64,000 nucleotides of DNA from Jatrophihabitans cynanchi (GTDB lineage Bacteria > Actinomycetota > Actinomycetes > Mycobacteriales > Jatrophihabitantaceae), in contig NZ_CP097463.1 in the NCBI RefSeq assembly GCF_027247405.1, positions 1,426,001 through 1,490,000 on the forward strand. The letters run 5' to 3'. The notes beneath the pieces were generated by a model. It saw nothing but the letters and a program-made list of their open reading frames with translations. It did no database searches and was not told the origin of the DNA. Of this stretch, positions 1 through 64,000 are shown piece after piece. The position numbers were made by a program, and so were the translations under genes. The number at the start of each line of letters is the position of its first letter. Within the stretch, counting starts at the first letter, position 1.

Positions 1-94
1 GAATGGACACGGCGGACGCTGCCACCGAACAGGCCCAAACGTTAGCCCGAGGAATCAGTCACGCAGCCCTGCCAGCAAAGGGGATCCCGCCGAT

Positions 95-122
95 CCTCGG
101 CATAACGCAGACCTCGGCATAA
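95..122 (-). repeat. Tandem direct repeats at the end of a second element inserted in IS3
   Basis: CCTCGGCATAA occurs at 95-105 and again at 112-122, a 17-bp period. Read on the minus strand, two TTATGCCGAGG copies start exactly where the IS3 OrfB reading frame stops resembling its family. I infer that this is the terminus of another mobile element that inserted into the IS3 copy; the rest of it lies left of the window. Short terminal direct repeats of this kind fit an element moved by a tyrosine recombinase, but no recombinase is visible here. Confidence 0.45.
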
Positions 123-718
123 TCGGCGTGAACGATGCAGCCGGCGACGTCGGCGCCGGTGACCGCGCGTCGGGCGACGGCGTTCTCGAGCGCCGCGACG
201 GCGAGGCGGGCCTTCATGCGCGAGTCGATGGAGTATCCGACGATCTTGTTGCTGAAGCAGTCCTTGATCGCGCAGCAGTACAGCTTGCCCTCGCCGGTCC
301 AGTGTTCGGTGATGTCGACCAGCCACAGGCTGTTCGGCTCGGCCGCGGTGAAGTCGCGGTTGACCCGATCAGGGAAGGCCGGCGTGCCGGGCTTGCGCTT
401 CTTCTTGCCGTTGCGGCCGCGCGGCTTGCCGAACACTGACCACCAGCCGTTCGCGGAGCAGATCCGCCACGCCGTGCGGTCGGCCATGGCCTGCCCCTCC
501 TCGCGGGCCTCGTCGGCCAGGAACCGGTAGCCGAACTCCGGGTCGTCGCAGTGGGCGTCAAACAGCGCGTTCGCCCGGTGCGCCTCAATCCATTCGGCAT
601 CGGGCACCGGCTCGGCCAGCCAGCGGTAGTACGGCTGACGAGCGATCTGGAGCACCCGACACGTCACCGCGACGGGGATCCCGTCGACGGCCAGCTCACG
701 GACGAGCGGGTACATCAT
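123..718 (-). pseudogene. IS3-family transposase OrfB, truncated
   Basis: This is the catalytic (rve/DDE integrase) subunit of an IS3-family transposase. It starts with an ATG at 718 that overlaps the OrfA stop codon (ATGA). The N-terminal helix region ends in YYRWLAEPV, and the first catalytic aspartate follows in a SLWLVDITEHWT motif. The frame then reaches CIVHAD, where the family continues with the second catalytic Asp and a GSQF motif, but here unrelated sequence begins at about position 122 and a stop follows at 59. The protein therefore lacks the C-terminal half of its catalytic core, including the final Glu, and should be inactive. Confidence 0.85.
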
Positions 719-1020
719 TTCCCCTGGCTGCCCGGCAGGTTCGCCTGCGACAGATACGCCGCCGCCCGACGCAGGACCTCGTTCTCCTGCTCCAACAGCT
801 TGTTGCGTTTACGCAGCTCACGCAGCTCGGCCGACTCACTGGTGGTGACACCGGGGCGCTTGCCCTGCTCGACATCATCGAGTGCAAGCCAGCGGTGCAG
901 ACACGACTCGGAGATCCCGAAGTCCTTGGCCACCTGCGCCACCGATGCATCACCGCTGCGAGCGACCCGGACAACGTCCTCGCGGAACTCCCTAGGGAAC
1001 GGTTTCGGCACGGTCGACAT
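715..1020 (-). CDS. IS3-family transposase OrfA (helix-turn-helix subunit)
   Basis: A small protein of about 101 residues of the transposase_8 type. A helix-turn-helix is visible around VAQVAKDFGISESCLHRW, followed by a C-terminal leucine-zipper-like coiled coil (LRELRKRNKLLEQENEVLRR) that in this family mediates multimerisation with OrfB. I chose the ATG at 1020 because GGAAGG lies directly upstream on the minus strand and the MSTVPKPFP N-terminus is typical; an upstream start at 1059 is possible. OrfA is intact, but its OrfB partner is truncated, so the element can only move if helped from elsewhere. Confidence 0.8.
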   Translation of the reverse strand: MSTVPKPFPREFREDVVRVARSGDASVAQVAKDFGISESCLHRWLALDDVEQGKRPGVTTSESAELRELRKRNKLLEQENEVLRRAAAYLSQANLPGSQGK

Positions 1021-1122
1021 CCTTCCAGCGGAGATCAATCTCCACAGATCAGATGTCACCTATCCGTGCAGCAGACCCGATAGCCTCCTGGGCACCTGTT
1101 TCGACCGATAAGGAGTGCGTGA

Positions 1123-1605
1123 GTGGCGGTGCCAAGGTTCCGCCCCGAAACGCTCATCGAGGCCAGGAAGAAGGCGGATCTCACGCAAGCCGACCTGGCA
1201 AAGCGGGCGGAGAGAATATGGGGGCCGTCTCGTGGCGAGCCGCCGGAAGACTCCGCCACAGAAGTTGCCCGCCGGGTTCGGGTCATGCAGGACCGGATCA
1301 GTGCGTGGGAGCGTGGCGTGGACGCGCCGACAGCACCGTACATACCGATGGTCGCTCGCGCGCTGAAGATCAACCCTCTAGACCTGTTCGACGTCGACCC
1401 TGCAGCTCCGCCGTTCACGGCACTGCGTCTAGTCCGTGGGTGGACATTGACGGCGCTTGCCCAGGAAACCGGGATCAACTACAGCTCGCTGCATCGGTGG
1501 TCGCGGGGTGTCGCGCCGATGCCGAACGAGGCCGCGGCGAAGCTGGCGAAGGCGCTGCACGTCACTCGGGCCGAGCTGGTCGCTTCGATCGATCGTGAGC
1601 GGTGA
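1123..1605 (+). CDS. XRE-family regulator with two helix-turn-helix domains
   Basis: A 160-residue cytoplasmic DNA-binding protein. The first XRE-type helix-turn-helix (about residues 10-72) includes RKKADLTQADLAKR and RISAWERGVDAP. It carries an insertion of about 20 residues (WGPSRGEPPEDS and flanks) between recognition elements. A second, shorter XRE-like domain follows (about residues 84-155: WTLTALAQETGINYSSLHRWSRG). The GTG start at 1123 is set by AAGGAG at 1110-1115, seven bases upstream. It stands alone between the IS3 remnant and the convergent prepilin peptidase gene. Its target is unknown; the palindrome at 2416-2430 is one candidate, but nothing in the sequence proves it. Confidence 0.8.
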   Translation: MAVPRFRPETLIEARKKADLTQADLAKRAERIWGPSRGEPPEDSATEVARRVRVMQDRISAWERGVDAPTAPYIPMVARALKINPLDLFDVDPAAPPFTALRLVRGWTLTALAQETGINYSSLHRWSRGVAPMPNEAAAKLAKALHVTRAELVASIDRER

Positions 1606-1624
1606 CCGCAGGGTACGTGTCCCG

Positions 1625-2281
1625 CTACTGCACAGCAGCTGCAAGCAGGAACGCCATCGCAATCGCTGGCCCGTACGGAAACAGGCTGCGCCGATTGCCG
1701 CCGCGGGCCAGGGTGATCACTGCCTGCAACAGCGTGATGAGTACGAACGCGCCGAAGCCGACCAGGAACCCGACGCGGGTGGGATGCGCCAGGCCGAGCC
1801 CGCCCAGGATCGCAAGCCGGACATCACCGAACCCGACACCAAGGAACCGCCAGAAGAACCCGAAGATCAGTCCGGCCGCGAGGCTGACGGCGACGGCGCT
1901 CCCGATCCATTTCCAATGTCCGGCGGCGGCGGAGGCCGCCAGCACGAGCACGGCCGTGATCACCGCAGCCTGACGGACTAGCGGCGTGGGCACGCGTTGC
2001 GTGAGCGCGTCACACGTTGCGGCCGCAGCGAGCGCGTAGGCCCACACGAGTAGCGCTGGGACGAGCCACGTGCTGTCCGCTTGCACTGCGGCAACCGCAC
2101 CCCCCACGCCCCCGACCAGTCCGCTCGGGGCCCCCCACCGGGCGGCTCGCCGGGGCATGTCGACATCAAGTTGCGCTAAGCCGCGCTGGACGAGGGCGGT
2201 TCCGGCCGCCACACCGAGGGCTGCGGCGCCGGCCGCGGTGAGGGCGATCGTCACGGGCTCGTCAAGATCTGTTGCGTTCAC
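1625..2281 (-). CDS. Prepilin peptidase (A24 family, TadV/CpaA-like)
   Basis: A 218-residue polytopic membrane aspartyl peptidase expected to cleave the leader of Flp-type prepilins at the cytoplasmic face of the membrane. Both catalytic aspartate motifs are visible: CDALTQRVP in the middle and GFGDVRLAILGG (the GxGD signature) near residue 155. Hydrophobic segments occur between and around them. It lacks the N-terminal methyltransferase-type extension of PilD proteins, as is usual in Tad systems. It is divergent from the Tad operon that begins at 2784 and is the obvious processing enzyme for the pilin at 9374 and the pseudopilins after it. The start at 2281 is the first ATG of the frame. Confidence 0.88.
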   Translation of the reverse strand: MNATDLDEPVTIALTAAGAAALGVAAGTALVQRGLAQLDVDMPRRAARWGAPSGLVGGVGGAVAAVQADSTWLVPALLVWAYALAAAATCDALTQRVPTPLVRQAAVITAVLVLAASAAAGHWKWIGSAVAVSLAAGLIFGFFWRFLGVGFGDVRLAILGGLGLAHPTRVGFLVGFGAFVLITLLQAVITLARGGNRRSLFPYGPAIAMAFLLAAAVQ

Positions 2282-2783
2282 TCTCGCGGACCGCCTCCTT
2301 GCTGTTGTTGGCGCCAGGGCGCCGGTTCGCGAGCGTAGTCATCGGTGTGGGCACGGCACGCGCCAATCGCGGTCGTGCTCTTGCCGTCCGCTTGCTTTGA
2401 GATCAATCCTCACGACGGGATATTATCCCGCAATGAATCTGTGTCGCATTGCCGCATGCTCACCCCGCTTGTTGGGAGTGAGGGGAGACCCGTCCAGGAG
2501 GCGATGTGGGACAGCTGCGGGAGTTGCGCGCGCCCGTTGGCGGCTCGGATGGGTCGGTGACCTGGCGGCAGCCGGAGCAGACCATCTGCCCGAGGCTGTT
2601 GGTCCCGCGAATCTGCGCGCACAACCGCCACAGCTGCGGATCGCACGGCGGCCCTGGCTCACGCCGCGCTCGCGCGGAAGAAGGTATCCCACTGTGAAAC
2701 CTGGACGTGGTGGGGCAATATGGACACCCTGCGACTTCGGATCATCCGGCCCGAGGCCCTGCAGCCGTCATTGTGGGGGTCTC
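2282..2783. other. Intergenic region before the Tad operon
   Basis: This 500-bp divergent region separates the prepilin peptidase from the Tad operon. It holds the palindrome at 2416-2430. It also holds one possible small plus-strand gene, 2506-2697 (63 residues), whose GTG is preceded by AGGAGG at 2496-2501. That product contains three cysteines but resembles nothing I recognise, so I do not call it. A leader role for the region is equally possible. Confidence 0.4.
2416..2430. promoter_or_regulatory. Palindromic operator candidate upstream of the Tad operon
   Basis: CGGGATA and TATCCCG flank a single T, forming a perfect odd-centred palindrome. Its AT-rich core stands out in GC-rich DNA. 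The same core (CGGGAT-3 nt-ATCCCG) recurs in the longer palindrome at 28276-28300, which suggests one shared regulator. Confidence 0.5.
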
Positions 2784-3407
2784 GTGGCCCATCGATTGGC
2801 GATCACCGCCTCCCTCTTGGCCGCTGTCGTGATCCTGCTCGGCGGCTGCACTTCGTCAGGTAGTACGGATTCTTCGTCGAGCCCTCCAAGCTCGCCGGAA
2901 TCCTCGACAATCTCGGCGCCTTCTACTTCCGCGACCTCCTCGGCGCCATCGTTGCCTACCTCAAGCGACTCCCCTGAGTCGACAGCTGCAGTCACCGTCT
3001 ACAGACGCTGGGCGGCCGCGACCTACGCCGCCGAACGGTCACCGGCGAAGAACCACAGCAAAGACCTGCGGACCCTTGCGGTCGATCCGGCGCTCGGCGG
3101 ATTCCAGGGGCTGCTGACACAACTGCAGATCGCCGGGATCGCGAACCGGGGCACGTCTCCAACGCCGCGCACGAGGGTGCTTCGCACCGAGTTGGCCGCC
3201 AAGCCGTACCCGAGGGTGACCGTGATCGACTGTCCCACGGTCTCCCCGTCGTGGGTCGCCTATGACGTCAAGACTGGAAAGCCCGTCAAGGTGACTCCCA
3301 ACCCCGTCAAACCCCCCTATGCCATCACTGCCGAGGTGATCAAGTTCAAGGGGAACTGGGTCGTGTACCGAACGACGGCAGATCGGAAGCACACGTGTTC
3401 GCCATGA
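2784..3407 (+). CDS. Lipoprotein, first gene of the Tad operon
   Basis: The start is taken as the GTG at 2784, with a GGGGG run five bases upstream, giving 207 residues. The N-terminus is a lipoprotein signal: a basic start, a hydrophobic stretch and the lipobox LGGC with the lipidated Cys at residue 22. A Ser/Pro/Thr-rich linker follows (about residues 23-70), as in surface-tethered actinobacterial lipoproteins, and then a compact domain beginning VYRRWAAATYAA that has no motif I recognise. Its stop overlaps the next start (ATGA), so it belongs to the operon. I infer a periplasmic or cell-surface accessory role in pilus assembly. Confidence 0.72.
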   Translation: MAHRLAITASLLAAVVILLGGCTSSGSTDSSSSPPSSPESSTISAPSTSATSSAPSLPTSSDSPESTAAVTVYRRWAAATYAAERSPAKNHSKDLRTLAVDPALGGFQGLLTQLQIAGIANRGTSPTPRTRVLRTELAAKPYPRVTVIDCPTVSPSWVAYDVKTGKPVKVTPNPVKPPYAITAEVIKFKGNWVVYRTTADRKHTCSP

Positions 3408-4336
3408 GTACGACGATTCGAGTGCTGGCGATCTTGGTGAGCACATTGATCGTTGGACTCACGCTCGACCCTGCAGCAGCGGCGTCACCATCCGGTGGCA
3501 AGACGATCACCATCTGCTACCCGGACGGCACCTGTGTGACGAAGGTGGTCGACCCCGGAGGCGGCGGCTCTGGGCGTGGGCAAGGTGGTTCCGGAGGCGG
3601 CTCTGGCGACTGTTCTTGGAAGGGCAAAGCCATTCCGTGCGTAACGAACTCGGGACACTTCAACGCCAACGACGGCTGCTACTACCGGGAGGCCAACCCG
3701 TATCCGACGTCCGGGCCGGTGTACGAGTCGTACAAGACCGGCGGCGGCGGGATCTACTGGGCGGACTGCTTCCTGAGCAGCGGGTCGGGTGGCTACGTGT
3801 GGCTGCCGAGTCCGCCACCCGGTCTCGGCCCGACACCGGCAATGCTTGCACGTCAGGCGTTCGACAAACTCACGATGACGAAGCCATCGACGGGACGCTA
3901 CCCCAACGGAACGTTGAAGAACGGCGAGCCGTACACGGTCGTGCATGCCGCGACCTGGTACTGGACCGACCCGGCCGACTTCCAGTCGCTGACCGCGCGC
4001 GCGGCGGCGGGTGCGGTGTGGGCCGAGGTGACGGTGAAGCCGACGGCGTTGACATTCGTGCCGGGGGATGGGGACCCAGCGGTGTCGTGCGCGGGTCCGG
4101 GCACGGCGTGGAATTCCTCTTACGGGGTGTGGGATCCGTCGCCGAGCGGCTGCGACTACCACTATCCACATTCGAGCATCCACGAGCCGCACGATGTGGT
4201 GACCGCGACGTACGGGATCCGCTGGCAGGTGACGTGGGCCGGCTCGGGTAACACGAGGGGCACGTTGCCGGATCAGACGACGACCTCGCGCTCGACGTTT
4301 GCCGTCGCTGAAGTCGAATCGGTGGTGACGCGGTGA
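3404..4336 (+). CDS. Secreted cysteine-containing protein of the Tad operon
   Basis: A 310-residue protein with a Sec signal peptide (hydrophobic about residues 5-22, Ala-rich cleavage region near AAAASP). The mature part has a Gly/Ser-rich low-complexity stretch (about residues 48-70), paired cysteines (CYPDGTC, CSWKGKAIPC) and several Trp/Tyr-rich segments. The start ATG at 3404 overlaps the upstream stop codon. It has no transmembrane anchor after cleavage and is probably exported. I do not recognise the family; the operon position suggests a pilus-associated or cell-wall-interacting protein. Confidence 0.7.
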   Translation: MSTTIRVLAILVSTLIVGLTLDPAAAASPSGGKTITICYPDGTCVTKVVDPGGGGSGRGQGGSGGGSGDCSWKGKAIPCVTNSGHFNANDGCYYREANPYPTSGPVYESYKTGGGGIYWADCFLSSGSGGYVWLPSPPPGLGPTPAMLARQAFDKLTMTKPSTGRYPNGTLKNGEPYTVVHAATWYWTDPADFQSLTARAAAGAVWAEVTVKPTALTFVPGDGDPAVSCAGPGTAWNSSYGVWDPSPSGCDYHYPHSSIHEPHDVVTATYGIRWQVTWAGSGNTRGTLPDQTTTSRSTFAVAEVESVVTR

Positions 4337-5106
4337 CCACGCACGCGGACGGAACTCCGCCTCAGACGCTTCCGGGGAGCTACCTGCCGGCCGTGCCGCC
4401 CGCGGCACCGGCTCTGCCGCCGCCGGACCAGACACCACCACTGGCGCCGGTGCGCTCTGCGGCGGCGAGCCGTCGGACGAGCCGGCGCGGCGTGATCATC
4501 AGCGTTCTGGTGGTGCTCGTCGGCGGGTTAATCGCGTTCGCCGGCACTCAACTGCTGACGCAACACGCCAAGGTGCTCGCGGTGGCGAAGGACGTGCCGG
4601 TAGGCGCCCGGATCACCGACGACGACCTGACGACGGCCAGCGTGGTCAAGGACGCGAACCTGTCGCCGATACCGGCCTCGGACCGGTCCGAAGTGGTGGG
4701 GCAGGTGGCGCAGGTTGCGCTGGTGAAGGGGACGTTGCTGACTCGTGCCCAGGTCGGGCCGAGTAGCGGGTTCACGGCGGGCCAGCAGCTGGTGGCGTTG
4801 CCGTTGAAGCCGGGCCAGTTCCCCGGCCGCGGCCTGGTCGCGGGGCAGAAGGTGCTCATCGTCGCCACGCCGGGGGACAACGGGGCGGCGCCGACGACGG
4901 GCGGCTCGACCGGGAGCGGCGGGTCAACGTCGGGCGGCGGGACGACGCCGGGTGTCGACGGCACGGTGGTGGACGTCGGGGTGAGAGATCCGGCCACGCA
5001 GGTGACGGTTGTTGACGTGAAGGTGGCCGCAGCGGACGGTGTGCCGGTGGCGCGGCTGGCCTCGACGGGCAACATCGCGGTGATCCTCTTGCCGGCGGGT
5101 CGGTAA
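4333..5106 (+). CDS. SAF-domain protein, CpaB/RcpC-like pilus assembly factor
   Basis: A 257-residue membrane-anchored protein. A Pro-rich cytoplasmic N-terminus is followed by one transmembrane helix (about residues 55-77: VIISVLVVLVGGLIAFAG). An SAF domain comes next (VAKDVPVGARITDDDL, then the VVGQVAQVALVKGTLLTRAQVG segment), as in CpaB/RcpC proteins, which act at the periplasmic side of Flp pilus machines. A Gly/Ser/Thr linker near residues 185-210 separates a small C-terminal domain. The GTG start at 4333 overlaps the previous stop. CpaB proteins of Gram-positive hosts have no secretin partner, and none is seen here. Confidence 0.82.
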   Translation: MTTHADGTPPQTLPGSYLPAVPPAAPALPPPDQTPPLAPVRSAAASRRTSRRGVIISVLVVLVGGLIAFAGTQLLTQHAKVLAVAKDVPVGARITDDDLTTASVVKDANLSPIPASDRSEVVGQVAQVALVKGTLLTRAQVGPSSGFTAGQQLVALPLKPGQFPGRGLVAGQKVLIVATPGDNGAAPTTGGSTGSGGSTSGGGTTPGVDGTVVDVGVRDPATQVTVVDVKVAAADGVPVARLASTGNIAVILLPAGR

Positions 5107-5118
5107 GGGGCCGCCGCG

Positions 5119-5907
5119 ATGCTGACCGTGGTGACCTCCGGGAAGGCCGCGCCGGGTGTGACGACCTCGACCTGGGCGCTCGCGCTGACGTGGCCGCGTC
5201 CGGTGCTGGCGGCCGATTGCGACCCCGCGGGCGGAGACATGGCGCCGGGGCTGCTGGCCGGCCGGGTGAGTACCGAGCATGGTCTGTTGTCTTGGTCGAC
5301 GTCGGCGCGGCGGGGCATTCCGGCGATTGCTGCGGCGACGATGTTCGCCCAGCACGTCGTGGAAGTGCCGGAGCACCGGGATACGTGGTTTCTGCCCGGG
5401 TTCACGAATGCGACGCAGGGCTTTTCGTTTGCCGAGGACACCTGGGAGCGGCTGGCTCTTGCGCTCGAGCGGGCCCGCTCGGCGACCGGGCGGGACGCGC
5501 TCGTCGACGCCGGCCGGCTGGTCGGCGATCGCGGGAACTGGCCGGTTTTGCGCGCGGCCGATCACGTGCTGCTGGCGGTGCGGCCGAGTGTGCGCTCGGT
5601 TCATGCCGCGCAGGATGCCATGACGAAGCTGCGGTACGAGCTTGGTGACCTGCAGAAGGTGTCGGCGCTGGTGATCGGTTCTGGGCCTTACCCGGCATCG
5701 GAAGTCGCGGGGTCGCTGCAGATGTCGCTGGGCGGCTCGCTGCCGGAGGACCGGGCGGCCGCGGCCATGCTGTCCGACGGCGGGAGCGGGTCGATCAGCC
5801 GGGCGATGCAACGCGCCCCGCTGTTCAAGGCAGCGTCGGAGTTGGCGCGCCGCCTGATGGCGGCCAGCGAGCCGGCTGCGGACTACGCAGCGGGAGCGGC
5901 ACGATGA
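5119..5907 (+). CDS. CpaE-like MinD/ParA-fold protein with degenerate P-loop
   Basis: A 262-residue protein with the MinD/ParA fold and the genetic position of CpaE, the factor that helps place Flp pilus machinery. The N-terminus carries the relic of a deviant Walker A motif, SGKAAPGVTTST. The first lysine is kept, but the invariant lysine before Thr-Thr is a valine, so ATP hydrolysis by the usual mechanism is doubtful. A switch-like segment (AADCDPAGGDMAPGLL) and the later VDAGRLVGD segment are still visible. It lies 12 bp after the SAF gene and overlaps the CpaF start (ATGA), which ties it to the secretion ATPase. Confidence 0.75.
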   Translation: MLTVVTSGKAAPGVTTSTWALALTWPRPVLAADCDPAGGDMAPGLLAGRVSTEHGLLSWSTSARRGIPAIAAATMFAQHVVEVPEHRDTWFLPGFTNATQGFSFAEDTWERLALALERARSATGRDALVDAGRLVGDRGNWPVLRAADHVLLAVRPSVRSVHAAQDAMTKLRYELGDLQKVSALVIGSGPYPASEVAGSLQMSLGGSLPEDRAAAAMLSDGGSGSISRAMQRAPLFKAASELARRLMAASEPAADYAAGAAR

Positions 5908-7523
5908 CCGACTACTCCCGCGCCCCGTGGACCATGGACGAGCCGGCCGCAGACGTGAGCGGCGTGCGGCCGCCCGGGCCGGCCTCGCTGCCGAACGGCT
6001 CAGTGTCGCCGACGGCGGGCGGGCATGACGGGCCCCGCGTCCAGGACCGGCTACCGCTGCCGTCGCTCCCTCCCGTGACGGCAACGGCGCGCCGCACCGA
6101 CCCCGTTCCGCCCGGCGCGGGCGTCGTCGAGGACACCTTGGGTGAGGACGACTACGGCGTCGTCGAGGAGCTGCGCAACCGGGTGTCGACGCGGCTGGCG
6201 GCCGAGGACAAGAACTACCCGGCGGCCGGCAAGCGGGAACTGACCAAGAAGCTGATCCGCAACGAGTACGAGCAGTGGGTGCTGCACGAGGCCAGCCGGG
6301 GCCGGGCCGCGCCGACGGAGGCGACCGAGGAACAGATCTTCGCCGCGGTGCTGGCCGAGCTGGACGGGCTGGGCCGGCTCGCGCCGCTGCTGGCGCGCAC
6401 GAATGTGGAGGACATTCATTTCGAGGGTTGCGACTCGACGATGCTGCGGCTGGCCAGCGGCAAGCTGGTGGCGGGTCCGCCGATCGCGGGCACCGATGGC
6501 GAGCTGGAACAGCTGCTGCGCGCGATCGGTGCCCGGTCCGGTGACGGCCAGACCAGCCGCGAGTTCTCCTCCGCGGCACCGATCTTGAACGTGCGGTTGA
6601 AGGGTGTGACGGAGTTGGGTGCGCGGTTGCAGGCCGCGATGGACGTGCTGCCTCGCCCGGCCGGGGTGATCCGGGTGCACCGCTACAGCGACCCGAGTCT
6701 GGCCGACCTGCGCGCCCAGAACATGATCGATACCCCGATGCACGCGTTCTTGCACTACGCGGTGCTGGCGGGGTCGTCGGTCTTGGTCAGCGGCAATCCG
6801 GGGGTCGGAAAGACGACGCTGCTTCGCGCGCTGGCCTCCACGATCAACTTCAACAACGTCGTCGTCACGGTGGAGGACGAGCGGGAGCTCGGATTGCACC
6901 TGCTGCGCTGGAATCCGGACGAGCGGCAGATGACCCGCCGGCACGCGGTCTCGCGGTCGTTCGAGTCGCGGCTTCCCAACGCGGAGGGCAGGGGTGCCTT
7001 CACCATGTCGCACGCATTGAATGAAGCCCTGCGGGCCTCCCCCACCTGGGTGATCGTCGGCGAGGTGCGCGGCGCGTACGTGACCTCGCTGCTCGAGGCG
7101 GCAACGAGCGGCATCGCGTCGGTGATGTGCACGATCCACGCCCGTTCGGCCGAGGGCGTGTTCAAGAAGGTGAAGATCAACGCGTTGAAGGCCGACCCGG
7201 CTCCGGACAGCGAACTGATCATGGAATCGTTGTCGGAGCTGGACCTGGTCGTGCACGTGAGCCGGGACGAACGCGACGGCCGCTGGTACCGCTACGTGTC
7301 CGGAATCTACGAACTCGGCGAGGTCGGCGACTCTGGCAAGCCGGACCTAACGCCGATCTTCAAACCCCGCCGACCGGGCGAGCAGCCGGTCCCGTGGGGA
7401 CCGGGCGCCCTGAGTGACGGGTTACGGGATCGGCTGGAGTCGGTCGGTTTCCACGCCGAGCAGTGGCTGAGCGAAGGCCGTTCGGATTGGCGCGACCCGG
7501 ACGCGGGCGAGCGGGCGTCATGA
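5904..7523 (+). CDS. cpaF: CpaF/TadA-family secretion ATPase
   Basis: A 539-residue type II/IV secretion ATPase that should power Flp pilus assembly at the inner face of the membrane. After a Pro-rich N-terminus of about 75 residues comes an N-terminal domain. The RecA-like core has Walker A GNPGVGKTT (about residue 296), an acidic Asp box (TVEDERELGL), a Walker B/His-box region (WVIVGEVRGAYVTSLLEAATSG) and the CTIHARS sequence. Length and motif order fit CpaF. The start ATG overlaps the CpaE-like stop, and the stop overlaps the TadB start. It is intact and is the most confidently assigned gene of the locus. Confidence 0.93.
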   Translation: MTDYSRAPWTMDEPAADVSGVRPPGPASLPNGSVSPTAGGHDGPRVQDRLPLPSLPPVTATARRTDPVPPGAGVVEDTLGEDDYGVVEELRNRVSTRLAAEDKNYPAAGKRELTKKLIRNEYEQWVLHEASRGRAAPTEATEEQIFAAVLAELDGLGRLAPLLARTNVEDIHFEGCDSTMLRLASGKLVAGPPIAGTDGELEQLLRAIGARSGDGQTSREFSSAAPILNVRLKGVTELGARLQAAMDVLPRPAGVIRVHRYSDPSLADLRAQNMIDTPMHAFLHYAVLAGSSVLVSGNPGVGKTTLLRALASTINFNNVVVTVEDERELGLHLLRWNPDERQMTRRHAVSRSFESRLPNAEGRGAFTMSHALNEALRASPTWVIVGEVRGAYVTSLLEAATSGIASVMCTIHARSAEGVFKKVKINALKADPAPDSELIMESLSELDLVVHVSRDERDGRWYRYVSGIYELGEVGDSGKPDLTPIFKPRRPGEQPVPWGPGALSDGLRDRLESVGFHAEQWLSEGRSDWRDPDAGERAS

Positions 7524-8404
7524 ACCCGGGCGTCCTGCTGATCACTATCGCCGGTCTGTTGGTCGCCGGCGGGCTGGTGAGCCTGGTCGCCGCCGCCCGC
7601 GGCGTGACGTTCCTACTCCCGAGGGAAAGAGGAAAGCGCGGTGGAGCGGTCGGGCTCAAGTTGACCCCGCTACACCTGGCGGGCATCGCAGTCGGGGTAG
7701 TGGTGCTGCTGGTCACGGGGTGGCCGGTCGCCGCACTCGGCGCCGTCGCAGGAGTGATCTTCGTGCCCGAGGTGCTGGGTGGCGGCAAGGCTGCGCAACG
7801 TCTGATCGTGCGGTCGCAGGCGCTAGCCGATTGGACGAGACGGCTGGCGGACCTGATCAGCTCGGGCGCCGCCGGGTCGACGCGGGAGGCGCTGAACCGG
7901 TCGCTGACCTCGGTGCCGGAGCCGATCGCGGCCGAGGTGAACCGGCTGGTGCGGCGGATGGGACCGATCGGGATCGAGCGGGCGCTACGTCGGTTCGCCG
8001 CCGAGGTCGGGGACCCGGCCGCGGACAAGATCGCCGGCGTGCTGATCTTGCGCGAACGCAACGGCGGGCCGGGCCTGGCCGACGTGCTCACCGCACTGGC
8101 TCAGGATCTCGACGAGCGGTCCCGGATGGTGCGCGAGGTGGAGGCCGAGCGGGCTAAGCCGCGCGCCAACATGCGCTTCATCGTCATCATCACCGCGGCG
8201 CTGATCGCCGGCATGATGCTGTTCGCGCACACGTTCCTGTCCACCTACAACAGCGTCATCGGGCAGATCACGCTGCTCGGCGTCGCCGCGGTCTTCGCGG
8301 TCGCGCTTCGGTGGATGCGCAAGCTGTCCGACCCGCCGCCGAACCCGACCGTGCTGGTCGACCCGGCACCCGTCCACTCGCGCAGTGCGGGGGTGCGGGC
8401 GTGA
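7520..8404 (+). CDS. TadB-like inner-membrane platform protein
   Basis: A 294-residue integral membrane protein of the T2SSF (GspF/TadB) type. There are N-terminal helices (LLITIAGLLVAGGLVSLVAA and LAGIAVGVVVLLV), a cytoplasmic helical T2SSF domain containing LADLISSGAAGSTREALNRS, and C-terminal helices (IVIITAALIAGMMLFAH and ITLLGVAAVFAVAL). With TadC it should form the platform on which CpaF acts. The ATG at 7520 overlaps the CpaF stop; this start is chosen over one further upstream because it begins directly at the first transmembrane segment. Confidence 0.87.
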   Translation: MNPGVLLITIAGLLVAGGLVSLVAAARGVTFLLPRERGKRGGAVGLKLTPLHLAGIAVGVVVLLVTGWPVAALGAVAGVIFVPEVLGGGKAAQRLIVRSQALADWTRRLADLISSGAAGSTREALNRSLTSVPEPIAAEVNRLVRRMGPIGIERALRRFAAEVGDPAADKIAGVLILRERNGGPGLADVLTALAQDLDERSRMVREVEAERAKPRANMRFIVIITAALIAGMMLFAHTFLSTYNSVIGQITLLGVAAVFAVALRWMRKLSDPPPNPTVLVDPAPVHSRSAGVRA

Positions 8405-9297
8405 CCGGGCTGCAGCTGGTGATCCTCGGCGGCATGCTCGCCGCTGCCGGGCTGGTGCTCGGCGTGCATGCGCTGCGCCCGGCGCCGCCGGCGCTCGCGG
8501 CCGCGCTGGCGCAGCTGTCGGCCGAGCCGACCACGGTGGCGTTCACCTTGCCGACCACGTCGACGCGTGACCGGTGGGACTGGCTTCCCCGCCGGCTGGC
8601 TGACGCCCTCGATGGGCACCTGGGCGTCTCTGGCGCCGACCTGAAGATCATCGGCTGGACGCGGTCCCAGCTGGCCGCCCGGAAGGTGACACTCGCCGTC
8701 ACCGGGCTGATCGCGCCGTCGCTGCTCAGCGTCGTCCTCGCCTTCGCCGGGCTCGGCGCGCTGGCTGCGTTCCCGGTGGTGATCGGGCTGGCGATCGGCG
8801 CCGTCGCGTGGCTGCTGCCGACCCAAGAGGCGCGCGAGTTCGCGGCGAGGGCCCGGCTCGAGTTCCGCACGAACCTGGAGTTCTTCCTCACGCTGGTGGC
8901 CGGCGAGCGGCGTGCCCGCGGCTCGGTCGAGCAGGCGCTAGAGGAAGCGGTCGAGATCTCGGACAGCATGCCGTTCATCGCGATGCGCCGAGCCATCGCC
9001 CGCGCGATGCTCGCCGGGCAGAAGCCGTGGCGTGACCTGCGCGCGCTCGGTGAGGAGCTCGAGGTCGACGAGCTGCGCAACCTGGCCGACATCGCCGAGG
9101 TCGCCGCCGATGGTGCCGCGGTCTACAACACCCTGCTGGCCACCGCCCGCACGCTGCGCCACGAAGAACTGTCCGATGCCCGCACCGAGGCCAACGAAGT
9201 CAGTGAGCGGATGTCGCGCCCGCTGGCGCTGCTGGTCTTCGGGCTGACTGCGTTCGTGCTGGTCCCGTTCGCCTTGCGCATGTTCGGAGCCGCCTAA
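8401..9297 (+). CDS. TadC-like inner-membrane platform protein
   Basis: A 298-residue integral membrane protein, paralogous to TadB. An N-terminal helix starts at residue 2 (TGLQLVILGGMLAAAGLVL). A central pair follows (LIAPSLLSVVLAFAGLGALAAF and VVIGLAIGAVAWLLP). The T2SSF cytoplasmic domain contains FFLTLVAGERRARGSVEQAL, and a final helix reads LALLVFGLTAFVLVPFAL. The GTG at 8401 overlaps the TadB stop. It is the last of the machine genes before the pilin gene. Confidence 0.86.
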   Translation: MTGLQLVILGGMLAAAGLVLGVHALRPAPPALAAALAQLSAEPTTVAFTLPTTSTRDRWDWLPRRLADALDGHLGVSGADLKIIGWTRSQLAARKVTLAVTGLIAPSLLSVVLAFAGLGALAAFPVVIGLAIGAVAWLLPTQEAREFAARARLEFRTNLEFFLTLVAGERRARGSVEQALEEAVEISDSMPFIAMRRAIARAMLAGQKPWRDLRALGEELEVDELRNLADIAEVAADGAAVYNTLLATARTLRHEELSDARTEANEVSERMSRPLALLVFGLTAFVLVPFALRMFGAA

Positions 9298-9373
9298 CGA
9301 TGCCTCACTTGTCCTGCGACCCCCGGCTCACCAATCCAACGAACGAGAAACCCCACATAGAAAGGGAAACGCC

Positions 9374-9604
9374 ATGTCGACCACTCTGCTCCGCGCCCGC
9401 CGAGGCCTAGAACGGGTCTCGGCCGTCCTGCTGCTGACCACGTTGGCCACCCTCGCCTGGATGCGCGGGGAGACTGTGCGCGACGACCGCGGCTCGGACT
9501 CCTCGGAGAAGTCGCTGATGATCATCCTCGGCATCACGATCGGCGGCGTGGTCACCGCTGCGGCCGGCACCTACATAGCCACCAAGACCAAGCTGTTCAA
9601 GTAA
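9374..9604 (+). CDS. Flp-type pilin with an unusually long leader
   Basis: A 76-residue protein, probably the major pilin of the locus. The segment RG|SDSSEKSLMIILGITI (G40|S41) shows the type IV prepilin pattern: cleavage after Gly, Glu at +5 (E45), then a hydrophobic helix of about 20 residues and a short tail ending KTKLFK. The mature form would be only 36 residues. The leader is 40 residues and contains its own hydrophobic stretch (about 17-29), which is long for a Flp leader. AAAGGG lies upstream of the ATG. The prepilin peptidase at 1625 is the expected processing enzyme. Confidence 0.78.
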   Translation: MSTTLLRARRGLERVSAVLLLTTLATLAWMRGETVRDDRGSDSSEKSLMIILGITIGGVVTAAAGTYIATKTKLFK

Positions 9605-9620
9605 CAACTCCTCCGGACCG

Positions 9621-10106
9621 ATGCCCCTCGCACCCGTGCGGACCCGAGCGAGATCCTCGCCCGAGGCCCCGACACACCACCCCGCAGCAGCGCGGCGCGG
9701 CCGGAGGCGAGTGCTCCCAGAACGCGGCGACCGAGGGTCGTCATCGGTAGAGTTCACGATCCTGTTCCCGATCATCGTGATCTTGCTGTTCGGCGGCCCG
9801 CAGCTGGCGATGTGGTACTTCGCCCGCGAGTCCGCGCAGGCCGCCGCCACGTCGGCCGCCCGCGCGGCCAGCGTCGTGTCGGCCACCCCGGGGGACGGGA
9901 AGACGGCCGCGGAAAGCTACCTGGCCCGCGTTGGTTCGGACACGATCACTGGGTACCGCGTCACCGAGACCGACACCGCGACCACGGTCACGATCCACAT
10001 CCACGTGAATGTGCAGAGCATGGTGCCGCTGCCAGGCATCGACCCGACCGCGGATGTCACGCTCACCCGCTCCAAGGAGCGCTTCACTACCCCGGACTCG
10101 CCATGA
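9621..10106 (+). CDS. TadE-like pseudopilin
   Basis: A protein of up to 161 residues with one N-terminal hydrophobic helix preceded by a prepilin-like site (DRGSSSVEFTILFPIIVILL; Glu at +5 after Gly). This is the hallmark of TadE-type minor pilins of Flp systems. The C-terminal domain is exported and beta-rich in character. The ATG at 9621 has no clear ribosome-binding site. A GTG at 9711 preceded by GGAGG would give a leader of about ten residues, more typical of TadE, so the true start may be 90 bp downstream. It overlaps the next gene by four bases. Confidence 0.78.
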   Translation: MPLAPVRTRARSSPEAPTHHPAAARRGRRRVLPERGDRGSSSVEFTILFPIIVILLFGGPQLAMWYFARESAQAAATSAARAASVVSATPGDGKTAAESYLARVGSDTITGYRVTETDTATTVTIHIHVNVQSMVPLPGIDPTADVTLTRSKERFTTPDSP

Positions 10107-10579
10107 CCGCCCGCCGCGCACGGACGGCGTTCCGGTGGCGCGCGGCCGACGACGACCGCGGGTCGGAGTCGGTCGAGCTGGCGATCCTGCTGCCGATCGG
10201 GATCCTCGTACTGGCCGCCATCGTCGTCGGCGCACGCATCTGGCTGGCCGCCGACCGGATGAGCGGTGTCGCCGGCGCCGCCGCCCGCGAAGCCTCGATC
10301 GCTCGCTCTCCGGATAGCGCGCAGACGCTGGCCAAGACCGGCGCGAAACAAGCACTAGCCAGCGACGGGCTGCACTGCACCAACATCCGGGTCAACGTCG
10401 ACACCTCCGGGTTCTACGCACCACCTGGCACCGCCGCGTCGGTCCACGTGGACGTCTGGTGCACCGTCGAGCTGTCCGATATCGGGGTCAAAGGGCTGCC
10501 CGGGGCCAAGACGCTGCACGACAGCGCCACCAGCCCCCTCGACCCAGCACGCGACTTGACTCTCGGGAGCGGACCATGA
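10103..10579 (+). CDS. TadE/TadF-like pseudopilin
   Basis: A 158-residue protein of the same plan as its upstream neighbour: a basic N-terminus, a prepilin-like site (DRGSESVELAILLPIGILVL, Glu at +5), a single transmembrane helix and an exported domain with two cysteines (LHCTN and VWCTV) that could form a disulfide. The ATG at 10103 overlaps the preceding stop, and the stop overlaps the next start. By position and leader it is a minor pilin or pseudopilin of the Tad machine. Confidence 0.78.
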   Translation: MTARRARTAFRWRAADDDRGSESVELAILLPIGILVLAAIVVGARIWLAADRMSGVAGAAAREASIARSPDSAQTLAKTGAKQALASDGLHCTNIRVNVDTSGFYAPPGTAASVHVDVWCTVELSDIGVKGLPGAKTLHDSATSPLDPARDLTLGSGP

Positions 10580-11055
10580 CCGGCACGTTCACGCCGCCGA
10601 TCATCGCCCGTCTACGCCGAGCAGTGCGCCGCGCAGCGCGTTGGTGTCGCGGATCGCGTCGAGACGATGGCGGCTCGGTCGCCGTGCTGATGTGTTTCAT
10701 CGTGCTGCTCGGCGCAACCCTGGGCACATTCCTCGTTGACGCCGGCGCGAACATCTCCGCAGCGAACAAGGCCGACACCTACTCCTCGGAGGCGGCCCGG
10801 GCGGCCTCGATCGCCCTCGGTCCCATCCCGACCTCGGACGGCACGGCGACACTGCGGGCGGCAGCCGCGGCCCGCGCCTATCTGCAGAAGGTCGGGGTGA
10901 CGACCTACGACGTGCACGTGGTCGGGCCGGCGACGGTGCAGGTCGAGGTCACCGCCACCGACACCGCCCCCATCCTCGGCTTCACCGTCAGCCAGACCAG
11001 GACCCACACCGCGCAGCTGCAAGTCGGTGTCACCAACGGGCAAGGAGTGGGATGA
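10576..11055 (+). CDS. TadG-like pilus-associated membrane protein
   Basis: A 159-residue protein with an Arg-rich N-terminus, then a hydrophobic helix introduced by DDGGSVAVLMCFIVLLGATL, and an exported domain of about 110 residues. The leader resembles the TadE proteins but lacks the Glu at +5, as is common in TadG-type proteins that are not processed as pilins. The ATG at 10576 overlaps the previous stop, and its own stop overlaps the start of the 1116-residue protein. A structural or anchoring role at the pilus base is inferred. Confidence 0.7.
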   Translation: MTGTFTPPIIARLRRAVRRAARWCRGSRRDDGGSVAVLMCFIVLLGATLGTFLVDAGANISAANKADTYSSEAARAASIALGPIPTSDGTATLRAAAAARAYLQKVGVTTYDVHVVGPATVQVEVTATDTAPILGFTVSQTRTHTAQLQVGVTNGQGVG

Positions 11056-14000
11056 CAACGCCACCCGGACACGCACCGCATCGGCGACTCATCCCCCTTG
11101 CGCGGGGGATCGGCGCGCTGATCGTGTTGGTGGCCATCGTCGGCGGCGTGCCGCTGCTGATGGCCGGCTTGCACCTGTCGCCGCATGGCGTGCCGTCGTT
11201 GCACCAGCTCAAGCACGATCTGACCAGCCACGACAACGGGCAGCTCGCCCTGGTCGTGATCGCGATCGGCGTGGGGATCTGCTGGGCCCTGTTCGTGTTG
11301 TCGCTGATCCCCGAGATCGTGGCCACGGCGCGGAAGCGGCCGTCGTACCCGCTGCCCGGTCTCGGCGGGTTTCAACGGCCGGCGGGCGCGCTGGTCGCGG
11401 CGATCGCGATTGGGTTCGCGATCGCGCCGATGATCACCGGCCTGGGTAGCCGCGCGTCGGCCGCTGCGGCGCCGCTGCCGGGTAGCGGTCAGCGGACCGC
11501 GGCGACCAGCGTGAGCGCACCGCAGGTGACGAGTCCTGGGCACGAGGGTTCCGCGGCGCGGCCGGCCGGGGCGCACGGCGCCGGGCAGCACGCCACCTCC
11601 AGCCACGAGAGGTCGGCGTCCCCGAGCACGCCGACGCATCATCCGACCTACGAGGTTCAGCGCCGCGACACCCTGTGGCAGATCGCCGAAGACCACCTCG
11701 GCGACCCGATGCGCTACACCGAGATCGCCGCGCTCAACCAGCACACGCTCGGCCCGGACAACCTGATCGTGGCCGGCATGCACCTGATCATGCCGAGCGA
11801 CGCGACCGGCCTCACTCCGGCCGGACAGACCCACGGCCACCCGGGCGGGGACGCGGACACGGTTCGGGTGCGAGTCCAGCCCGGCGACACGCTGTCCGGG
11901 CTCGAGGAGCAGGTCACGGGCAGCACGAACTGGCAGCCCGGCTGGGACGCGAACCAGGGCCGGGTCGAGCCCGGCGGCGAGCACTTCGACGACCCCAACC
12001 TGATCAAGCCAGGCTGGGTGCTCGACATCCCGACCGCCGCCACCACAGCAACGCCGACGGCGCCGCAGACCCACCAGGAGCCGACACACCCCCGACAGCA
12101 GCCTGCGCAACATCGACCGCCGCAGCAGAACCAACCAGGGCAGCCCGGCCCCGGATCGTCCACGCCCACCCACCCCGCACCGGCGCACACGCCGGCGTCG
12201 ACACCACCGGCCGCGTCGACCGCACCGTCCGCGACGCAGCACCGTACGGGTCCCGCGGACAGCCACCACGCGCCCGCGGCAGCAGAAGACCGCTACGTCG
12301 CCCTGACCGTCGGTGGCGGCCTGCTCGCGGCGTCGACCTTCGCGACGCTGATGACGCTGCGCCGCCGCAAGTTCCGGCACCGCCGCCCCGGACACGTGGT
12401 GGCGTCGCTGCCGCCGGACCTGGTGCCGCTCGAGCAGGTCCTGGTGTCTATCGGTCGCCCGGCGCTGGCCAAGATGACCTTCCTCGACTTGGCGCTGCGC
12501 GATCTCGCGAACCAGATCGGCGCGCGGCCGGACGGGCAACTGCCCGACGTCGCCAGCGCGGCGATCAACGACGACTACCTCGAGTTGTACCTGGCCAGCG
12601 ACAACCCACCTCCCGTCCCGCCTGCGCCATGGCTACAGAGCGACCCGCTGCGCTGGACGCTCGGCCGCGACACCGACCTCGACCCGGCGGCCGCCGACCG
12701 ACTCGCGCCCTACCCGTGCCTGGTGAGCGTGGGATACAGCGAGGACGGCACCGAGTACCTGCTCGACCTCGAGCACGCAGGCGCGCTGCATCTGGCCGGC
12801 GACCCGCGTCGCTGCCTGGACCTGGCCCGCTACATGGTGGCCGAGCTGGCCAACAACATGTGGAGCGACCACCTGACGGTCACCGTGGCCGGGTTCGCCG
12901 GCGAGCTCGTCCACGCGAACCCGACCCGGCTCGCGCACACGGACGATCCACACGCGGCGGCCGCCGCGGCGGCACGGGTCGCCGGCGAGAACCGGGACGT
13001 GGCCGGCGACGCCGGGATCGACGTGCTGGCCGGCCGGCTGCGCGGCACGGACGGTGACGTGTGGATGCCGCACGTGCTGCTCGCCGCACCGGGCGTGAAC
13101 CGGGAAGATATCGAGCTGTTGCGCGGCACCGCCGCGGGCGGCCGCGCCGCGGTTGCCGTGGTGCTCACCGGCGGCAGGAGCGGCGACGACGTCCCGGTGG
13201 ACGCCGCGGCGGACGGGCCGCTGGTACAGGTGACCAGTACCGGGGCGCTGGTGACGTCGCTGCTCCCAGTCGGTGACGTGCTGGCATTGGGTCTGCCCGA
13301 GGCCGACGCGCCGGACCTCGCACGGGCCATCGCGCTCGACCGAGACGGCGCGCTGGACGAACCGACACCGCGATCGACCGGAGAGCGGCCGTGGGACGCG
13401 TTCGCCGACGCGGCCGGCGCTCTGTTGCCGGAGTACACCGTGCCGCGCACCGCGAGCGGCCCAGCCGCGCTCGACCCGGGGCAGCCGGTCAGCTCGTCGC
13501 TGCTGCCTGGCCCGGACGAGGCGTACGTCGCAGCGGCGGCGACCACCGAGCAGGACCTGGTCCAACTGGCCCCCGCGGTGACGGTGGAGGCACGGGCCGC
13601 GGTCGAGCAGGCCGACCCTGATCTCGACGAGCTGGTGGCGGCGTGGCGCGACCCGGGGGCGCGGCTGGCCAAGCTTCAGCTGCTCGGCCCGGTGACGGTC
13701 ACGGCCTACGGCCGTCCACCGGTCAAGCAGGAGGACTTCTGCACCGAGATCGTGGCCTACCTGTGGCACAAGCCGCACGGCGTGTCTACGGACGAGTTCG
13801 CCAACGAGCTGTGGCCGAACAAGGACTACAGCGGCACCGACTCCTACCCGAAGGACATGGCCAGCCGCACCCGGCAGTGGCTCGGGGTCGACCCGCGCAC
13901 CGGCAAGGAGTACTGGCCGCGGGCGCGCCGCGACGGGGTGCAGGGCTACCGCCTGACCGGGCTGATGTGCGATGTCGACCTGTTCCGGCGGCTGCGCGCG

Positions 14001-14402
14001 CGCGGCGAAGCGCGCGGCGCCGAGGGACTGCCCGACCTGGTAGCGGCACTGGACCTGGTGTCCGGGACGCCGCTGAGCCGGCTACGTCCGTTCGGCTACG
14101 GGTGGCTGCCGGCCGGGGACGAGCTGCTCTACCAGGGCGCGGTCGCCGAGGTGGCACACCTCGTCGCCACCCGGGCGCTGGAGGCAGGCGACGACGCCGA
14201 GGCGCTGCGGGCCTGCGAGCTCGCGTTGGAGTTCAACGGTGAGGACGACTGGGCGCTGCTGCAGATGACCAAGGCGCACGAGCGTGCCGGGCGCGACGCG
14301 GAGAAGGAAGCAACGATCCTGCGGCTGCGCACGCTGGAGGATCCGCCAGCGCGGACGCTGGAGGTCATGCGTCGCAACGGCTGGCTTTCGCGCGGCGCGT
14401 GA
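11052..14402 (+). CDS. Membrane protein with LysM domains and a C-terminal BTAD regulator domain
   Basis: A 1116-residue multidomain protein closing the Tad operon. Hydrophobic helices lie near residues 15-38, 63-90 and 113-135. Two LysM-type peptidoglycan-binding modules follow (about 199-250, YEVQRRDTLWQIAEDHLGD; about 270-335, VQPGDTLSGLEEQV), then a Pro/Gln-rich linker and another helix near 415-437. The large remaining part ends in a winged-helix region (from about 875, LQLLGPVTVTAYGRPP) and a bacterial-transcriptional-activator TPR-like domain (about 976-1116). LysM would lie outside and the regulator inside, so it could couple the wall state to transcription or to the pilus ATPase. This arrangement is known in actinobacterial Tad-type loci, but its function is not established. 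Confidence 0.82.
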   Translation: MTTPPGHAPHRRLIPLARGIGALIVLVAIVGGVPLLMAGLHLSPHGVPSLHQLKHDLTSHDNGQLALVVIAIGVGICWALFVLSLIPEIVATARKRPSYPLPGLGGFQRPAGALVAAIAIGFAIAPMITGLGSRASAAAAPLPGSGQRTAATSVSAPQVTSPGHEGSAARPAGAHGAGQHATSSHERSASPSTPTHHPTYEVQRRDTLWQIAEDHLGDPMRYTEIAALNQHTLGPDNLIVAGMHLIMPSDATGLTPAGQTHGHPGGDADTVRVRVQPGDTLSGLEEQVTGSTNWQPGWDANQGRVEPGGEHFDDPNLIKPGWVLDIPTAATTATPTAPQTHQEPTHPRQQPAQHRPPQQNQPGQPGPGSSTPTHPAPAHTPASTPPAASTAPSATQHRTGPADSHHAPAAAEDRYVALTVGGGLLAASTFATLMTLRRRKFRHRRPGHVVASLPPDLVPLEQVLVSIGRPALAKMTFLDLALRDLANQIGARPDGQLPDVASAAINDDYLELYLASDNPPPVPPAPWLQSDPLRWTLGRDTDLDPAAADRLAPYPCLVSVGYSEDGTEYLLDLEHAGALHLAGDPRRCLDLARYMVAELANNMWSDHLTVTVAGFAGELVHANPTRLAHTDDPHAAAAAAARVAGENRDVAGDAGIDVLAGRLRGTDGDVWMPHVLLAAPGVNREDIELLRGTAAGGRAAVAVVLTGGRSGDDVPVDAAADGPLVQVTSTGALVTSLLPVGDVLALGLPEADAPDLARAIALDRDGALDEPTPRSTGERPWDAFADAAGALLPEYTVPRTASGPAALDPGQPVSSSLLPGPDEAYVAAAATTEQDLVQLAPAVTVEARAAVEQADPDLDELVAAWRDPGARLAKLQLLGPVTVTAYGRPPVKQEDFCTEIVAYLWHKPHGVSTDEFANELWPNKDYSGTDSYPKDMASRTRQWLGVDPRTGKEYWPRARRDGVQGYRLTGLMCDVDLFRRLRARGEARGAEGLPDLVAALDLVSGTPLSRLRPFGYGWLPAGDELLYQGAVAEVAHLVATRALEAGDDAEALRACELALEFNGEDDWALLQMTKAHERAGRDAEKEATILRLRTLEDPPARTLEVMRRNGWLSRGA

Positions 14403-15084
14403 ACCGCGCGCGACTTCAGGCATCGAGGCAAGGCGTCCACGTACAGCTGTGATCGACGCTGCCGTCGGCCCCACGGTTCCGCTTGTCGGAACGCACCGGC
14501 TGCTTCCCACGATGCGCCGAGCAGCGGCGCGCCGGCCACGCCGACGACGAGCACGGTACAGCTCGCGGTGCACCTCCGAAGCGTGGCCCGCGCGGCGTCG
14601 GCTGCTGTCAACGGCGGGAAGTTATGAGCACCATCTGGAGCCGGAGGTGACAGGTCCCGCGGCTGCACGCGGCGGGTGACTGACCCGTCCGGCCGGCGTG
14701 CGTGCGACGTCGCGCGCGGAGCGGCTCTAACGCCGCTCGGCTCGCGCCGACCGTCGGAATCAGCCGGGCTGCGTCGCAAGTTGAGGGGCGTCGCTGGCGC
14801 GGCGTGAGTCTTGCCGAGAGTCGCCTCACCGGCCTTGCGTCAGGTCCACGACCCGCTCCTGCAGGAATTTCCTGCACCCCTGGCGGCGGCCGCGGTGGAC
14901 TGGGGCGACCTTCACACCTCCCGGAATTGCTGGGGTACGACCTTCGTCTTGGTGCCGACGGCGGGCGCCGCGGCGTGCGATTGCGCTGCCAGCGCCGCCG
15001 CGCGGTCGCGTTGGGCGACTGACTGGTGGACCTCCCTGCGGAGCGTCTGGGCCACGCGCCCGACGTTCCCCGGAGGTATCACCG
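14403..15084. other. Non-coding region between the Tad operon and the sigma-like gene
   Basis: No convincing gene lies in these 680 bases. A hairpin at 14719-14738 (GAGCGGC and GCCGCTC around six bases) could end the Tad transcript, though it has no T-tract. A 17-bp palindrome stands at 14860-14876. The region is a plausible control region for the sigma-like gene at 15085. Confidence 0.45.
14860..14876. promoter_or_regulatory. 17-bp palindrome, operator candidate
   Basis: TGCAGGAA and TTCCTGCA flank a single T. The perfect symmetry with an AT-rich centre, about 210 bp upstream of the sigma-like gene, suggests a binding site for a dimeric regulator. I see no second copy in the window. Confidence 0.35.
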
Positions 15085-15870
15085 ATGTACGGCTCGCACC
15101 CCCTCGGCGACTGGTCCCAGCTCGTCCACCGGCTCGATGCGGCTGGCATCCCCGGGCAGTGGTCCGGCGACGCGCGGCTGGCTGGCCTGCGCTCGATCGA
15201 CGAGCTCCGGGTCTTGACCGCGCCGGGCAATCCGGGCCGCGCCGACGAGGTTCTCGCGGCCCTCGTCCACCTCGCCGCCGGCGAGGGCGCGGGCGACCAT
15301 GACGCCGTCATCGTGCTGCTGCACCTGTTGCTTCCGGGGGCGCGCCGGATCGCCGAGCGGGTCCGTCATCTGGCCGCCGACCCGCTCGGCCTCGTGCTGG
15401 GTGAGCTCGCGCTCCAGGTGCACAGCTACCCGCTGTCGCGGCGCACGCACGCGTACGCCGCGAACCTGCTGATGACCACCCAGCAGGTGGTGTGGCGCGA
15501 GCTCAAGCGCTACCGCACGGACAGGAGCGTGCCGCCCGAGCTGCTGATCGACCCCATCGCCGATACCCACGGCCCGGACGGGTCCGGCGACGGTCGGCTG
15601 GGCGTGCTCGACCGTGAGGTTCGCGGGTCCGACGCAGAGGACATCGACCTGGTCGACATGCTCTTGTGGGCTCGCCGGACCGGCGCCGTAGACGCCGAGG
15701 ACCTGGCCGTGCTGGTCGAGGTGGAGTACGCCCGCGAGACACCCGGGATCGCTGCGCCGCTGACGGTCGTGGCCGCCCGGCGCGGATGCACCGTGCGGAC
15801 CGTCCAGCGCCGCCGTGACCGCGCGCTGCAGCGGCTGCGGGCCTACCGCGAGGCCTACCTGGTGGCGTAG
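15085..15870 (+). CDS. Sigma-factor-like regulatory protein
   Basis: A 261-residue helical protein. The C-terminal segment ARRGCTVRTVQRRRDRALQRL looks like the recognition helix of a sigma-70 region 4 or LuxR-like helix-turn-helix. The middle segment (AANLLMTTQQVVWRELKRYR) resembles the region 2 helices of divergent sigma factors, but the canonical region 2 core motifs are not obvious. GGAGG precedes the ATG at 15085 by about eight bases. It lies directly upstream of the type IV secretion operon, and the first copy of the intergenic repeat (15925) follows it, so a role in driving transfer genes is plausible. A non-sigma DNA-binding protein is the main alternative. Confidence 0.6.
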   Translation: MYGSHPLGDWSQLVHRLDAAGIPGQWSGDARLAGLRSIDELRVLTAPGNPGRADEVLAALVHLAAGEGAGDHDAVIVLLHLLLPGARRIAERVRHLAADPLGLVLGELALQVHSYPLSRRTHAYAANLLMTTQQVVWRELKRYRTDRSVPPELLIDPIADTHGPDGSGDGRLGVLDREVRGSDAEDIDLVDMLLWARRTGAVDAEDLAVLVEVEYARETPGIAAPLTVVAARRGCTVRTVQRRRDRALQRLRAYREAYLVA

Positions 15871-15924
15871 CTGAGCTGGCTTCGGTGCACCCGTCCGAAG
15901 GCGCTCCAAAGTCTCCCGCCGCGG

Positions 15925-15973
15925 CCTGTCGTGTTCGGGGGTCGCCACACCGCTTGGTGGCAGTGAGAGCACC
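15925..15973 (+). repeat. Intergenic repeat copy A, before the type IV secretion operon
   Basis: This 49-bp sequence begins CCTGTCGTGTTCGGGG and ends CAGTGAGAGCACC, 31 bp before the ATG at 16004. Copies B (20612-20660) and C (46159-46203) stand before two other transfer operons. Its placement suggests a common promoter or processing signal. Confidence 0.7.
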
Positions 15974-16003
15974 TCCACCCTCCACCGACCAGGAGCAGGT
16001 TCC

Positions 16004-16363
16004 ATGCCAGACACTGAGGCCGTCGCCCTCGCGCCGCCGACACCCAGCCGCCCCACCACCGTCGGCGAGGTCGTCGAGTTGCTGGACCGCTACGCCGCGG
16101 CCGACCGAGACCTGGATGCGGAGCTCGAACGGATCAGGGCCGAAGTGTCCTCCTCGCGGCGAGTCAGCCAGGGCACCGTGACCAGGCTCGTGAGGCTGCT
16201 CGAAGGCTCCTTGGTGCCCGGCGTACGCGCCAAGGCCGACCTCGATGCGCTACCCGCGGCGCTGCGCCGGGCGGGCATCGCGCAGTGGGCCCGGCGAACC
16301 GCGTCACCGCCTCCCGGGCCAGTGCGGCGCACGGCGCTGCGGCCGCTCGGGAGCACCGCGTGA
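16004..16363 (+). CDS. Small helical protein opening the transfer operon
   Basis: A 119-residue soluble protein with no recognised family. The central part (VVELLDRYAAADRDLDAELE to VTRLVRLLEG) is strongly alpha-helical with heptad-like leucines; the ends are Pro/Ala-rich. GGAGCAGG precedes the ATG. The stop codon overlaps the GTG start of the P-loop protein (GTGA), so the two are probably translationally coupled. Its position at the head of a type IV secretion operon suggests an accessory or regulatory function. Confidence 0.65.
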   Translation: MPDTEAVALAPPTPSRPTTVGEVVELLDRYAAADRDLDAELERIRAEVSSSRRVSQGTVTRLVRLLEGSLVPGVRAKADLDALPAALRRAGIAQWARRTASPPPGPVRRTALRPLGSTA

Positions 16364-17658
16364 GCCCGCAGCCACTCGCCGAGGACCTCGACGAGCTGGA
16401 GGACCGGGACGCCGCCAAGTCCCGGACCGCGCCCGACGCCGCGGTGGCGCCCGCCACGATCCGCCAGCGCGTAGCGACCCGCGACTTGCTGGCCGCGATT
16501 CAGCAGGCTCGTCGTGCCGCTGGGCTTCACGACGCCGCCGCAGCTCATCCGCCTGTGGGAGATGGTGAAGCGTACGGGATCCGCGCGGCCCAGCGTCACG
16601 ACCCCTTGGAAGGGAATGCGCCGGTGGCGCCGCCCTCGCCGGTGGCGAACGCCCTGGCGACAGACCTCCCCACCCGACCCACTTCGCCGCCTGACCCACC
16701 TGAGCCGTGGCTGCCGGAGCGGGACGGGCCGGTATCGCTGGCCGGCGTCGCCGCGCCCCGCACGCATATCCGCACCGGCCAGGCCGTCGCCGCCCCGGAC
16801 AAGGCCGCGCGTCGACCGGCGCGGGAACGCAAACAGAGCCCACCGGCGCGAACCCGGGTGCTGGACCCGGGCATGACCGCAACCGCCGCCGGGGCGCCGC
16901 CCCGGCTGATCGTGGTCGCGGCCTGCGGCGGAGCCGGAGCGACCACGCTGGCCGTCCTGGTGGCCGCGGCACTCGCGGCAACACCTAGCGCGGTACTCGT
17001 GACCGCCGGCTCCGACCGAGGAGCGTTGAGCGGGCGTTGCAACGCCGTCGGCGGGGACCTTGTTGCTCTGGCCGAGTGGACGAGCCAGCACCCGCGCGTC
17101 GGGCTGCAGCCGAGCACGCCGGGAATGTCCAGCGGGGACGTCGGCACCGGGCCGATGGTGCTCGCCGCCCCGAATCGTGAGCTCGGCGGCGCCCACCTCG
17201 ACGCGGCGACCGCAGCCGCGGTCCTGGCCGCGGCTGCGACGACGACGGCGGCGGTCCTCGTCGACTGGCGATGCCCGCTGCCACTGCCCGACGAGTTCTG
17301 GCCGATCGCGACGCACGTGCTGGTGGTCGCTCCGTTCACCACCCTTGGTCTGCTCGACGCCGAGTACGCGGTGCAGGCGGTCGAGAGCGCCGCACCGGCC
17401 GGCGGCGCGGCGCTCAGCGTCGCCGCCGTCGACGTCCGCGGCGGCGGACCGCGCCGAGGACGAGCGGCTCTGGCGCGGCTGCGTGCCCTCGGCGTTTCCG
17501 TCACCTCTGTGCCGCACGACCCCGCGCTGGCAGATGACCCGCAGGTGCACTGGCCGGCGCTGCGGCCCCGGACCCGCGCCGCTGTGACCGCGGTATTGAC
17601 CCACGTGCTGGCCGCCGGACCGACCCACCACCTCACCTCTGAAGGGAACGCACCATGA
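16360..17658 (+). CDS. MinD/ParA-like protein with degenerate P-loop, transfer operon
   Basis: A protein of about 432 residues: a Pro/Ala-rich disordered N-terminal half, then a MinD/ParA-like domain starting at IVVAACGGAGATTLAVLVAA. In the Walker A position both lysines are absent (CGGAGATT in place of KGGxGKT). A later segment (AAVLVDWRCPLPLPD) corresponds to the Walker B strand. The start GTG at 16360 is chosen because it overlaps the upstream stop. Related pseudo-ATPases occur next to actinobacterial secretion loci. It probably acts as a scaffold or localisation factor rather than an active partition ATPase. Confidence 0.68.
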   Translation: MSPQPLAEDLDELEDRDAAKSRTAPDAAVAPATIRQRVATRDLLAAIQQARRAAGLHDAAAAHPPVGDGEAYGIRAAQRHDPLEGNAPVAPPSPVANALATDLPTRPTSPPDPPEPWLPERDGPVSLAGVAAPRTHIRTGQAVAAPDKAARRPARERKQSPPARTRVLDPGMTATAAGAPPRLIVVAACGGAGATTLAVLVAAALAATPSAVLVTAGSDRGALSGRCNAVGGDLVALAEWTSQHPRVGLQPSTPGMSSGDVGTGPMVLAAPNRELGGAHLDAATAAAVLAAAATTTAAVLVDWRCPLPLPDEFWPIATHVLVVAPFTTLGLLDAEYAVQAVESAAPAGGAALSVAAVDVRGGGPRRGRAALARLRALGVSVTSVPHDPALADDPQVHWPALRPRTRAAVTAVLTHVLAAGPTHHLTSEGNAP

Positions 17659-18221
17659 GCATCGCCACGATCGTGTCGGCCGGTCCCGGCGTGACCGTCA
17701 CGCCGAGCAACGGCCCCGGGTACGCCGCCTTCCAGGGACTCATCGGAGGCCTGCTCGCCTACGCCGGGTTGGCCGCGGTCGCGGCGGTCATGCTCGGCGG
17801 CATCGGCTGGGGCGTCGGCGAACGCCTCGGCTTCGACCGCGCCGGCAACGCCGGCAAGATGGGCGTGATCGCCGGCATGGCGCTCGGCTTCCTCGTCGGC
17901 GCCGCGGTGAGCCTGGTGAACAAGTTCATCGACGCCGGGGGCGGCACGGGAAACCTGTCGATCGCGGCCAACAGCGCGAACGCCCCGCTGTACAACACGA
18001 TCAAACCGGTCGTCGGCTGGCTGATCAGCTACGGCGGCCTGGCCGCGGTGGTCGCCGTCGTCCTCGGCGGCATCGGCTGGGCCCTGGGCGAGCGCATGGG
18101 CATGGACCGGATGAGCCTGGTCGGGAAGATGGGCGTGTTCGCCGGCCTGGGCCTGGCCCTGCTCACCGGCGCCTGCGTCGCGCTGGTGAACTTCATGATC
18201 GGCGCGGGCGGCGGCGTGTGA
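17655..18221 (+). CDS. Internally duplicated membrane protein, VirB2/pilin-like
   Basis: A 188-residue membrane protein of four hydrophobic helices built from two copies of one module: about residues 33-97 and 123-187. Both copies contain GLAAV-AV-LGGIGW, a GER-G-DR loop, GKMGV-AG and a closing LVN segment with a GAGGG tail. The helix-loop-helix plan with a short polar loop resembles VirB2/TrbC-type pilins, but fused as a tandem dimer. The ATG overlaps the upstream stop. It is followed by VirB8-like and VirB6-like genes, which supports a channel or pilus component. Confidence 0.72.
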   Translation: MSIATIVSAGPGVTVTPSNGPGYAAFQGLIGGLLAYAGLAAVAAVMLGGIGWGVGERLGFDRAGNAGKMGVIAGMALGFLVGAAVSLVNKFIDAGGGTGNLSIAANSANAPLYNTIKPVVGWLISYGGLAAVVAVVLGGIGWALGERMGMDRMSLVGKMGVFAGLGLALLTGACVALVNFMIGAGGGV

Positions 18222-19015
18222 TGTCGAGCTACTACGACTACGACGACGCGTCGGGCCAACTGCATGGCTCGCGGCTGCGGATCATCGCGACGGCCGCCGG
18301 TGTGCTCATCGTGCTGTGCCTGACCTTCCTGGTCGGGTACGCCGCCCACGGCGGCGCGGCCGCCGCGACGAAACCCGGCCCGACCGATGCGCCGACCACG
18401 GCGTCGCCCTCGACAGGGGCGCCAGCCTCGGCGCCCACGATCCCGCCCACGGTGCAGCGCGGCCCGCTGCACCGCAACAGCGCCGCGGTGATCGCCGGCT
18501 ACAGCCACGACCAGCAGGGCGCGGTCGCGGCCGCCGGCAACTACACCACGGCGCTGTACGTGCAAACCAACCGCACCCACGCCCAGGAGTTGACGGTGCT
18601 GTCCTCGATAGCGACATCCCCGGCCGACGCCGCCCGCATGGCCGGTGACTTCAGCAGCGAGGACGCCGCGCTGGCCAAGCTCCTCGACGTCGCCAACCTG
18701 CAGACTCCCGGAGTGATCGCCTACGGGCACCCGATCGGCTACCGAGTCGAATCGGCCAGCAGCACCGCGGCCACCATCGACGTGTACGTCGTCGGCGGGC
18801 AGGGCGTGGCCGACGCACCTAGCGACTCCGCCGGGGCCGGGGAGACCTTCTACGAGGTCGACCAGGTCGAGCTCGTCTGGCAGTCGGCTGACTGGCGGAT
18901 GCGGAACTGGTCGCACTTGGTGCAGAACAACGGGCCGGAGTTGGCCACGGTGGCCGGACAGGGCTACCTGCCGTTCCCGATCGGCCAGACCGACCCGGCC
19001 GGGACCGGATCATGA
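18221..19015 (+). CDS. Single-pass membrane protein, VirB8-like by position
   Basis: A protein of about 264 residues with a short acidic/Tyr-rich cytoplasmic N-terminus, one transmembrane helix (about residues 23-45: IIATAAGVLIVLCLTFLVGY), a Thr/Pro/Ala linker and an exported domain of about 190 residues. This is the topology of VirB8/TraM-type assembly factors in Gram-positive conjugation systems. Sequence identity to that family cannot be judged by eye. GTG at 18218 and ATG at 18221 are adjacent candidate starts, both overlapping the preceding stop. The stop overlaps the next start. Confidence 0.68.
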   Translation: MSSYYDYDDASGQLHGSRLRIIATAAGVLIVLCLTFLVGYAAHGGAAAATKPGPTDAPTTASPSTGAPASAPTIPPTVQRGPLHRNSAAVIAGYSHDQQGAVAAAGNYTTALYVQTNRTHAQELTVLSSIATSPADAARMAGDFSSEDAALAKLLDVANLQTPGVIAYGHPIGYRVESASSTAATIDVYVVGGQGVADAPSDSAGAGETFYEVDQVELVWQSADWRMRNWSHLVQNNGPELATVAGQGYLPFPIGQTDPAGTGS

Positions 19016-20505
19016 CCAGCGTCGCGGCACCGGTCGCTCCCGCGCGTCCGGGCGGCACCGCCGGGACCGCGCTGCGGCGACTCGTCCTCGGACCGGAACT
19101 GAGCCTCGACGAGCAGGCGGTGCTGCGTTCCGCGCTCGAGCAGCTGCCCGCGCGGCTGCGCCGCGTCGACGGGCACGGCTGGTGGCGCGGTACGCGCACC
19201 CGCCGGGTGATGCGACGCGCCGGTGTGGTGGCGGCCGTGTTCGTGGTGTTCGCCGTGCTCAGCATGGCCAGCGCCCCCGCGGCGCAGGCCTTCGACATCT
19301 TCGGGCCGGTCAAGCACGCCTTCGAAGACGCGATGAACTGGTTCATCGACCAGATCGCCCACGCCATCTGCGACTTCGTGGCCAACCTGGTGCACGGCAT
19401 CCTCGGCTACGCCGACAAGGGCCTGGGCATCGACTTCAACGTCGCCTGGTTCAAGCACAACTACGAGAACATGATGATGGGCGGGTTCCTGATGGGTCTG
19501 GCGATCATGCTCGTGCAGTGCATCGCCGCGGCGCTGCGGCGCAACCCGACCCAGATGCTCACCGCGGTGTCGGCGACGTTGATCGGCGTGCTCGCCTCCT
19601 TCGTGTCGCTGTCGCTGATCATGATGGCCAGCGGCGCGATCGACGACTGGTGCGCCGCGGTCACCGGCGGGCACAGCATCGCCGACGGCACCCGGGACAC
19701 CATCAAGGGCCTGGTCGACAAGATCGGCGGCATCGGCGCGATCCTGGTAGCGGTGCTCTACTTGGTGTTCTCGATCTTGCTGTTCATCGTGCTCATCGTG
19801 CGCCGGCTCGGCATCTTCGTGATCAGCCTGTTCATCCCGGTCTACGCCGGCGGGCTCGGCGGCGGCTGGACCAACGGCATGGTCAAGCGCGCCGCGGAGC
19901 TGCTGTTCGTCCTGCTGATGTCCAAACTCGCGATCATCGGCACCTTCACCCTCGGCGCCTCGATGCTGATCGGCGACACCAAGGGCCTCGACGTCGAGGT
20001 CAGTGTGGTCGGCGGCGTTGTCGTGATGGCCTTCGCCGTGCTGAGCCCGCTCGGGGTCATGTACCTGGTCGCGTTCGCCGACGGCCTGCTGGTCGGTCAG
20101 CTGAACACAGCGTCGAACTCGGGCCGAGGCGGGCTGTCGAATGCCCGCAACCAGCTTCGCGGCCACGATGGCCGCGGCAACCGCAGCGCGCTGGGCCGCG
20201 TCACCGGCGCCGGCAGCAAACAGGTCCGCTCCGCCCACGCCGGCGGCAGCAGCGTGATCGCTTCGGCCCGCCGCGCCGCGCAGCGAGTACGGCCAGGCGG
20301 CGCGTCCGGGTCCCGTCCCGGAGGTGGACACGGACCCACCGACCCCGCTGCCAACACCGCACGGCAGTCGCGGGCGCGCGGCGCACGCCGGGCCGCAGGC
20401 AGTAGCGGAGCCGCGGCGGGCCGACGTCCGAGCGACGGTGGTCAGGGCGGATCCTCGCCTCGCTCCGCGCTGCGGAAGAACCGCGGAGCCGGCGGAGCGG
20501 GCTAA
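19012..20505 (+). CDS. TrbL/VirB6-like polytopic channel protein
   Basis: A 497-residue protein. A first hydrophobic segment near residues 65-88 ends in AQAFD and may be a signal anchor. At least five further helices follow (for example MGGFLMGLAIMLVQCIAAAL, ATLIGVLASFVSLSLIMMA, ILVAVLYLVFSILLFIVLIV), and a hydrophilic Arg/Gly/Ser-rich C-terminus of about 130 residues is predicted disordered and cytoplasmic. Size, helix density and operon context match VirB6/TrbL channel proteins. The ATG overlaps the upstream stop. A gap of 174 bp separates it from the next operon, which holds repeat copy B. Confidence 0.82.
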   Translation: MTSVAAPVAPARPGGTAGTALRRLVLGPELSLDEQAVLRSALEQLPARLRRVDGHGWWRGTRTRRVMRRAGVVAAVFVVFAVLSMASAPAAQAFDIFGPVKHAFEDAMNWFIDQIAHAICDFVANLVHGILGYADKGLGIDFNVAWFKHNYENMMMGGFLMGLAIMLVQCIAAALRRNPTQMLTAVSATLIGVLASFVSLSLIMMASGAIDDWCAAVTGGHSIADGTRDTIKGLVDKIGGIGAILVAVLYLVFSILLFIVLIVRRLGIFVISLFIPVYAGGLGGGWTNGMVKRAAELLFVLLMSKLAIIGTFTLGASMLIGDTKGLDVEVSVVGGVVVMAFAVLSPLGVMYLVAFADGLLVGQLNTASNSGRGGLSNARNQLRGHDGRGNRSALGRVTGAGSKQVRSAHAGGSSVIASARRAAQRVRPGGASGSRPGGGHGPTDPAANTARQSRARGARRAAGSSGAAAGRRPSDGGQGGSSPRSALRKNRGAGGAG

Positions 20506-20611
20506 CCGGGGGGACAGCCCACCGCCACGTCAGGGGCGGGTCGGCGGCGGTCACGGGGATCGGTCACCGACCCGCCGCTGCGCGTAGGTCCGGAAAGGTT
20601 TCTGCCCCGAG

Positions 20612-20660
20612 CCTGTCGTGTTCGGGGATCCCCGCAGCGCTTGACGTCAGTGAGAGCACC
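20612..20660 (+). repeat. Intergenic repeat copy B, before the SCO6880-VirB4-VirD4 operon
   Basis: The first 16 and last 13 bases match copy A exactly, and the spacing between these blocks is the same (49 bp overall). In this copy the first block runs into the palindrome CGGGGATCCCCG. It ends 20 bp before the ATG at 20680. Confidence 0.7.
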
Positions 20661-20679
20661 CGACCATGAGAGGCCCGCG

Positions 20680-22224
20680 ATGAGCGAACTGGACGGCACC
20701 AGGTACGCCTACGGCGACCTCGACCGCCGAGGGAAGTTCTTCGGCCTGCACGCGCCGCAGTTCGCCATCGGCTGGTTGGTGCTGTTCTCCCTCGTCCCGA
20801 TGCTCAACGCCGGGTCCGCCGGCACCGTCGTGTGGCTGGTGCTGCTGGACATCGTGCTCGTCTACGTCGCCTTCGGTCGGGTCCTGGACCGCGGCCTGTG
20901 GGAGTGGGTGCCCGTCCTGGCCGGCCGGGTGTTTCAAGTGATGATGGGAGAGAACGTGCTGCGAGGGGGCCCGCGCGCTGACCGCGCGAATGAGACGAAC
21001 CCGATCCTCAATGGTGTGGCGGGCACGCTGCGCTGGACCCGCCTGGAGGACGGCCGCGGTTCGGCGGTCGGTGTCGTCTACAACCCGAAGGAACGCTCCT
21101 ACGCCGCCACCTTGCGGGTGCGGGCCGGCTCGTTCAGCCTGTTGGATTCCGGCACCCAGCAGGCCCGTGTCGACGGCTGGGGCAAGTTGATGGCCGGGCT
21201 GACCACCTACAACTCGCGGCTGATCCGGATGGCCGTGCACGAGCGGACCATCCCGGACTCCGGGGACGCGGTGCAGCGGCACTTCGACCACACCCTCGAG
21301 CAGGGGAGCGGGCCGGCCGGCCCGTCGCTGGACAAGCGTCGCCGCCAGGTGATCGGCGCCTACCAGCAGCTGATCAACGAGGCGGCGCCGACCGCGCAGC
21401 GTCACGAGTCGTTCATCACCCTGGTGATGAGCGCGAAGAGGGCCGCCAAGGACATCAAGCGCTCGGGCGGCGGCGAGGCCGGCGCGATGGCCGTGCTGTT
21501 CCAGGAGCTGCGCGCCTTCGAGACCAGCGTCAAACGCATCGGGTTGGTCAGCGAGGGCTGGCTGAACCCGCGCGATTTGGCTGCCGTCGTGCGCACTCAG
21601 TACGACCCGGCCAGCGTCGACACCATCGACCAGCGCGGCCGCGGTGAACTGGCCTCGCTGATCAGCGGCCGGCAGGTGGAGATGGCCGCCGGCGTGGACC
21701 CGTCCGCGGCCGGGCCGGTCGCCGGCCGCGCGGCGAACGACCACTACCAGACCGACTCGGCGTTCGCGCGGGTCTTCTGGTGCTCCGGGCTGCCGCGCAT
21801 CGGCATGGAGGCGGCGTTCCACTCGCCGATGATCTTGGAGACCACCTACCGGCGGACCATGACCATGATCGTGGAGCCGGTGCCGAGCCGGAAGGCCGAG
21901 GCGCAGCTGAACCGCAAACAGCTGCGCGAGAGCGGCGACCAGCTGATCCGCGACACGTTCGGCAAGCGGACCACGATGCGCGATGAGCAGAGCGAGACCG
22001 AGACCGAACGCAAGCTCGCCGAACTGCTGGCCGGGCACGGCTACATGCGCATGGTGCTGCTGGTCGCCGTGTCGGCCGACGATTTGGAAGGCCTTGAGGA
22101 GGCCACCGGGGAGATCCAGACGCTGGCGAACCTGTCCCGCCTCGATCTGCGCACCCTGTATGCGCAGCAGTCGGCCGCGTTCGCCGCGACCTGTCTGCCG
22201 CTCGGGCTGGGGGTGGCCGCGTGA
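20680..22224 (+). CDS. SCO6880-family type IV secretion protein
   Basis: A 514-residue protein. Near the N-terminus lies a PrgI-like pair of membrane helices (about residues 25-65: FAIGWLVLFSLVPML and VVWLVLLDIVLVYVAFG), followed by a large cytoplasmic domain with an Arg/Asp/Glu-rich surface. This PrgI-plus-cytoplasmic-domain layout directly before a VirB4 gene is typical of the SCO6880 family of actinobacterial conjugation loci, where it appears to replace the N-terminal half of VirB4. The ATG at 20680 is chosen because the frame upstream runs into repeat copy B. The stop overlaps the VirB4 start (GTGA). Confidence 0.8.
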   Translation: MSELDGTRYAYGDLDRRGKFFGLHAPQFAIGWLVLFSLVPMLNAGSAGTVVWLVLLDIVLVYVAFGRVLDRGLWEWVPVLAGRVFQVMMGENVLRGGPRADRANETNPILNGVAGTLRWTRLEDGRGSAVGVVYNPKERSYAATLRVRAGSFSLLDSGTQQARVDGWGKLMAGLTTYNSRLIRMAVHERTIPDSGDAVQRHFDHTLEQGSGPAGPSLDKRRRQVIGAYQQLINEAAPTAQRHESFITLVMSAKRAAKDIKRSGGGEAGAMAVLFQELRAFETSVKRIGLVSEGWLNPRDLAAVVRTQYDPASVDTIDQRGRGELASLISGRQVEMAAGVDPSAAGPVAGRAANDHYQTDSAFARVFWCSGLPRIGMEAAFHSPMILETTYRRTMTMIVEPVPSRKAEAQLNRKQLRESGDQLIRDTFGKRTTMRDEQSETETERKLAELLAGHGYMRMVLLVAVSADDLEGLEEATGEIQTLANLSRLDLRTLYAQQSAAFAATCLPLGLGVAA

Positions 22225-23804
22225 CCCGGGTCCAGCGGGGTGAGCGCGCGGCCGCGGTCCGCTCCGAGCGGGCCGAGCGCCGTGCCGCGGCCAAGCACCC
22301 CCGGGAGCAGAAGATCGCCGTCCGGCGTGCGAAGATCGAGCAGCGCAAGCAGGTCGCTGCCGCGCGGCAGGCCGAGCGGCGCGGCAGTCGCGGGGTGAAG
22401 TTCTCCAACCGCGACTACGTGCCGATGCGGCTGCCGCCGTTCCAGGAGACCAGCGCCAACGTCCAGGGCCTGTACCCGTTCATCGCCGAGGCTGGCATCG
22501 ACGCGCCCGGCATCCTGATGGGCCGCAACCTGCTCTCGTCCGGCTCGTTTACCTACGACGTCTTTGAGCTGTACAAGCGCGGCATGCTGCTCAACCCCAA
22601 CGGTCTGATCCAAGGAACCGTGGGCAGCGGCAAATCGAGCCTGGTAAAGACGACCGTGGTGCGTGACGCCGCGTTCGGGATCAAGTCCGTGGTGCCGTGT
22701 GACCCGAAGGGCGAGTACACCCGCCTGGCGCGGTGGATGGGCTACGAGCCGGTGTTCCTCGGACCCGGGCTGCGGACCCGGCTCAACCCGCTCGATGTGC
22801 CGCCCCGGCCGTCCGGGCTTGACGACGAGGACTGGGTGCGGGAGATCAGCAACGCCCGCATCTCGCTGCTGGCCGCGTTGGCCAGCGCCACCCTCGGCCG
22901 GGCGGTGACGCCGGCCGAACGGAAAGCGATCACGACGGCGCTGCAGAAACTCACCGGCGTCGCCGCCGGCGCGGACGCCGACCGGCTGGCCACCCCGATC
23001 CTGCCCGACGTCGTCGACGCCATACTCGCGCTCGACGACTCCGACGCCCACGCGGCCGGGTTCGCCGACGCGCGCGCGTTCAGCGACGCCAGCCGCGACG
23101 CGTACCTGGTGCTGGACCGGCTGGTGCACGGCGACCTGGCCGGCATGTTCGACGGCCCCTCGACGACCCGCATCGACTTCGGCGACGACCTGGTGGTGCT
23201 CAACCTCGAGCGGCTGCAGGTGTCCGACGAGGCGCTGGCGCTGATCATGGCCTGTTCGCAGGCGTGGATGGAGCAGGCGCTGATGCGCCAGGACGGTGTC
23301 CGCCGCAAGATCTGGTACGACGAGTGCTGGCGCATGATGCGGGTCGGCAACGGCCACCTGGCGGCCCGCCTGTCGGCGCAGCAGAAGCTGTCCCGGCAGT
23401 GGGGAGTCGGCGTCTGGCTGGTGTTCCACAAGATCAAAGACCTGTCCGGCACCAGCCTGGCGATGCGCGAGATCGCCGAGGGCATGCTGTCCGAGACCGG
23501 CACCCGCGTCTCCTACCACCAGGCCGCCGACCAGCTCGACTTCAGCCAAGAGATGCTCTCGCTGACCGACGTTGAAGCGAGCGAGATCGGCGGCCTGGAC
23601 GTCGGGGAATCGCTGTGGCAGATAGAAGTTCGCGGGAAGATGCGCAGCTTCCTCGTGGAGCACGTCTACTCCTCCAGCGAGTGGCCGCTGCTGCAGACAA
23701 ACAGCAAGATGCTCGGTCTTCAGGTCGACACGGTCAACACTGACCACGCGGACCAGGCCGACCTCGACGAGGCCGGCGGCGCGGGCATGGGTGATGTCGC
23801 GTGA
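22221..23804 (+). CDS. VirB4/TraC-like ATPase
   Basis: A 527-residue cytoplasmic ATPase energising the type IV secretion channel. A strongly basic/acidic helical N-terminus of about 50 residues precedes the HerA/FtsK-like motor: Walker A IQGTVGSGKSSLVKT (about residue 133), a VPCDPKGEYTRLARWMG segment characteristic of VirB4/TraC, Walker B-like IWYDECWRMMR and the arginine-bearing C-terminal region. It lacks the long N-terminal domain of Gram-negative VirB4, which here seems to be provided by the upstream SCO6880-type protein. The GTG at 22221 overlaps that gene. Confidence 0.88.
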   Translation: MTRVQRGERAAAVRSERAERRAAAKHPREQKIAVRRAKIEQRKQVAAARQAERRGSRGVKFSNRDYVPMRLPPFQETSANVQGLYPFIAEAGIDAPGILMGRNLLSSGSFTYDVFELYKRGMLLNPNGLIQGTVGSGKSSLVKTTVVRDAAFGIKSVVPCDPKGEYTRLARWMGYEPVFLGPGLRTRLNPLDVPPRPSGLDDEDWVREISNARISLLAALASATLGRAVTPAERKAITTALQKLTGVAAGADADRLATPILPDVVDAILALDDSDAHAAGFADARAFSDASRDAYLVLDRLVHGDLAGMFDGPSTTRIDFGDDLVVLNLERLQVSDEALALIMACSQAWMEQALMRQDGVRRKIWYDECWRMMRVGNGHLAARLSAQQKLSRQWGVGVWLVFHKIKDLSGTSLAMREIAEGMLSETGTRVSYHQAADQLDFSQEMLSLTDVEASEIGGLDVGESLWQIEVRGKMRSFLVEHVYSSSEWPLLQTNSKMLGLQVDTVNTDHADQADLDEAGGAGMGDVA

Positions 23805-25654
23805 GCCGGGACCGGGACACGTCCCGGCGCGGCGGATACGAGGTGCTGATCGCGATCGCGGTCGGGCTGCTGCTGCTGGCCGCAGGCGCCGGCGTGACCG
23901 CCGACGTCGCGGCCGGACTGGCCTCGAGCATCTCCGGGCGCGGCTGGGTGTTCCTGCCGGTCAGCGAGGTCCCCAGCCTGCTCGGGGCGATGTTCACCCA
24001 CGCCGGCGATCTCGCATCCGCGTACCCAGCCAGCGACCGCGACTCGCTCGCGGGCAACGGCACGATCTGGATCTGGATCGGCATCGCGCTCGCGCTGTAC
24101 GCGATCGTGGTCGTGGTGTTGGCGGTGTTGCTGCTGCCGATGCTGATCACTCGGCCCGGTTATGAGAAACCGACTCGGGCGAGCAAGCTGCTCGGCGTCT
24201 CCGCGGTGCGGCGCGCCACCCGGCGGCTGCACCCCGCCGTCGCGGTCAAGGGCGGGCGGGCGCCGATCGGCGGGCCGCGGCTGGGGCGCATGCGCGGAGC
24301 CGGCGTGCCGCTCTACGCGAGCATCGAGGACTCGGTGCTGGTGATCGGCCCGCCGGGTGCCGGCAAGGGCACGGGGTTCATGTACCGGGCGGTGGCCGAC
24401 GCGCTCGGCGCGGTCGTGTCGACCTCGACCAAGCCCGACGTGCTGCTCAACACGGTGGCGCTGCGACAACGCGACGGGCTACGCGGACCGCGAAAGGTCT
24501 GGGTGTTCGACCCGCAGGAGATCTCCGGCTGGCCGGAGGTGCTGCGCTGGTCGCCGACTCGGGGCTGCGATGACCCGACCACGGCGATCGTGCGTGCCGC
24601 GGGCATGGCCGAGGCATCCCAGGTCGGGAAAGGCGTCACCAACGGCGACTTCTGGGCCGGGCAAACCGCCGCGGTCATCCGCTGCTACCTGCACGCCGCG
24701 GCGCTGGGCAACAAGACGGCGATCGACGTCATGCGCTGGACCCGCAACCCCAGGGCGGAAGAGCCGATCACCATCCTCGCCGAACACCCCGGCGCGGCTG
24801 ACGGATGGGCGGACGAGCTGGCCGAGCAGAAAGCGGCCCCACCCAATCAGGTCGGCAGCGTGTGGGCCGGGGTGCGGCGCGCGTTCGACTCACTCGCCGA
24901 CCCGCGAGTGGCCCGAGCGTGCTCACCGAGACCCGGGGAGGGGTTCAGCCCGGAGGAGTTCATCGCCTCCGGCGATACCCTCTACCTACTCGGATCGAAC
25001 AAGGCCACCTTGTCCGTCGCACCGCTAGTCGTCGCGCTCATCGAAGACATTATCGAGGCCGGGCGTCGGCTCGCCGCCTCATCGGCGGGGGAGCGGATGG
25101 CGCTGCCGATGACGCTCGCCCTCGACGAGTGCGCCAACATCGCACCACTGCCGTCGCTGCCCTACGTGCTGGGCGACGGCCGCGGCCAAGGCTTCCAAAC
25201 GCACGTGGTGTTCCAGTCCCTCGCCCAGGCCCGCTCCCGATGGGGCGCCGAAGAAGCGGAGGTCATCTGGGACACCTGCACCTGCCGGATGATCCTTCCC
25301 GGCTCGGCCAACCAACGAGACAACAAGATGATCTCCGAGCTGCTTGGCGAGTTCGACGAGGTCGGGTTGCGGCGCAGTCGCGGTCGCGGCGCGACCAGCT
25401 ACAACGAGGACATCCGCTCGCGGGCGACGCTGTCGGTCAACGGCGTGCGGGAGATCAAACCCGGCCGGTTCCTGCTGATCTACCGGCATCTGAAGCCGAT
25501 CGAGGGTGAGCTGGAGTTGTCCTACCGAGGCCGCGAGGCGAAGCGGTTCACCGCGGCGCTGACCGAGGGCCGGCGATTGACCGGCCGCGGCGGCATCAAC
25601 AACATCCCCGACGTCGGCCAAGCCGACCGCTTCGGCTCCGCCGCGGCCGGATAG
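23801..25654 (+). CDS. VirD4/TraG-like coupling protein
   Basis: A 617-residue membrane ATPase that should recruit the relaxosome to the channel. Two transmembrane segments lie in the first 130 residues (VLIAIAVGLLLLAAGAGVTA and WIWIGIALALYAIVVVVLAV). The motor follows with Walker A IGPPGAGKGTGF (about residue 184), TSTKPDVLLNTV after it, Walker B TLALDECANIAPLPSLP and the TraD/TraG C-terminal region (GFQTHVVFQSLAQARSRWG). The start GTG overlaps the VirB4 stop. It is intact, and its substrate is presumably the MobF relaxase encoded at 39697-45537. Confidence 0.9.
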   Translation: MSRDRDTSRRGGYEVLIAIAVGLLLLAAGAGVTADVAAGLASSISGRGWVFLPVSEVPSLLGAMFTHAGDLASAYPASDRDSLAGNGTIWIWIGIALALYAIVVVVLAVLLLPMLITRPGYEKPTRASKLLGVSAVRRATRRLHPAVAVKGGRAPIGGPRLGRMRGAGVPLYASIEDSVLVIGPPGAGKGTGFMYRAVADALGAVVSTSTKPDVLLNTVALRQRDGLRGPRKVWVFDPQEISGWPEVLRWSPTRGCDDPTTAIVRAAGMAEASQVGKGVTNGDFWAGQTAAVIRCYLHAAALGNKTAIDVMRWTRNPRAEEPITILAEHPGAADGWADELAEQKAAPPNQVGSVWAGVRRAFDSLADPRVARACSPRPGEGFSPEEFIASGDTLYLLGSNKATLSVAPLVVALIEDIIEAGRRLAASSAGERMALPMTLALDECANIAPLPSLPYVLGDGRGQGFQTHVVFQSLAQARSRWGAEEAEVIWDTCTCRMILPGSANQRDNKMISELLGEFDEVGLRRSRGRGATSYNEDIRSRATLSVNGVREIKPGRFLLIYRHLKPIEGELELSYRGREAKRFTAALTEGRRLTGRGGINNIPDVGQADRFGSAAAG

Positions 25655-25666
25655 CGGAGGCCGGTG

Positions 25667-26281
25667 ATGAGCGAGCCCAGCCTCGGGATGCTCAACGAAG
25701 CGGTCCTGAACCTGACCCGGCGGGTCGGGGCACTGGAATCCGAGCTAGACCGCCCCGGCAGCGGCGCGGACCCGGCGCTGGAAGGCCGGGTGCGGCAGGT
25801 CGAGTCAGTGCTCACCGAGATCCGCAAGGTGGTCGCCCAGCTGGCGCAGAACAAGGCGGCCAAGGACGCGCAAACGCAGCTGCGCAAGCCGTGGCACATG
25901 CTCACCGCCGAGCAGGCCGAAAAGCGGTGGATCGAGCTGCGCGCCTGGGTGGAGTTCCTGGTGCAACGCAACAACATCGGCGCCAAGGAGATCCCCGACT
26001 GCTGGTACCTGCACGGCGGTCTCGTCGACGAACTCGAGGCACTTCGCTGGGCCTGGCTCGAAGCCAACCGGCCAGAGACCAAGGGCACCGACCCGATCTG
26101 GTGGCGCGAAGCGCTGGGCCGGGCCCGCACCCGCTGGCACCAGTTCAACCCGAACGGCTGCAGCACCCGATCACACAGCGAGTCCACGCCACGCCCGTTC
26201 ACCGACGAGCGGGACTGGCGCAACTTCCTCGCCGAGGAACTTGCCGACCGGCCGGCCGACCGCCCCGCGCGTGCCAGTTAG
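25667..26281 (+). CDS. DUF4913 family protein
   Basis: A 204-residue soluble protein. An N-terminal coiled-coil (LNEAVLNLTRRVGALESELD and the QVESVLTEIRKVVAQLAQN segment) precedes a DUF4913-type domain with a Trp-rich signature: KRWIELRAWVEFLVQRNN, then CWYLHGGLVDELEALRWAWLEA and WWREALGRAR. DUF4913 proteins are common on actinobacterial plasmids and conjugative elements; their role is unknown. GTG at 25664 and ATG at 25667 are adjacent possible starts. It follows the coupling protein by 12 bp and is likely the last gene of that operon. Confidence 0.78.
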   Translation: MSEPSLGMLNEAVLNLTRRVGALESELDRPGSGADPALEGRVRQVESVLTEIRKVVAQLAQNKAAKDAQTQLRKPWHMLTAEQAEKRWIELRAWVEFLVQRNNIGAKEIPDCWYLHGGLVDELEALRWAWLEANRPETKGTDPIWWREALGRARTRWHQFNPNGCSTRSHSESTPRPFTDERDWRNFLAEELADRPADRPARAS

Positions 26282-26520
26282 TGTCCGCCGGGCCAGTGGT
26301 TGACGTAGGCGAGGACGACACCGGCCGCCAGACTCGACCGGACCAATCGGGACCGCAGGCAGGCCCACGGCGAGCGTCGCTCGGCAGCGGGTCCGGTGGC
26401 AGGGGCGTAGTCCTCGTCTTCGGCGTAGTCGTCGATGTCGGACTGGTTGCGCAGCTGCGACCAGAGCCCGAGGTTGCCCATCGTGTACGCGGCTGTCACC
26501 TGCTGGCGGAGATCACCCAT
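26278..26520 (-). CDS. Possible small protein, convergent with the DUF4913 gene
   Basis: An 80-residue minus-strand frame whose stop overlaps the DUF4913 stop by four bases. It has an acidic patch (DIDDYAEDEDYAP) and a C-terminal hydrophobic stretch (LVRSSLAAGVVLAYVNHW) that could be one membrane helix. The ATG at 26520 has a weak GGTGAG upstream; a TTG at 26532 is possible. No family recognised. It may be real, because the hydrophobic tail and acidic patch are not typical of a shadow frame. Confidence 0.4.
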   Translation of the reverse strand: MGDLRQQVTAAYTMGNLGLWSQLRNQSDIDDYAEDEDYAPATGPAAERRSPWACLRSRLVRSSLAAGVVLAYVNHWPGGH

Positions 26521-26751
26521 GATGCTCACCAACCCTTCGCCCGCGGCCCTGTCACCTCAACGGTAGCGCCGCGGTGTGACATCACGGCCCAGTGTCTGAT
26601 CGGCCCCTCAAAGGTCTCCCGGCCGCTCCGGTGCTCCGGGCACGCTCCCGTCCTCGGGGGAAGCGTCGTGTTCACCGTTGGTCGCCGCAAGCGCACGTTC
26701 GGACGGACCCGTGCCCACCAGACGGCGCCGTCGTTGCCGTGAGGCAGCATC

Positions 26752-27912
26752 GTGGATATGACCGACGAGAATGCTCCGACGCGACGGCGTGCCGCGGCCT
26801 TGGATGTCCCGGCCGGTTACCCGAAGCTGTTGGCGAAACTCAAAGCCGACATCCGGGCCGCGCGGGTTCGAGCCGCTCGAGTGGCAAACACCGAGCTGCT
26901 CAAGCTCTACTGGAGCATCGGTGCCGCGATCCTTGAGCGCCAGGCCGAAGACGGCTGGGGCGCCAAGGTGGTCGATCGGCTCGCCGACGACCTGCGTAGC
27001 GAGTTCCCGGACATGCGCGGCCTGTCGAGACGCAACCTGCACTACATGCGCTCGGTCGCCGAGTGCTGGCCGGAGCTTGAGCCATTTGTGCAGCAGCCCG
27101 CTGCACAACTTCCCTGGACGCACCTTCTCGTGCTCATCGACACCCTCGATACCCGGTCGGACCGCGAGTGGTACGCCGCCAAGGCGGCCGAAGGCGGCTG
27201 GTCCCGGCAGGTGCTGCGCCTGCAGATCACCCGCCGGCTCCGTGAACGCGTCGGCGCAGCGCCATCGAACTTCACCGGCCAACTGCCCGCTCCGGAATCC
27301 GACCTGGCGCAACAACTGACGAAAGACCCGTACGTCTTCGAGTTTCTCGACCTCGATGAGCGCTCGCTCGAGCGCGACGTGGAGCGAGCCCTCATGGATC
27401 GCCTGCAGGAGACCCTCCTCGAGTTCGGCCGCGGGTTCGCGTTCGTCGGCCGCCAGGTGCACTTCGAGGTCGACGGCGACGACTTCTACGTCGACCTGGT
27501 GCTGTTCCACGTCGAGCAGTTGCGGTACGTCGTCGTCGAGCTCAAGATCGGCCGCTTCAAGCCCGACTATGCCGGCCAGCTCGGCTTCTACGTCGCCGTC
27601 GTCGATGACCGACTGCGGCGCCCGACGATCCACGCCCCGACGGTTGGCATCCTGCTGTGCGCCAGCCGTAACGACGCGGTGGTCCGCTACTCCCTGGCCA
27701 ACACAACAGCCCCGATGGCCGTCGCCAACTACACCGACCAGCCCTCCCCCGACCCGGCTGCGCTGCACCTTCCGGAGCCAGCCGAACTCACCGCGATCCT
27801 CGATGCCCCGCTCGCGGGCCACCCGGGGCGCACGCTCGGCGAAGCGCTCCCGGACGACAACATCGACAGCGCCGGCTCCGCGGACCTCAACGATCGCGAC
27901 AGTGCGACGTGA
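26752..27912 (+). CDS. DUF1016/YhcG-type PD-(D/E)XK nuclease domain protein
   Basis: A 386-residue protein of the YhcG family. The N-terminal helical domain shows the family segment LLKLYWSIGAAILERQ and GLSRRNLHYMR. The middle carries the characteristic FVQQPAAQLPWTHLLVL. The C-terminal PDDEXK_3 nuclease domain holds the catalytic core FYVDLVLFH (Asp) and VVVELKIGRFKPDYAGQLGFY (E-x-K). The family is often found in defence and mobile DNA contexts; its substrate is not known. GTG at 26752 or ATG at 26758 can start. A 24-nt stretch of the gene (27085-27108) recurs inverted 0.9 kb downstream. Confidence 0.85.
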   Translation: MDMTDENAPTRRRAAALDVPAGYPKLLAKLKADIRAARVRAARVANTELLKLYWSIGAAILERQAEDGWGAKVVDRLADDLRSEFPDMRGLSRRNLHYMRSVAECWPELEPFVQQPAAQLPWTHLLVLIDTLDTRSDREWYAAKAAEGGWSRQVLRLQITRRLRERVGAAPSNFTGQLPAPESDLAQQLTKDPYVFEFLDLDERSLERDVERALMDRLQETLLEFGRGFAFVGRQVHFEVDGDDFYVDLVLFHVEQLRYVVVELKIGRFKPDYAGQLGFYVAVVDDRLRRPTIHAPTVGILLCASRNDAVVRYSLANTTAPMAVANYTDQPSPDPAALHLPEPAELTAILDAPLAGHPGRTLGEALPDDNIDSAGSADLNDRDSAT

Positions 27913-27967
27913 GCACGGAGGCAAATGGCGGCCTTGAACTGCCAACCCTCGCTCGCCGCCATCGCGT

Positions 27968-27992
27968 TTTGTGCAGCGGGCTGCTGCACAAA
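27968..27992. repeat. Hairpin; inverted copy of a segment inside the DUF1016 gene
   Basis: The arms TTTGTGCAGC and GCTGCACAAA enclose five bases. Positions 27969-27992 are the exact reverse complement of 27085-27108 inside the upstream nuclease gene (24 of 24 bases), where the sequence encodes FVQQPAAQ. It could act as a terminator for that gene or be a remnant of a second, inverted copy of it. Confidence 0.7.
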
Positions 27993-28275
27993 CTGGTGGT
28001 TGAACTCCGGCGCCGTGGGCCATTGCAAAGGTGCGGCGACATCGCTCCCTCGGCCGTAGCGCAGATGCGCCTCCGCCGCCGAGCCTGTTCACGACGGATC
28101 TGGTCGTCCCTGAGCGCGGGCGCCGCATCGGACACCGCCCCGCGAGCACTGGCTCACGAGCGGGGCTGTGCGACACACCGTTTCTGACTCTCGAGAAGTA
28201 GGCGCTATCGGGTTCAAGGCATCGCTGTCATCTCCACGGTGGCGCAGTGGTGGCGGCGGGAGCGCACCCGATACA

Positions 28276-28300
28276 CCATTCGGGATATAATCCCGAATGG
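28276..28300. promoter_or_regulatory. 25-bp palindromic operator candidate before the TnpV/methylase-helicase genes
   Basis: Perfect 11-bp arms, CCATTCGGGAT and its complement ATCCCGAATGG, surround a 3-nt ATA centre. The core CGGGAT-3-ATCCCG is shared with 2416-2430. The AT-rich centre in GC-rich DNA and the position about 200 bp before the next genes suggest an operator overlapping a promoter. Confidence 0.6.
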
Positions 28301-28496
28301 CGGTTGATGTCGTATTGACCGTGTCTCGGCGCGCTTGGTCGGGGTGTGGGGCACTCTCAGAGCACAGCACTGGCCGGCCGCGGGCTGGCGGCATAGGTGG
28401 GCCGTCATCGCCGCGACGACCCGGGCAAGGTCGACGGCCAGCTGTCGCTGGAGTTCCTGTGGGGCGCGGCTGGCGACGTGGCCGAAGGAGGTCAGA

Positions 28497-28877
28497 GTGA
28501 GCGAGCCGATGAGCAAGTACGGGGCGATGGCCCAGCGTCACTGGCGGACGAGGCTGGCGGGCCGGTACGCGGCGATCGAGGACCCGGCGAGCTTCTTCGC
28601 GGAGCTGGGTCAGGAGGTCAGCGACCGGATCGCGGCCCTGGAACTGGATCTGCGGGGACCGGAGCGGCCGGAGGCGGAGTTCCTGTCGCGGGTGGGCGCG
28701 AACAACATGGCCCGTCTGCGGGCCGAGGAGATCGTGCTGCAGGAGATGGTTCTGCTGCCCGCGGAGAACTCGGCCGACGGCGAGGACTCGGACGAGATGC
28801 CGCCGGAGTGGCGCATCCCGACGGCGCAGGAGACGGCGGCGGCCGTGATCGCATCGGAGGAGCGGGCGGCGCACTAG
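28497..28877 (+). CDS. TnpV-like small protein
   Basis: A 126-residue soluble protein. The segments KYGAMAQRHWRTRL near the N-terminus and NNMARLRAEEIVLQEMVLLP near residue 80 match the plan of TnpV, a small protein of Tn4451-type elements, which has a KYG start, a long middle helix and an N-N-(I/M)-R-x-x-AEEIV motif. The function of TnpV is not known. The GTG at 28497 is chosen because GGAGG stands at 28487-28491; the frame upstream is open but lacks such a signal. It overlaps the probable start of the methylase-helicase in another frame, suggesting coupled expression. Confidence 0.68.
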   Translation: MSEPMSKYGAMAQRHWRTRLAGRYAAIEDPASFFAELGQEVSDRIAALELDLRGPERPEAEFLSRVGANNMARLRAEEIVLQEMVLLPAENSADGEDSDEMPPEWRIPTAQETAAAVIASEERAAH

Positions 28878-31800
28878 CCGCACCGTTCCCCCGGTTCCGG
28901 CCGGACCCGAACGGGCCCACCCGGCTAGGCGCCGGCGCGCGGGCGCGCGCCAACCTGGACGCCCTGCGGGTGCTGCGCCAGCTGCAGGCCGAACAGCGGC
29001 GAGCCCGGGCCGACGAGCTGCCCATCCTCGCGGCATGGTCTGGGTGGGGCGCGGTTCCGCAACTGTTCGACCCGGCTCGCGCAGAGTACGCGCGGCACCA
29101 CGACGAGTTGGCCCAGCTGATCCCGGACGCCGAAGAGCTGCACGCCGCGGCCCGCTCGACACTGAACGCCCACTACACCCATCCGCGGTTCGCCGCCGCG
29201 ATGTGGCAGGCCGCACGCACGCTCGGGTTTACCGGCGGCCGGGTCCTCGAGCCGGGCTGCGGGCCGGGCACGTTCATCGGCCTCGCCCCGGAAGGCGCCG
29301 AGGTGATCGGCGTGGAACTCGATCCGACCACCGCGGGGATTGCGGCAGCGCTCTATCCGGATGCGGACATCCGCGCCGAGTCCTTCGTCGACACCCGGCT
29401 GCCCGAGGGCTATGTCGATCTGGCGATCGGCAACGTCCCGTTCGGGACCGTGACGCTGACCGACCGCCGGCACAACCCGCGCAGCCACACGATTCACAAC
29501 CACTTTCTGGTCAAGGCGCTGCACCTGACAAGGCCCGGTGGCATCACGATCGCGATCACGTCGCGGTACACGATGGATGCGGCCAACCCGGCGGCGCGGC
29601 GCGAGCTGGCCGAGCTCGCTGACCTGGTCTTCGCCGTGCGGCTGCCCGAACAGACGCACCAGGTGGCCGGCACCCAGGTGGTCACCGATCTGCTGGTGCT
29701 GCGCCGCCGCCTGCCTGGCGTCGAATCGGCCGGTGCGGCCTGGGAGCGGGTGGTCGACATCGAGGTCGCCCACGCCCAGGGCGCCGCGGACGGGAACCGT
29801 GCTCTGAGCACCGTGCGGGTCAACGAGTACTTCGCTGCGCATCCCGAACAGGTCGTGGGCGAGGTGAGTGTGGGGCGCGGCCAGTACCGCGATGACGAGC
29901 TGCGAGTCCGTGTCACCGGCGATGCCGACCCGCTAGCTCAGGTCGGCGAGCGGATCGCTTCGGCGGCCGAGCTGGCGGTCGACCTCGGGTTGACGCTGCT
30001 GCCGCGCGAGGCGATTCCGACGGAATCGCGCGAGGCATCCCCGGTCGCTCTCGTTCCTGCGGGTGCGCGCCGACCGGACGGTTTCCTGCAACGCGACCCG
30101 GATGGCAGCTTCGGCCGGGTCGAGGCCGGCGCCGTGGTCCCGCACCCGGTGCCGGGCACGCAACAGCGAGAGTTGGCGATCCTGCTCGATCTGCGCGATA
30201 CCTACCTGCGGCTGGTGGAAGCCGAGGCCGCCGACCTGAGCGATGACGCGCAGCTCGACGAGTTTCGCCACGCACTGAATCGGCACTACGACGCCTACGC
30301 CGCCACCTATGGGCCGATCAACCGGTTCAGCTGGCGTCCTGGCCGCACTCACCCGGTCACTGGTGAAACGGCGCAGATCCGCGTTCCGCCGCGACAGGGC
30401 GGATTTCGGGACGACCCGTTCGCCGGCGCGGTGTACGCGCTGGAGAACTTCGACCCGCAGAGCCAGACCGCGACGAAGGCCGCGATCTTCACCACCCGGG
30501 TGGTGGTGCCGCGGGTGCGGCCGCTCGGCGCGGACACCCCGGCCGACGCGCTGGCGATCTGCCTGGACACCTTCGGCGAGGTGCGGCTCGGCGAGGTCGC
30601 GCGACTGCTCGGCGTCGACGAGGCGCAGGCCCGCGCCCAGCTCGGCGAGTTGGTCTTCGACGACCCGAAGACCGTGCTGTCCGAGGGCGAGGCGTCTGAC
30701 GAGTCCGGCCGGCTGTTCCCGGCCGCGGCCTACCTGTCGGACAACGTGCGCCGCAAGCTCGACGTCGCGCGCGCCGCCGCCGAACACGACGCCCGCTTCG
30801 AGGTCAATGTCGCCGCCCTGCGGGCGGTCGTGCCGGCGGACATCGCCCCGGACGACATCGCAGTGCGGCTCGGCGGGTGGGTGCGTCAGCGCTACGTCCA
30901 GGCGTTCCTGCGCGAGACGTTCGGCAACGAGCACCTGCAGGTCGAGCACGCCGGCGGCACGCAATGGGCGGTACGCGGCGGCGGGTGGGGGGTGCTGGAG
31001 ACCGACACCTGGGGCACGCCGGCGATGGCCGGCAGCAAGATCGCCGAGAAGCTGCTGCGCGCGGAACCGATCCAGATCTGGGTCGAGGTGGACGACGGCC
31101 GACGCGAACTCGACCTCGAGACCACCGAAGCCGCCCAGCGCAAGGCGGTCGAACTCAACGAGCGATTCGCCGAGTGGGCCTGGGAGGATCCGCCGCGGGC
31201 GACGGAACTGGCCGAGGAGTACAACCGTCGGTTCAACGCGATCGTGCTGCGCGACTACTCCACGACCGCGCTGTCGCTGCCGGGCCTGGCCCGCAGCTTC
31301 ACGCCCCGGCCGCACCAGCTGGCCGCGGTGAACCGCATGATCCAGGAGCCGTCGGCCGGGTTGTTCCACGTCGTCGGCGCCGGCAAGACAGCCGAGATCG
31401 CGATGGGCGTGTGGGAGCTGCGCCGGCTCGGGTTGATCAACAAGTCGGCGATCGTGGTGCCCAATCATCTCGTCGACCAGTTCCGCAACGAGTTCCTGCA
31501 GCTCTACCCGCAGGCCCGCGTCCTGGCCGCCGGCATGCAAGACGTCACCCGACTCGGCCGCGGCACGTTTCTCGGCCGGATCGCGAACAGCGACTGGGAC
31601 GCGGTAATCGTCTCCCAGTCCGTGTTCGCCCGCATCCCGCTCTCGACCGAGGCGCAGAAGGCCTACTTCGAGCGGCAATCCGCGCAGATCAGGTTGTGGC
31701 TGGGCTCCGCGCGCGAGCAGGGCGGGCTAACCGTCAAGCGGCTGGAAACGATGCTCGCCAAGCAGGAAGAGGCGATCAAGAAACACATGGAGGCGCGCCG

Positions 31801-33901
31801 CGACGACGGTCTGACCTTCGAGGAATGCGGCATCGACTACCTGGTCGTCGACGAGGCCGACATGTACAAGAACCTTCTCACCCCTTCGGCCACACCGGAC
31901 CTGGCCATCCTCGGCAAACGTGCCTCGAAACGTGCCACCGATCTGGACATGAAGATCGACTATCTGCGCCGCACCCGGGGTGAGCGGGTGATCACCTTCG
32001 CCACTGGCACCCCGATCGCCAACAGCCTCACCGAGTGCTTCGTGATGCAGGCCTATCTGCGGCCCGACGTGCTCGCCGACGCCGGCGTCGAGTGTTTCGA
32101 TCAGTGGGCCGCGACGTTCACCCAGCAGGTCACCGAGATCGAGGTCGCCCCGACCGGCGGGTTCCGGCTCAAGGCACGCATCGCGAAGTTCGACAACGTC
32201 CCCGAGCTGCTGCGGATGTTTCACATCTTCGCCGACATCCAGACCGCCGAGGACCTGCAACTGCCCACACCCACTGTTGCCGGCGGAGGCCCGGAGACGG
32301 TGGGGGTCGGCGCGTCCGACGAGCTCGCGGTGTTCATGGCCAACATCGGCGACCGTGCCGCGCGAATGGCTGCGCGCAGCGAGAAGGGCAAGGACAACGT
32401 CCTCACGCTGATGACCGAGTCGCGCAAGGCGGCCCTCGACCTGCGCCTGGTCGACCGCGACACGGCCGAGCAGACCAAGATCGACGCGGCCGCGGACCGC
32501 ATCGCCACCATCTGGGGCCGCAACCGCGGCCGCGAATATCTCGGACCCGACGGCACCGTTTCGCCGCTACGCGGCGCGCTGCAGATCGTGTTCAGCGACC
32601 TGGGCACCCCGAAGGACGGCTTCAACGTCTACGACGAGCTGCGGACAGCGCTGGTGTTGCGCGGCATGCCGCGCGAGGCGATCCGGTTCGTGCACGAGGC
32701 CAACAACGACCGAGACAAGGCGCTGCTGTTCGCGGCCTGCCGCCGCGGCGAGGTGGCCGTCATCGTCGGCTCCACCGAGCGGCTCGGCGCCGGCACCAAC
32801 ATCCAGGCCCGGGCCGTCGCCAAGCACGACCTCGACGTCCCGTGGCGGCCCCGCGACATCGAGCAGCGCGACGGGCGCATCTTGCGGCAGGGCAACCAGA
32901 ACGCCGAGGTCGAGATCATCCGATGGATAACACAGAAGAGCTTTGACGCCTACATGTGGCAGAGCCTGGAACGCAAGCAGAAGTTCATCGGGCAGGTGCT
33001 GCGCGGTCGGCTGGATATCCGGGAGATCGAAGACGTCGGGGAAACCGCGCTCAGCTACGGCGAGATCAAGGCGCTGGCCGCGGACGACCCGCTGCTGCTG
33101 GAGAAGGCGCAGGTCGACGCCGACCTGACCCGGTTGCGCCGACTCGAACGCGCCCACGACCGCTCCCAGGACCGGCTGCGCTGGCAGGTCGTGTCGATCG
33201 CCGACCGGAAGGCCGGACTCGAGCGTCAGGCCGACCAGCTCGCCGAGGTCCTGCCGCAGCGTCGGCCCACGAGCGCCGACGCGTTCACCATGACAGTTGG
33301 GGCCGCCACCTACGACAAGCGCAGCGACGCCAGCCACGCGCTGCGACGCAGCCTGGCAGAGCTGGCCCGCGACCTGGGCTACCAACGGGAGGCCGTCGTC
33401 TCGATCGGCTCGCTCGCCGGTCTGGCCCTCGAAGCACACGCACTTCGCCGTACTAGCGGGGTTGTGCTCGCCGTGCGCTGCCGCGGTGTGCCGCACACCT
33501 CGGTGGAGTTGTCCATCGAACAGCTACACGCGCTCGGCGAGGACAGCAAGGCCGTCGGGCTCGTCACCCGGCTGGAGAACCGCGTCGCCGGCCTCGACCA
33601 CCGCCACGACGAGCTGCGAGCCGAGGCCGAGCACCTCGGCGTGGAGATCACCCGGGCGCGGCGGCGCATCGGCGCCGAGTTCCCGCAAGCCGGCGAACTG
33701 TCGGCGGCCAAGCTACGCGCCGCCGACATCGAAGCCCGCCTCACCGAGGCCGCCACCCCCCGCCGCGATCCCGCCTCCGATACATCTCCGGACCGCGGCC
33801 ACAGCCCCAACGCCGAGCACGAACCCGGGCCGGGCCGCTGTGACCACGAGCCCGTAGCGGTCGGCGCGATTTCCGATGACATCGGCTGGGAGCCCGAATG
33901 A
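28808..33901 (+). CDS. Giant DNA methylase / SNF2-type helicase fusion
   Basis: About 1697 residues. The N-terminal domain is a class I methyltransferase: motif I RVLEPGCGPGTFIGLAP, and motif IV IGNVPFG, a variant of the NPPF motif of N6-adenine enzymes. After a middle region of about 500 residues comes a superfamily 2 helicase: RPHQLAAVNRMIQ, Walker A VVGAGKTAEIAMG, Walker B DYLVVDEADMYKN, FATGTPIANSL, and the C-lobe (STERLGAGTNIQ and RDIEQRDGRILRQGNQ). The C-terminus is coiled-coil. Such fusions are common on conjugative elements and large phages and are suspected to protect incoming DNA. The start is uncertain: GTG 28808 keeps the conserved RFRPDPNGP segment, GTG 28970 would lose it, and the frame is open back to 28397. 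Confidence 0.85.
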   Translation: MAHPDGAGDGGGRDRIGGAGGALAAPFPRFRPDPNGPTRLGAGARARANLDALRVLRQLQAEQRRARADELPILAAWSGWGAVPQLFDPARAEYARHHDELAQLIPDAEELHAAARSTLNAHYTHPRFAAAMWQAARTLGFTGGRVLEPGCGPGTFIGLAPEGAEVIGVELDPTTAGIAAALYPDADIRAESFVDTRLPEGYVDLAIGNVPFGTVTLTDRRHNPRSHTIHNHFLVKALHLTRPGGITIAITSRYTMDAANPAARRELAELADLVFAVRLPEQTHQVAGTQVVTDLLVLRRRLPGVESAGAAWERVVDIEVAHAQGAADGNRALSTVRVNEYFAAHPEQVVGEVSVGRGQYRDDELRVRVTGDADPLAQVGERIASAAELAVDLGLTLLPREAIPTESREASPVALVPAGARRPDGFLQRDPDGSFGRVEAGAVVPHPVPGTQQRELAILLDLRDTYLRLVEAEAADLSDDAQLDEFRHALNRHYDAYAATYGPINRFSWRPGRTHPVTGETAQIRVPPRQGGFRDDPFAGAVYALENFDPQSQTATKAAIFTTRVVVPRVRPLGADTPADALAICLDTFGEVRLGEVARLLGVDEAQARAQLGELVFDDPKTVLSEGEASDESGRLFPAAAYLSDNVRRKLDVARAAAEHDARFEVNVAALRAVVPADIAPDDIAVRLGGWVRQRYVQAFLRETFGNEHLQVEHAGGTQWAVRGGGWGVLETDTWGTPAMAGSKIAEKLLRAEPIQIWVEVDDGRRELDLETTEAAQRKAVELNERFAEWAWEDPPRATELAEEYNRRFNAIVLRDYSTTALSLPGLARSFTPRPHQLAAVNRMIQEPSAGLFHVVGAGKTAEIAMGVWELRRLGLINKSAIVVPNHLVDQFRNEFLQLYPQARVLAAGMQDVTRLGRGTFLGRIANSDWDAVIVSQSVFARIPLSTEAQKAYFERQSAQIRLWLGSAREQGGLTVKRLETMLAKQEEAIKKHMEARRDDGLTFEECGIDYLVVDEADMYKNLLTPSATPDLAILGKRASKRATDLDMKIDYLRRTRGERVITFATGTPIANSLTECFVMQAYLRPDVLADAGVECFDQWAATFTQQVTEIEVAPTGGFRLKARIAKFDNVPELLRMFHIFADIQTAEDLQLPTPTVAGGGPETVGVGASDELAVFMANIGDRAARMAARSEKGKDNVLTLMTESRKAALDLRLVDRDTAEQTKIDAAADRIATIWGRNRGREYLGPDGTVSPLRGALQIVFSDLGTPKDGFNVYDELRTALVLRGMPREAIRFVHEANNDRDKALLFAACRRGEVAVIVGSTERLGAGTNIQARAVAKHDLDVPWRPRDIEQRDGRILRQGNQNAEVEIIRWITQKSFDAYMWQSLERKQKFIGQVLRGRLDIREIEDVGETALSYGEIKALAADDPLLLEKAQVDADLTRLRRLERAHDRSQDRLRWQVVSIADRKAGLERQADQLAEVLPQRRPTSADAFTMTVGAATYDKRSDASHALRRSLAELARDLGYQREAVVSIGSLAGLALEAHALRRTSGVVLAVRCRGVPHTSVELSIEQLHALGEDSKAVGLVTRLENRVAGLDHRHDELRAEAEHLGVEITRARRRIGAEFPQAGELSAAKLRAADIEARLTEAATPRRDPASDTSPDRGHSPNAEHEPGPGRCDHEPVAVGAISDDIGWEPE

Positions 33902-33952
33902 GAAGCCCTCGCGACCAGACGCCGGGGCACGCCGCCGGCGTGTCGGCCGCGG

Positions 33953-33961
33953 TTATCCACA
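33953..33961 (+). other. Perfect DnaA-box match
   Basis: TTATCCACA lies in the short space between the methylase-helicase and the next gene. A second exact copy is at 45559-45567. Single boxes can arise by chance and no cluster is seen, so an origin is not claimed. Confidence 0.3.
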
Positions 33962-34047
33962 ACTTGACTCAGCACCGCCCGGGCCGCTGTCAAGCCGCTG
34001 ACACTGCCAGTTCACCCAGCTACGACCCAGCCGAGCAGGAGGCCCCC

Positions 34048-34389
34048 ATGACCAGCATCGATCCCGCCGATCGCACCGAGCGCGCCGGCAAGATCTCTCA
34101 CGCGGCGGCGTTGCTCGACGCCGTAGCCCGAGACAGCGAACAGGCCGTCGACTTCGACGTGCCGCTGCGCTGCGGGCGAGCCGCCGGACGGCTGCACGCC
34201 GTGCTCGGGTTCACCCCTGCGCAGCTCCCGTTCGTCGGTGACGACGTGGCGGACATCGGCACCGCCATCGCCGAGGCGACCGCCGTCTTGTCGTCGCTGC
34301 CCGACGACGAGCTGACCGACCCCGTCCTCGACGCGATCCTCGACGCCCGGGCCGCCGCCGACGCGCTGCCTCAGCAAGCGGTGCAGTGA
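34048..34389 (+). CDS. Small helical protein of unknown function
   Basis: A 113-residue soluble, acidic protein, mainly alpha-helical (AGKISHAAALLDAVARDSEQ, then TAIAEATAVLSSLPDDEL). No family recognised. The ATG at 34048 is preceded by AGGAGG at 34037-34042, better than the ATG at 33898 that overlaps the preceding stop. Its last codon overlaps the next start, so it pairs with the 463-residue gene. Probably part of the same accessory transfer operon as the methylase-helicase. Confidence 0.62.
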   Translation: MTSIDPADRTERAGKISHAAALLDAVARDSEQAVDFDVPLRCGRAAGRLHAVLGFTPAQLPFVGDDVADIGTAIAEATAVLSSLPDDELTDPVLDAILDARAAADALPQQAVQ

Positions 34390-35780
34390 TGGCCACCAGC
34401 ATCCGCGACCTGATCGAGGCCCTCGAGACCGAGGCGCCCTACGACGCCGGCACGGAACGGCAAAGCATCGACGCTGCCGGCGCGCTGTCCGAGCTGGGTC
34501 GCGCGCTGCGGAACCTGGCCGCCGCCGGACTCGAGCTCGACGTCAACGGCCGCCGGGAAACCATCACTCGCGACCTGGCCGATTCCTGCACGGTGGTGGC
34601 CGCCCGGATGAACCTCGACCGCGACGGCCGGCTCACTCGTCTCGCCGGCGGCTTGGCCGACGTTACGGCCGTGCTGCGCGAGGAGACCGGTCGCGACCAA
34701 CGCTGGGCGATCACCATCGAAGTCGCCAGCGCGGCCCGGGTGCTGACCACCTACGCCGCCGAAGGCAGCCGACGGCGCACCGCGGACCTGGCTTGGACGC
34801 ATCTGACCGCCCGCGCCCTGATCGTGCAGGCCCTCAAGGACTCCCCCACCGTGCAGGGCCGCGCCGTGCTCGACCGCGCCGTGCCACGCTCGGCACTACC
34901 GGCCAGCTGGCCGGCATCACGGACCGCGCTCGAAGCGCTCACCGTCATCTCGGATCGGCTGCGCCGTTCCTCGGTCGAGCTCAACCGTCGGCCGACCCTG
35001 CTGGAAATCTTCGCCGTCACCCGCGCGGCCGAGTCGACCACGCGCTATGCAACCATCGCGGCCGCGGCGCTGACCGGCCAGCCGCTCCCGGACGCCCGCC
35101 CCGCAGCCGCGATCTGGTACGAAGTGCGCGATCGGCTGCGACCGTTCACCAGCTCGGCGCCGCTGCACCTGGAAGACCGAGACTTGGGCGTGTGGGCCCA
35201 ACGTGCCCACAGCGAGCTGCGCCGCGAGTTCGGCCTGGCCGACCAGGTCCGGCTCATCGCCGACGACGGCGGCCTCAAAGCCGGTGCTGTACGCGACCTG
35301 CAGGCGATGGTCAACGAGGTGCCAGCGATCGCGACCCATCTGTCGATCGCAGTCCAGCAGCTCGCCGACCGAGGCGAGCTACACGCGATCGCTGATCGCT
35401 TGCCGTTCCGCGAGCAGCGCCTCGACCAGTTCTTGCAGCGCCGCGCCGTGGTCGCCGACCGGTTCGACGTCGTCACTGTGATGGACCGACTCGGCGATGC
35501 CGGCAAGCTGGCAGCAGAGCTGGCCACCACGCTCACCCATGCCGCCGGTCCGCACGTCGGCCAGCCGCAGCCAGACCTGCAGGCTGCCAACGCCGCGCTG
35601 GCCGCCAAGATCCGCCCCGACCCACACGCCGCGCTCGTGCAGCAGATCCGTGACGGCATGAGTGGCGACGCGGGTCCGGTCGTGTCGCTCGGCCGGGACG
35701 CCGGCGTGTACGAGGCGACATCTCACCCGTTCGAAACCGACACCGCCCTCGCCGCCGCGCCCGACTTTGACATCGGCTAA
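34389..35780 (+). CDS. Large helical protein of unknown function
   Basis: A 463-residue soluble, Ala/Arg/Asp-rich, almost wholly alpha-helical protein without a transmembrane segment or any motif I can name. Helical repeats with leucine/alanine spacing run through the whole length. The ATG at 34389 immediately follows a GTG at 34386 and overlaps the preceding stop. Base composition is like the transfer genes around it, and similar long unknown helical proteins accompany relaxase genes on actinobacterial plasmids. A DNA-processing or structural role is possible but unproven. Confidence 0.65.
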   Translation: MATSIRDLIEALETEAPYDAGTERQSIDAAGALSELGRALRNLAAAGLELDVNGRRETITRDLADSCTVVAARMNLDRDGRLTRLAGGLADVTAVLREETGRDQRWAITIEVASAARVLTTYAAEGSRRRTADLAWTHLTARALIVQALKDSPTVQGRAVLDRAVPRSALPASWPASRTALEALTVISDRLRRSSVELNRRPTLLEIFAVTRAAESTTRYATIAAAALTGQPLPDARPAAAIWYEVRDRLRPFTSSAPLHLEDRDLGVWAQRAHSELRREFGLADQVRLIADDGGLKAGAVRDLQAMVNEVPAIATHLSIAVQQLADRGELHAIADRLPFREQRLDQFLQRRAVVADRFDVVTVMDRLGDAGKLAAELATTLTHAAGPHVGQPQPDLQAANAALAAKIRPDPHAALVQQIRDGMSGDAGPVVSLGRDAGVYEATSHPFETDTALAAAPDFDIG

Positions 35781-36013
35781 GCGAACTGCCTACGGGCCGC
35801 GCGTAGGCATGCCTGGGCACCGAACGTGACCAGCGGGCAATTTAGTTAGACCAAACCCACGGACGGACGACACAGGCGCCATTGACTTGCTCGGCGATGC
35901 TCGGATAGTCGAGCCGGGAACCGCGATCTGCCGAAGGGTTGAGACCAGTCCAGTTCGCGGTCAATCGATGATCGGAACCCGTGCGGGCGAGCCACCCGGC
36001 GACCGAATGCTTA

Positions 36014-36226
36014 CTACTGATCGCTCCCGAGCATCCGTTGAGCGCGTTCAATCCGGTCTTTGAGCCCATCCTGGAATGACGAGTCGGCCTTGCGCGTCAG
36101 GATGTGTTCGGAGATCGCCGCCCGGATGATCTCCGAGATCGGTTGGTCGTCAACCAGCGCTACCGTCTCCAGCTCTTCGGCCTGGTCCGCAGAGAGTCGA
36201 ATCGTCATGGCTTTCGCGGGTTTCAT
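36014..36226 (-). CDS. Ribbon-helix-helix protein, candidate repressor of the Ubl operon
   Basis: A 70-residue protein with the ribbon-helix-helix plan of CopG/ParD regulators: a beta strand (KAMTIRLSADQ), then ELETVALVDDQPISEIIRAAISEHIL, and a basic/acidic C-terminal helix. The internal ATG at 36226 is preferred to the one at 36277, because the longer form would run across the divergent promoter and inverted repeat. No toxin gene lies beside it. Divergent orientation with a shared operator suggests that it controls the ubiquitin-like operon and itself. An orphan antitoxin is the alternative. Confidence 0.72.
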   Translation of the reverse strand: MKPAKAMTIRLSADQAEELETVALVDDQPISEIIRAAISEHILTRKADSSFQDGLKDRIERAQRMLGSDQ

Positions 36227-36235
36227 GTCGGCATT

Positions 36236-36293
36236 GTGACACCAGCGCACCGTCGTTGTCCAGTATCTCGGCATCATGGTATCTTGGTGTCAC
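36236..36293. promoter_or_regulatory. Divergent promoter with inverted repeat, Ubl operon
   Basis: GTGACACCA (36236-36244) and its exact complement TGGTGTCAC (36285-36293) flank 40 bases. Between or overlapping them lie a possible -35 TTGTCC (36256-36261) and -10 TATCTT (36280-36285) facing the Ubl gene. A dimeric repressor binding both arms would cover the promoter, and the divergently encoded ribbon-helix-helix protein is the obvious candidate. Confidence 0.55.
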
Positions 36294-36309
36294 CGATCGA
36301 GGAGGACCG

Positions 36310-36588
36310 ATGACCGAAGCGCATCCCGGGGGAAAGAAGCCCAAGGAGTTCCACATCAAGATCGACCGCGTGGAATATCACGTGGTCGAGGAAGAACTGA
36401 CTGGCGCTCAGCTCCGCCAGTTGCCGCACCCACCCATTGGACCGGATCGCGACCTCTTCGAGGTCATCCCCGGCCAAGCCGACCGCAAGATCGACGACAC
36501 GTACGTCGTTGAGATCGTCAATGGCAAGCGCTTCTTCACTGCGCCGGCGCACATCAACCCCGGCCACGAGGTCGCGGACCACACGTAG
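36310..36588 (+). CDS. Multiubiquitin-domain ubiquitin-like protein
   Basis: A 92-residue protein with the bacterial multiubiquitin domain, single copy. Characteristic segments are FHIKIDRVEYHVVEEELTG (first beta hairpin), RDLFEVIPGQADRKIDD and NGKRFFTAPAHINPG. In this family the chain normally ends at or near the final Gly of the INPG motif. Here seven residues (HEVADHT) follow Gly85, so removal of a short tail would be needed before activation, a job the JAMM peptidase two genes downstream could do. The ATG at 36310 has AGGAGG at 36300-36305. It is the conjugated modifier of the five-gene operon 36310-39666. Confidence 0.9.
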   Translation: MTEAHPGGKKPKEFHIKIDRVEYHVVEEELTGAQLRQLPHPPIGPDRDLFEVIPGQADRKIDDTYVVEIVNGKRFFTAPAHINPGHEVADHT

Positions 36589-36597
36589 GAGAACGCG

Positions 36598-36987
36598 ATG
36601 ACCTTGCCGGAACCTGATGCGGAGTTCCTCGCGCACCGCGGCCTGTCCCACACCATTGCCATGGACGGGCCCATGACGTGCGTCCTGCTACAGGACTGGA
36701 TCCTCCCGCAAGGTCTCAACGTCGCCACCGCCGACCTGCTCATCCGTCTGCAGCCCGGCTACCCCGACCTGCCCCCTGACATGTGGTGGTTCGCTCCCGC
36801 TCTCACCCTCGCCAACGGAGGTGTCATCCAGGCCACCGAGGTGACCGAGAGCCATCTCGGCCGCACCTGGCAACGTTGGTCTCGCCATTTCAACCCCGGC
36901 CAATGGCGATCGGGCATCGACGGGCTCGAGAGCTACGTCGCCCTTATCAACCGCGAGTTGGTCCGCTGCGCCGCGAGCGCAGCCTGA
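36598..36987 (+). CDS. E2-like conjugating enzyme (prokaryotic E2 family E type)
   Basis: A 129-residue protein matching the prokaryotic E2 family E plan: LPEPDAEFLAHRGL at the start, the E2-fold signature LLIRLQPGYPDLPPDMWWF in the centre, and ATEVTESHLGRTWQRWSRHF after it. It should carry the activated Ubl from the E1. Remarkably, the only cysteines are C28 and C124; neither is at the canonical catalytic position after the PGYPDLPP motif. The conserved S95/H97 in WQRWSRHF are candidate alternatives. AGGAG precedes the ATG; the stop overlaps the E1 start. Confidence 0.85.
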   Translation: MTLPEPDAEFLAHRGLSHTIAMDGPMTCVLLQDWILPQGLNVATADLLIRLQPGYPDLPPDMWWFAPALTLANGGVIQATEVTESHLGRTWQRWSRHFNPGQWRSGIDGLESYVALINRELVRCAASAA

Positions 36988-38363
36988 TGACGACCACCCT
37001 GGTCGTGCCCGATCGTTTGGCCAGCAGACTTCGCGAACTGTCCACGTACGATGTCGAAACCGGCGGCGTGATCCTTGCACGCCTTGTCCGCACGCCTGAG
37101 GACAACATCCGTTTGCTCGCGCGGGAATTGCTAGAGGTTCCTGACCATGCATACGAACGGCGCGAGGCCCAGCAGCTCCTGATCAGCTCCGAGGGCTACG
37201 TTCCCGCCCTGGCGCGAGCCGAGGAAGCGGGATGCGTGCCGATCTGGTTTCACACCCACCCGGGTAACGATTCCAATCCTGCCCCCAGCCGCCACGACCT
37301 AACCGTCAACCGGTCGCTTTCCGATCTCTTCCGCCTCCGAGCAGACAGTCCTTTCTATGGCGCCCTGATCACCTCCTCCGATGACGGGACGATCACCTTC
37401 ACCGGCAGCCTCGACGACGGCGTGTCCATTGCGCCGATCGACCGTCTCTGGGTCGTCGGACCGCGACTCGCGCTCTATCACGCATGCGACTCTGAACACC
37501 AAGGCGTTCTCGATATCTATGACCGAAACATCCGAGCGTTCGGCGGGCCGGTGCAGCGAGTACTCGGCGATCTGCGCGCCGGCATCGTTGGCTGCGGCGG
37601 TACCGGATCGGCCGTGGCCGAACAGCTGGTCCGCCTCGGCGTGCGCGACATCCAGCTCATCGACCCCGATGAATTGTCCGACAGCAACGTCACTCGGGTT
37701 TATGGCTCACGACTCAAGGATGTGGGCAGGCCCAAGGTCGAGGTGCTGGCAGACCACCTCGCCGACATCCTGCCCTCGATACGGGTTCGACCTATCCAGT
37801 CGATGATCACCGTCGAGGAAACTGCTCGTTTGCTCCTCGACGCCGACATTGTCTTCGGTTGCACCGACGACAACGCCGGTCGAATGGTGCTCTCCCGTCT
37901 GTCCACCTACCTGCTGGTGCCGGTGATCGATTGCGGTGTTCTGCTCAGCTCGGATGGCGCGGGTCGTCTCGACGGAATCCACGGCCGCGTCACGGTGCTT
38001 CATCCCGGACAAGCGTGTCTGATCTGTCGCGGCCGGGTCGACCTAGGCCGTGCTCGGAGCGAGATGCTCACACCCGAGGAACGCAACCGTCTCGTCGATG
38101 AAGGTTACGCCCCGGCGCTGCCCGGCGTGGAGCCCGCCGTCGTCGCCTATACCAGCGCCGTTGCCGCCGCTGCCGTCGCCGAACTCATCGAACGCCTCAC
38201 TCACCATGGGGTCGATCCGGTGCCGAGCGAGGTGCTCCTTCGCCTCCACGACCGCGAGGTGTCGACGAACAATCAAGAGCCTCTCGACCGTCACTACTGC
38301 CATGACTCCTCCGGCAAGATCGGCCTTGGCCTCACCGCTCCGTTCCTGGACCAGACGTGGTGA
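36987..38363 (+). CDS. JAB peptidase-E1 (ThiF) fusion protein
   Basis: A 458-residue two-domain enzyme. Residues 1-140 form a JAB/JAMM metallopeptidase with a complete zinc site: E24 (VETGG), H89 and H91 (HTHPG), S101 and D104 (SRHD). Residues 180-458 form a ThiF-type E1 with the nucleotide loop GIVGCGGTGSAVAEQL (200-215), the acidic motif LIDPDELSDSNVTR (224-237), C316 in VIDCGVLL and a CLIC pair (344-347), with further Cys at 438. It should adenylate the Ubl C-terminus, pass it to the E2, and by its JAB part trim the precursor or remove the modifier. The ATG at 36987 overlaps the E2 stop. Confidence 0.92.
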   Translation: MTTTLVVPDRLASRLRELSTYDVETGGVILARLVRTPEDNIRLLARELLEVPDHAYERREAQQLLISSEGYVPALARAEEAGCVPIWFHTHPGNDSNPAPSRHDLTVNRSLSDLFRLRADSPFYGALITSSDDGTITFTGSLDDGVSIAPIDRLWVVGPRLALYHACDSEHQGVLDIYDRNIRAFGGPVQRVLGDLRAGIVGCGGTGSAVAEQLVRLGVRDIQLIDPDELSDSNVTRVYGSRLKDVGRPKVEVLADHLADILPSIRVRPIQSMITVEETARLLLDADIVFGCTDDNAGRMVLSRLSTYLLVPVIDCGVLLSSDGAGRLDGIHGRVTVLHPGQACLICRGRVDLGRARSEMLTPEERNRLVDEGYAPALPGVEPAVVAYTSAVAAAAVAELIERLTHHGVDPVPSEVLLRLHDREVSTNNQEPLDRHYCHDSSGKIGLGLTAPFLDQTW

Positions 38364-38725
38364 GGCGCCTTCTCGTTTCCTGGTGGCACCGGCTGCCTTG
38401 GACCGGTCGGAGCTTTCGCGTTGTCCAGGTCGTAACAGCCGCCGACGAAATACCAGAGCGCTTGCCACACAACGGCGCAGTGCTCGTCGGCTCATTGGAC
38501 AGGCCAACGTGGATTGCCTTCGACTGTCCGTGCGTCGACCATCATCGCGTGATGTTGAACCTCGACTTTCGGCGCCGACCGGCTTGGACCATGCCCTCTG
38601 CCAAACCACTCACCCTGCAGCCGAGCATCGACGAGTTTCGCGGCCGAGCTCGATGCCACTACATCGTTCGCAGGGGAAGAGTCCAATGGGTGCCCGACAA
38701 GCGCAACTCGGTGAGGACATCATGA
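38360..38725 (+). CDS. DUF6527 protein of the Ubl operon
   Basis: A 121-residue protein of the DUF6527 family, known to me mainly as a companion of bacterial ubiquitin-like conjugation operons. The family pattern is a putative metal site: FDCPCVDHHRVMLNL (C56, C58, H61, H62), a following PAWTM...LTLQPSI segment, and RCHYIVRRGRVQWV (C99, H100). The GTG at 38360 overlaps the E1 stop, and the stop overlaps the protease start. Its role (adaptor, target recognition or E3-like) is inference. Compared with the usual CPCGCG motif one cysteine is replaced by histidine, so metal binding may differ. Confidence 0.8.
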   Translation: MRRLLVSWWHRLPWTGRSFRVVQVVTAADEIPERLPHNGAVLVGSLDRPTWIAFDCPCVDHHRVMLNLDFRRRPAWTMPSAKPLTLQPSIDEFRGRARCHYIVRRGRVQWVPDKRNSVRTS

Positions 38726-39666
38726 CGATTTCCGAAGGCAACGACGACGCGGATGACGTGGTCGACACCGAGGGCGTGCTCAAAGATGTCGTCCCGCCGA
38801 TCAGCAAGACGCCGCTGTTTCAGGCCATCCATGCAGCCCGGTATCAGCGTCAGGCCCTGATCCGAGAGATTGAGTCCTCGACGGGCAACAAGGTGATTTC
38901 CTACGTCGCCGGCATCGCCGCTCCTGTCGATCGCGAGGATGTCGTCTGTTTCGTGGACCTGCTGCACAACATCAGCCGCGGTCAGGACATCGACTTGATC
39001 CTCCACACCGGCGGGGGCGACATCGACGCTGCCGAGAAGCTCATGACGATGGTGCGCAAGAAGACCTCAACCGGCCAGGTCCGTGTCATCGTCCCTGACT
39101 ACGCCAAGAGTGCGGGCACGCTTATGGCCCTGGGTGCCGACCGGATCATCATGAGCGACACCTCCGAGCTCGGCCCGATCGACCCCCAGGTCATCCGCGC
39201 CGACCGCAACGGCAACCGCATGCGCCACTCGGTCAAAAACTACCTCGACGCTTACAACCAGCACCAAGACGCGCTGAAGAAGAACCCCAACGACCTTGCC
39301 GCTCAGATGATGTTGAACAAGCTCGACCCGGAGACCGTCCAGTTGTTCACGAGCATCATGAAGAGAGCGAGGGAGTTCGCCGAGAAGCAGCTGCACCGCG
39401 GAATGATGAAAGAGGTCGGCAACTGGAGCCAAGCGGTTTCCGCGCTGCTCGACAACTCACAGTTCCCGACCCACGGCCAGCCGATTTCTTGGGAAGACGC
39501 CTCAGACCCCAAGATCGGCCTCACGGTCGACTATCTCGATCCGAATGACGAGCTGTGGCAAAAACTGTGGCACCTCTACTGCCTCCAAGCTCTTGCGGTC
39601 AGGGACAAGCAAAAGCTTTTCGAGTCAGAGATCGCATCGATTTGCATCGACAGCCGCGCCGTCTAA
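38722..39666 (+). CDS. SDH/Clp-fold serine protease of the Ubl operon
   Basis: A 314-residue soluble protein of the ClpP/crotonase-fold SDH_sah group. The oxyanion and substrate strand is DLILHTGGGDIDAAEKLM (about residues 91-108). The nucleophile is in YAKSAGTLMALGADRIIM, with S130 as catalytic Ser, followed by SDTSELGPIDPQ as in SppA-like enzymes. There is no signal peptide or clear membrane helix. The ATG at 38722 overlaps the DUF6527 stop, which makes this an integral operon member rather than a neighbour. It may degrade modified targets, mature the Ubl or act as the effector. Confidence 0.87.
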   Translation: MTISEGNDDADDVVDTEGVLKDVVPPISKTPLFQAIHAARYQRQALIREIESSTGNKVISYVAGIAAPVDREDVVCFVDLLHNISRGQDIDLILHTGGGDIDAAEKLMTMVRKKTSTGQVRVIVPDYAKSAGTLMALGADRIIMSDTSELGPIDPQVIRADRNGNRMRHSVKNYLDAYNQHQDALKKNPNDLAAQMMLNKLDPETVQLFTSIMKRAREFAEKQLHRGMMKEVGNWSQAVSALLDNSQFPTHGQPISWEDASDPKIGLTVDYLDPNDELWQKLWHLYCLQALAVRDKQKLFESEIASICIDSRAV

Positions 39667-39696
39667 ACGAGAGGCCTGTTTCGACGAGCTGTCGGC

Positions 39697-42600
39697 TCAG
39701 AGTCCGTACCGCTCCGCCTCGATGTCAGACGCTAGGTCCTGCTCGACGGTGACGGCGAGCTCGCGCCGGTCGACGGCGGCCTCGGCTGGTTGGTCGGTTT
39801 GCTCGGCGAATAGGTCGTCGGCCGATGTGGGGACGACCAGCTCGACGAGGTAGGCGTTGAGCTGCTGCTGATCGGCACCGGTGCGCACTGCGATGTGCCG
39901 TAGCTGTCCTTGCATGAGTTCGGTGTCGGGCTGGCCCCACAGCATCTGCTCGCGGAGGTGGTCGGCGAGCAGCCGGGTCGCGTCGTAGGCGGCGTGTTCG
40001 GCGATCGGCAGGTCGCGCAGCGCCGTGCCGGTGCTGGACCAGTCGTAGCGGTCGAGCTTATCGTCGATGAGAACGCCGAGCAGGGTGTCGCGGCGGGCGG
40101 GGTCGGCCAGTGTGGCGGCGAGGTCGAGGGCGCCGTGGCGTTCGAGGATGGCTGCCGCATCCGCGTCCGCGGGCGGGGCAGCGACGGTGAGGGCGGCGGC
40201 GGGCACGCCGCGGGCGGTGAGCTTGTGGCCGGCGGCGAGGGTGGCCTTGCGCCCGGCCTCGTCGGGGTCGAAGCCGAGAACGACGGTGCGCAGGTCGGTG
40301 TGCTCGGCGAGCAGGTCGAGGTGGGCGTCTGTGAGCGCGGTGCCGCAGGTGGCGATCGGCACCAAGTCGAGGCCGCCGTGCGGGGGGTCGGCCTGCCGAA
40401 CGGCGGCGATGGCGGCCTGGATGGCGAGGCGGTCCATCGGGCCTTCCACGATGATCGCGCGGGCGCCGTCGGTCAGACGGGCGACGGCTTCGGTGTCGAG
40501 ACCGTAGAGGACTCGGCTCTTGTCATACAGCGGGGTGCCGGTGGGATTGAGGTATTTCGGGTTGTCCGGGTTGGTGTCGCCCGCGGGCTTGCGGCCGACG
40601 AACCCGATCGGCCGGTCGGCCTCGTCGAGCACGGGCAGCATCACGCGGTCGCGGAAGCGGTCGATGAGCTGTCCGTGGCGCGAGCGGGTGGCCAGGCCGG
40701 CGGTCTCGATCGCGGTGTCGCTGTAGCCGAGCCGGCGGAGATGATCGACGAGCAGGGTCCAGTGGCCCGGGCGGCTGGGCGCGTACCCGACCCGAGCGGT
40801 ATCGGCTGCCTCGGCGAGGCGGCGCTGCTCGAGGTAGGCCACGGACCAGCGCTGGGTGGCCGGGTCGAGGGTCTGCATGCGGAACCAGTTCGCGGCCGCG
40901 GCCTGGATCGCGTACTGCTCGGCGAGCAGACGCGGTGAGGTGACCCGCGGCCGGGCGAGCGGGAACCCGGGCAGCGCGGTCGCGACGCGGGTCCCCGTGT
41001 CGAGGTCGTGGGTGGTGCTCACACCTGGACCAAGCGGTGCGGGAGGGGCCGAATGCGACATCGGCTGCACACCAATTTCCGGCGCGGCCGGTGCGCCCAC
41101 CGGTCCCGCTTCTGAGGCCGGCACGGCTGTCGCCTCGGCGGGTGGTTCGATCCCGCGTAGGCCGAGCTCTTGGGCGGCCAAGCGGGCGCGTTGCCGCTGC
41201 TCGCGAGTCGTCTGCTCCCAGTCCTGCCAGGTCTGGTGCATGCCGACGACCGTGCGCAGCTCACGTTCGATCTCACGCAGGGTTTCCTGGCCGCGCTCGA
41301 CGCGGTCGGTGGCTTGCTGGTGGCCGCGCCGCAGGCTTTCGATCGCGGCGTTGTTGCGGCGCCAGCGGCGCCGCTCGGCGGTATTGAGCAGTCCGGCGGC
41401 GACGGTGTGCTCCCGCTGCAGTCGGTTGACGCGGGTGCGTTGCGCCCGGGCGCGCAGCGACAGTGCGCGCAGGTCGTGCCCGACGTACGCGGGTTGATCG
41501 CGGGTCTCGATGCGCAGCCCTTCGGCGACCCACGCGCTCAGCTGGTCGGGCAGGAACGCGCGCATGGTGCCGGCCATCGCCTGCTCGGCCAGCGCCCGAC
41601 GCGCCTGCGTCCAGAGTTCACGCGCTTCCGCGTCGCCCGCCGGTGGCCGGGCGCCGACCGGGTCGGTGCTCGGGCTGGTGACGTCGGTGCCGGGCTCAGG
41701 GACCGATGCGTCCGGGTCGGCGTCGCGGTCTGCGGCGGCCGCGCGGTTGCTGCCGGTGTCGGCGGCAGGGTCGTAGCCGGTCGCGTCCTGGTAGGCGACG
41801 ACGGTGCGGGCCAGCGCCAGCCACGCCTCGCGGCGCGAGCGTAGCTCGGCCCGACCGTCGGCCGCGGCGGTGGGCAGCGGGCCGAGCGCACGCACCCAGG
41901 CCGGGACGGTGCCGTTCTCGTAGCCGCCGTCCTGACCGGCGGCGGCTTGGCCGGCCAGTTGCGCGGCCAGGGCCTCGATGCGTTGGTCCATCGCCGTGGC
42001 GACCTGCACGAGTGCGGCCGCGGCGTCGGCACTGACCGGGTCGGTGAGCGTGTCGCCGCGGGCTGCGGCGAGGATCCCGGTGGCTCGCTCGGACCAGGAC
42101 AGCAGCACGCCACTACTGCCGTCCAGGTGTCCGGTGGCGGCGGCTTCGCGCCAGCGGCCGGTGATGGTTTCGCAGCGCCAGTGCAGCACGGCGGCGACGT
42201 CGGCGGCACTGCCGAGCTCACGCTGGGCGATGGCTTGGATCAGTAATTGCCGGGAGTCCCAGCCGAGCAGCTGCGCGGTTCCCAGCGCGCGCACCAGCGA
42301 TGCCCAGGCGGGATCGGTCACGGCCCGGTCGGCGGCCTCCCGGCCGGCGTGCTCGGCGATCAGCTGCTCGTACGCGGCGCCGCGGACCACGGTCGACAGG
42401 TCGCCGAAGATGACCCGGAGCCGTTGCAGGCTGCTCGCCTCGACGTAGAGGTCGCGTTCGACGTCGACAACGGAGGCGGTGGGCTGGTCGTCGCGTTCCA
42501 GGATGCGGGCCAGCACGGACAGGTGGTGTTGTTCGGGCCAGCGTTGGTGCGGTTCGCGTTCGGTGTCGTCGGTGACGACGTAGACGTCGTTGGAGCGTTG

Positions 42601-45537
42601 GCCGCGGCTCATCATCACGTACAGCGCCTCGGCGCTGGTGGCCTCGGTGACCAGTCCGCGGGCGGTGGTGACGGTGCGGCCTTGGGCGGAGTGGATGGTG
42701 CCGGCGTAGGCGAGTTGCACGTTGGCCGTGACGTAGTCCGCGGGTAGCCGCAGCTTCCACTCGACGCTGCGTTCCTCGTCTCGATGTCCGATGGAGGTGA
42801 CCGAGACGATGGTCAGCGACCCGTCGCGGTGGCGTTTGGTGACGCGCCAGGTGTCGCGGTTGGCGACGAACCCCTCCCCCGCTTCGGCGCGCAGTGTGCG
42901 CTCGTTGAGCCGGGTGACGATTAGGTCGCCGACGCCGGCGCGGTTGCCGTCTGCCAGCAGCACACCGTCGGCTTCGACCAGGCCGCGGGAGACGAGGTCG
43001 GCGCGGGCCCGGGCGGACAGTGTGGCGGCGGCGGCTTCGGTGTCGGCCATCAGCAGCGCCACACCGGCCCGCTGGCTATCGGCGCCGCCCGGGCCGACGC
43101 TTTGGTCTGTTTGGAAGGCGAGGTGGTCGGTGAGCCACGCCCGGTAGCTGGTCTCTTCCATGCGCGCGTGCGGCCCGGCGTGGATGCGGCCCCGCCGCTC
43201 GTACTCGGCGATCGCGTCCAGGTCGCGGTTGCGCAACGCGAGCGAGGCCGTGCATTCCCATTCGCGCAGCTGGCCGTGCTCGTCGCGGAAGCGGCGCACC
43301 GTGGACAGCACCGGGGCGCTGGTCCGTTCGATGACGGTGCGGAACATGCCGCCGGCGCCGATCGCGCCGAGCTGCTTGTCATCGCCGACCAGTAGCAGTT
43401 TCGCGTCGGCCTTGCGTACCGCGGTGAGGATCGCGTCCAGCTCGCGGGTGGTGACCATGCCAGCCTCGTCGACGATCACCAGCTGTCCGGGGCGCAGTGT
43501 CCAGTCCGGCCGCGGCGTGTAGGGCTTGCCGCGGCCGCGGGCCTCGTCGGCGGCCTTGACCTCCTTGCGGTGCTCGTGCAGCCACTTGGCCACGTTCTCG
43601 GCGCGGGCGCCGATCGATTCGGACAGCACCGACGCCGCGATCTGGCTGGGAGCCAGGGCCAACACCTCGCGGCTGCTGTCCCCTGCCGAACTCGCATGGC
43701 CGGCCACGCGATCCGTCGAGTCCGTTGCCGGGTCAGACACGGGTCGGGCGTGCCACGCGGCGGCGATCGCTCGCTGCACGTAGGTCTTGCCCGACCCCGC
43801 TGGCCCGACGATCGCCGAGACCCTGGCGCCGGTCGTCAGCGCGGTGTGCACGGCCGCGTCCTGGTCGTCGCCGAGCGGCACCCGGGCGATGCTCACGGCC
43901 AGGTCCGCGGCGCTGATCAGCGGCGCGTCGGCGTCCTCCAACGCGGCGAGGATGCGCTGCTCGGCGGCGACAGTGGAGCGTGCGGCGTACAGCACGTCGG
44001 CATGCTGGGTGTAAACGTTCTCGGCGTCGGAGGCGCGTCGCAGCGTCGTCCCGACGTCCAGCAGGTCCGGCGGCGTGACCTGCACCGATTCGGCCAGAAT
44101 CCGGGTCACCAGCCGCTCGATGTGTTTCTGGTGCTCCTCGTACGGCAAGTCCGCCGATGGTGGAAGGACGCGGGAGATGGCGAGCACGGCATGGTGGCGG
44201 GTCCACACCGCTCGGGTCTGATTGAGTACCTGGACGGCGTCGGTGACGATCTGCGCATCTGTGCGCGGCTTGCGCCGGTCGCGGCCGGCCGCGTTGACGG
44301 CGCTGTTCAGCGCCGCGTCCGCGATCTGTGCCGGGTCGTGGCCGGCGGCGCTGAGTTCGTGCTGCCAGCGGGCGATCGCGTCGGCGGTGGACTCCGCGCC
44401 GGTCTTGTCCGAGCGGGTGGACAGCGTGAACCGCCGCGCCAGTTTGCGCCACCCGCCGGCGCTGACCCGGTCGCGGTGCTGCTCGTGGTGTCCGTCGGCG
44501 TCGTGCGCCGTGCTGTCGTCGCGCTCATGCGTGACCGCGCCGTTGAGGGCGTCTTCGATGGCCGCGCGGCGCTTGGAGAAGTGCTCGATTACCTCGGCCG
44601 GGATGCCGTCGACCTCGCGGATGGTGTGCCGCTCGTTGGTGCTGAACCGCACCCCGAGCCGGACGGCGAGTTCACTTTCCAAAGCCTGCTCATACACCGC
44701 GCGGGCCCCGACGCTCGCCGCGTAGACGGCGCGGCCGTCGACGGTGCGCCACTTGCCGTCGGTGCACAGCACGCGGTTCGCGACGATGGCGTGGGTGTGG
44801 ATGTTGGGGTCTTGCTCGCGGCTCATGCGGTGCTCGAAGGCCGCGATCACCAGGCCTTCGGTGTCGATCTGACGCACGCCGTTCACGCCGGCGCGGGAGT
44901 AGGCGGCGTGGTCTTGCACGTACTCGAGGGCGGTGTCGACCGCGGCGCGGTGCGCGTCGAGGACGTCCTGCCAGACGGCTTCGCCGGCGACCGCCCCGAG
45001 CACGCTGACGCTCTTGACCGGTGTGAAGGTCAGCTCATAGGCGGCGACGGCCTGACGGTCACCCTCGGCCAGCACGCGGGCCCGGACCGCGTCGCGGGAG
45101 GCTTCGTCGGCGTCCTCGCCGAGGTCGGCGACCGCCCGTTCGGCCCTGTCTGCCGCTGATTCGTAGATGGCGAATTGCCGCCCCAGGTATAGCGCCTTCT
45201 CCGCCGCAGCCAGCGCGGCGCGCCGCTCCGGGCCCCTCAGCGACCGGTCGTTGAGTAGGGCGATGGCCCGCTGTTGCAGCTGCTCGTCGTAGTGCGGATG
45301 CCGGGCCTGACCGACCAGATTCTCCAGCTCGGCGGGCTGCACTGCCCCGGCCAGGTCGAGTGTTGACAGGCCGCGCCCAATCCACCGGCCCGGCGATTCG
45401 CCGTGTGCGTGCACGTCGCTGTAGTAAGCCAGCGCCTGGGTCGGCGACAGCTGCGCGAAGTCGTCGGCGCCCGAGGCGACCTGCCGAGTCAGGTACTTGC
45501 AGCCGGTGCCCGCGCCGACCCGCCCGACCGTCAACAC
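39697..45537 (-). CDS. MobF relaxase-helicase fused to a DnaG-like TOPRIM domain
   Basis: A 1946-residue protein that should nick oriT, unwind the plasmid and lead the strand through the channel. The N-terminal relaxase has candidate Tyr residues (Y15, Y38/Y39 in ALAYYSDV), the SPGRWIGRG segment and the metal triad in AFEHRMSREQDPNIHTHAI (H236, H247, H249). A RecD-like helicase follows (Walker A IVGPAGSGKTYVQ near 580, VIVDEAGMV, IHSAQGRTV). The last 450 residues resemble DnaG: PVLDEADRPIGFVGRKP, NPKYLNPTGTPLYDK and the TOPRIM core IIVEGPMDRLAIQAAI (about 1700). Primase-like fusion is a useful feature for priming the transferred strand. The ATG at 45537 is the first in frame. Confidence 0.92.
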   Translation of the reverse strand: MLTVGRVGAGTGCKYLTRQVASGADDFAQLSPTQALAYYSDVHAHGESPGRWIGRGLSTLDLAGAVQPAELENLVGQARHPHYDEQLQQRAIALLNDRSLRGPERRAALAAAEKALYLGRQFAIYESAADRAERAVADLGEDADEASRDAVRARVLAEGDRQAVAAYELTFTPVKSVSVLGAVAGEAVWQDVLDAHRAAVDTALEYVQDHAAYSRAGVNGVRQIDTEGLVIAAFEHRMSREQDPNIHTHAIVANRVLCTDGKWRTVDGRAVYAASVGARAVYEQALESELAVRLGVRFSTNERHTIREVDGIPAEVIEHFSKRRAAIEDALNGAVTHERDDSTAHDADGHHEQHRDRVSAGGWRKLARRFTLSTRSDKTGAESTADAIARWQHELSAAGHDPAQIADAALNSAVNAAGRDRRKPRTDAQIVTDAVQVLNQTRAVWTRHHAVLAISRVLPPSADLPYEEHQKHIERLVTRILAESVQVTPPDLLDVGTTLRRASDAENVYTQHADVLYAARSTVAAEQRILAALEDADAPLISAADLAVSIARVPLGDDQDAAVHTALTTGARVSAIVGPAGSGKTYVQRAIAAAWHARPVSDPATDSTDRVAGHASSAGDSSREVLALAPSQIAASVLSESIGARAENVAKWLHEHRKEVKAADEARGRGKPYTPRPDWTLRPGQLVIVDEAGMVTTRELDAILTAVRKADAKLLLVGDDKQLGAIGAGGMFRTVIERTSAPVLSTVRRFRDEHGQLREWECTASLALRNRDLDAIAEYERRGRIHAGPHARMEETSYRAWLTDHLAFQTDQSVGPGGADSQRAGVALLMADTEAAAATLSARARADLVSRGLVEADGVLLADGNRAGVGDLIVTRLNERTLRAEAGEGFVANRDTWRVTKRHRDGSLTIVSVTSIGHRDEERSVEWKLRLPADYVTANVQLAYAGTIHSAQGRTVTTARGLVTEATSAEALYVMMSRGQRSNDVYVVTDDTEREPHQRWPEQHHLSVLARILERDDQPTASVVDVERDLYVEASSLQRLRVIFGDLSTVVRGAAYEQLIAEHAGREAADRAVTDPAWASLVRALGTAQLLGWDSRQLLIQAIAQRELGSAADVAAVLHWRCETITGRWREAAATGHLDGSSGVLLSWSERATGILAAARGDTLTDPVSADAAAALVQVATAMDQRIEALAAQLAGQAAAGQDGGYENGTVPAWVRALGPLPTAAADGRAELRSRREAWLALARTVVAYQDATGYDPAADTGSNRAAAADRDADPDASVPEPGTDVTSPSTDPVGARPPAGDAEARELWTQARRALAEQAMAGTMRAFLPDQLSAWVAEGLRIETRDQPAYVGHDLRALSLRARAQRTRVNRLQREHTVAAGLLNTAERRRWRRNNAAIESLRRGHQQATDRVERGQETLREIERELRTVVGMHQTWQDWEQTTREQRQRARLAAQELGLRGIEPPAEATAVPASEAGPVGAPAAPEIGVQPMSHSAPPAPLGPGVSTTHDLDTGTRVATALPGFPLARPRVTSPRLLAEQYAIQAAAANWFRMQTLDPATQRWSVAYLEQRRLAEAADTARVGYAPSRPGHWTLLVDHLRRLGYSDTAIETAGLATRSRHGQLIDRFRDRVMLPVLDEADRPIGFVGRKPAGDTNPDNPKYLNPTGTPLYDKSRVLYGLDTEAVARLTDGARAIIVEGPMDRLAIQAAIAAVRQADPPHGGLDLVPIATCGTALTDAHLDLLAEHTDLRTVVLGFDPDEAGRKATLAAGHKLTARGVPAAALTVAAPPADADAAAILERHGALDLAATLADPARRDTLLGVLIDDKLDRYDWSSTGTALRDLPIAEHAAYDATRLLADHLREQMLWGQPDTELMQGQLRHIAVRTGADQQQLNAYLVELVVPTSADDLFAEQTDQPAEAAVDRRELAVTVEQDLASDIEAERYGL

Positions 45538-45700
45538 CCGCCGATCATCGCGCGGCGGTTATCCACAGACATTGAGTAATGCAATGGGGTGTTCTTCCAA
45601 AGTGCGTGCACGGCGGGTGGTGCGAACGGTGTGGTACAAGGGGGTTTGAGTGCGCGCGGGCGACACTGCGGCGGCGGGTCGTGCGCTTACGCTGCCGGTC
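45538..45700. promoter_or_regulatory. Divergent region beside the relaxase gene; oriT candidate
   Basis: About 160 bases separate the relaxase start from the small plus-strand gene. MobF origins usually flank the relaxase gene, so this is the best oriT candidate, though I could not identify a nic site. It contains a perfect DnaA-box match (TTATCCACA, 45559-45567), AAGGGGG before a GTG at 45650, and TACGCT seven bases before the ATG at 45701, a pattern typical of leaderless actinobacterial transcripts. Confidence 0.4.
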
Positions 45701-46060
45701 ATGACGAGCACGACGAACGCGCAGGAAGTGGGCCGGCTGAAGAGGGCCCGCGAAGAGGCGCAGGCGAAGTTCAAGCGACAAGCCAAGCTGCTTGAACAGC
45801 TCGAAGCGACGGCGGCCGAACGGCAACGGGTCAACGAGAAATGGAGCGCCCAGCTGGCGGCGCTGGCCGAGCTCACCGGCGGCGCTGCGGCGGCCGCCGA
45901 TCTCAGCGGCGTCACGAAGGGCGAGATCGAAGCCGCGGTCAAAGGCGTGAACCGCGGCGCGGTCGACGCGGCGCTGGAGGCGGCCAAGCCGCCGCCGCCG
46001 CGCCGGCGGGGCAAGGCCGCCGCTGGGGCGCGCCCAGAGCCGGCGGCGGGGACCGGCTAA
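45701..46060 (+). CDS. Small coiled-coil protein, relaxase-adjacent
   Basis: A 119-residue protein. The N-terminal half is a long charged coiled coil (EVGRLKRAREEAQAKFKRQA to QRVNEKWSAQ). A helix-turn-helix-like stretch follows (LTGGAAAAADLSGVTKGEIE), ending in a basic Pro/Arg/Lys tail (PPPPRRRGKAAAG). Divergent to the relaxase across the likely oriT, it is in the place of relaxosome accessory DNA-binding proteins. The start is either ATG 45701 (leaderless, -10-like TACGCT) or GTG 45650 with AAGGGGG upstream. Function is inferred from position only. Confidence 0.65.
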   Translation: MTSTTNAQEVGRLKRAREEAQAKFKRQAKLLEQLEATAAERQRVNEKWSAQLAALAELTGGAAAAADLSGVTKGEIEAAVKGVNRGAVDAALEAAKPPPPRRRGKAAAGARPEPAAGTG

Positions 46061-46132
46061 GGCGGCACCGGCTGGGTTGCTCACGCGTGACCCAACCGTC
46101 AGAGAGGCCGAAGGGGAAAAGCGACGCTCCGG

Positions 46133-46160
46133 GGTCCGGTCGAAGAAATTCGACCGGACC
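46133..46160. terminator. Strong hairpin before repeat copy C
   Basis: GGTCCGGTCGAA and TTCGACCGGACC form a perfect 12-bp stem around a GAAA tetraloop. It follows the small coiled-coil gene by 72 bp and runs directly into repeat copy C. No T-tract follows, so it may be a factor-dependent terminator or an RNA structure in the next leader. A palindrome TCACGCGTGA lies just upstream at 46081-46090. Confidence 0.5.
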
Positions 46161-46203
46161 CTGTCGTGTTCGGGGGTGGCCACACCGCTTGGCCGGGGTA
46201 GAG
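46159..46203 (+). repeat. Intergenic repeat copy C, before the 46262 operon
   Basis: The first 33 bases match copy A at 32 positions (CCTGTCGTGTTCGGGG, then GT, one change, and GCCACACCGCTTGG). The tail diverges. It ends about 60 bp before the ATG at 46262. Confidence 0.68.
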
Positions 46204-46261
46204 CGGCGTCGCGCCACCCGTGCCGCGGTGACGGGCGCCGGGCCCGACGAGGAGGCACGGC

Positions 46262-47410
46262 ATGAGCGGTCCTAACGGCGCCGGCGTGAGCGGTGGCGTC
46301 AGCCAGGTCTACACCGAGGAAGGCGAGAGCTGGCTACGGGTCAGCCCGGGCCACTCGATCAGCGAACGGTGGCTGCAGGAGCGTGCGCCGGACCTGTACG
46401 CCCAGTGGTGGGCCGCGCCCAGCGGGGCGCAGCGCGACCAACTGGCGCACGTCATCGAGCAGCGGCTCGACGAGCTGGAGGCGGCGCCGACCTGGCGGCA
46501 GGCCGCGAACGCCGCCGGCGAACGGGCCGATAGCGCGCTGGTCGAGCGGGTCTCTCGCTACGAGGACCAGGCCGAGCGGCTAGGCATGATCGCGATCGAC
46601 GACCCGACCCGCCCGGGCGAGCACCTACGGTTCCAGCACGAGGGCGATCGGCTGCGTGACGAGCTGGCGACCGCGCCGATCGACGCGCAACCCGAGCTGC
46701 TCACGCGTCGCCTCGAGGCGGCTGAGCTCGCCGCGGACCGACCGGTCCTCGAGGCCGCCTCCGGCTACACGGTGCAGGTCGACCGGCTCGCGGTCGGCGC
46801 GCTGGCCGGCAACCGGTCGAGCGAGCCGATGGCGGTGAGCGCCGACGCCGTGCGGGCCGAGATGATCGCCGAGCACCCGCAGGCCGCGCTGCGCGCGGAC
46901 GTGCTTACCGCGGTCGCGGCCGCCGGCTATGACGCGCCACAGCTGCGCGGCGAGGTCGAACGGCATGGCGTCGACCTCGCACAGATCGCGCCGGCGCTAC
47001 TGCCGGCCAGCGACTTCAACCAGCGGCACGCCGCCGCTATCGATGCCACCCTCGATCGAGAGATCGCCGCCGGCGGCTTCGACGGGCTGCCGTCCTACAT
47101 GGCCGCCTGGCGGCACGCACGGCCCGCGACGATGAGCCTGCACGACACCGAGCGGGCCATCGTCGAGCATGTCGTAGCGGGCGTGATCACCTCCAGCGAC
47201 CCGGGCGGCGCCGACGCACGCGCGGCGGATCGGATGTGGCAGCGGGCCGCCGACCGAGTCGCGTTGCGCGAATGGAGCGCCGCACACCGAGAACTGGAGG
47301 CACCGGTCGACAGGGTCGACGGGCCTGAGCGGCAGCTCGAGCTGGGCCTGATGCACTTCGACGACGCCGTCGCCGAGACCGGACACGATGCAGAGCAGGA
47401 GGTCGGCTAA
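46262..47410 (+). CDS. Helical protein of unknown function, transfer region
   Basis: A 382-residue soluble protein, acidic and almost all helical, with many Trp/Leu/Glu-rich segments (SISERWLQERAPDLYAQWWA, HVIEQRLDELEAAPTWRQAA). No catalytic motif or membrane segment is seen. The ATG has AGGAGG at 46247-46252. It is preceded by a hairpin and repeat copy C, and its stop overlaps the start of the next small gene (TAATG). By its position beside the relaxase and the shared repeat it is likely co-regulated with the transfer genes. Confidence 0.65.
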   Translation: MSGPNGAGVSGGVSQVYTEEGESWLRVSPGHSISERWLQERAPDLYAQWWAAPSGAQRDQLAHVIEQRLDELEAAPTWRQAANAAGERADSALVERVSRYEDQAERLGMIAIDDPTRPGEHLRFQHEGDRLRDELATAPIDAQPELLTRRLEAAELAADRPVLEAASGYTVQVDRLAVGALAGNRSSEPMAVSADAVRAEMIAEHPQAALRADVLTAVAAAGYDAPQLRGEVERHGVDLAQIAPALLPASDFNQRHAAAIDATLDREIAAGGFDGLPSYMAAWRHARPATMSLHDTERAIVEHVVAGVITSSDPGGADARAADRMWQRAADRVALREWSAAHRELEAPVDRVDGPERQLELGLMHFDDAVAETGHDAEQEVG

Positions 47411-47706
47411 TGGCAGTCAGCGACGAGGACGGAACCGCCGAGCGGTTGGCGCAGACCCGCGCCGAGCGGCGACACATCCGGCGGCTGCGGACCGCGGAAC
47501 GCCGCGACGCGGCGCACGAGCGCGGCGCCGAGCGGCGGGCCGAGCTCGAGACCGAGACCGGTTACGACCCGCTCACCACTCCCTCGATGTCGTCGGCCGA
47601 CACCCGTGAGCTGCTTGCCGCGGAGCAGGACGCGTTGGCGCTGGAGCGAGGCAGCCTGGTCGCCGACTGCGGGCCAGAAGACGACCGGGAGATGGACATC
47701 ATCTGA
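47410..47706 (+). CDS. Small charged helical protein, transfer region
   Basis: A 98-residue protein with an Arg/Glu-rich amphipathic helix in its first half (RLAQTRAERRHIRRLRTAER) and an acidic C-terminus (DCGPEDDREMDII). The ATG at 47410 overlaps the upstream stop, so the two proteins are probably made together. No family recognised. The composition suggests a small DNA- or protein-binding partner of its neighbour. Confidence 0.6.
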   Translation: MAVSDEDGTAERLAQTRAERRHIRRLRTAERRDAAHERGAERRAELETETGYDPLTTPSMSSADTRELLAAEQDALALERGSLVADCGPEDDREMDII

Positions 47707-48185
47707 CTCCCATCACCTATGTGGTTAAGACTTCGCACCCCTACAACGCCGACGAACCGGCGTGCCGTTGACATTGAACTAAGGCCGTCGCCTGCGGACT
47801 GCATACTCATGCGGCCTCGAACTCGACGGAGCGAGGTTGATCGCCACCACCGAACGGCGGGCGCGCGCGAGAGCCGTCGATAGGCTCGCTCGATGTCGCC
47901 ATGCGTTGCGCGCAGATCAGTCTGTAAGGAACAAGTGCCGGCGCCGGGCCGATACGGTCTGCGGCGATCCGGTACCTGCCAGTGCACGGCGGCGGGTGCA
48001 CTCGGCTAGCAAGGTACGAAGGGATCCCGGTCGGCGGCCTCGAGCATCAACACCGACGAGGTGCGACACGGGATCGCTGCCAGTCGGCTGCTTGGCGCCT
48101 GCGTTGTCTCCTTATGTTGGGCGTTCGTGACTAGCGTGCCGCCAGCGCTCATGCCGGATCTCGGCCCGAAACGGCCCGCACGATC
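47707..48185. other. Non-coding stretch before the Shedu-like remnant
   Basis: I see no supported gene in these 480 bases, which are less GC-biased than the transfer genes. They mark the boundary between the transfer region and the accessory region with the IS21 element. Confidence 0.4.
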
Positions 48186-48366
48186 ACTTGGGACGACTAC
48201 GCCGCCTGGGTGATGACGGAATGGGAGCAGCTGCTCGCGACGCAGCCGGCCGAAGACGCCGTCCAGAACTTCCTCGAACGCCATCCGTCACTTATCCCAG
48301 GCGCGTTCGGCGACGTCGGCCCGGGGCGGTAACAACGGCCCTCACCTTCAGGGGGTCTGGCGCGAG
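48186..48366 (+). pseudogene. N-terminal remnant of a Shedu-like (DUF4263) gene
   Basis: The frame reads TWDDYAAWVMTEWEQLL and then AVQNFLERHPSLIPGAFGDV, matching the N-terminal W-x-x-L-L...FLExHPxLIPGAFG pattern of DUF4263 (SduA) proteins. A stop (TAA) comes at about 48330 after a one-base frame slip. In the next frame the family sequence continues as GGNNGPHLQGVWRE up to the insertion point of the IS21 element. A start could be GTG 48210 or ATG 48213. The rest of the gene lies at 51029-51520. Confidence 0.72.
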
Positions 48367-48555
48367 TGACAGCGGCCACGGGAAACTGCCCGGAGACGGC
48401 CATGTAGCTGCCCGGTGGCGGACATGAAAACTGCCCGCTGATGGTCATGGGATCTGCCCGACACGACGTCGTTCGCCTCGCCGCCTGCTGCGGTTGGGGC
48501 CCCTCTTCGGATCAGCTGGCGGTGCTGAAGCGCCGTCGACCCGAAGAGGGACAAC

Positions 48556-50088
48556 TTGAAGTCTGCCGAGGAGATCATGCACATGTTGGAAGCTTTCGAC
48601 TTGACCGGGTCGTTGCGCGACGCGGCCGAACTGGCTGGCTGTTCGCACCACACGGTCGCCAAGCACGTTGCGGCCCGCGACGCGGGTCAGCTCACCGACC
48701 AGGCTGCAGCGCGGCCGATGTTGATTGATGAGTTCTTGCCCAAGATGGAGGAGTGGATGGAGCACTCCAAGGGCAAGATCCGCGCTGATGTGGCGCACGA
48801 GAAGCTGCTCGCGTTGGGCTATCGGGGTTCGGAGCGCACCACTCGCCGTGCGGCCGCGACGGTGCGGGCGGCGTACCGGTCCGGCCGGATCCGGGTGCAC
48901 CGGCCGTGGGTGACTGAGCCGGGGATGTGGCTGCAGTACGACTTCGGCGACGGGCCGGTGATCGACGGGGTCAAGACGATCCTGTTCTGCGCGTGGTTGG
49001 CGTGGTCCCGGTTCCGGGTGGTGTTGGCGCTGCGGGACAAGACGATGCCCAGCGTGTTCGCGGCCCTGGATGTGACGCTGCGCAGGATCGGCGGCGTCCC
49101 GACCTATGTGCTGACCGATAACGAGAAGACCGTCACCGTCGAGCATGTCGCGGGGATCGCGGTGCGTAACCCGCAGATGCTCGCGTTCGCCCGGCACTAC
49201 GGGGCGACGGTGCACACGTGCGAGCCGGCCGATCCCGCGTCGAAGGGCGGCTCGGAGTCGACGGTGAAGCTGGCGAAGGCCGACCTGGTCCCGAAGGACA
49301 CGAACCTGCTGGGCGCCTACGGCTCGTTCGCCGAGTTGGAGGCGGCCTGCCAAGCGTTCTGTGAGCAGGTCAACGCCCGGGTCCACCGGGTGACGCGGCG
49401 GGCGCCGGCCGAGATGCTGACCGAGGAACAGGCCCGGCTGCACCGGGTGCCGACCGTGGCGCATACGGTCGCGTTCGGGCTGACCCGCACCGTCGCGGCG
49501 AAGACGCCGATGGTCACCTTCGAGGGCGGGCAGTACTCGGTGCCACACGCGTTGCTCGGCCAGCAGGTCTGGGTCCGCAGCTACGGTGTCGGCGCCGGCG
49601 AGCAGGTGGTGATCGTGCACGTCGGCGAGCGCGGTCCGGTCGAAGTCGCCCGGCACCTGCGCGCGCGGCCGGGCAGTCCGCGGCTGCAGGACGCGCACTT
49701 CCCACCCGCTCCGGCCGGGCTGGCGCGGGCGCCGAAGGCGCGCACCGCCGCCGAGAGTGAGTTCCTGGCGTTGGGTGAGGGCGCGCACCTGTGGTTGGCC
49801 GAGGCTGCCGCCGCGGGCACCACAAGGATGCGGGTCAAGATGGCCGCCGCGGTCGGCACCGCGAAGCTCGTCGGTGCTGTCGAGGTGGACTGGGCGCTCG
49901 GGCACGCCGCGGTCAACGCCCGCTTCGGCGAGCATGATCTGGCCTCGATCCTCGAGCACCACGCCAGGACTCGGCCCGGCGAGCTGCACCGGGCCGGGGA
50001 GGATCGTTCCCTCACCCAAGGCACTGCGAGCTGGGCCGCGCTCGGTGCCGCCGGGGACGGCCTGGCCGAGGGCGGGGTGAGCGCGTGA
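48556..50088 (+). CDS. istA: IS21-family transposase IstA
   Basis: A 510-residue transposase. The N-terminal helix-turn-helix (SLRDAAELAGCSHHTVAKHV) binds the terminal repeats. The DDE catalytic domain shows WLQYDFGDGPVIDG (first Asp), YVLTDNEKTVTVEHV (second Asp) and SKGGSESTVKLAKADLVP (Glu). Length fits the family. The start is a TTG at 48556 with GAGGGA upstream; internal ATGs are less well placed. It overlaps istB by four bases, the usual arrangement. Confidence 0.93.
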   Translation: MKSAEEIMHMLEAFDLTGSLRDAAELAGCSHHTVAKHVAARDAGQLTDQAAARPMLIDEFLPKMEEWMEHSKGKIRADVAHEKLLALGYRGSERTTRRAAATVRAAYRSGRIRVHRPWVTEPGMWLQYDFGDGPVIDGVKTILFCAWLAWSRFRVVLALRDKTMPSVFAALDVTLRRIGGVPTYVLTDNEKTVTVEHVAGIAVRNPQMLAFARHYGATVHTCEPADPASKGGSESTVKLAKADLVPKDTNLLGAYGSFAELEAACQAFCEQVNARVHRVTRRAPAEMLTEEQARLHRVPTVAHTVAFGLTRTVAAKTPMVTFEGGQYSVPHALLGQQVWVRSYGVGAGEQVVIVHVGERGPVEVARHLRARPGSPRLQDAHFPPAPAGLARAPKARTAAESEFLALGEGAHLWLAEAAAAGTTRMRVKMAAAVGTAKLVGAVEVDWALGHAAVNARFGEHDLASILEHHARTRPGELHRAGEDRSLTQGTASWAALGAAGDGLAEGGVSA

Positions 50089-50906
50089 GCGCCACGACCC
50101 GGACCGGGACAACGCCGAATGCGCTTATAGCGGCGGGTGTTCCGGCCGCACCGCCACTGCCGGATGACCTAGAGGCTGTGTTGCGTCGGCTGCGGCTGCC
50201 ACACATCCGCCGGCTGGCGCCGGAGGTGCTCGCCACCGCGAAAGCGCAACGCTGGGAACCGGCCGAAGTGCTGCGGGCCCTATTCGCCGAAGAGGCCGCC
50301 GGACGCGAACGCTCCGCGCTGGCGACCCGGCGAGCGGCGGCGGCGTTCCCCACCGGCAAAACCTTCGACGCGTGGAAGCCGGACGCCTCCTCGATCCCGG
50401 CACCGACCCAGCAGGCGCTGCGCACCCTGGAATGGGTGCACCGGCGAGAGAACCTGGTGGTCTGCGGCCCGTCCGGGACCGGGAAGACGTTCCTGCTCGA
50501 AGCCCTCGGCCAGCAGGCCGTCGAATCCGGGCTCAAGGTCGCCTGGTTCACCCTGGAAGACCTCGGCGTGCTGCTGCGCCGACACCGGGCCGATGACACC
50601 GTGTCCAAGGCGATCGCCCGGGTCCTACGTGCAGATCTCGTCGTCGTCGATGACATCGGGCTCTTGCCGGTGGCCCAAGACGCCGCCGAAGGCCTCTACC
50701 GCCTAGTGGATGCGGCATATGAGAAACGCTCCGTGGCCGTGAGCTCGAACCTGCACCCGGCAGCGTTCGACGAGCTGATGCCCAAAACCCTCGCCACCGC
50801 GACCGTCGACCGACTGCTTCACCACGCCCACGTCTGCCAAACCAGCGGCGACTCGGTCCGACTGTCCCAAGCACTCGCCGGACAAGGAGTGCTGGCCTTG
50901 ACCTGA
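50085..50906 (+). CDS. istB: IS21-family helper ATPase IstB
   Basis: A 273-residue AAA+ ATPase related to DnaC that helps IstA choose and capture target DNA. After a variable Pro/Ala N-terminus comes LRLPHIRRLAPEVLATAKAQ, then Walker A VCGPSGTGKTFLLEAL, Walker B LVVVDDIGLLP and the sensor segment AVSSNLHPAAFDELMP. The GTG at 50085 overlaps the istA stop. Intact. Confidence 0.93.
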   Translation: MSATTRTGTTPNALIAAGVPAAPPLPDDLEAVLRRLRLPHIRRLAPEVLATAKAQRWEPAEVLRALFAEEAAGRERSALATRRAAAAFPTGKTFDAWKPDASSIPAPTQQALRTLEWVHRRENLVVCGPSGTGKTFLLEALGQQAVESGLKVAWFTLEDLGVLLRRHRADDTVSKAIARVLRADLVVVDDIGLLPVAQDAAEGLYRLVDAAYEKRSVAVSSNLHPAAFDELMPKTLATATVDRLLHHAHVCQTSGDSVRLSQALAGQGVLALT

Positions 50907-51028
50907 GATCGCGGCCGGGTGGTGGCCAGCAGCTGGGCAGATCCCATGGCCACCACCGGGCAGTTCTCGTGACCGTCACCGGGCAGGTTTCACGACCGCC
51001 TCTGGGCAGAACTCAATGGCCCTTGACA

Positions 51029-51520
51029 CGCGAGCCGCAGTTGCACGGCTCGGGATGTGACCAGATACCGGACTTAATGTGGATCAGCCGCTCCACGTCG
51101 ATGATCACACCAATCTGTATCGAGATCGAGAAGCCGGACAGGCGTTGGTTCGACCAGACCGGTGACCCGCTGAAGGATTTCGTCCGCCCGCGAACAGCTC
51201 GTGAACTGGGATTCCTGGCTTTCTCGGCCCGAGAATGAGGCGATCTTCCGGTCAGCGTTCAGGCTCAACGTGTACGCCGACTATTCGCTGCGCCCGCAAT
51301 TCCTCCTGATCTAAGGGCGACGAGACGAGCTTGACCCGCGTTGACTCATATCGCGTCAACGTCCAGACGCAACAGCTGTCTGGCTGTTCTTGGGTTTCGC
51401 GGCGCGACCTGCTTCCAGTCGGGCGACCGGTACCCGATCTCGCTGACGCGCACGAGGGGCAGCGCCCCCAGCGACCTGCAACGGTTCGACCATTCGAACG
51501 ATCACGTTCAGGTGGGACCG
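51029..51520 (+). pseudogene. Core remnant of a Shedu-like (DUF4263) gene
   Basis: Directly after the IS21 target duplication the frame reads PQLHGSGCDQIPDLMWISRS, then ITPICIEIEKPDRRWFDQTG and DPLKDF, matching the core of DUF4263/Shedu nuclease-like proteins. A frameshift near 51180 moves the homology to another frame: REQLVNWDSWLSRPENEAIF, then YSLRPQFLLI, a TAA where the family has Tyr, and GRRDEL. Later pieces (DSYRVNVQTQQ, DLQRFDHSNDHVQ) lie in further frames. With the IS21 insertion, at least three lesions make the gene inactive. Shedu is an established anti-phage system; that role is gone here. Confidence 0.72.
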
Positions 51521-51632
51521 AGAGAGAACGTCGCACGTGTCACCGACAGCTTCCGGGGCGGACCATGCTCACAATGAACGTGCGTGGGCCTGCTGATATC
51601 GAGGCCACGCAACCGGCGCTGGACCCGGCTCG

Positions 51633-53651
51633 TTAGATGCTTCGCCAGCGCTTCCTGTGTTGTTCGTCCTTGAAGTCGTCTGGCTGCAACTGCGCCCTAC
51701 AGTCCAGCCGGTCGTTCAATCCACGGGAACGTTCGGAGATCGTTGGCAGGCGCGGGACCGGTCCCCACGTCTGCCACATGTGTCGAATAAGCTGCGTTGC
51801 GTCCAACGCGTCTACGTCGTTGAAGGACCCTGGACCGTCGGCACGGCCGAGTATCTCCTCTAGCTGTTCAAGCTGAGCGCAAATCGCCTTGATCCGAGTT
51901 AGGGCGGAAGTCAGTTCCGCGCAGCCGTGAAGGCAGGCACGTGCGTGCGCAATCCGCGCGCACGCCAGTCGGCGCATGTCAGGGGTCCATGGGTCGTCAG
52001 CCCCGTCGATGGCGTCCAGGACGTCGTCGGCTGCGATCCATGCGACCGATCGCGCGGCTACTGACTCGGACTCGTGGCGCTTACGCGCGTCCAGGTTCGC
52101 CGGGAGGAAGGTGGACAGCGGCATCGCCGTGAACGTGTTGAGCGCCCGCTCCCAGTGGACATCGACGAGGCGCAGCGCCGCCGTGCCCACCTCGACGACC
52201 GGATGTTCTGTTCCGTCGCGCCAGACGCGGAACGTTTCGACTCGCGGCAGTAATCGGCTGGCGAGAACTAACGCTTGCAAACATGGGTTGATGTTCTCAG
52301 TGTCGAGTTGCTCGACGTGCGCTTCGGCGACTCGGGAGTTGAACACAAGCCGACGGAGCCGCAGACCGTTCGTTCCAAAGAACGCCTCTGCGCGACGCCA
52401 CGGCTGCAAGCGTCCCGGTTCGTCACAGGTCGGGGTGAGCAATCCTGGGTCGCGCTCTCCGGCGCGGTCGTGGGCGAACGCAGCTTCGCAACCTCGAACG
52501 AAAGACACTGCGCCGCTGAATGCGTGTACGACTTGTCGGGGAGTGAACTCCGCATCGTCGACGATGAAAACTTCGCGGTGCCCATCCCAGACGAGCGATT
52601 CGTGAGCTTGCCCGTTGCGGACGTCCCTCAGCACGGCAACGTCGAGCACGGATGCGAGCCAGTCGCCGTCACTCGCGATCGCAGCTTGAAGAGGACCGAG
52701 CGTTGGTGGAACGCTCCATTGCCTGCGGCTAAGGCAACGCATCGTCCACGCGTACTGCCGAAACGGTCCCTCGGTGATCCGCTTGTACACGTCGGCGAGC
52801 TGATGGGCTCGGGTTTCACTGTCGGCTTCGGACCTCAAGTCCTGCAGAGTCGCTATGACCCGCCGCCAGGTCTGTCGGAGTGCCTCGTCGCGCCCGTGCA
52901 GATACGCGAACGCGGCAGCTCTGTCCGTGGGCGCTTCCCGCCTGCTGTGGTCGAGCGCCCAAAGCATCTCGTGCATAGACGAGTAGGCGAGCACGGGATC
53001 GGGAGCGTCGGCGATCCATCCACAAATGCAGACGAGAGCGAGCACGTCGTCCACTGGCTCGACGCCAAGCGACGCGACATGAGGCAGCACTTGCCTCACG
53101 AGGCTTGTCACGTCGTACTTGAACGCTTCGAAGACCCGTGAGGCACTGAACTCTCCTGTCTCGTCGACTGGGCGAGTGCTTAGGCCGAACACGCGACTAA
53201 GACTGTCGTGCTCTTCTTGGCCCGTCGGCTTCTCTGGCTGCTCAAACTCGATACGCGCTGTCCCAGCAATCGACTGAGCGGGCTGCTCGTTCTCCACCAC
53301 CGCAAGCACCGCCGCAACGGCCGTGTCCATTCGCTCGAGCGCCGATGACGCGTCGGCCGCGTTGAACGGTTCGAACGCGCACATCGCCATCAGACGCCAG
53401 ATGGCTGTGCTCCGAACCTCGACGATCTTCTCAAGTTGGCGACGGATACCGTTGAATGGCCGCGTCAGGTCCACATCCTGTACTGCGTGATGTACGGCGG
53501 CGCCGGCTTCTCGAAGTTGCCGCACGTACGTGTTCCAAACACCGGCTGGCAAAGGCACGGTGCTCACGGCGGGGAACGCCCAGGACTTCCGCTCAAGCTC
53601 TGCTCGGACAGGTGCGGCGAGGCGTCGCCGAGCCTCGGCAGGGATAGTCAC
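51633..53651 (-). CDS. Large unknown protein with a HEPN-like RxxxxH motif
   Basis: A 672-residue soluble protein in DNA less GC-rich than the transfer region, so probably recently acquired. No family recognised. The most informative segment is DVAVLRDVRNGQAHESLVWDG around residues 338-356. It contains R345-N-G-Q-A-H350, the RxxxxH motif of HEPN ribonucleases, in a predicted helix followed by a strand, as in HEPN folds of the ApeA or abortive-infection type. The remaining sequence is mixed helical, with Trp/Arg-rich segments such as RCLSRRQWSVPPTLGPLQAA. It stands alone beside defence genes. An HEPN toxin or effector is an inference from one motif. Confidence 0.6.
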   Translation of the reverse strand: MTIPAEARRRLAAPVRAELERKSWAFPAVSTVPLPAGVWNTYVRQLREAGAAVHHAVQDVDLTRPFNGIRRQLEKIVEVRSTAIWRLMAMCAFEPFNAADASSALERMDTAVAAVLAVVENEQPAQSIAGTARIEFEQPEKPTGQEEHDSLSRVFGLSTRPVDETGEFSASRVFEAFKYDVTSLVRQVLPHVASLGVEPVDDVLALVCICGWIADAPDPVLAYSSMHEMLWALDHSRREAPTDRAAAFAYLHGRDEALRQTWRRVIATLQDLRSEADSETRAHQLADVYKRITEGPFRQYAWTMRCLSRRQWSVPPTLGPLQAAIASDGDWLASVLDVAVLRDVRNGQAHESLVWDGHREVFIVDDAEFTPRQVVHAFSGAVSFVRGCEAAFAHDRAGERDPGLLTPTCDEPGRLQPWRRAEAFFGTNGLRLRRLVFNSRVAEAHVEQLDTENINPCLQALVLASRLLPRVETFRVWRDGTEHPVVEVGTAALRLVDVHWERALNTFTAMPLSTFLPANLDARKRHESESVAARSVAWIAADDVLDAIDGADDPWTPDMRRLACARIAHARACLHGCAELTSALTRIKAICAQLEQLEEILGRADGPGSFNDVDALDATQLIRHMWQTWGPVPRLPTISERSRGLNDRLDCRAQLQPDDFKDEQHRKRWRSI

Positions 53652-54108
53652 GGCACGAGCGTATTCGCGCTATCAGTCGAAGTCCGACTCGATATGCGCG
53701 GACGCACTCTGCTCACGTCGCGTGGATCCGCCGCCCGAACCGCCGGCCGTGAGCAGAAGCTAGGCCGCGGGCGCCGCCGAGACACCGGCGCCTCGGTCTG
53801 TCGAGCGCTCGTGTGCGCCCCGAACGAGGTGCACGGATCGAGATGACCCATAACAGCTGACGTGAACTTCCAGCCGATGTTGCACTGGATGTGGTCTCGC
53901 GAACGGTGTCCGCAGCCGCGTGGAAGCACGCGCATATCACTCGGGTCTCGAGCCCGCCGTTCATCGGAGTCTTGAGCCTATTCGGCGTTGCCGGCGTCGG
54001 TCCGAATGTCGATGGCATCTTCAGCGGGAACAGCAAGTAAGGCGTGAACTGAACCACCCGATCTCACATTCGTAGCTGGCGACCGACGGTTGGGTGAACT
54101 TGAGGGCG
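53652..54108. other. Region between the HEPN-like gene and the DUF262 gene
   Basis: No complete gene is supported. On the plus strand 53861-54040 is open and reads like the C-terminus of a protein (DVVSRTVSAAAWKHAHITRV, then FIGVLSLFGVAGVGPNVDGI, stop at 54038-54040), without a start signal. It may be a gene remnant. Nothing else is visible. Confidence 0.35.
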
Positions 54109-55263
54109 TTACGACTCCTCGGTTTCGTCGCGCTCGGGTAGTTCGCCATCAGCGATCCCATCGAGTCCGCCGAGCGGGTCGATCGCGGTGTAGCCCGCGA
54201 TGTACGTTGCGAGAATTTCCGCGCGGCGGGCCAACGCTCGGCCATCGTTCGTCGACTGCACGAAGACGTTGTACTCGCGGAGTCTCGCGTTGGCCGGCCG
54301 GCCGTAGGCGGGCTCGTCCTCCACCATCTGCGCGGCCTGGCGTCTGAGCTGCTCGAATTCCGCCAACTTGCCTCGATCGACAGCATCCGCGAACGCCCGT
54401 TGTCGGAAGGCGATGTAGTAGACGACGACGGTGCCGATCGACGCGAGCAGTCGATCGTCCTCATCGAAGACGGTGACCATGCGGTCGAGCGTCTGCTGAG
54501 CGAGTGCTTGGTACGCCTGCATGTCAGCCGCCGTGATGCGGGGAGAGGCACCGCGTGTGGCTACGAACAGGTCGTAGAGAGTTTCAGCTTTGGTATCGGT
54601 GATCTTCTGACGGCTCGCGACCTGGTGCTCGATCGCGAGGAATTTGGCGCCGAGTTCCCGGTACTTGTAGCGGGCGCTCCGGATCGGCGAACGGATGACG
54701 AGCAGCTCGTGCTCGGCCAGTGTGTTCGCCGCGTCGCGGGTGGGTCCAGTGAGCGCGTTACGACGTTCGGCAGCATTGAGCGCCGCGGAGGCGTTCAATC
54801 GCTGGAACATCTCCTCGATCAGATCCCCGCTGTCGCTCGTAACACGGACGATCGGCAGCTCAAAGTCGACAAAGCGGCGGGCGAGCAGCGGATACTCGGC
54901 TTGGAGGGTGGATAGCGTCATTCCCGCTGCCTTGACGGCTTCGTCCTCGAAGAAGACGAAGTCTTCGGCCAGCTTGAGCTGGTCGGCGAGGAAGGCGAGG
55001 ATGGCTTCCAGTCGTTGCTTTCCGTCGATGACGGCGTACTGGTAGGCAAGCCCTTCCGGGCTGACCCTTCGCACGGTCGCGGTCTCGAAGTAGAGCTTCG
55101 GCACGTCGAGGCCGTTGATGATCGAGTCGATGAGCGCGCTGCGGGCACCCGGTTTCCAGACGTCGCTCTCGCGCTGGTATGGCGGGTCGAGGTTGACCAC
55201 GCCCTTCATTCGGTGGAACCGCGAGACTGTGATCTCGGGCAGTAGCTCCGTTCGTATTTTCAT
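54109..55263 (-). CDS. DUF262 domain protein (ParB/Srx-like fold)
   Basis: A 384-residue soluble protein. The N-terminal DUF262 core is clear: LDPPYQRESDVW, VPKLYFETATVRR, YAVIDGKQRLEAILAFL (the D-G-x-Q-R nucleotide-binding motif) and MFQRLNASAALNAAERRNAL. A helical C-terminal domain of about 180 residues follows, acidic at the end. DUF262 is the N-terminal half of GmrSD type IV restriction enzymes, but the DUF1524 HNH domain found there is absent. The ATG at 55263 overlaps the stop of the FRG gene, so the pair is transcribed together. It probably senses or binds modified DNA or nucleotides; that is inference. Confidence 0.82.
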   Translation of the reverse strand: MKIRTELLPEITVSRFHRMKGVVNLDPPYQRESDVWKPGARSALIDSIINGLDVPKLYFETATVRRVSPEGLAYQYAVIDGKQRLEAILAFLADQLKLAEDFVFFEDEAVKAAGMTLSTLQAEYPLLARRFVDFELPIVRVTSDSGDLIEEMFQRLNASAALNAAERRNALTGPTRDAANTLAEHELLVIRSPIRSARYKYRELGAKFLAIEHQVASRQKITDTKAETLYDLFVATRGASPRITAADMQAYQALAQQTLDRMVTVFDEDDRLLASIGTVVVYYIAFRQRAFADAVDRGKLAEFEQLRRQAAQMVEDEPAYGRPANARLREYNVFVQSTNDGRALARRAEILATYIAGYTAIDPLGGLDGIADGELPERDETEES

Positions 55264-56072
55264 GCCGGCCCTCGCCCGTGGCCGGCCTTGATGCGATTCG
55301 CGATGCGATCAAGATCTCGATAGATGGAGACCTCGTTGAAGCCGAGAGTGTCGAGTTGTTCGCGCAGGTCGGGCTTCGCGTCACCTGGGACGACGAACGC
55401 TTGGAGGGCCTTCGCCTTCCGCAGTGGCTCTGGTTCGCTATTCGCGGTTGGCAGTTGCGAAACGGTGAACGTCCCGGTCTGGAAGCGAATCCGGTCGAAC
55501 ACCAACGGCGCGACGACGGCGCGGGGCTTGGAGGGGTTCTCCGCGTCCTTGCCCGGCAGATAGTCCTTGAGCTTTCCGTCCCCGTCCGAGAGCAGTCGCG
55601 GGTGGCCGCCATCGCTGTCGCCGGCCTCGACGTTCAGGTCGTTCGGGTGGAGGACGAAGAACTCTCCGTCCATCTCGACGCCGGTGTCCGCGGACTCTGA
55701 CCCACGTTCGCAGGCGAAGAACAGTGCGACGAGCGGGCTTTGTGACCAGTCGAGGAGTCGCGTCGGCAGAGCATGGTGCTGGGCGAAGGTGATCCAGCCC
55801 CAGTCGTCGAACGCGTACTGAAGTCCGGCCGCTGCCGCTTCCTGGCGGAACCGTGCGAGCATTGCGCGTTCGCCAGTCCGGTGGCGTTCGATGCGGAACG
55901 CGGACGCCTCGAGGCGCCAACTCTGGTCGCGGTGGCCGCGGTACCAGACCTCGCGCCCGTCCGCCGTGATCGGTGCCAGTACCCGCATTAAGTCTTCTAC
56001 GGACCCGATCGTCGGGGTCTCAGATTTTGCGTCGACCACTTCTGTCACAGCGGCCAAATTTAGCAGTGTCAA
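55260..56072 (-). CDS. FRG domain protein
   Basis: A 270-residue protein with an FRG domain in its first 110 residues: VWYRGHRDQSWRLEASAFRI, RFRQEAAAAGLQY and the hallmark WITFAQHHALPTRLLDWSQS followed by PLVALFFACE. The C-terminal part is mixed alpha/beta. FRG domains often occur next to restriction, toxin or nucleotide-related genes; the biochemical function is not established. It overlaps the DUF262 gene by four bases. The ATG at 56072 is 96 bp from the divergent GHKL ATPase gene, so the two operons share a control region. Confidence 0.8.
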   Translation of the reverse strand: MTLLNLAAVTEVVDAKSETPTIGSVEDLMRVLAPITADGREVWYRGHRDQSWRLEASAFRIERHRTGERAMLARFRQEAAAAGLQYAFDDWGWITFAQHHALPTRLLDWSQSPLVALFFACERGSESADTGVEMDGEFFVLHPNDLNVEAGDSDGGHPRLLSDGDGKLKDYLPGKDAENPSKPRAVVAPLVFDRIRFQTGTFTVSQLPTANSEPEPLRKAKALQAFVVPGDAKPDLREQLDTLGFNEVSIYRDLDRIANRIKAGHGRGPA

Positions 56073-56168
56073 CGGGGCTTGTAGATCGACCGAACTGTCG
56101 TCCGGCGCGGATAAGGTTCGGGGCAGGCTCCGGCGGACGGCTGGCAGCGACCTGGAGGGAATGGTTCG

Positions 56169-58499
56169 GTGAGTTCAGAGCCCCGCGTCGCCGTTGGGGA
56201 AGAGACGATCGACGTCACCCCGCACCCGCGGCTGCTCGCCGTCCTGGGCGATATCGAGTTCGCTCCGTGGCAGTGCCTGGCCGAACTGATCGACAACGCC
56301 TTTGATGACTTCCTGACCGCGCCGCCCGACGGTGAGACGCCGACAGTGGCGATCTCGCTGCCCGCGCGCGGGTCGGACCGCCGCGACGCGCAGGTCTGGA
56401 TCAACGACAACGGCCGGGGAATGAGCCTCGACCACCTCAGTGGCGCTGTTTCGGCCGGTTGGACCAGCAACGCTCGCTACGGGAAACTCGGGCTATTCGG
56501 GATGGGTTTCAACATCGCGACCGCACGGTTAGGCAACACCACAACAGTTCGGACGACCCGAGCGGGTGACCCCGACTGGATCAGCGTCACTCTCGATCTA
56601 CATAACATGGCCGCGAACGCCGACTTCGAGGTCCCGGTCGTCCGCGAGCCGAAAGACGACCTGTCAGTTCATGGCACCGAGATCATCATCAGCGGCCTGA
56701 AGCAGGAGCAGCATGAGGCCCTGTCCCGCCAGCAGGTCAAGATCCGCCGGGTCCTCGGGGACGTCTACTCCTATCTACTACGCGAAAAGGGCTTCTCTCT
56801 GCTCGTCGACAACACGGCGGTGCAACCACTGCTGCCGTGCGTGTGGAACCACGACCGTGCCGTTGTGGTCAGCGGCGAGCGGATCCCGGCCTACATCCCG
56901 ATCGATAAGCAGCTCAGCCCACTGCTCGCCTGCTTGGACTGCGGCCGATGGCAGGATCTCGGCCTAACGCGCTGCGAGGAATGCGGCGGCTCGAACCTTG
57001 AAGAGCGCGAGCGACGCGTCACCGGATGGCTCGGGATCCAGCGGTACTCGCACAAGACCGACTTCGGCGTCGACTTTCTGCGCAACGGGCGCAAGATCCT
57101 TGTCCGCGACCTCAGCCTGTTCTCCTGGGCAGACCCCAACGAGCCAGGCGCGCGGCCGATCCCTGAATACCCCATCGAGGTGCCCAACGAGGGACGCATC
57201 GTCGGCGAGATCCACCTCGACCACGTCCGGGTCAACTACCAGAAGAACGCCTTCGAATACGACACACCGGAGTGGAAGTACGCGGTACGGGTGTTGCGCG
57301 GCGACGGACCGCTTCGGCCGCAGTTCGCGCGCAGCATGGGATACGACACGAACGAGTCGCCGATCGGACTGCTGTTCACCGGCTACCGCCGCCTCGACCC
57401 CGGACTACGTCGCCTGGTCCCCGGCGACGGGAAGACTGCGATCCACCAAAAGGCCCGGGATTGGGCCGAGTTGTTCCGCAAGGGCGTGGCCGACTACCAG
57501 GACGACACCGTCTGGTACGAAGCCGCCCGGCAACACGACATCCCGAAGCCGACCGTGCCACCAGAAGCAACCCAGCCCAGCGAAGACCCGGAGCTGGACG
57601 CCCGGACACGCCTGGACATCCCGGAACCGGGCGAGGCGACACCAGGCCCGATCGACCCGCCGCCGGCCCGCGAAACCGAGGAGCAGAAGCAGCAGCGCTA
57701 CCGAACCGTCGGACAGGTCCTGCCCGACATTTCAGGAGAATATTCGCTGCCGAACTACAGCACCTGGAACGTCACCGTCTACGCCCTGTCCGGCACCGAG
57801 CTCCTCGACAACAACGAGCAGCACGTGCCGGTGTACGCGCAGGGACAACGCGGCCCCGAGGTTCACGTGTTCGTCGACCTCGAGCACCCGCTGTTCACCG
57901 AGTTCGGCAGCGACCCGCGCGAGCACGCCGTGCTGAGCATCGCCGAGTACATGCGTGAACGACGCGGCAGCAGCGCGGCGGTCAGTTCGATCGTGGCCGA
58001 GCTGAAGGATCGGTGCCTGCCAGACCAGAGGGTGACCCCATCGGCGCTGGCCGCGATCGCCCACTCCCTGCTCGCCCGGGTCCGCGACGCCATGCGCCCC
58101 GTGATCGCCGGCAACGCCGAAGGGTTCTGGTCGCTGATCGGCGCGGACGACCACGCCGCCACCGAGCAGACCTACGCCAGTGAAGGGCTGGACCGCGCCT
58201 GGGACGACGTACGCGCGGCGGGCGACTGGATCAGCTACGCGCCGGTGACCTCGGTCGCCCGGCTGATCGGCCAGCGCCCCGGCGACTTCTTCGACGGCAA
58301 GGTCTTTCGTGCCAGCTACGCCGCTTTCCAGGACAGCCACGCCCGGTCGCTGGCCGTCAGCCGCATCGTCGGCTACCTCAACGACGTCGGCCTGCTCGCC
58401 GAACGCCGCGCTCGGCCCCGCCCGGACGATCTGAACCGGGCGCGGCTCAGCTGCCGGTTGCTCGACGACGAGTTGGCGGAGGTCAGCACGGATGAATGA
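56169..58499 (+). CDS. GHKL/MORC-like ATPase of a restriction-type system
   Basis: A 776-residue ATPase of the Hsp90/MutL/MORC fold. Motifs: N-box AELIDNAFDDF (E39, N43), G1 box WINDNGRGMSLDHL (D80), G2 box YGKLGLFGMGFNIATARL (104-121). Around residues 255-280 is a probable zinc ribbon (ACLDCGRWQ and TRCEECGGSN). The C-terminal 300 residues are helical with no named domain. Such MORC-like ATPases are known companions of Vsr and C5-methyltransferase genes. The GTG at 56169 has GGAGGG eight bases upstream; the gene overlaps the next by eight bases. It may clamp or remodel DNA for the helicase-nuclease. Confidence 0.87.
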   Translation: MSSEPRVAVGEETIDVTPHPRLLAVLGDIEFAPWQCLAELIDNAFDDFLTAPPDGETPTVAISLPARGSDRRDAQVWINDNGRGMSLDHLSGAVSAGWTSNARYGKLGLFGMGFNIATARLGNTTTVRTTRAGDPDWISVTLDLHNMAANADFEVPVVREPKDDLSVHGTEIIISGLKQEQHEALSRQQVKIRRVLGDVYSYLLREKGFSLLVDNTAVQPLLPCVWNHDRAVVVSGERIPAYIPIDKQLSPLLACLDCGRWQDLGLTRCEECGGSNLEERERRVTGWLGIQRYSHKTDFGVDFLRNGRKILVRDLSLFSWADPNEPGARPIPEYPIEVPNEGRIVGEIHLDHVRVNYQKNAFEYDTPEWKYAVRVLRGDGPLRPQFARSMGYDTNESPIGLLFTGYRRLDPGLRRLVPGDGKTAIHQKARDWAELFRKGVADYQDDTVWYEAARQHDIPKPTVPPEATQPSEDPELDARTRLDIPEPGEATPGPIDPPPARETEEQKQQRYRTVGQVLPDISGEYSLPNYSTWNVTVYALSGTELLDNNEQHVPVYAQGQRGPEVHVFVDLEHPLFTEFGSDPREHAVLSIAEYMRERRGSSAAVSSIVAELKDRCLPDQRVTPSALAAIAHSLLARVRDAMRPVIAGNAEGFWSLIGADDHAATEQTYASEGLDRAWDDVRAAGDWISYAPVTSVARLIGQRPGDFFDGKVFRASYAAFQDSHARSLAVSRIVGYLNDVGLLAERRARPRPDDLNRARLSCRLLDDELAEVSTDE

Positions 58500-60159
58500 C
58501 TCCTACCTCGACCCGCGGCTGCTCCTGCTCGGCGGCCCGGACCGGTTCACCCGCCAAGTCGAACGGCTGCTCGGCCAACTCGGCTACGCCGATATCGCCA
58601 ACATCGACGGCTCCGGCGACAAGGGCGGCGACTTGTTGGCCAGCATCGCGGGAACGCAATGGGTCCTTCAGTGCAAGTGGCAACGACGCGGCTCGGTCCC
58701 CCAGGCCGGCGTCAACGAGGTCTCCGAGGCGATGGATCACTACCGCGCCGAACGCGGCGTCGTCGTCACCAACCTCGCACCCAGCCGAGACGCCGACACC
58801 CGGCGCCAGGCTCTGGCCAGGATCGGGCAGCGGATCGACTTCTGGACCGGCCACGACCTGACTCAGCTCTGGGAGCAAAGCCCTGACCGCGGTCCCCGCA
58901 TTCGGCTGCGTGACTATCAGCGTGAAGCGGTCACTGCGCTGATCGACGATCTCGATACCGAAGGCCGCGCCCTGCTGGTTTTGGCGACCGGCCTGGGTAA
59001 GACCGTCGTCGGCGGCGAGGTGATCTCCCACCACCTCGACCTTGACCCGACCGCGGACATCCTGGTCGCCGCGCACACTAAGGACCTAGTGGCCCAACTG
59101 GAACGTGCCCTGTGGCGGCACCTGCCCAAGACCGTCAAGACACAGATCCTCACCGGCGACGAGAAGACAGCCGACCTACGAGGCGTCACCTTCGCGACCG
59201 TGGCCAGCGCCCTGAACGCGGCGCTCAGCGGGTACCGGCCGTCGCTGGTGATGGTCGACGAGACCCACCACGTCGGCGAGGACGGCCACTACAGCGCGCT
59301 GCTAGACGAGCTGAAAGACTCCAGCCAGTTCGGCGTCACCGCGACACCCTGGCGCGGCGACAGGTACGACATCGAAGACCACTTCGGGCCCGCCTCCTAC
59401 AAGCTCGGCATAGAGGAGGGCATGCGTCGCGGATACCTCGCTCAAGTCGACTACCGACTGTTCGTCGACAACATCGACTGGGACGTCGTCAAGGACGTCT
59501 CTCGGCGCGCCTACTCGATGAAGGAACTCAATAGCAGACTGTTCCTGCCTCAACGCGACGAAGCCGTCCGAGACGAACTGCTGGCCGCGTGGAACTCCAC
59601 CCTCGATCCGCGCGCGATCGTGTTCTGCCAGACCATCGAGCACGCCGAACGCATGGCCGAACTACTCAGCCGCACCCCCGAGTGGCGCAGCACCAAGGCG
59701 GTCCACACCGGACCCGGCATGTCGATGCGCGAACGCCAACTGCGGCTGCTGGACTTCCGCGCCGGACGGATCCCGATCCTCACCGCGGTCGACATCCTCA
59801 ATGAAGGCGTCGACGTCCCCGACATCAACATTATTTGTTTCGCGCGAGTCACCCACAGCCGCCGCATCTTCGTGCAACAACTCGGCCGCGGTCTGAGGCT
59901 TCGCGAAGGAAAGCACAAGGTCATCGCGCTGGACTTCGTCAGCGACCTGCGCCGTGTCGCCGCCGTCTTGAACCTGCGCCGCCAAACCGGCGCCGACGAG
60001 ATCGAAGTCATCCCCGACGTTCCGCTACCCCAGATCAGCTTCTCCGACGCCAAAGCCGAATCCCTGCTAGAGCAGTGGATCCTGGACGCCGCCTCGCTCG
60101 AGACGGCGAACGACGACGCCCGGTTGCAATTCATCGACCCCGAGATCCCAGCATCATGA
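58492..60159 (+). CDS. Mrr-like nuclease fused to a superfamily 2 helicase
   Basis: A 555-residue DNA-processing enzyme. Residues 1-125 form a restriction-endonuclease (Mrr-type PD-(D/E)XK) domain: GSGDKGGDLLASI (D47) and WVLQCKWQRRG (Q60-x-K62), the D...QxK signature. From about 138 the SF2 helicase begins: RLRDYQREAVTALIDDL, Walker A LATGLGKTVVGG (165-175), DETHH (256-260), GVTATPWRGD (281-290), and the second lobe FCQTIEHAERMAELL, with the arginine-finger motif QLGRGLRLREGK. It is the likely effector that translocates on and cuts unmethylated DNA. The ATG overlaps the GHKL gene. Confidence 0.9.
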   Translation: MNDSYLDPRLLLLGGPDRFTRQVERLLGQLGYADIANIDGSGDKGGDLLASIAGTQWVLQCKWQRRGSVPQAGVNEVSEAMDHYRAERGVVVTNLAPSRDADTRRQALARIGQRIDFWTGHDLTQLWEQSPDRGPRIRLRDYQREAVTALIDDLDTEGRALLVLATGLGKTVVGGEVISHHLDLDPTADILVAAHTKDLVAQLERALWRHLPKTVKTQILTGDEKTADLRGVTFATVASALNAALSGYRPSLVMVDETHHVGEDGHYSALLDELKDSSQFGVTATPWRGDRYDIEDHFGPASYKLGIEEGMRRGYLAQVDYRLFVDNIDWDVVKDVSRRAYSMKELNSRLFLPQRDEAVRDELLAAWNSTLDPRAIVFCQTIEHAERMAELLSRTPEWRSTKAVHTGPGMSMRERQLRLLDFRAGRIPILTAVDILNEGVDVPDINIICFARVTHSRRIFVQQLGRGLRLREGKHKVIALDFVSDLRRVAAVLNLRRQTGADEIEVIPDVPLPQISFSDAKAESLLEQWILDAASLETANDDARLQFIDPEIPAS

Positions 60160-60791
60160 CTCGAGCAGATTCTCGCCGCGTACCGCCCGAACAGATCGAT
60201 GCGGTCGTCAAAGCGCTCTACACCGAGGCAGACCGGCTCGATTGGGAACACCTATCGCCACAACGCCGGACCGCCCTATACGACACCTGGGTCACTGACC
60301 CGCAGATCGGCGCGGTGCTCACCGAGTTTATGAGCGCCGAGACGGCTCGGTCATGGATCAAAGACGGTCCAATGAAGGAGTACCGGCGAGCGCGCCAAGG
60401 CGCGGGGCGCTACGCCAAGTTCGGTTCCCGCCAGGGACCGACAGCGGCCCAGATCGTCGCTCACGCGCTCGGTACGGAAGCCGTGATCATGGACGGAACG
60501 GTTGGCGTCAAGCCGTTTCACTGTGTGGCCACGATGAACGGCGCCGGATCCACGTTCGTGGCGTGGGGTGAAGCCCGCAACTTCCGTCACCTGGTCTGGG
60601 CGGCGCTGAGCCACCTGACCGACAACCCCACCGACTCCGCGGCCCTGGTCATCATCGAGACGATGGCCGAGCCCACTCCCTCGGCGGACAAGGCTCGACA
60701 GGAGAGCATCGCCCAACGCTGCTCACTGGCGCTCAAGTACTACCGTGTCGCGAACGAGCGACGCCCGACCGCAGCCGGGAGTGAGCAGTGA
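60156..60791 (+). CDS. Unknown protein of the GHKL-helicase-Vsr-Dcm operon
   Basis: A 211-residue soluble protein. It begins with helices (PEQIDAVVKALYTEADRLDW), then ALYDTWVTDPQIGAVLTEFM, a basic region (MKEYRRARQGAGRYAKFGSR), and a strand-rich segment including AVIMDGTVGVKPFHCVATMN. No family recognised. The ATG at 60156 overlaps the helicase stop and the stop overlaps the Vsr start, so it is an obligate operon member and probably part of the complex, for example as a specificity or DNA-binding subunit. Confidence 0.72.
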   Translation: MTRADSRRVPPEQIDAVVKALYTEADRLDWEHLSPQRRTALYDTWVTDPQIGAVLTEFMSAETARSWIKDGPMKEYRRARQGAGRYAKFGSRQGPTAAQIVAHALGTEAVIMDGTVGVKPFHCVATMNGAGSTFVAWGEARNFRHLVWAALSHLTDNPTDSAALVIIETMAEPTPSADKARQESIAQRCSLALKYYRVANERRPTAAGSEQ

Positions 60792-61240
60792 ACCGCGACG
60801 CGGCCATCACGTCGCGGATCATGGCTGCGGTCAAGAACACCGGCACTCGCCCCGAACTGGCGCTGCGCCGCGAGCTATTCCGCCGCGGCCTGCGCTACCG
60901 GGTCCGCACCAGGGTCCTGGGCCATCCCGACATCGTGTTCCCCACCGAGCGAATCGCATGCTTCGTCGATGGCGATCGGTGGCACGGCAACGGATGGAAG
61001 ATTCGCGGGCTGGAGTCATTCGAGGCCGAGTTCGGGCACCGCAACGCACAATTTTGGAAAGAGAAGATCACCAGAAACATGCGGCGCGATCAGGACGTCA
61101 ACCGCGGACTCGAACACGACGGCTGGACAATCGTTCGTGTGTGGGCCTCCGAAGTCGAGCGCGACGTCACCGCGGTAGCCGATCGCGTCGAGACAACCGT
61201 GCGCGCCAGTCGACAGAGGCGAACGGACACAGGCCGATGA
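60788..61240 (+). CDS. vsr: Vsr-type mismatch endonuclease
   Basis: A 150-residue endonuclease of the very-short-patch-repair family, which nicks at T:G mismatches created by deamination of 5-methylcytosine. Family motifs are in order: ITSRIMAAVKNTGTRPE at the N-terminus, GHPDIVFPTERIACFVDGDRW (catalytic Asp48), HG after it, FWKEKITRNMRRDQDVNRGL and GWTIVRVWASEV. Length matches. The GTG at 60788 overlaps the upstream stop, and the stop overlaps the methyltransferase start, the classical pairing with a C5-cytosine enzyme. Confidence 0.92.
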   Translation: MNRDAAITSRIMAAVKNTGTRPELALRRELFRRGLRYRVRTRVLGHPDIVFPTERIACFVDGDRWHGNGWKIRGLESFEAEFGHRNAQFWKEKITRNMRRDQDVNRGLEHDGWTIVRVWASEVERDVTAVADRVETTVRASRQRRTDTGR

Positions 61241-62415
61241 CCGGCCCTCTCACCTCGGTGGAACTCTTCGCCGGCGGAGGCGGCATGGCGCTCGGCACCC
61301 GCAAAGCCGGCTTTGAACACGTCGGGCTGGTCGAATGGAACAAGAACGCGGCCGCCATCCTTCGCCACAACGCGACCAAGCACCCCGATCTCTGGACGCC
61401 AGACCACGTACACGAACAAGACGTGCGCCTCTGGCTCCAACAAACCGACATAGAGTCCGACGTCGACCTCGTAGCCGGCGGCCCGCCATGCCAGCCCTTC
61501 TCCCTAGCCGGAGTGCACGCCGGCGACATGGACAACCGCAACATGTTCCCGGCGGCCATCGACGCCGTCCGACGCTTCCGGCCCCGCTTCGCTGTCTTCG
61601 AGAACGTCCCCGGCCTCACCCGACCGTCCTTCGCCCCCTACTTCGACTACATCAAGGATCAACTCGAGAAACCGACCGTTCGTCCAAAGCCCGACGAGCT
61701 TTGGACCGAGCACCACGCCCGCATTAAGAAGGCACAACCGACCGGACTGCGCTACGTCGTCCGCGAACACCTACTTGAGGCGGCCGACTTCGGGCTCGCC
61801 CAGAACAGACGCCGCGTCATCCTGGTCGCCATCCGCACCAACGTGCCCGGCGCCGAGACGTGGTCCGCGCCGGAACCGACGCACAGCCGCGACGCCCTGC
61901 TCTACGACCAGTGGGTCACCGGCGATTACTGGACCGAGCACGGCGAAGCAATGCCCGAACTCCCCGACGGGCTAGACACCCGGGTGCGCGACCTCAAGGA
62001 ACACGGACGCCCCGAGAAGGAACGATGGCAGACCGTCCGCGACTGCATCCAGGGACTACCCGAGCCAGTAGACCGCCGACCAGCGACCGACATCGCCAAC
62101 CACGAGGGCATCCCCGGAGCGCGGGCCTACCCCAAACACTCCGGAAGTCCGTTGGATTGGCCAGCAAAAACCATCAAGGCCGGCGTACACGGAGTCAGCG
62201 GCGGAGAAGCGATGATCCGCTTCGACGACGACACCCTCCGCTACTTCACGGTGCGCGAGGCCGCCCGGTTGCAGGGCTTTCCCGATGACTATGAATTCCC
62301 CGTCGCGCGATCCCGAAGCATGGGCGCCATCGGCAATGCCGTCGCCGTTCCCCTAGCGGAGCTGCTCACACATGGTCTGACACAGCTCAACTCGCATGGA
62401 ATCGACGCACGCTAG
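61237..62415 (+). CDS. DNA (cytosine-5-)-methyltransferase
   Basis: A 392-residue C5 methyltransferase. Motif I SVELFAGGGGMALGTRKAGF, motif IV LVAGGPPCQPFSLAG (C85 nucleophile), motif VI FAVFENVPGL, motif VIII FGLAQNRRRVILVAI, motif IX region RLQGFPDDYEF and motif X IGNAVAVPLAELL are all present. Between VIII and IX lies a long target-recognition domain. The ATG at 61237 overlaps the Vsr stop. It is the last gene of the operon, and its methylation should protect host DNA from the helicase-nuclease. The recognised sequence cannot be read from the protein. Confidence 0.94.
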   Translation: MTGPLTSVELFAGGGGMALGTRKAGFEHVGLVEWNKNAAAILRHNATKHPDLWTPDHVHEQDVRLWLQQTDIESDVDLVAGGPPCQPFSLAGVHAGDMDNRNMFPAAIDAVRRFRPRFAVFENVPGLTRPSFAPYFDYIKDQLEKPTVRPKPDELWTEHHARIKKAQPTGLRYVVREHLLEAADFGLAQNRRRVILVAIRTNVPGAETWSAPEPTHSRDALLYDQWVTGDYWTEHGEAMPELPDGLDTRVRDLKEHGRPEKERWQTVRDCIQGLPEPVDRRPATDIANHEGIPGARAYPKHSGSPLDWPAKTIKAGVHGVSGGEAMIRFDDDTLRYFTVREAARLQGFPDDYEFPVARSRSMGAIGNAVAVPLAELLTHGLTQLNSHGIDAR

Positions 62416-62887
62416 AAGGCCCGCCAGGGCTTGTACGACACGTCCGAGCACGGCGATCGTCCCGTAGGCAAGCGGCTTGCGAGCAAACCTGCGGCGCTGA
62501 CTTGCGACTTCGAATCTTCACTCGTCGCCGGATAGTCGCATCGCGCATATCGACGCTCCTCAGTCGCGTCGCTAGCCATGACGCTCGCGCCCTATTCGGC
62601 GATCCAGCGCGGGGCGAGTGCGACGCCGCCGCCTGGCACGATTGCTAACTTCATGCCCGCTCGCGGATAATCATGCAGTCGCGCAGATCACCCATCCAGA
62701 CCCGGGAGAGGGTTCGCGCGCGCCGAGACCCAAAGTCGCTGGGGTGTCCTGGCGTGGGTTACCGCATGGGTCTCGGGGCGCGGCCACACGCGATGTAGGG
62801 CGAGCTTGCCGCGGACGCGCCGGCCCGGCTGGTTGGCGTCCATGATCGGATTGGCCTGCGGGTTCGCGATGGTTAGAACTCCACGCG
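62416..62887. other. Intergenic stretch after the methyltransferase
   Basis: About 470 bases between convergent genes. I see no supported gene, no rRNA or tRNA, and no clear terminator hairpin. The stretch around 62500-62520 has a TTCGAATC that looks like part of a tRNA T-arm, but the rest of a tRNA cannot be folded around it. Confidence 0.4.
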
Positions 62888-63097
62888 TCACGGCGCGACT
62901 GCCTTGGCGGCGAGGTACTCCTCGAGCGCGGCATGCAGCGTGTGCTCGGCGGCGAGCTGCCAGGCCTCCACTCCTCTCTGGTGCGCGGTGTGCAGCTGGC
63001 CTTCGGCGGCGTGGACTCGGCGGGAGGCAGCGTCGACGCGGTCCTCGGCCCGGTCGTCGGTGGTCGTGGCGGCGATGCCGGTGGTCGTGGTGGTCAT
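62888..63097 (-). CDS. Small helical protein downstream of the DUF6551-Lsr2 gene
   Basis: A 69-residue protein: a Thr-rich start (MTTTTTGIAATTT), then one long amphipathic helix (DRAEDRVDAASRRVHAAEGQ to HTLHAALEEYLAAKAVAP). No family recognised. The ATG at 63097 is chosen because GGAGGAG stands just upstream on the minus strand. It follows the DUF6551-Lsr2 gene by 34 bp and is probably in the same operon. Confidence 0.6.
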   Translation of the reverse strand: MTTTTTGIAATTTDDRAEDRVDAASRRVHAAEGQLHTAHQRGVEAWQLAAEHTLHAALEEYLAAKAVAP

Positions 63098-63131
63098 CGC
63101 TCCTCCATCGGGATGGGTGGTGGTGCTCGGG

Positions 63132-64000
63132 TCAGGCGGCGCGGCTGGCGTGGAATACGTGCAGCAGCGCTTGGGCGGTCTGGTAGTCCAATCCCCAGGC
63201 GTCCATGACGAACCGGACACCCCGGCCGCGTTCGAAAGCGCGCATGATTCCGGCTCGGTCGGGCACGCCGACCTCGGGGCTCTCCTCGCCCTCGAACGGG
63301 TCGACCTCGGCGGCTCCGGCGCGGGGAGTGGGACAGCTGTCGCCGCAGCCCGGCTGGTCCGGCGACGGGTCGCCGGCGGTGGCTTGGGCTCGCTGGTAGG
63401 CGCGGCGGACGCTGGGCGGGATGTTGCGTGTCCGCGCGAGGTCGTAGCCGTTCTGTTCGGCCCAGCGGCGGATAGCGGCGCGCTCCTTGCGTTCGCGGTT
63501 CCACGCGGCGCCGGCTTTGGAGGCCGAGGGCACTCGAGTGAAGAACGGCTCGAGGTGGCAGCCCCGGGCGGCGTTGTAGCGCTCGACGATGACGGCGGCG
63601 GACAGCCTCGGCACGGTGCCGCGGTGGGCTTCGCGCAGGGCGACGGCGCGGGCGCGCAGCTGGCGGGGGGCGATCGCGCTGAGCTGGGCGACGAGCCGCT
63701 CGCCGTGGAGTTCGTCGGCGTCGTAGTGGCCGAGCACGAGCGCGACGCCTTGCATGATGCCGCCGTCGAAGGCGTCCACGCTGCGGCCGAAGGCGCTGGT
63801 GAGCACGATCAGGACGTTGTCCAGCATCTGCAGCCCGCCGAGGTCGTCGACGATGGTCTCCAGCGCCTTGGTGGCACGGATGTTGCCGTCGGCCGGCGCT
63901 GGGTTGACCTGCAGCTGGTGCCGGTGCAGGACTTCGTCGATGGCCAGCACGGTGGAGTCGGCCATGCCGCGGCGAGCCCGCCAGCGGTCCCACCACGTGT
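63132..64000 (-). CDS. DUF6551-type protein with a C-terminal Lsr2 DNA-binding domain (5' end outside the window)
   Basis: The frame is open to the window edge, and residues before the ATG at 63965 (WWDRWRARRG) still look like family sequence, so the start lies outside. The first part resembles DUF6551 (ParB-like) proteins of actinobacterial plasmids and phages (STVLAIDEVLHRHQLQVNP, ETIVDDLGGLQMLDNVLIVL, VIVERYNAARG). After a linker comes the Lsr2 C-terminal motif AAIRRWAEQNGYDLARTRNI with PPSVRRAYQ, which binds AT-rich DNA minor grooves. The end shows another helical segment. A plasmid-borne nucleoid-associated silencer or partition-linked regulator is likely. Confidence 0.72.
   Translation of the reverse strand, partial: TWWDRWRARRGMADSTVLAIDEVLHRHQLQVNPAPADGNIRATKALETIVDDLGGLQMLDNVLIVLTSAFGRSVDAFDGGIMQGVALVLGHYDADELHGERLVAQLSAIAPRQLRARAVALREAHRGTVPRLSAAVIVERYNAARGCHLEPFFTRVPSASKAGAAWNRERKERAAIRRWAEQNGYDLARTRNIPPSVRRAYQRAQATAGDPSPDQPGCGDSCPTPRAGAAEVDPFEGEESPEVGVPDRAGIMRAFERGRGVRFVMDAWGLDYQTAQALLHVFHASRAA

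Follow-up and report, generated by a model that had tools for sequence, protein, structure and literature searches.

The DNA on either side of an IS21-family insertion sequence (IS) in the window (the whole 64-kb stretch analyzed here, 69% GC) very probably is what remains of a bacterial gene for a Shedu-type (SduA, DUF4263) anti-phage nuclease, as judged from sequence similarity. Taken together, the observations are with high confidence best explained by a Shedu/SduA pseudogene that received a single IS21 insertion, most likely after the gene had died. The broken gene presumably once had a role in defense against phage.

Identity and extent of the split gene

A family profile (A2) was built from nine relatives and aligned to the flanks of the IS using a frame-tolerant aligner. 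The flanks scored 269.4 bits and the highest score among 200 shuffles was 23.0, so the match is not due to chance. Three pieces, each searched separately, match the PADLOC model PDLC00398 in the order in which they lie along the model: 48183-48329 at model positions 16-63 (E 7.4e-15), 51035-51235 at positions 76-125 (E 2.5e-16) and 51174-51311 at positions 124-169 (E 4e-7). When the first two of these were each searched alone against plasmids, they returned the same eight records, which carry genes annotated as Shedu (SduA-domain proteins). A read-through translation with X at the breaks is colinear with positions 8-176 of the 289 in PDLC00398 (E 1.4e-55) and reaches 38.6 bits with Pfam SduA_C (PF14082; DUF4263), for which the cut-off is 27; the DUF4263/SduA identity proposed for the rejoined translation in an earlier note on this DNA is thereby supported. 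The SduA_C cut-off is passed by this read-through and not by the single pieces, of which the highest-scoring reached 14 bits, and an SduA_C scan of the whole of the organism's own genome did not detect the locus. Joining 48366 to 51035 places VWRE directly before PQLHG, as in the family, and the alignment agrees with the earlier proposal that this junction restores family sequence across the target duplication. An intact reading frame is lacking, which makes the locus a pseudogene and not a working member of the family, and a functional product is not expected from it.

Table 1. Positions in the window of the pieces of the Shedu-like gene and of the parts of the inserted element
Feature	Position	Strand	Basis
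N-terminal piece, profile columns 9-19	48148-48180	+	frame-tolerant profile alignment
Second piece, different frame	48183-48323	+	PDLC00398 match and profile alignment
Third piece, after frame change near 48324-48327; ends inside the left target duplication copy	48328-48366	+	profile alignment
Target duplication CGCGAG, left copy	48361-48366		sequence
Complete IS21-family element, 2662 bases	48367-51028	+	plasmid relatives align over whole length; tips TGACA/TGTCA
Left inverted-repeat arm, repeated ~22-nt units	48408-48459	+	52 nt, 87% complementary to 50935-50986
istA transposase, 510 aa, uninterrupted	48556-50088	+	NF033546, 183.5 bits (cut-off 160); colinear with plasmid copies
istB helper ATPase, 273 aa, uninterrupted	50085-50906	+	PF01695, 168.8 bits (cut-off 24.1)
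Right inverted-repeat arm	50935-50986	-	complementary to left arm
Target duplication CGCGAG, right copy	51029-51034		sequence
Fourth piece, nuclease core (PD ... IEIEKP)	51035-51184	+	PDLC00398 match and profile alignment
Fifth piece, after frame change near 51185	51186-51338	+	PDLC00398 match and profile alignment

The earlier note had placed the gene at 48186-51520, with frameshifts near 48330 and 51180 and a Tyr-to-stop change before GRRDEL. The locus is real and all three breaks are found: the profile alignment changes frame near 48324-48327 and near 51185, and a TAA codon at 51312-51314 occupies the position of the family's Tyr, ahead of GRR. The extent requires revision, as the family sequence begins at 48148 and ends at about 51338-51365; the aligner stops at 51338, and whole-genome profile searches reach 51362-51365, reading past the TAA and then a TGA. 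The earlier count of breaks was also incomplete. It missed an additional frame change near 48181, implied by the N-terminal piece at 48148-48180 (its score matched by 3 of 2000 shuffles) lying in a frame other than that of the next piece, and it missed the absence of the C-terminal ~40%.

About 120 of the 305 profile columns, covering some 40% of the protein at its C-terminal end, are undetected, which may reflect deletion, replacement or drift. A C-terminal profile applied to 51315-51760 gave 14.7 bits, a score equalled by 139 of 300 shuffles, and we rejected on this basis a candidate C-terminal remnant (RFDHSN at ~51482 and SFRGGPC up to 51568) that looks family-like by eye. Scans of both strands of 51339-52600 and of 46900-48147 likewise stayed at shuffle level (41, 3, 25 and 34 of 60 shuffles reached the score, the value of 3 belonging to the minus strand of 51339-52600).

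The IS21 element and the order of events

Both istA and istB score above their family cut-offs, and the element has the repeated terminal inverted repeats (52-nt arms, 87%) and the short target duplication of the IS21 family. Its istA and istB are colinear with those of copies carried by plasmids of Rhodococcus and Dietzia, and 123 plasmid records match the IS, 28 of them over at least 80% of the element. That its relatives lie on actinobacterial plasmids points to an actinobacterial host. The clean 6-bp target duplication reported earlier is present, CGCGAG being identical at 48361-48366 and 51029-51034; the duplications of three related IS copies measure 5, 5 and 6 bp. The organism's genome holds one full copy of the IS (the best match elsewhere is 65% along some 480 bases), so the junctions are not a mix-up between copies. 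With one complete copy available, the IS has no sister copy in the genome by which it could be dated.

The age of the decay can be judged from the gene itself. Thirty-nine columns are invariant in the nine relatives; the pseudogene covers 33 of these and keeps the invariant residue at 31. At third codon positions the four main pieces have a GC content (0.80) within the range of eleven neighboring genes (0.71-0.90). Both observations suggest that the death of the gene was recent, and it was probably fairly recent.

Four disabling changes are found in 523 bp of the gene, the 2351 bp of IS reading frame are free of them, and the probability that all four would fall in the gene, had gene and IS decayed equally, is p = 0.0011. 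With the weaker N-terminal frame change left out, three events remain and the same arithmetic gives p of about 0.006 (a hand estimate). The count favors an order in which most of the decay came before the IS, which arrived last, although the events are few and the IS could owe its intactness to selection for transposition. It is the count that supports the late arrival of the IS proposed in the earlier note. The opposite order, in which the IS struck a Shedu gene that was still intact, with the frame changes, the stop and the C-terminal loss following in the dead halves, has in its favor that the IS would by itself kill the gene and that the decay is shallow, as seen in the invariant residues retained. 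The lack of disabling changes in the IS frames speaks against this order, as does the identity of the two target duplication copies, and we regard it as unlikely.

The analysis makes use of assembled sequence, in which single base errors are possible, and the frame changes and stop could in principle be sequencing or assembly errors in a gene otherwise intact and disrupted by the IS only. However, 28 long open reading frames (ORFs), selected for their length, run uninterrupted through a total of 44,455 bases of the window, which disfavors a high error rate; moreover, a nonsense codon is atypical of an indel error and about 40% of the protein is unrecognizable as well. Assembly error is an unlikely source of the breaks, and a gene damaged by the IS only is highly improbable. 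Least probable is that the cell still makes working fragments from both halves or joins them by recoding. The mostly retained conserved residues would fit such a use; the several breaks of different kinds, the 2.7-kb insertion within the conserved domain and the unrecognizable C-terminal ~40% do not.

We retain the reading of a gene probably dead before the insertion. The locus is a pseudogene of a compact nuclease (about 290-315 aa) of the Shedu/SduA type and adjoins conjugation genes. It carries three frame changes and at least one nonsense codon, with the C-terminal ~40% no longer recognizable. A single IS21 element transposed into the gene, most likely already dead, duplicating 6 bp of the target. 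The locus offers a clean, layered example of a defense gene that dies and then becomes a landing site for an IS.

Genomic setting and intact relatives

The pseudogene lies near a TrwC relaxase/primase of 1946 aa (39697-45537), and a TraG/TraD-type protein is encoded at 23801-25654; the relaxase and coupling protein expected of an integrative conjugative element are both present near by. The earlier note had seen here a turnover of defense genes on the element. This is a reasonable view, resting on a single Shedu gene; the neighboring putative defense genes are long uninterrupted ORFs, as judged by the ORF alone.

Several other loci in the window were noted as well. The plus strand at 26752-35780 encodes a YhcG/DUF1016 nuclease and, after it, a protein of 1834 aa that matches helicases weakly (BrxHI, mad2, DrmD), together with two ORFs that have no family matches. 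At 36256-39666 (plus strand) lie a Multiubiquitin-like ORF (under the Pfam cut-off), an E1-like ThiF protein that also matches JAB weakly and an SDH/ClpP-like protease-domain protein, a set whose domains suggest a bacterial operon for ubiquitin-like conjugation. Immediately downstream of the pseudogene, the minus strand at 51633-53651 holds a 672-aa ORF with a weak codon-position signal, for which no match was found in Pfam, NCBIfam, PADLOC or plasmid tblastn. A GmrSD_N (DUF262-like) protein adjoins an FRG-domain protein at 54109-56072 (minus strand; PADLOC NsnA, PD-T4-2_A and PDC-S15). At 56169-62415 (plus strand) a GHKL-type ATPase ORF, a helicase carrying an Mrr nuclease domain and a C5-cytosine methyltransferase follow one another, a gene row that we take to resemble MutL/MORC-type restriction-modification systems, on which Iyer, Abhiman and Aravind have reportedly published.

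Profile and Pfam searches of the organism's own genome (one contig, 4,515,412 bases) found no intact copy. Intact copies in relatives, for which the earlier note suggested a search, do exist. The nearest, at locus L017 of genome G015 from the same taxonomic family, is 54% identical (92 of 170 aligned residues); unlike the pseudogene, it is one open frame of 295 aa with no IS. The same order contributes two further full-length relatives (G546 and G497) and the same class one (G914). Counting the organism's own genome, matches occur in 2 of 101 relatives, 5 of 397 genomes in the order (among them G564, a weak partial match) and 2 of 394 in the class, and the PDLC00398 search of a phylum sample returned 1 of 396, namely the organism's own genome. 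Other Shedu types, detected with Pfam SduA_C, occur in 6 of the 101 relatives.

Members of the branch occur in related genomes as well as on Arthrobacter, Priestia and rhizobial plasmids, and more distantly on one of Kosakonia; the named plasmid relatives are those of Arthrobacter sp. FW306-05-C, Priestia megaterium, Sinorhizobium chiapasense and Agrobacterium tumefaciens. One intact relative encoded on an Arthrobacter plasmid is WP_236803034.1. Judged from their family, the intact relatives are predicted to be single-gene anti-phage nucleases with a DUF4263 core. Two scans of viral contigs and a tblastn search of phage records with one relative returned no relatives. The sole match of a scan of genome contigs (L010, a Ruminococcus metagenome-assembled genome) spans 14 residues antisense to a helicase-like ORF and was dismissed as chance. 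A plasmid copy in Streptomyces sp. NBC_01006 (L040:2977-3576) is also short and starts at the nuclease core; within the 1400 bases scanned it covers profile columns 114-302 only, with no N-terminal part seen immediately upstream.

The nuclease core and comparison with known systems

Of a PD-(D/E)xK core, the pseudogene retains the PD and the first Glu; it has Glu at the position of the Lys. The same Glu is found in all ten clade rows (the nine A2 relatives and L020) and in a more distant Kosakonia plasmid protein annotated as Shedu; the replacement extends across the clade, covering loci L011-L018, L020, L023 and L041. Active sites of the ExE type occur in the superfamily, for example in BamHI, so the ExE branch may be active. 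It is conceivable, though unlikely, that this compact branch, with Glu at the core Lys and an extension after the nuclease core, is a functionally distinct Shedu subtype, as would follow if it cut with a different chemistry or were regulated differently. Searching the PDB with a profile of the nine relatives gave no Shedu structure, and the nearest relative alone gave none either; the more typical Shedu protein L001 finds the SduA structures 8ti8 and 8ti9 in such a search. Shedu is a PD-(D/E)xK nuclease family, and in V. cholerae Shedu the substitution K557A, designed to disrupt nuclease activity, abolished anti-phage activity (PMC12137116). The ExE core is a mildly novel thread, and it concerns the intact relatives rather than the pseudogene.

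The case is one of ordinary loss of a known defense gene by mutation and IS insertion, involving a known family and a known type of IS. Pseudogenes of restriction-modification and CRISPR-Cas systems have been described (PMC8791490), so events of this sort have precedents. In titles and abstract openings, no IS-split Shedu gene appeared among the literature matches listed, including the best 10 of 223. What the locus adds is a fossil Shedu gene adjoining conjugation genes and a pointer to an ExE-core Shedu branch with intact members.

Compared with known systems, the inserted element resembles IS21 elements on Rhodococcus, Dietzia and Arthrobacter plasmids in length, ends, istA and istB and short target duplication, with a DNA identity of 70-78% to the 12 copies listed. 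The pseudogene differs from the SduA family in being broken, split by an IS and devoid of the C-terminal ~40%. Lys occupies the core position, in an ExK motif, in six of six other Shedu rows, one of them E. coli SduA (8ti8), whereas the clade to which the pseudogene belongs has ExE.
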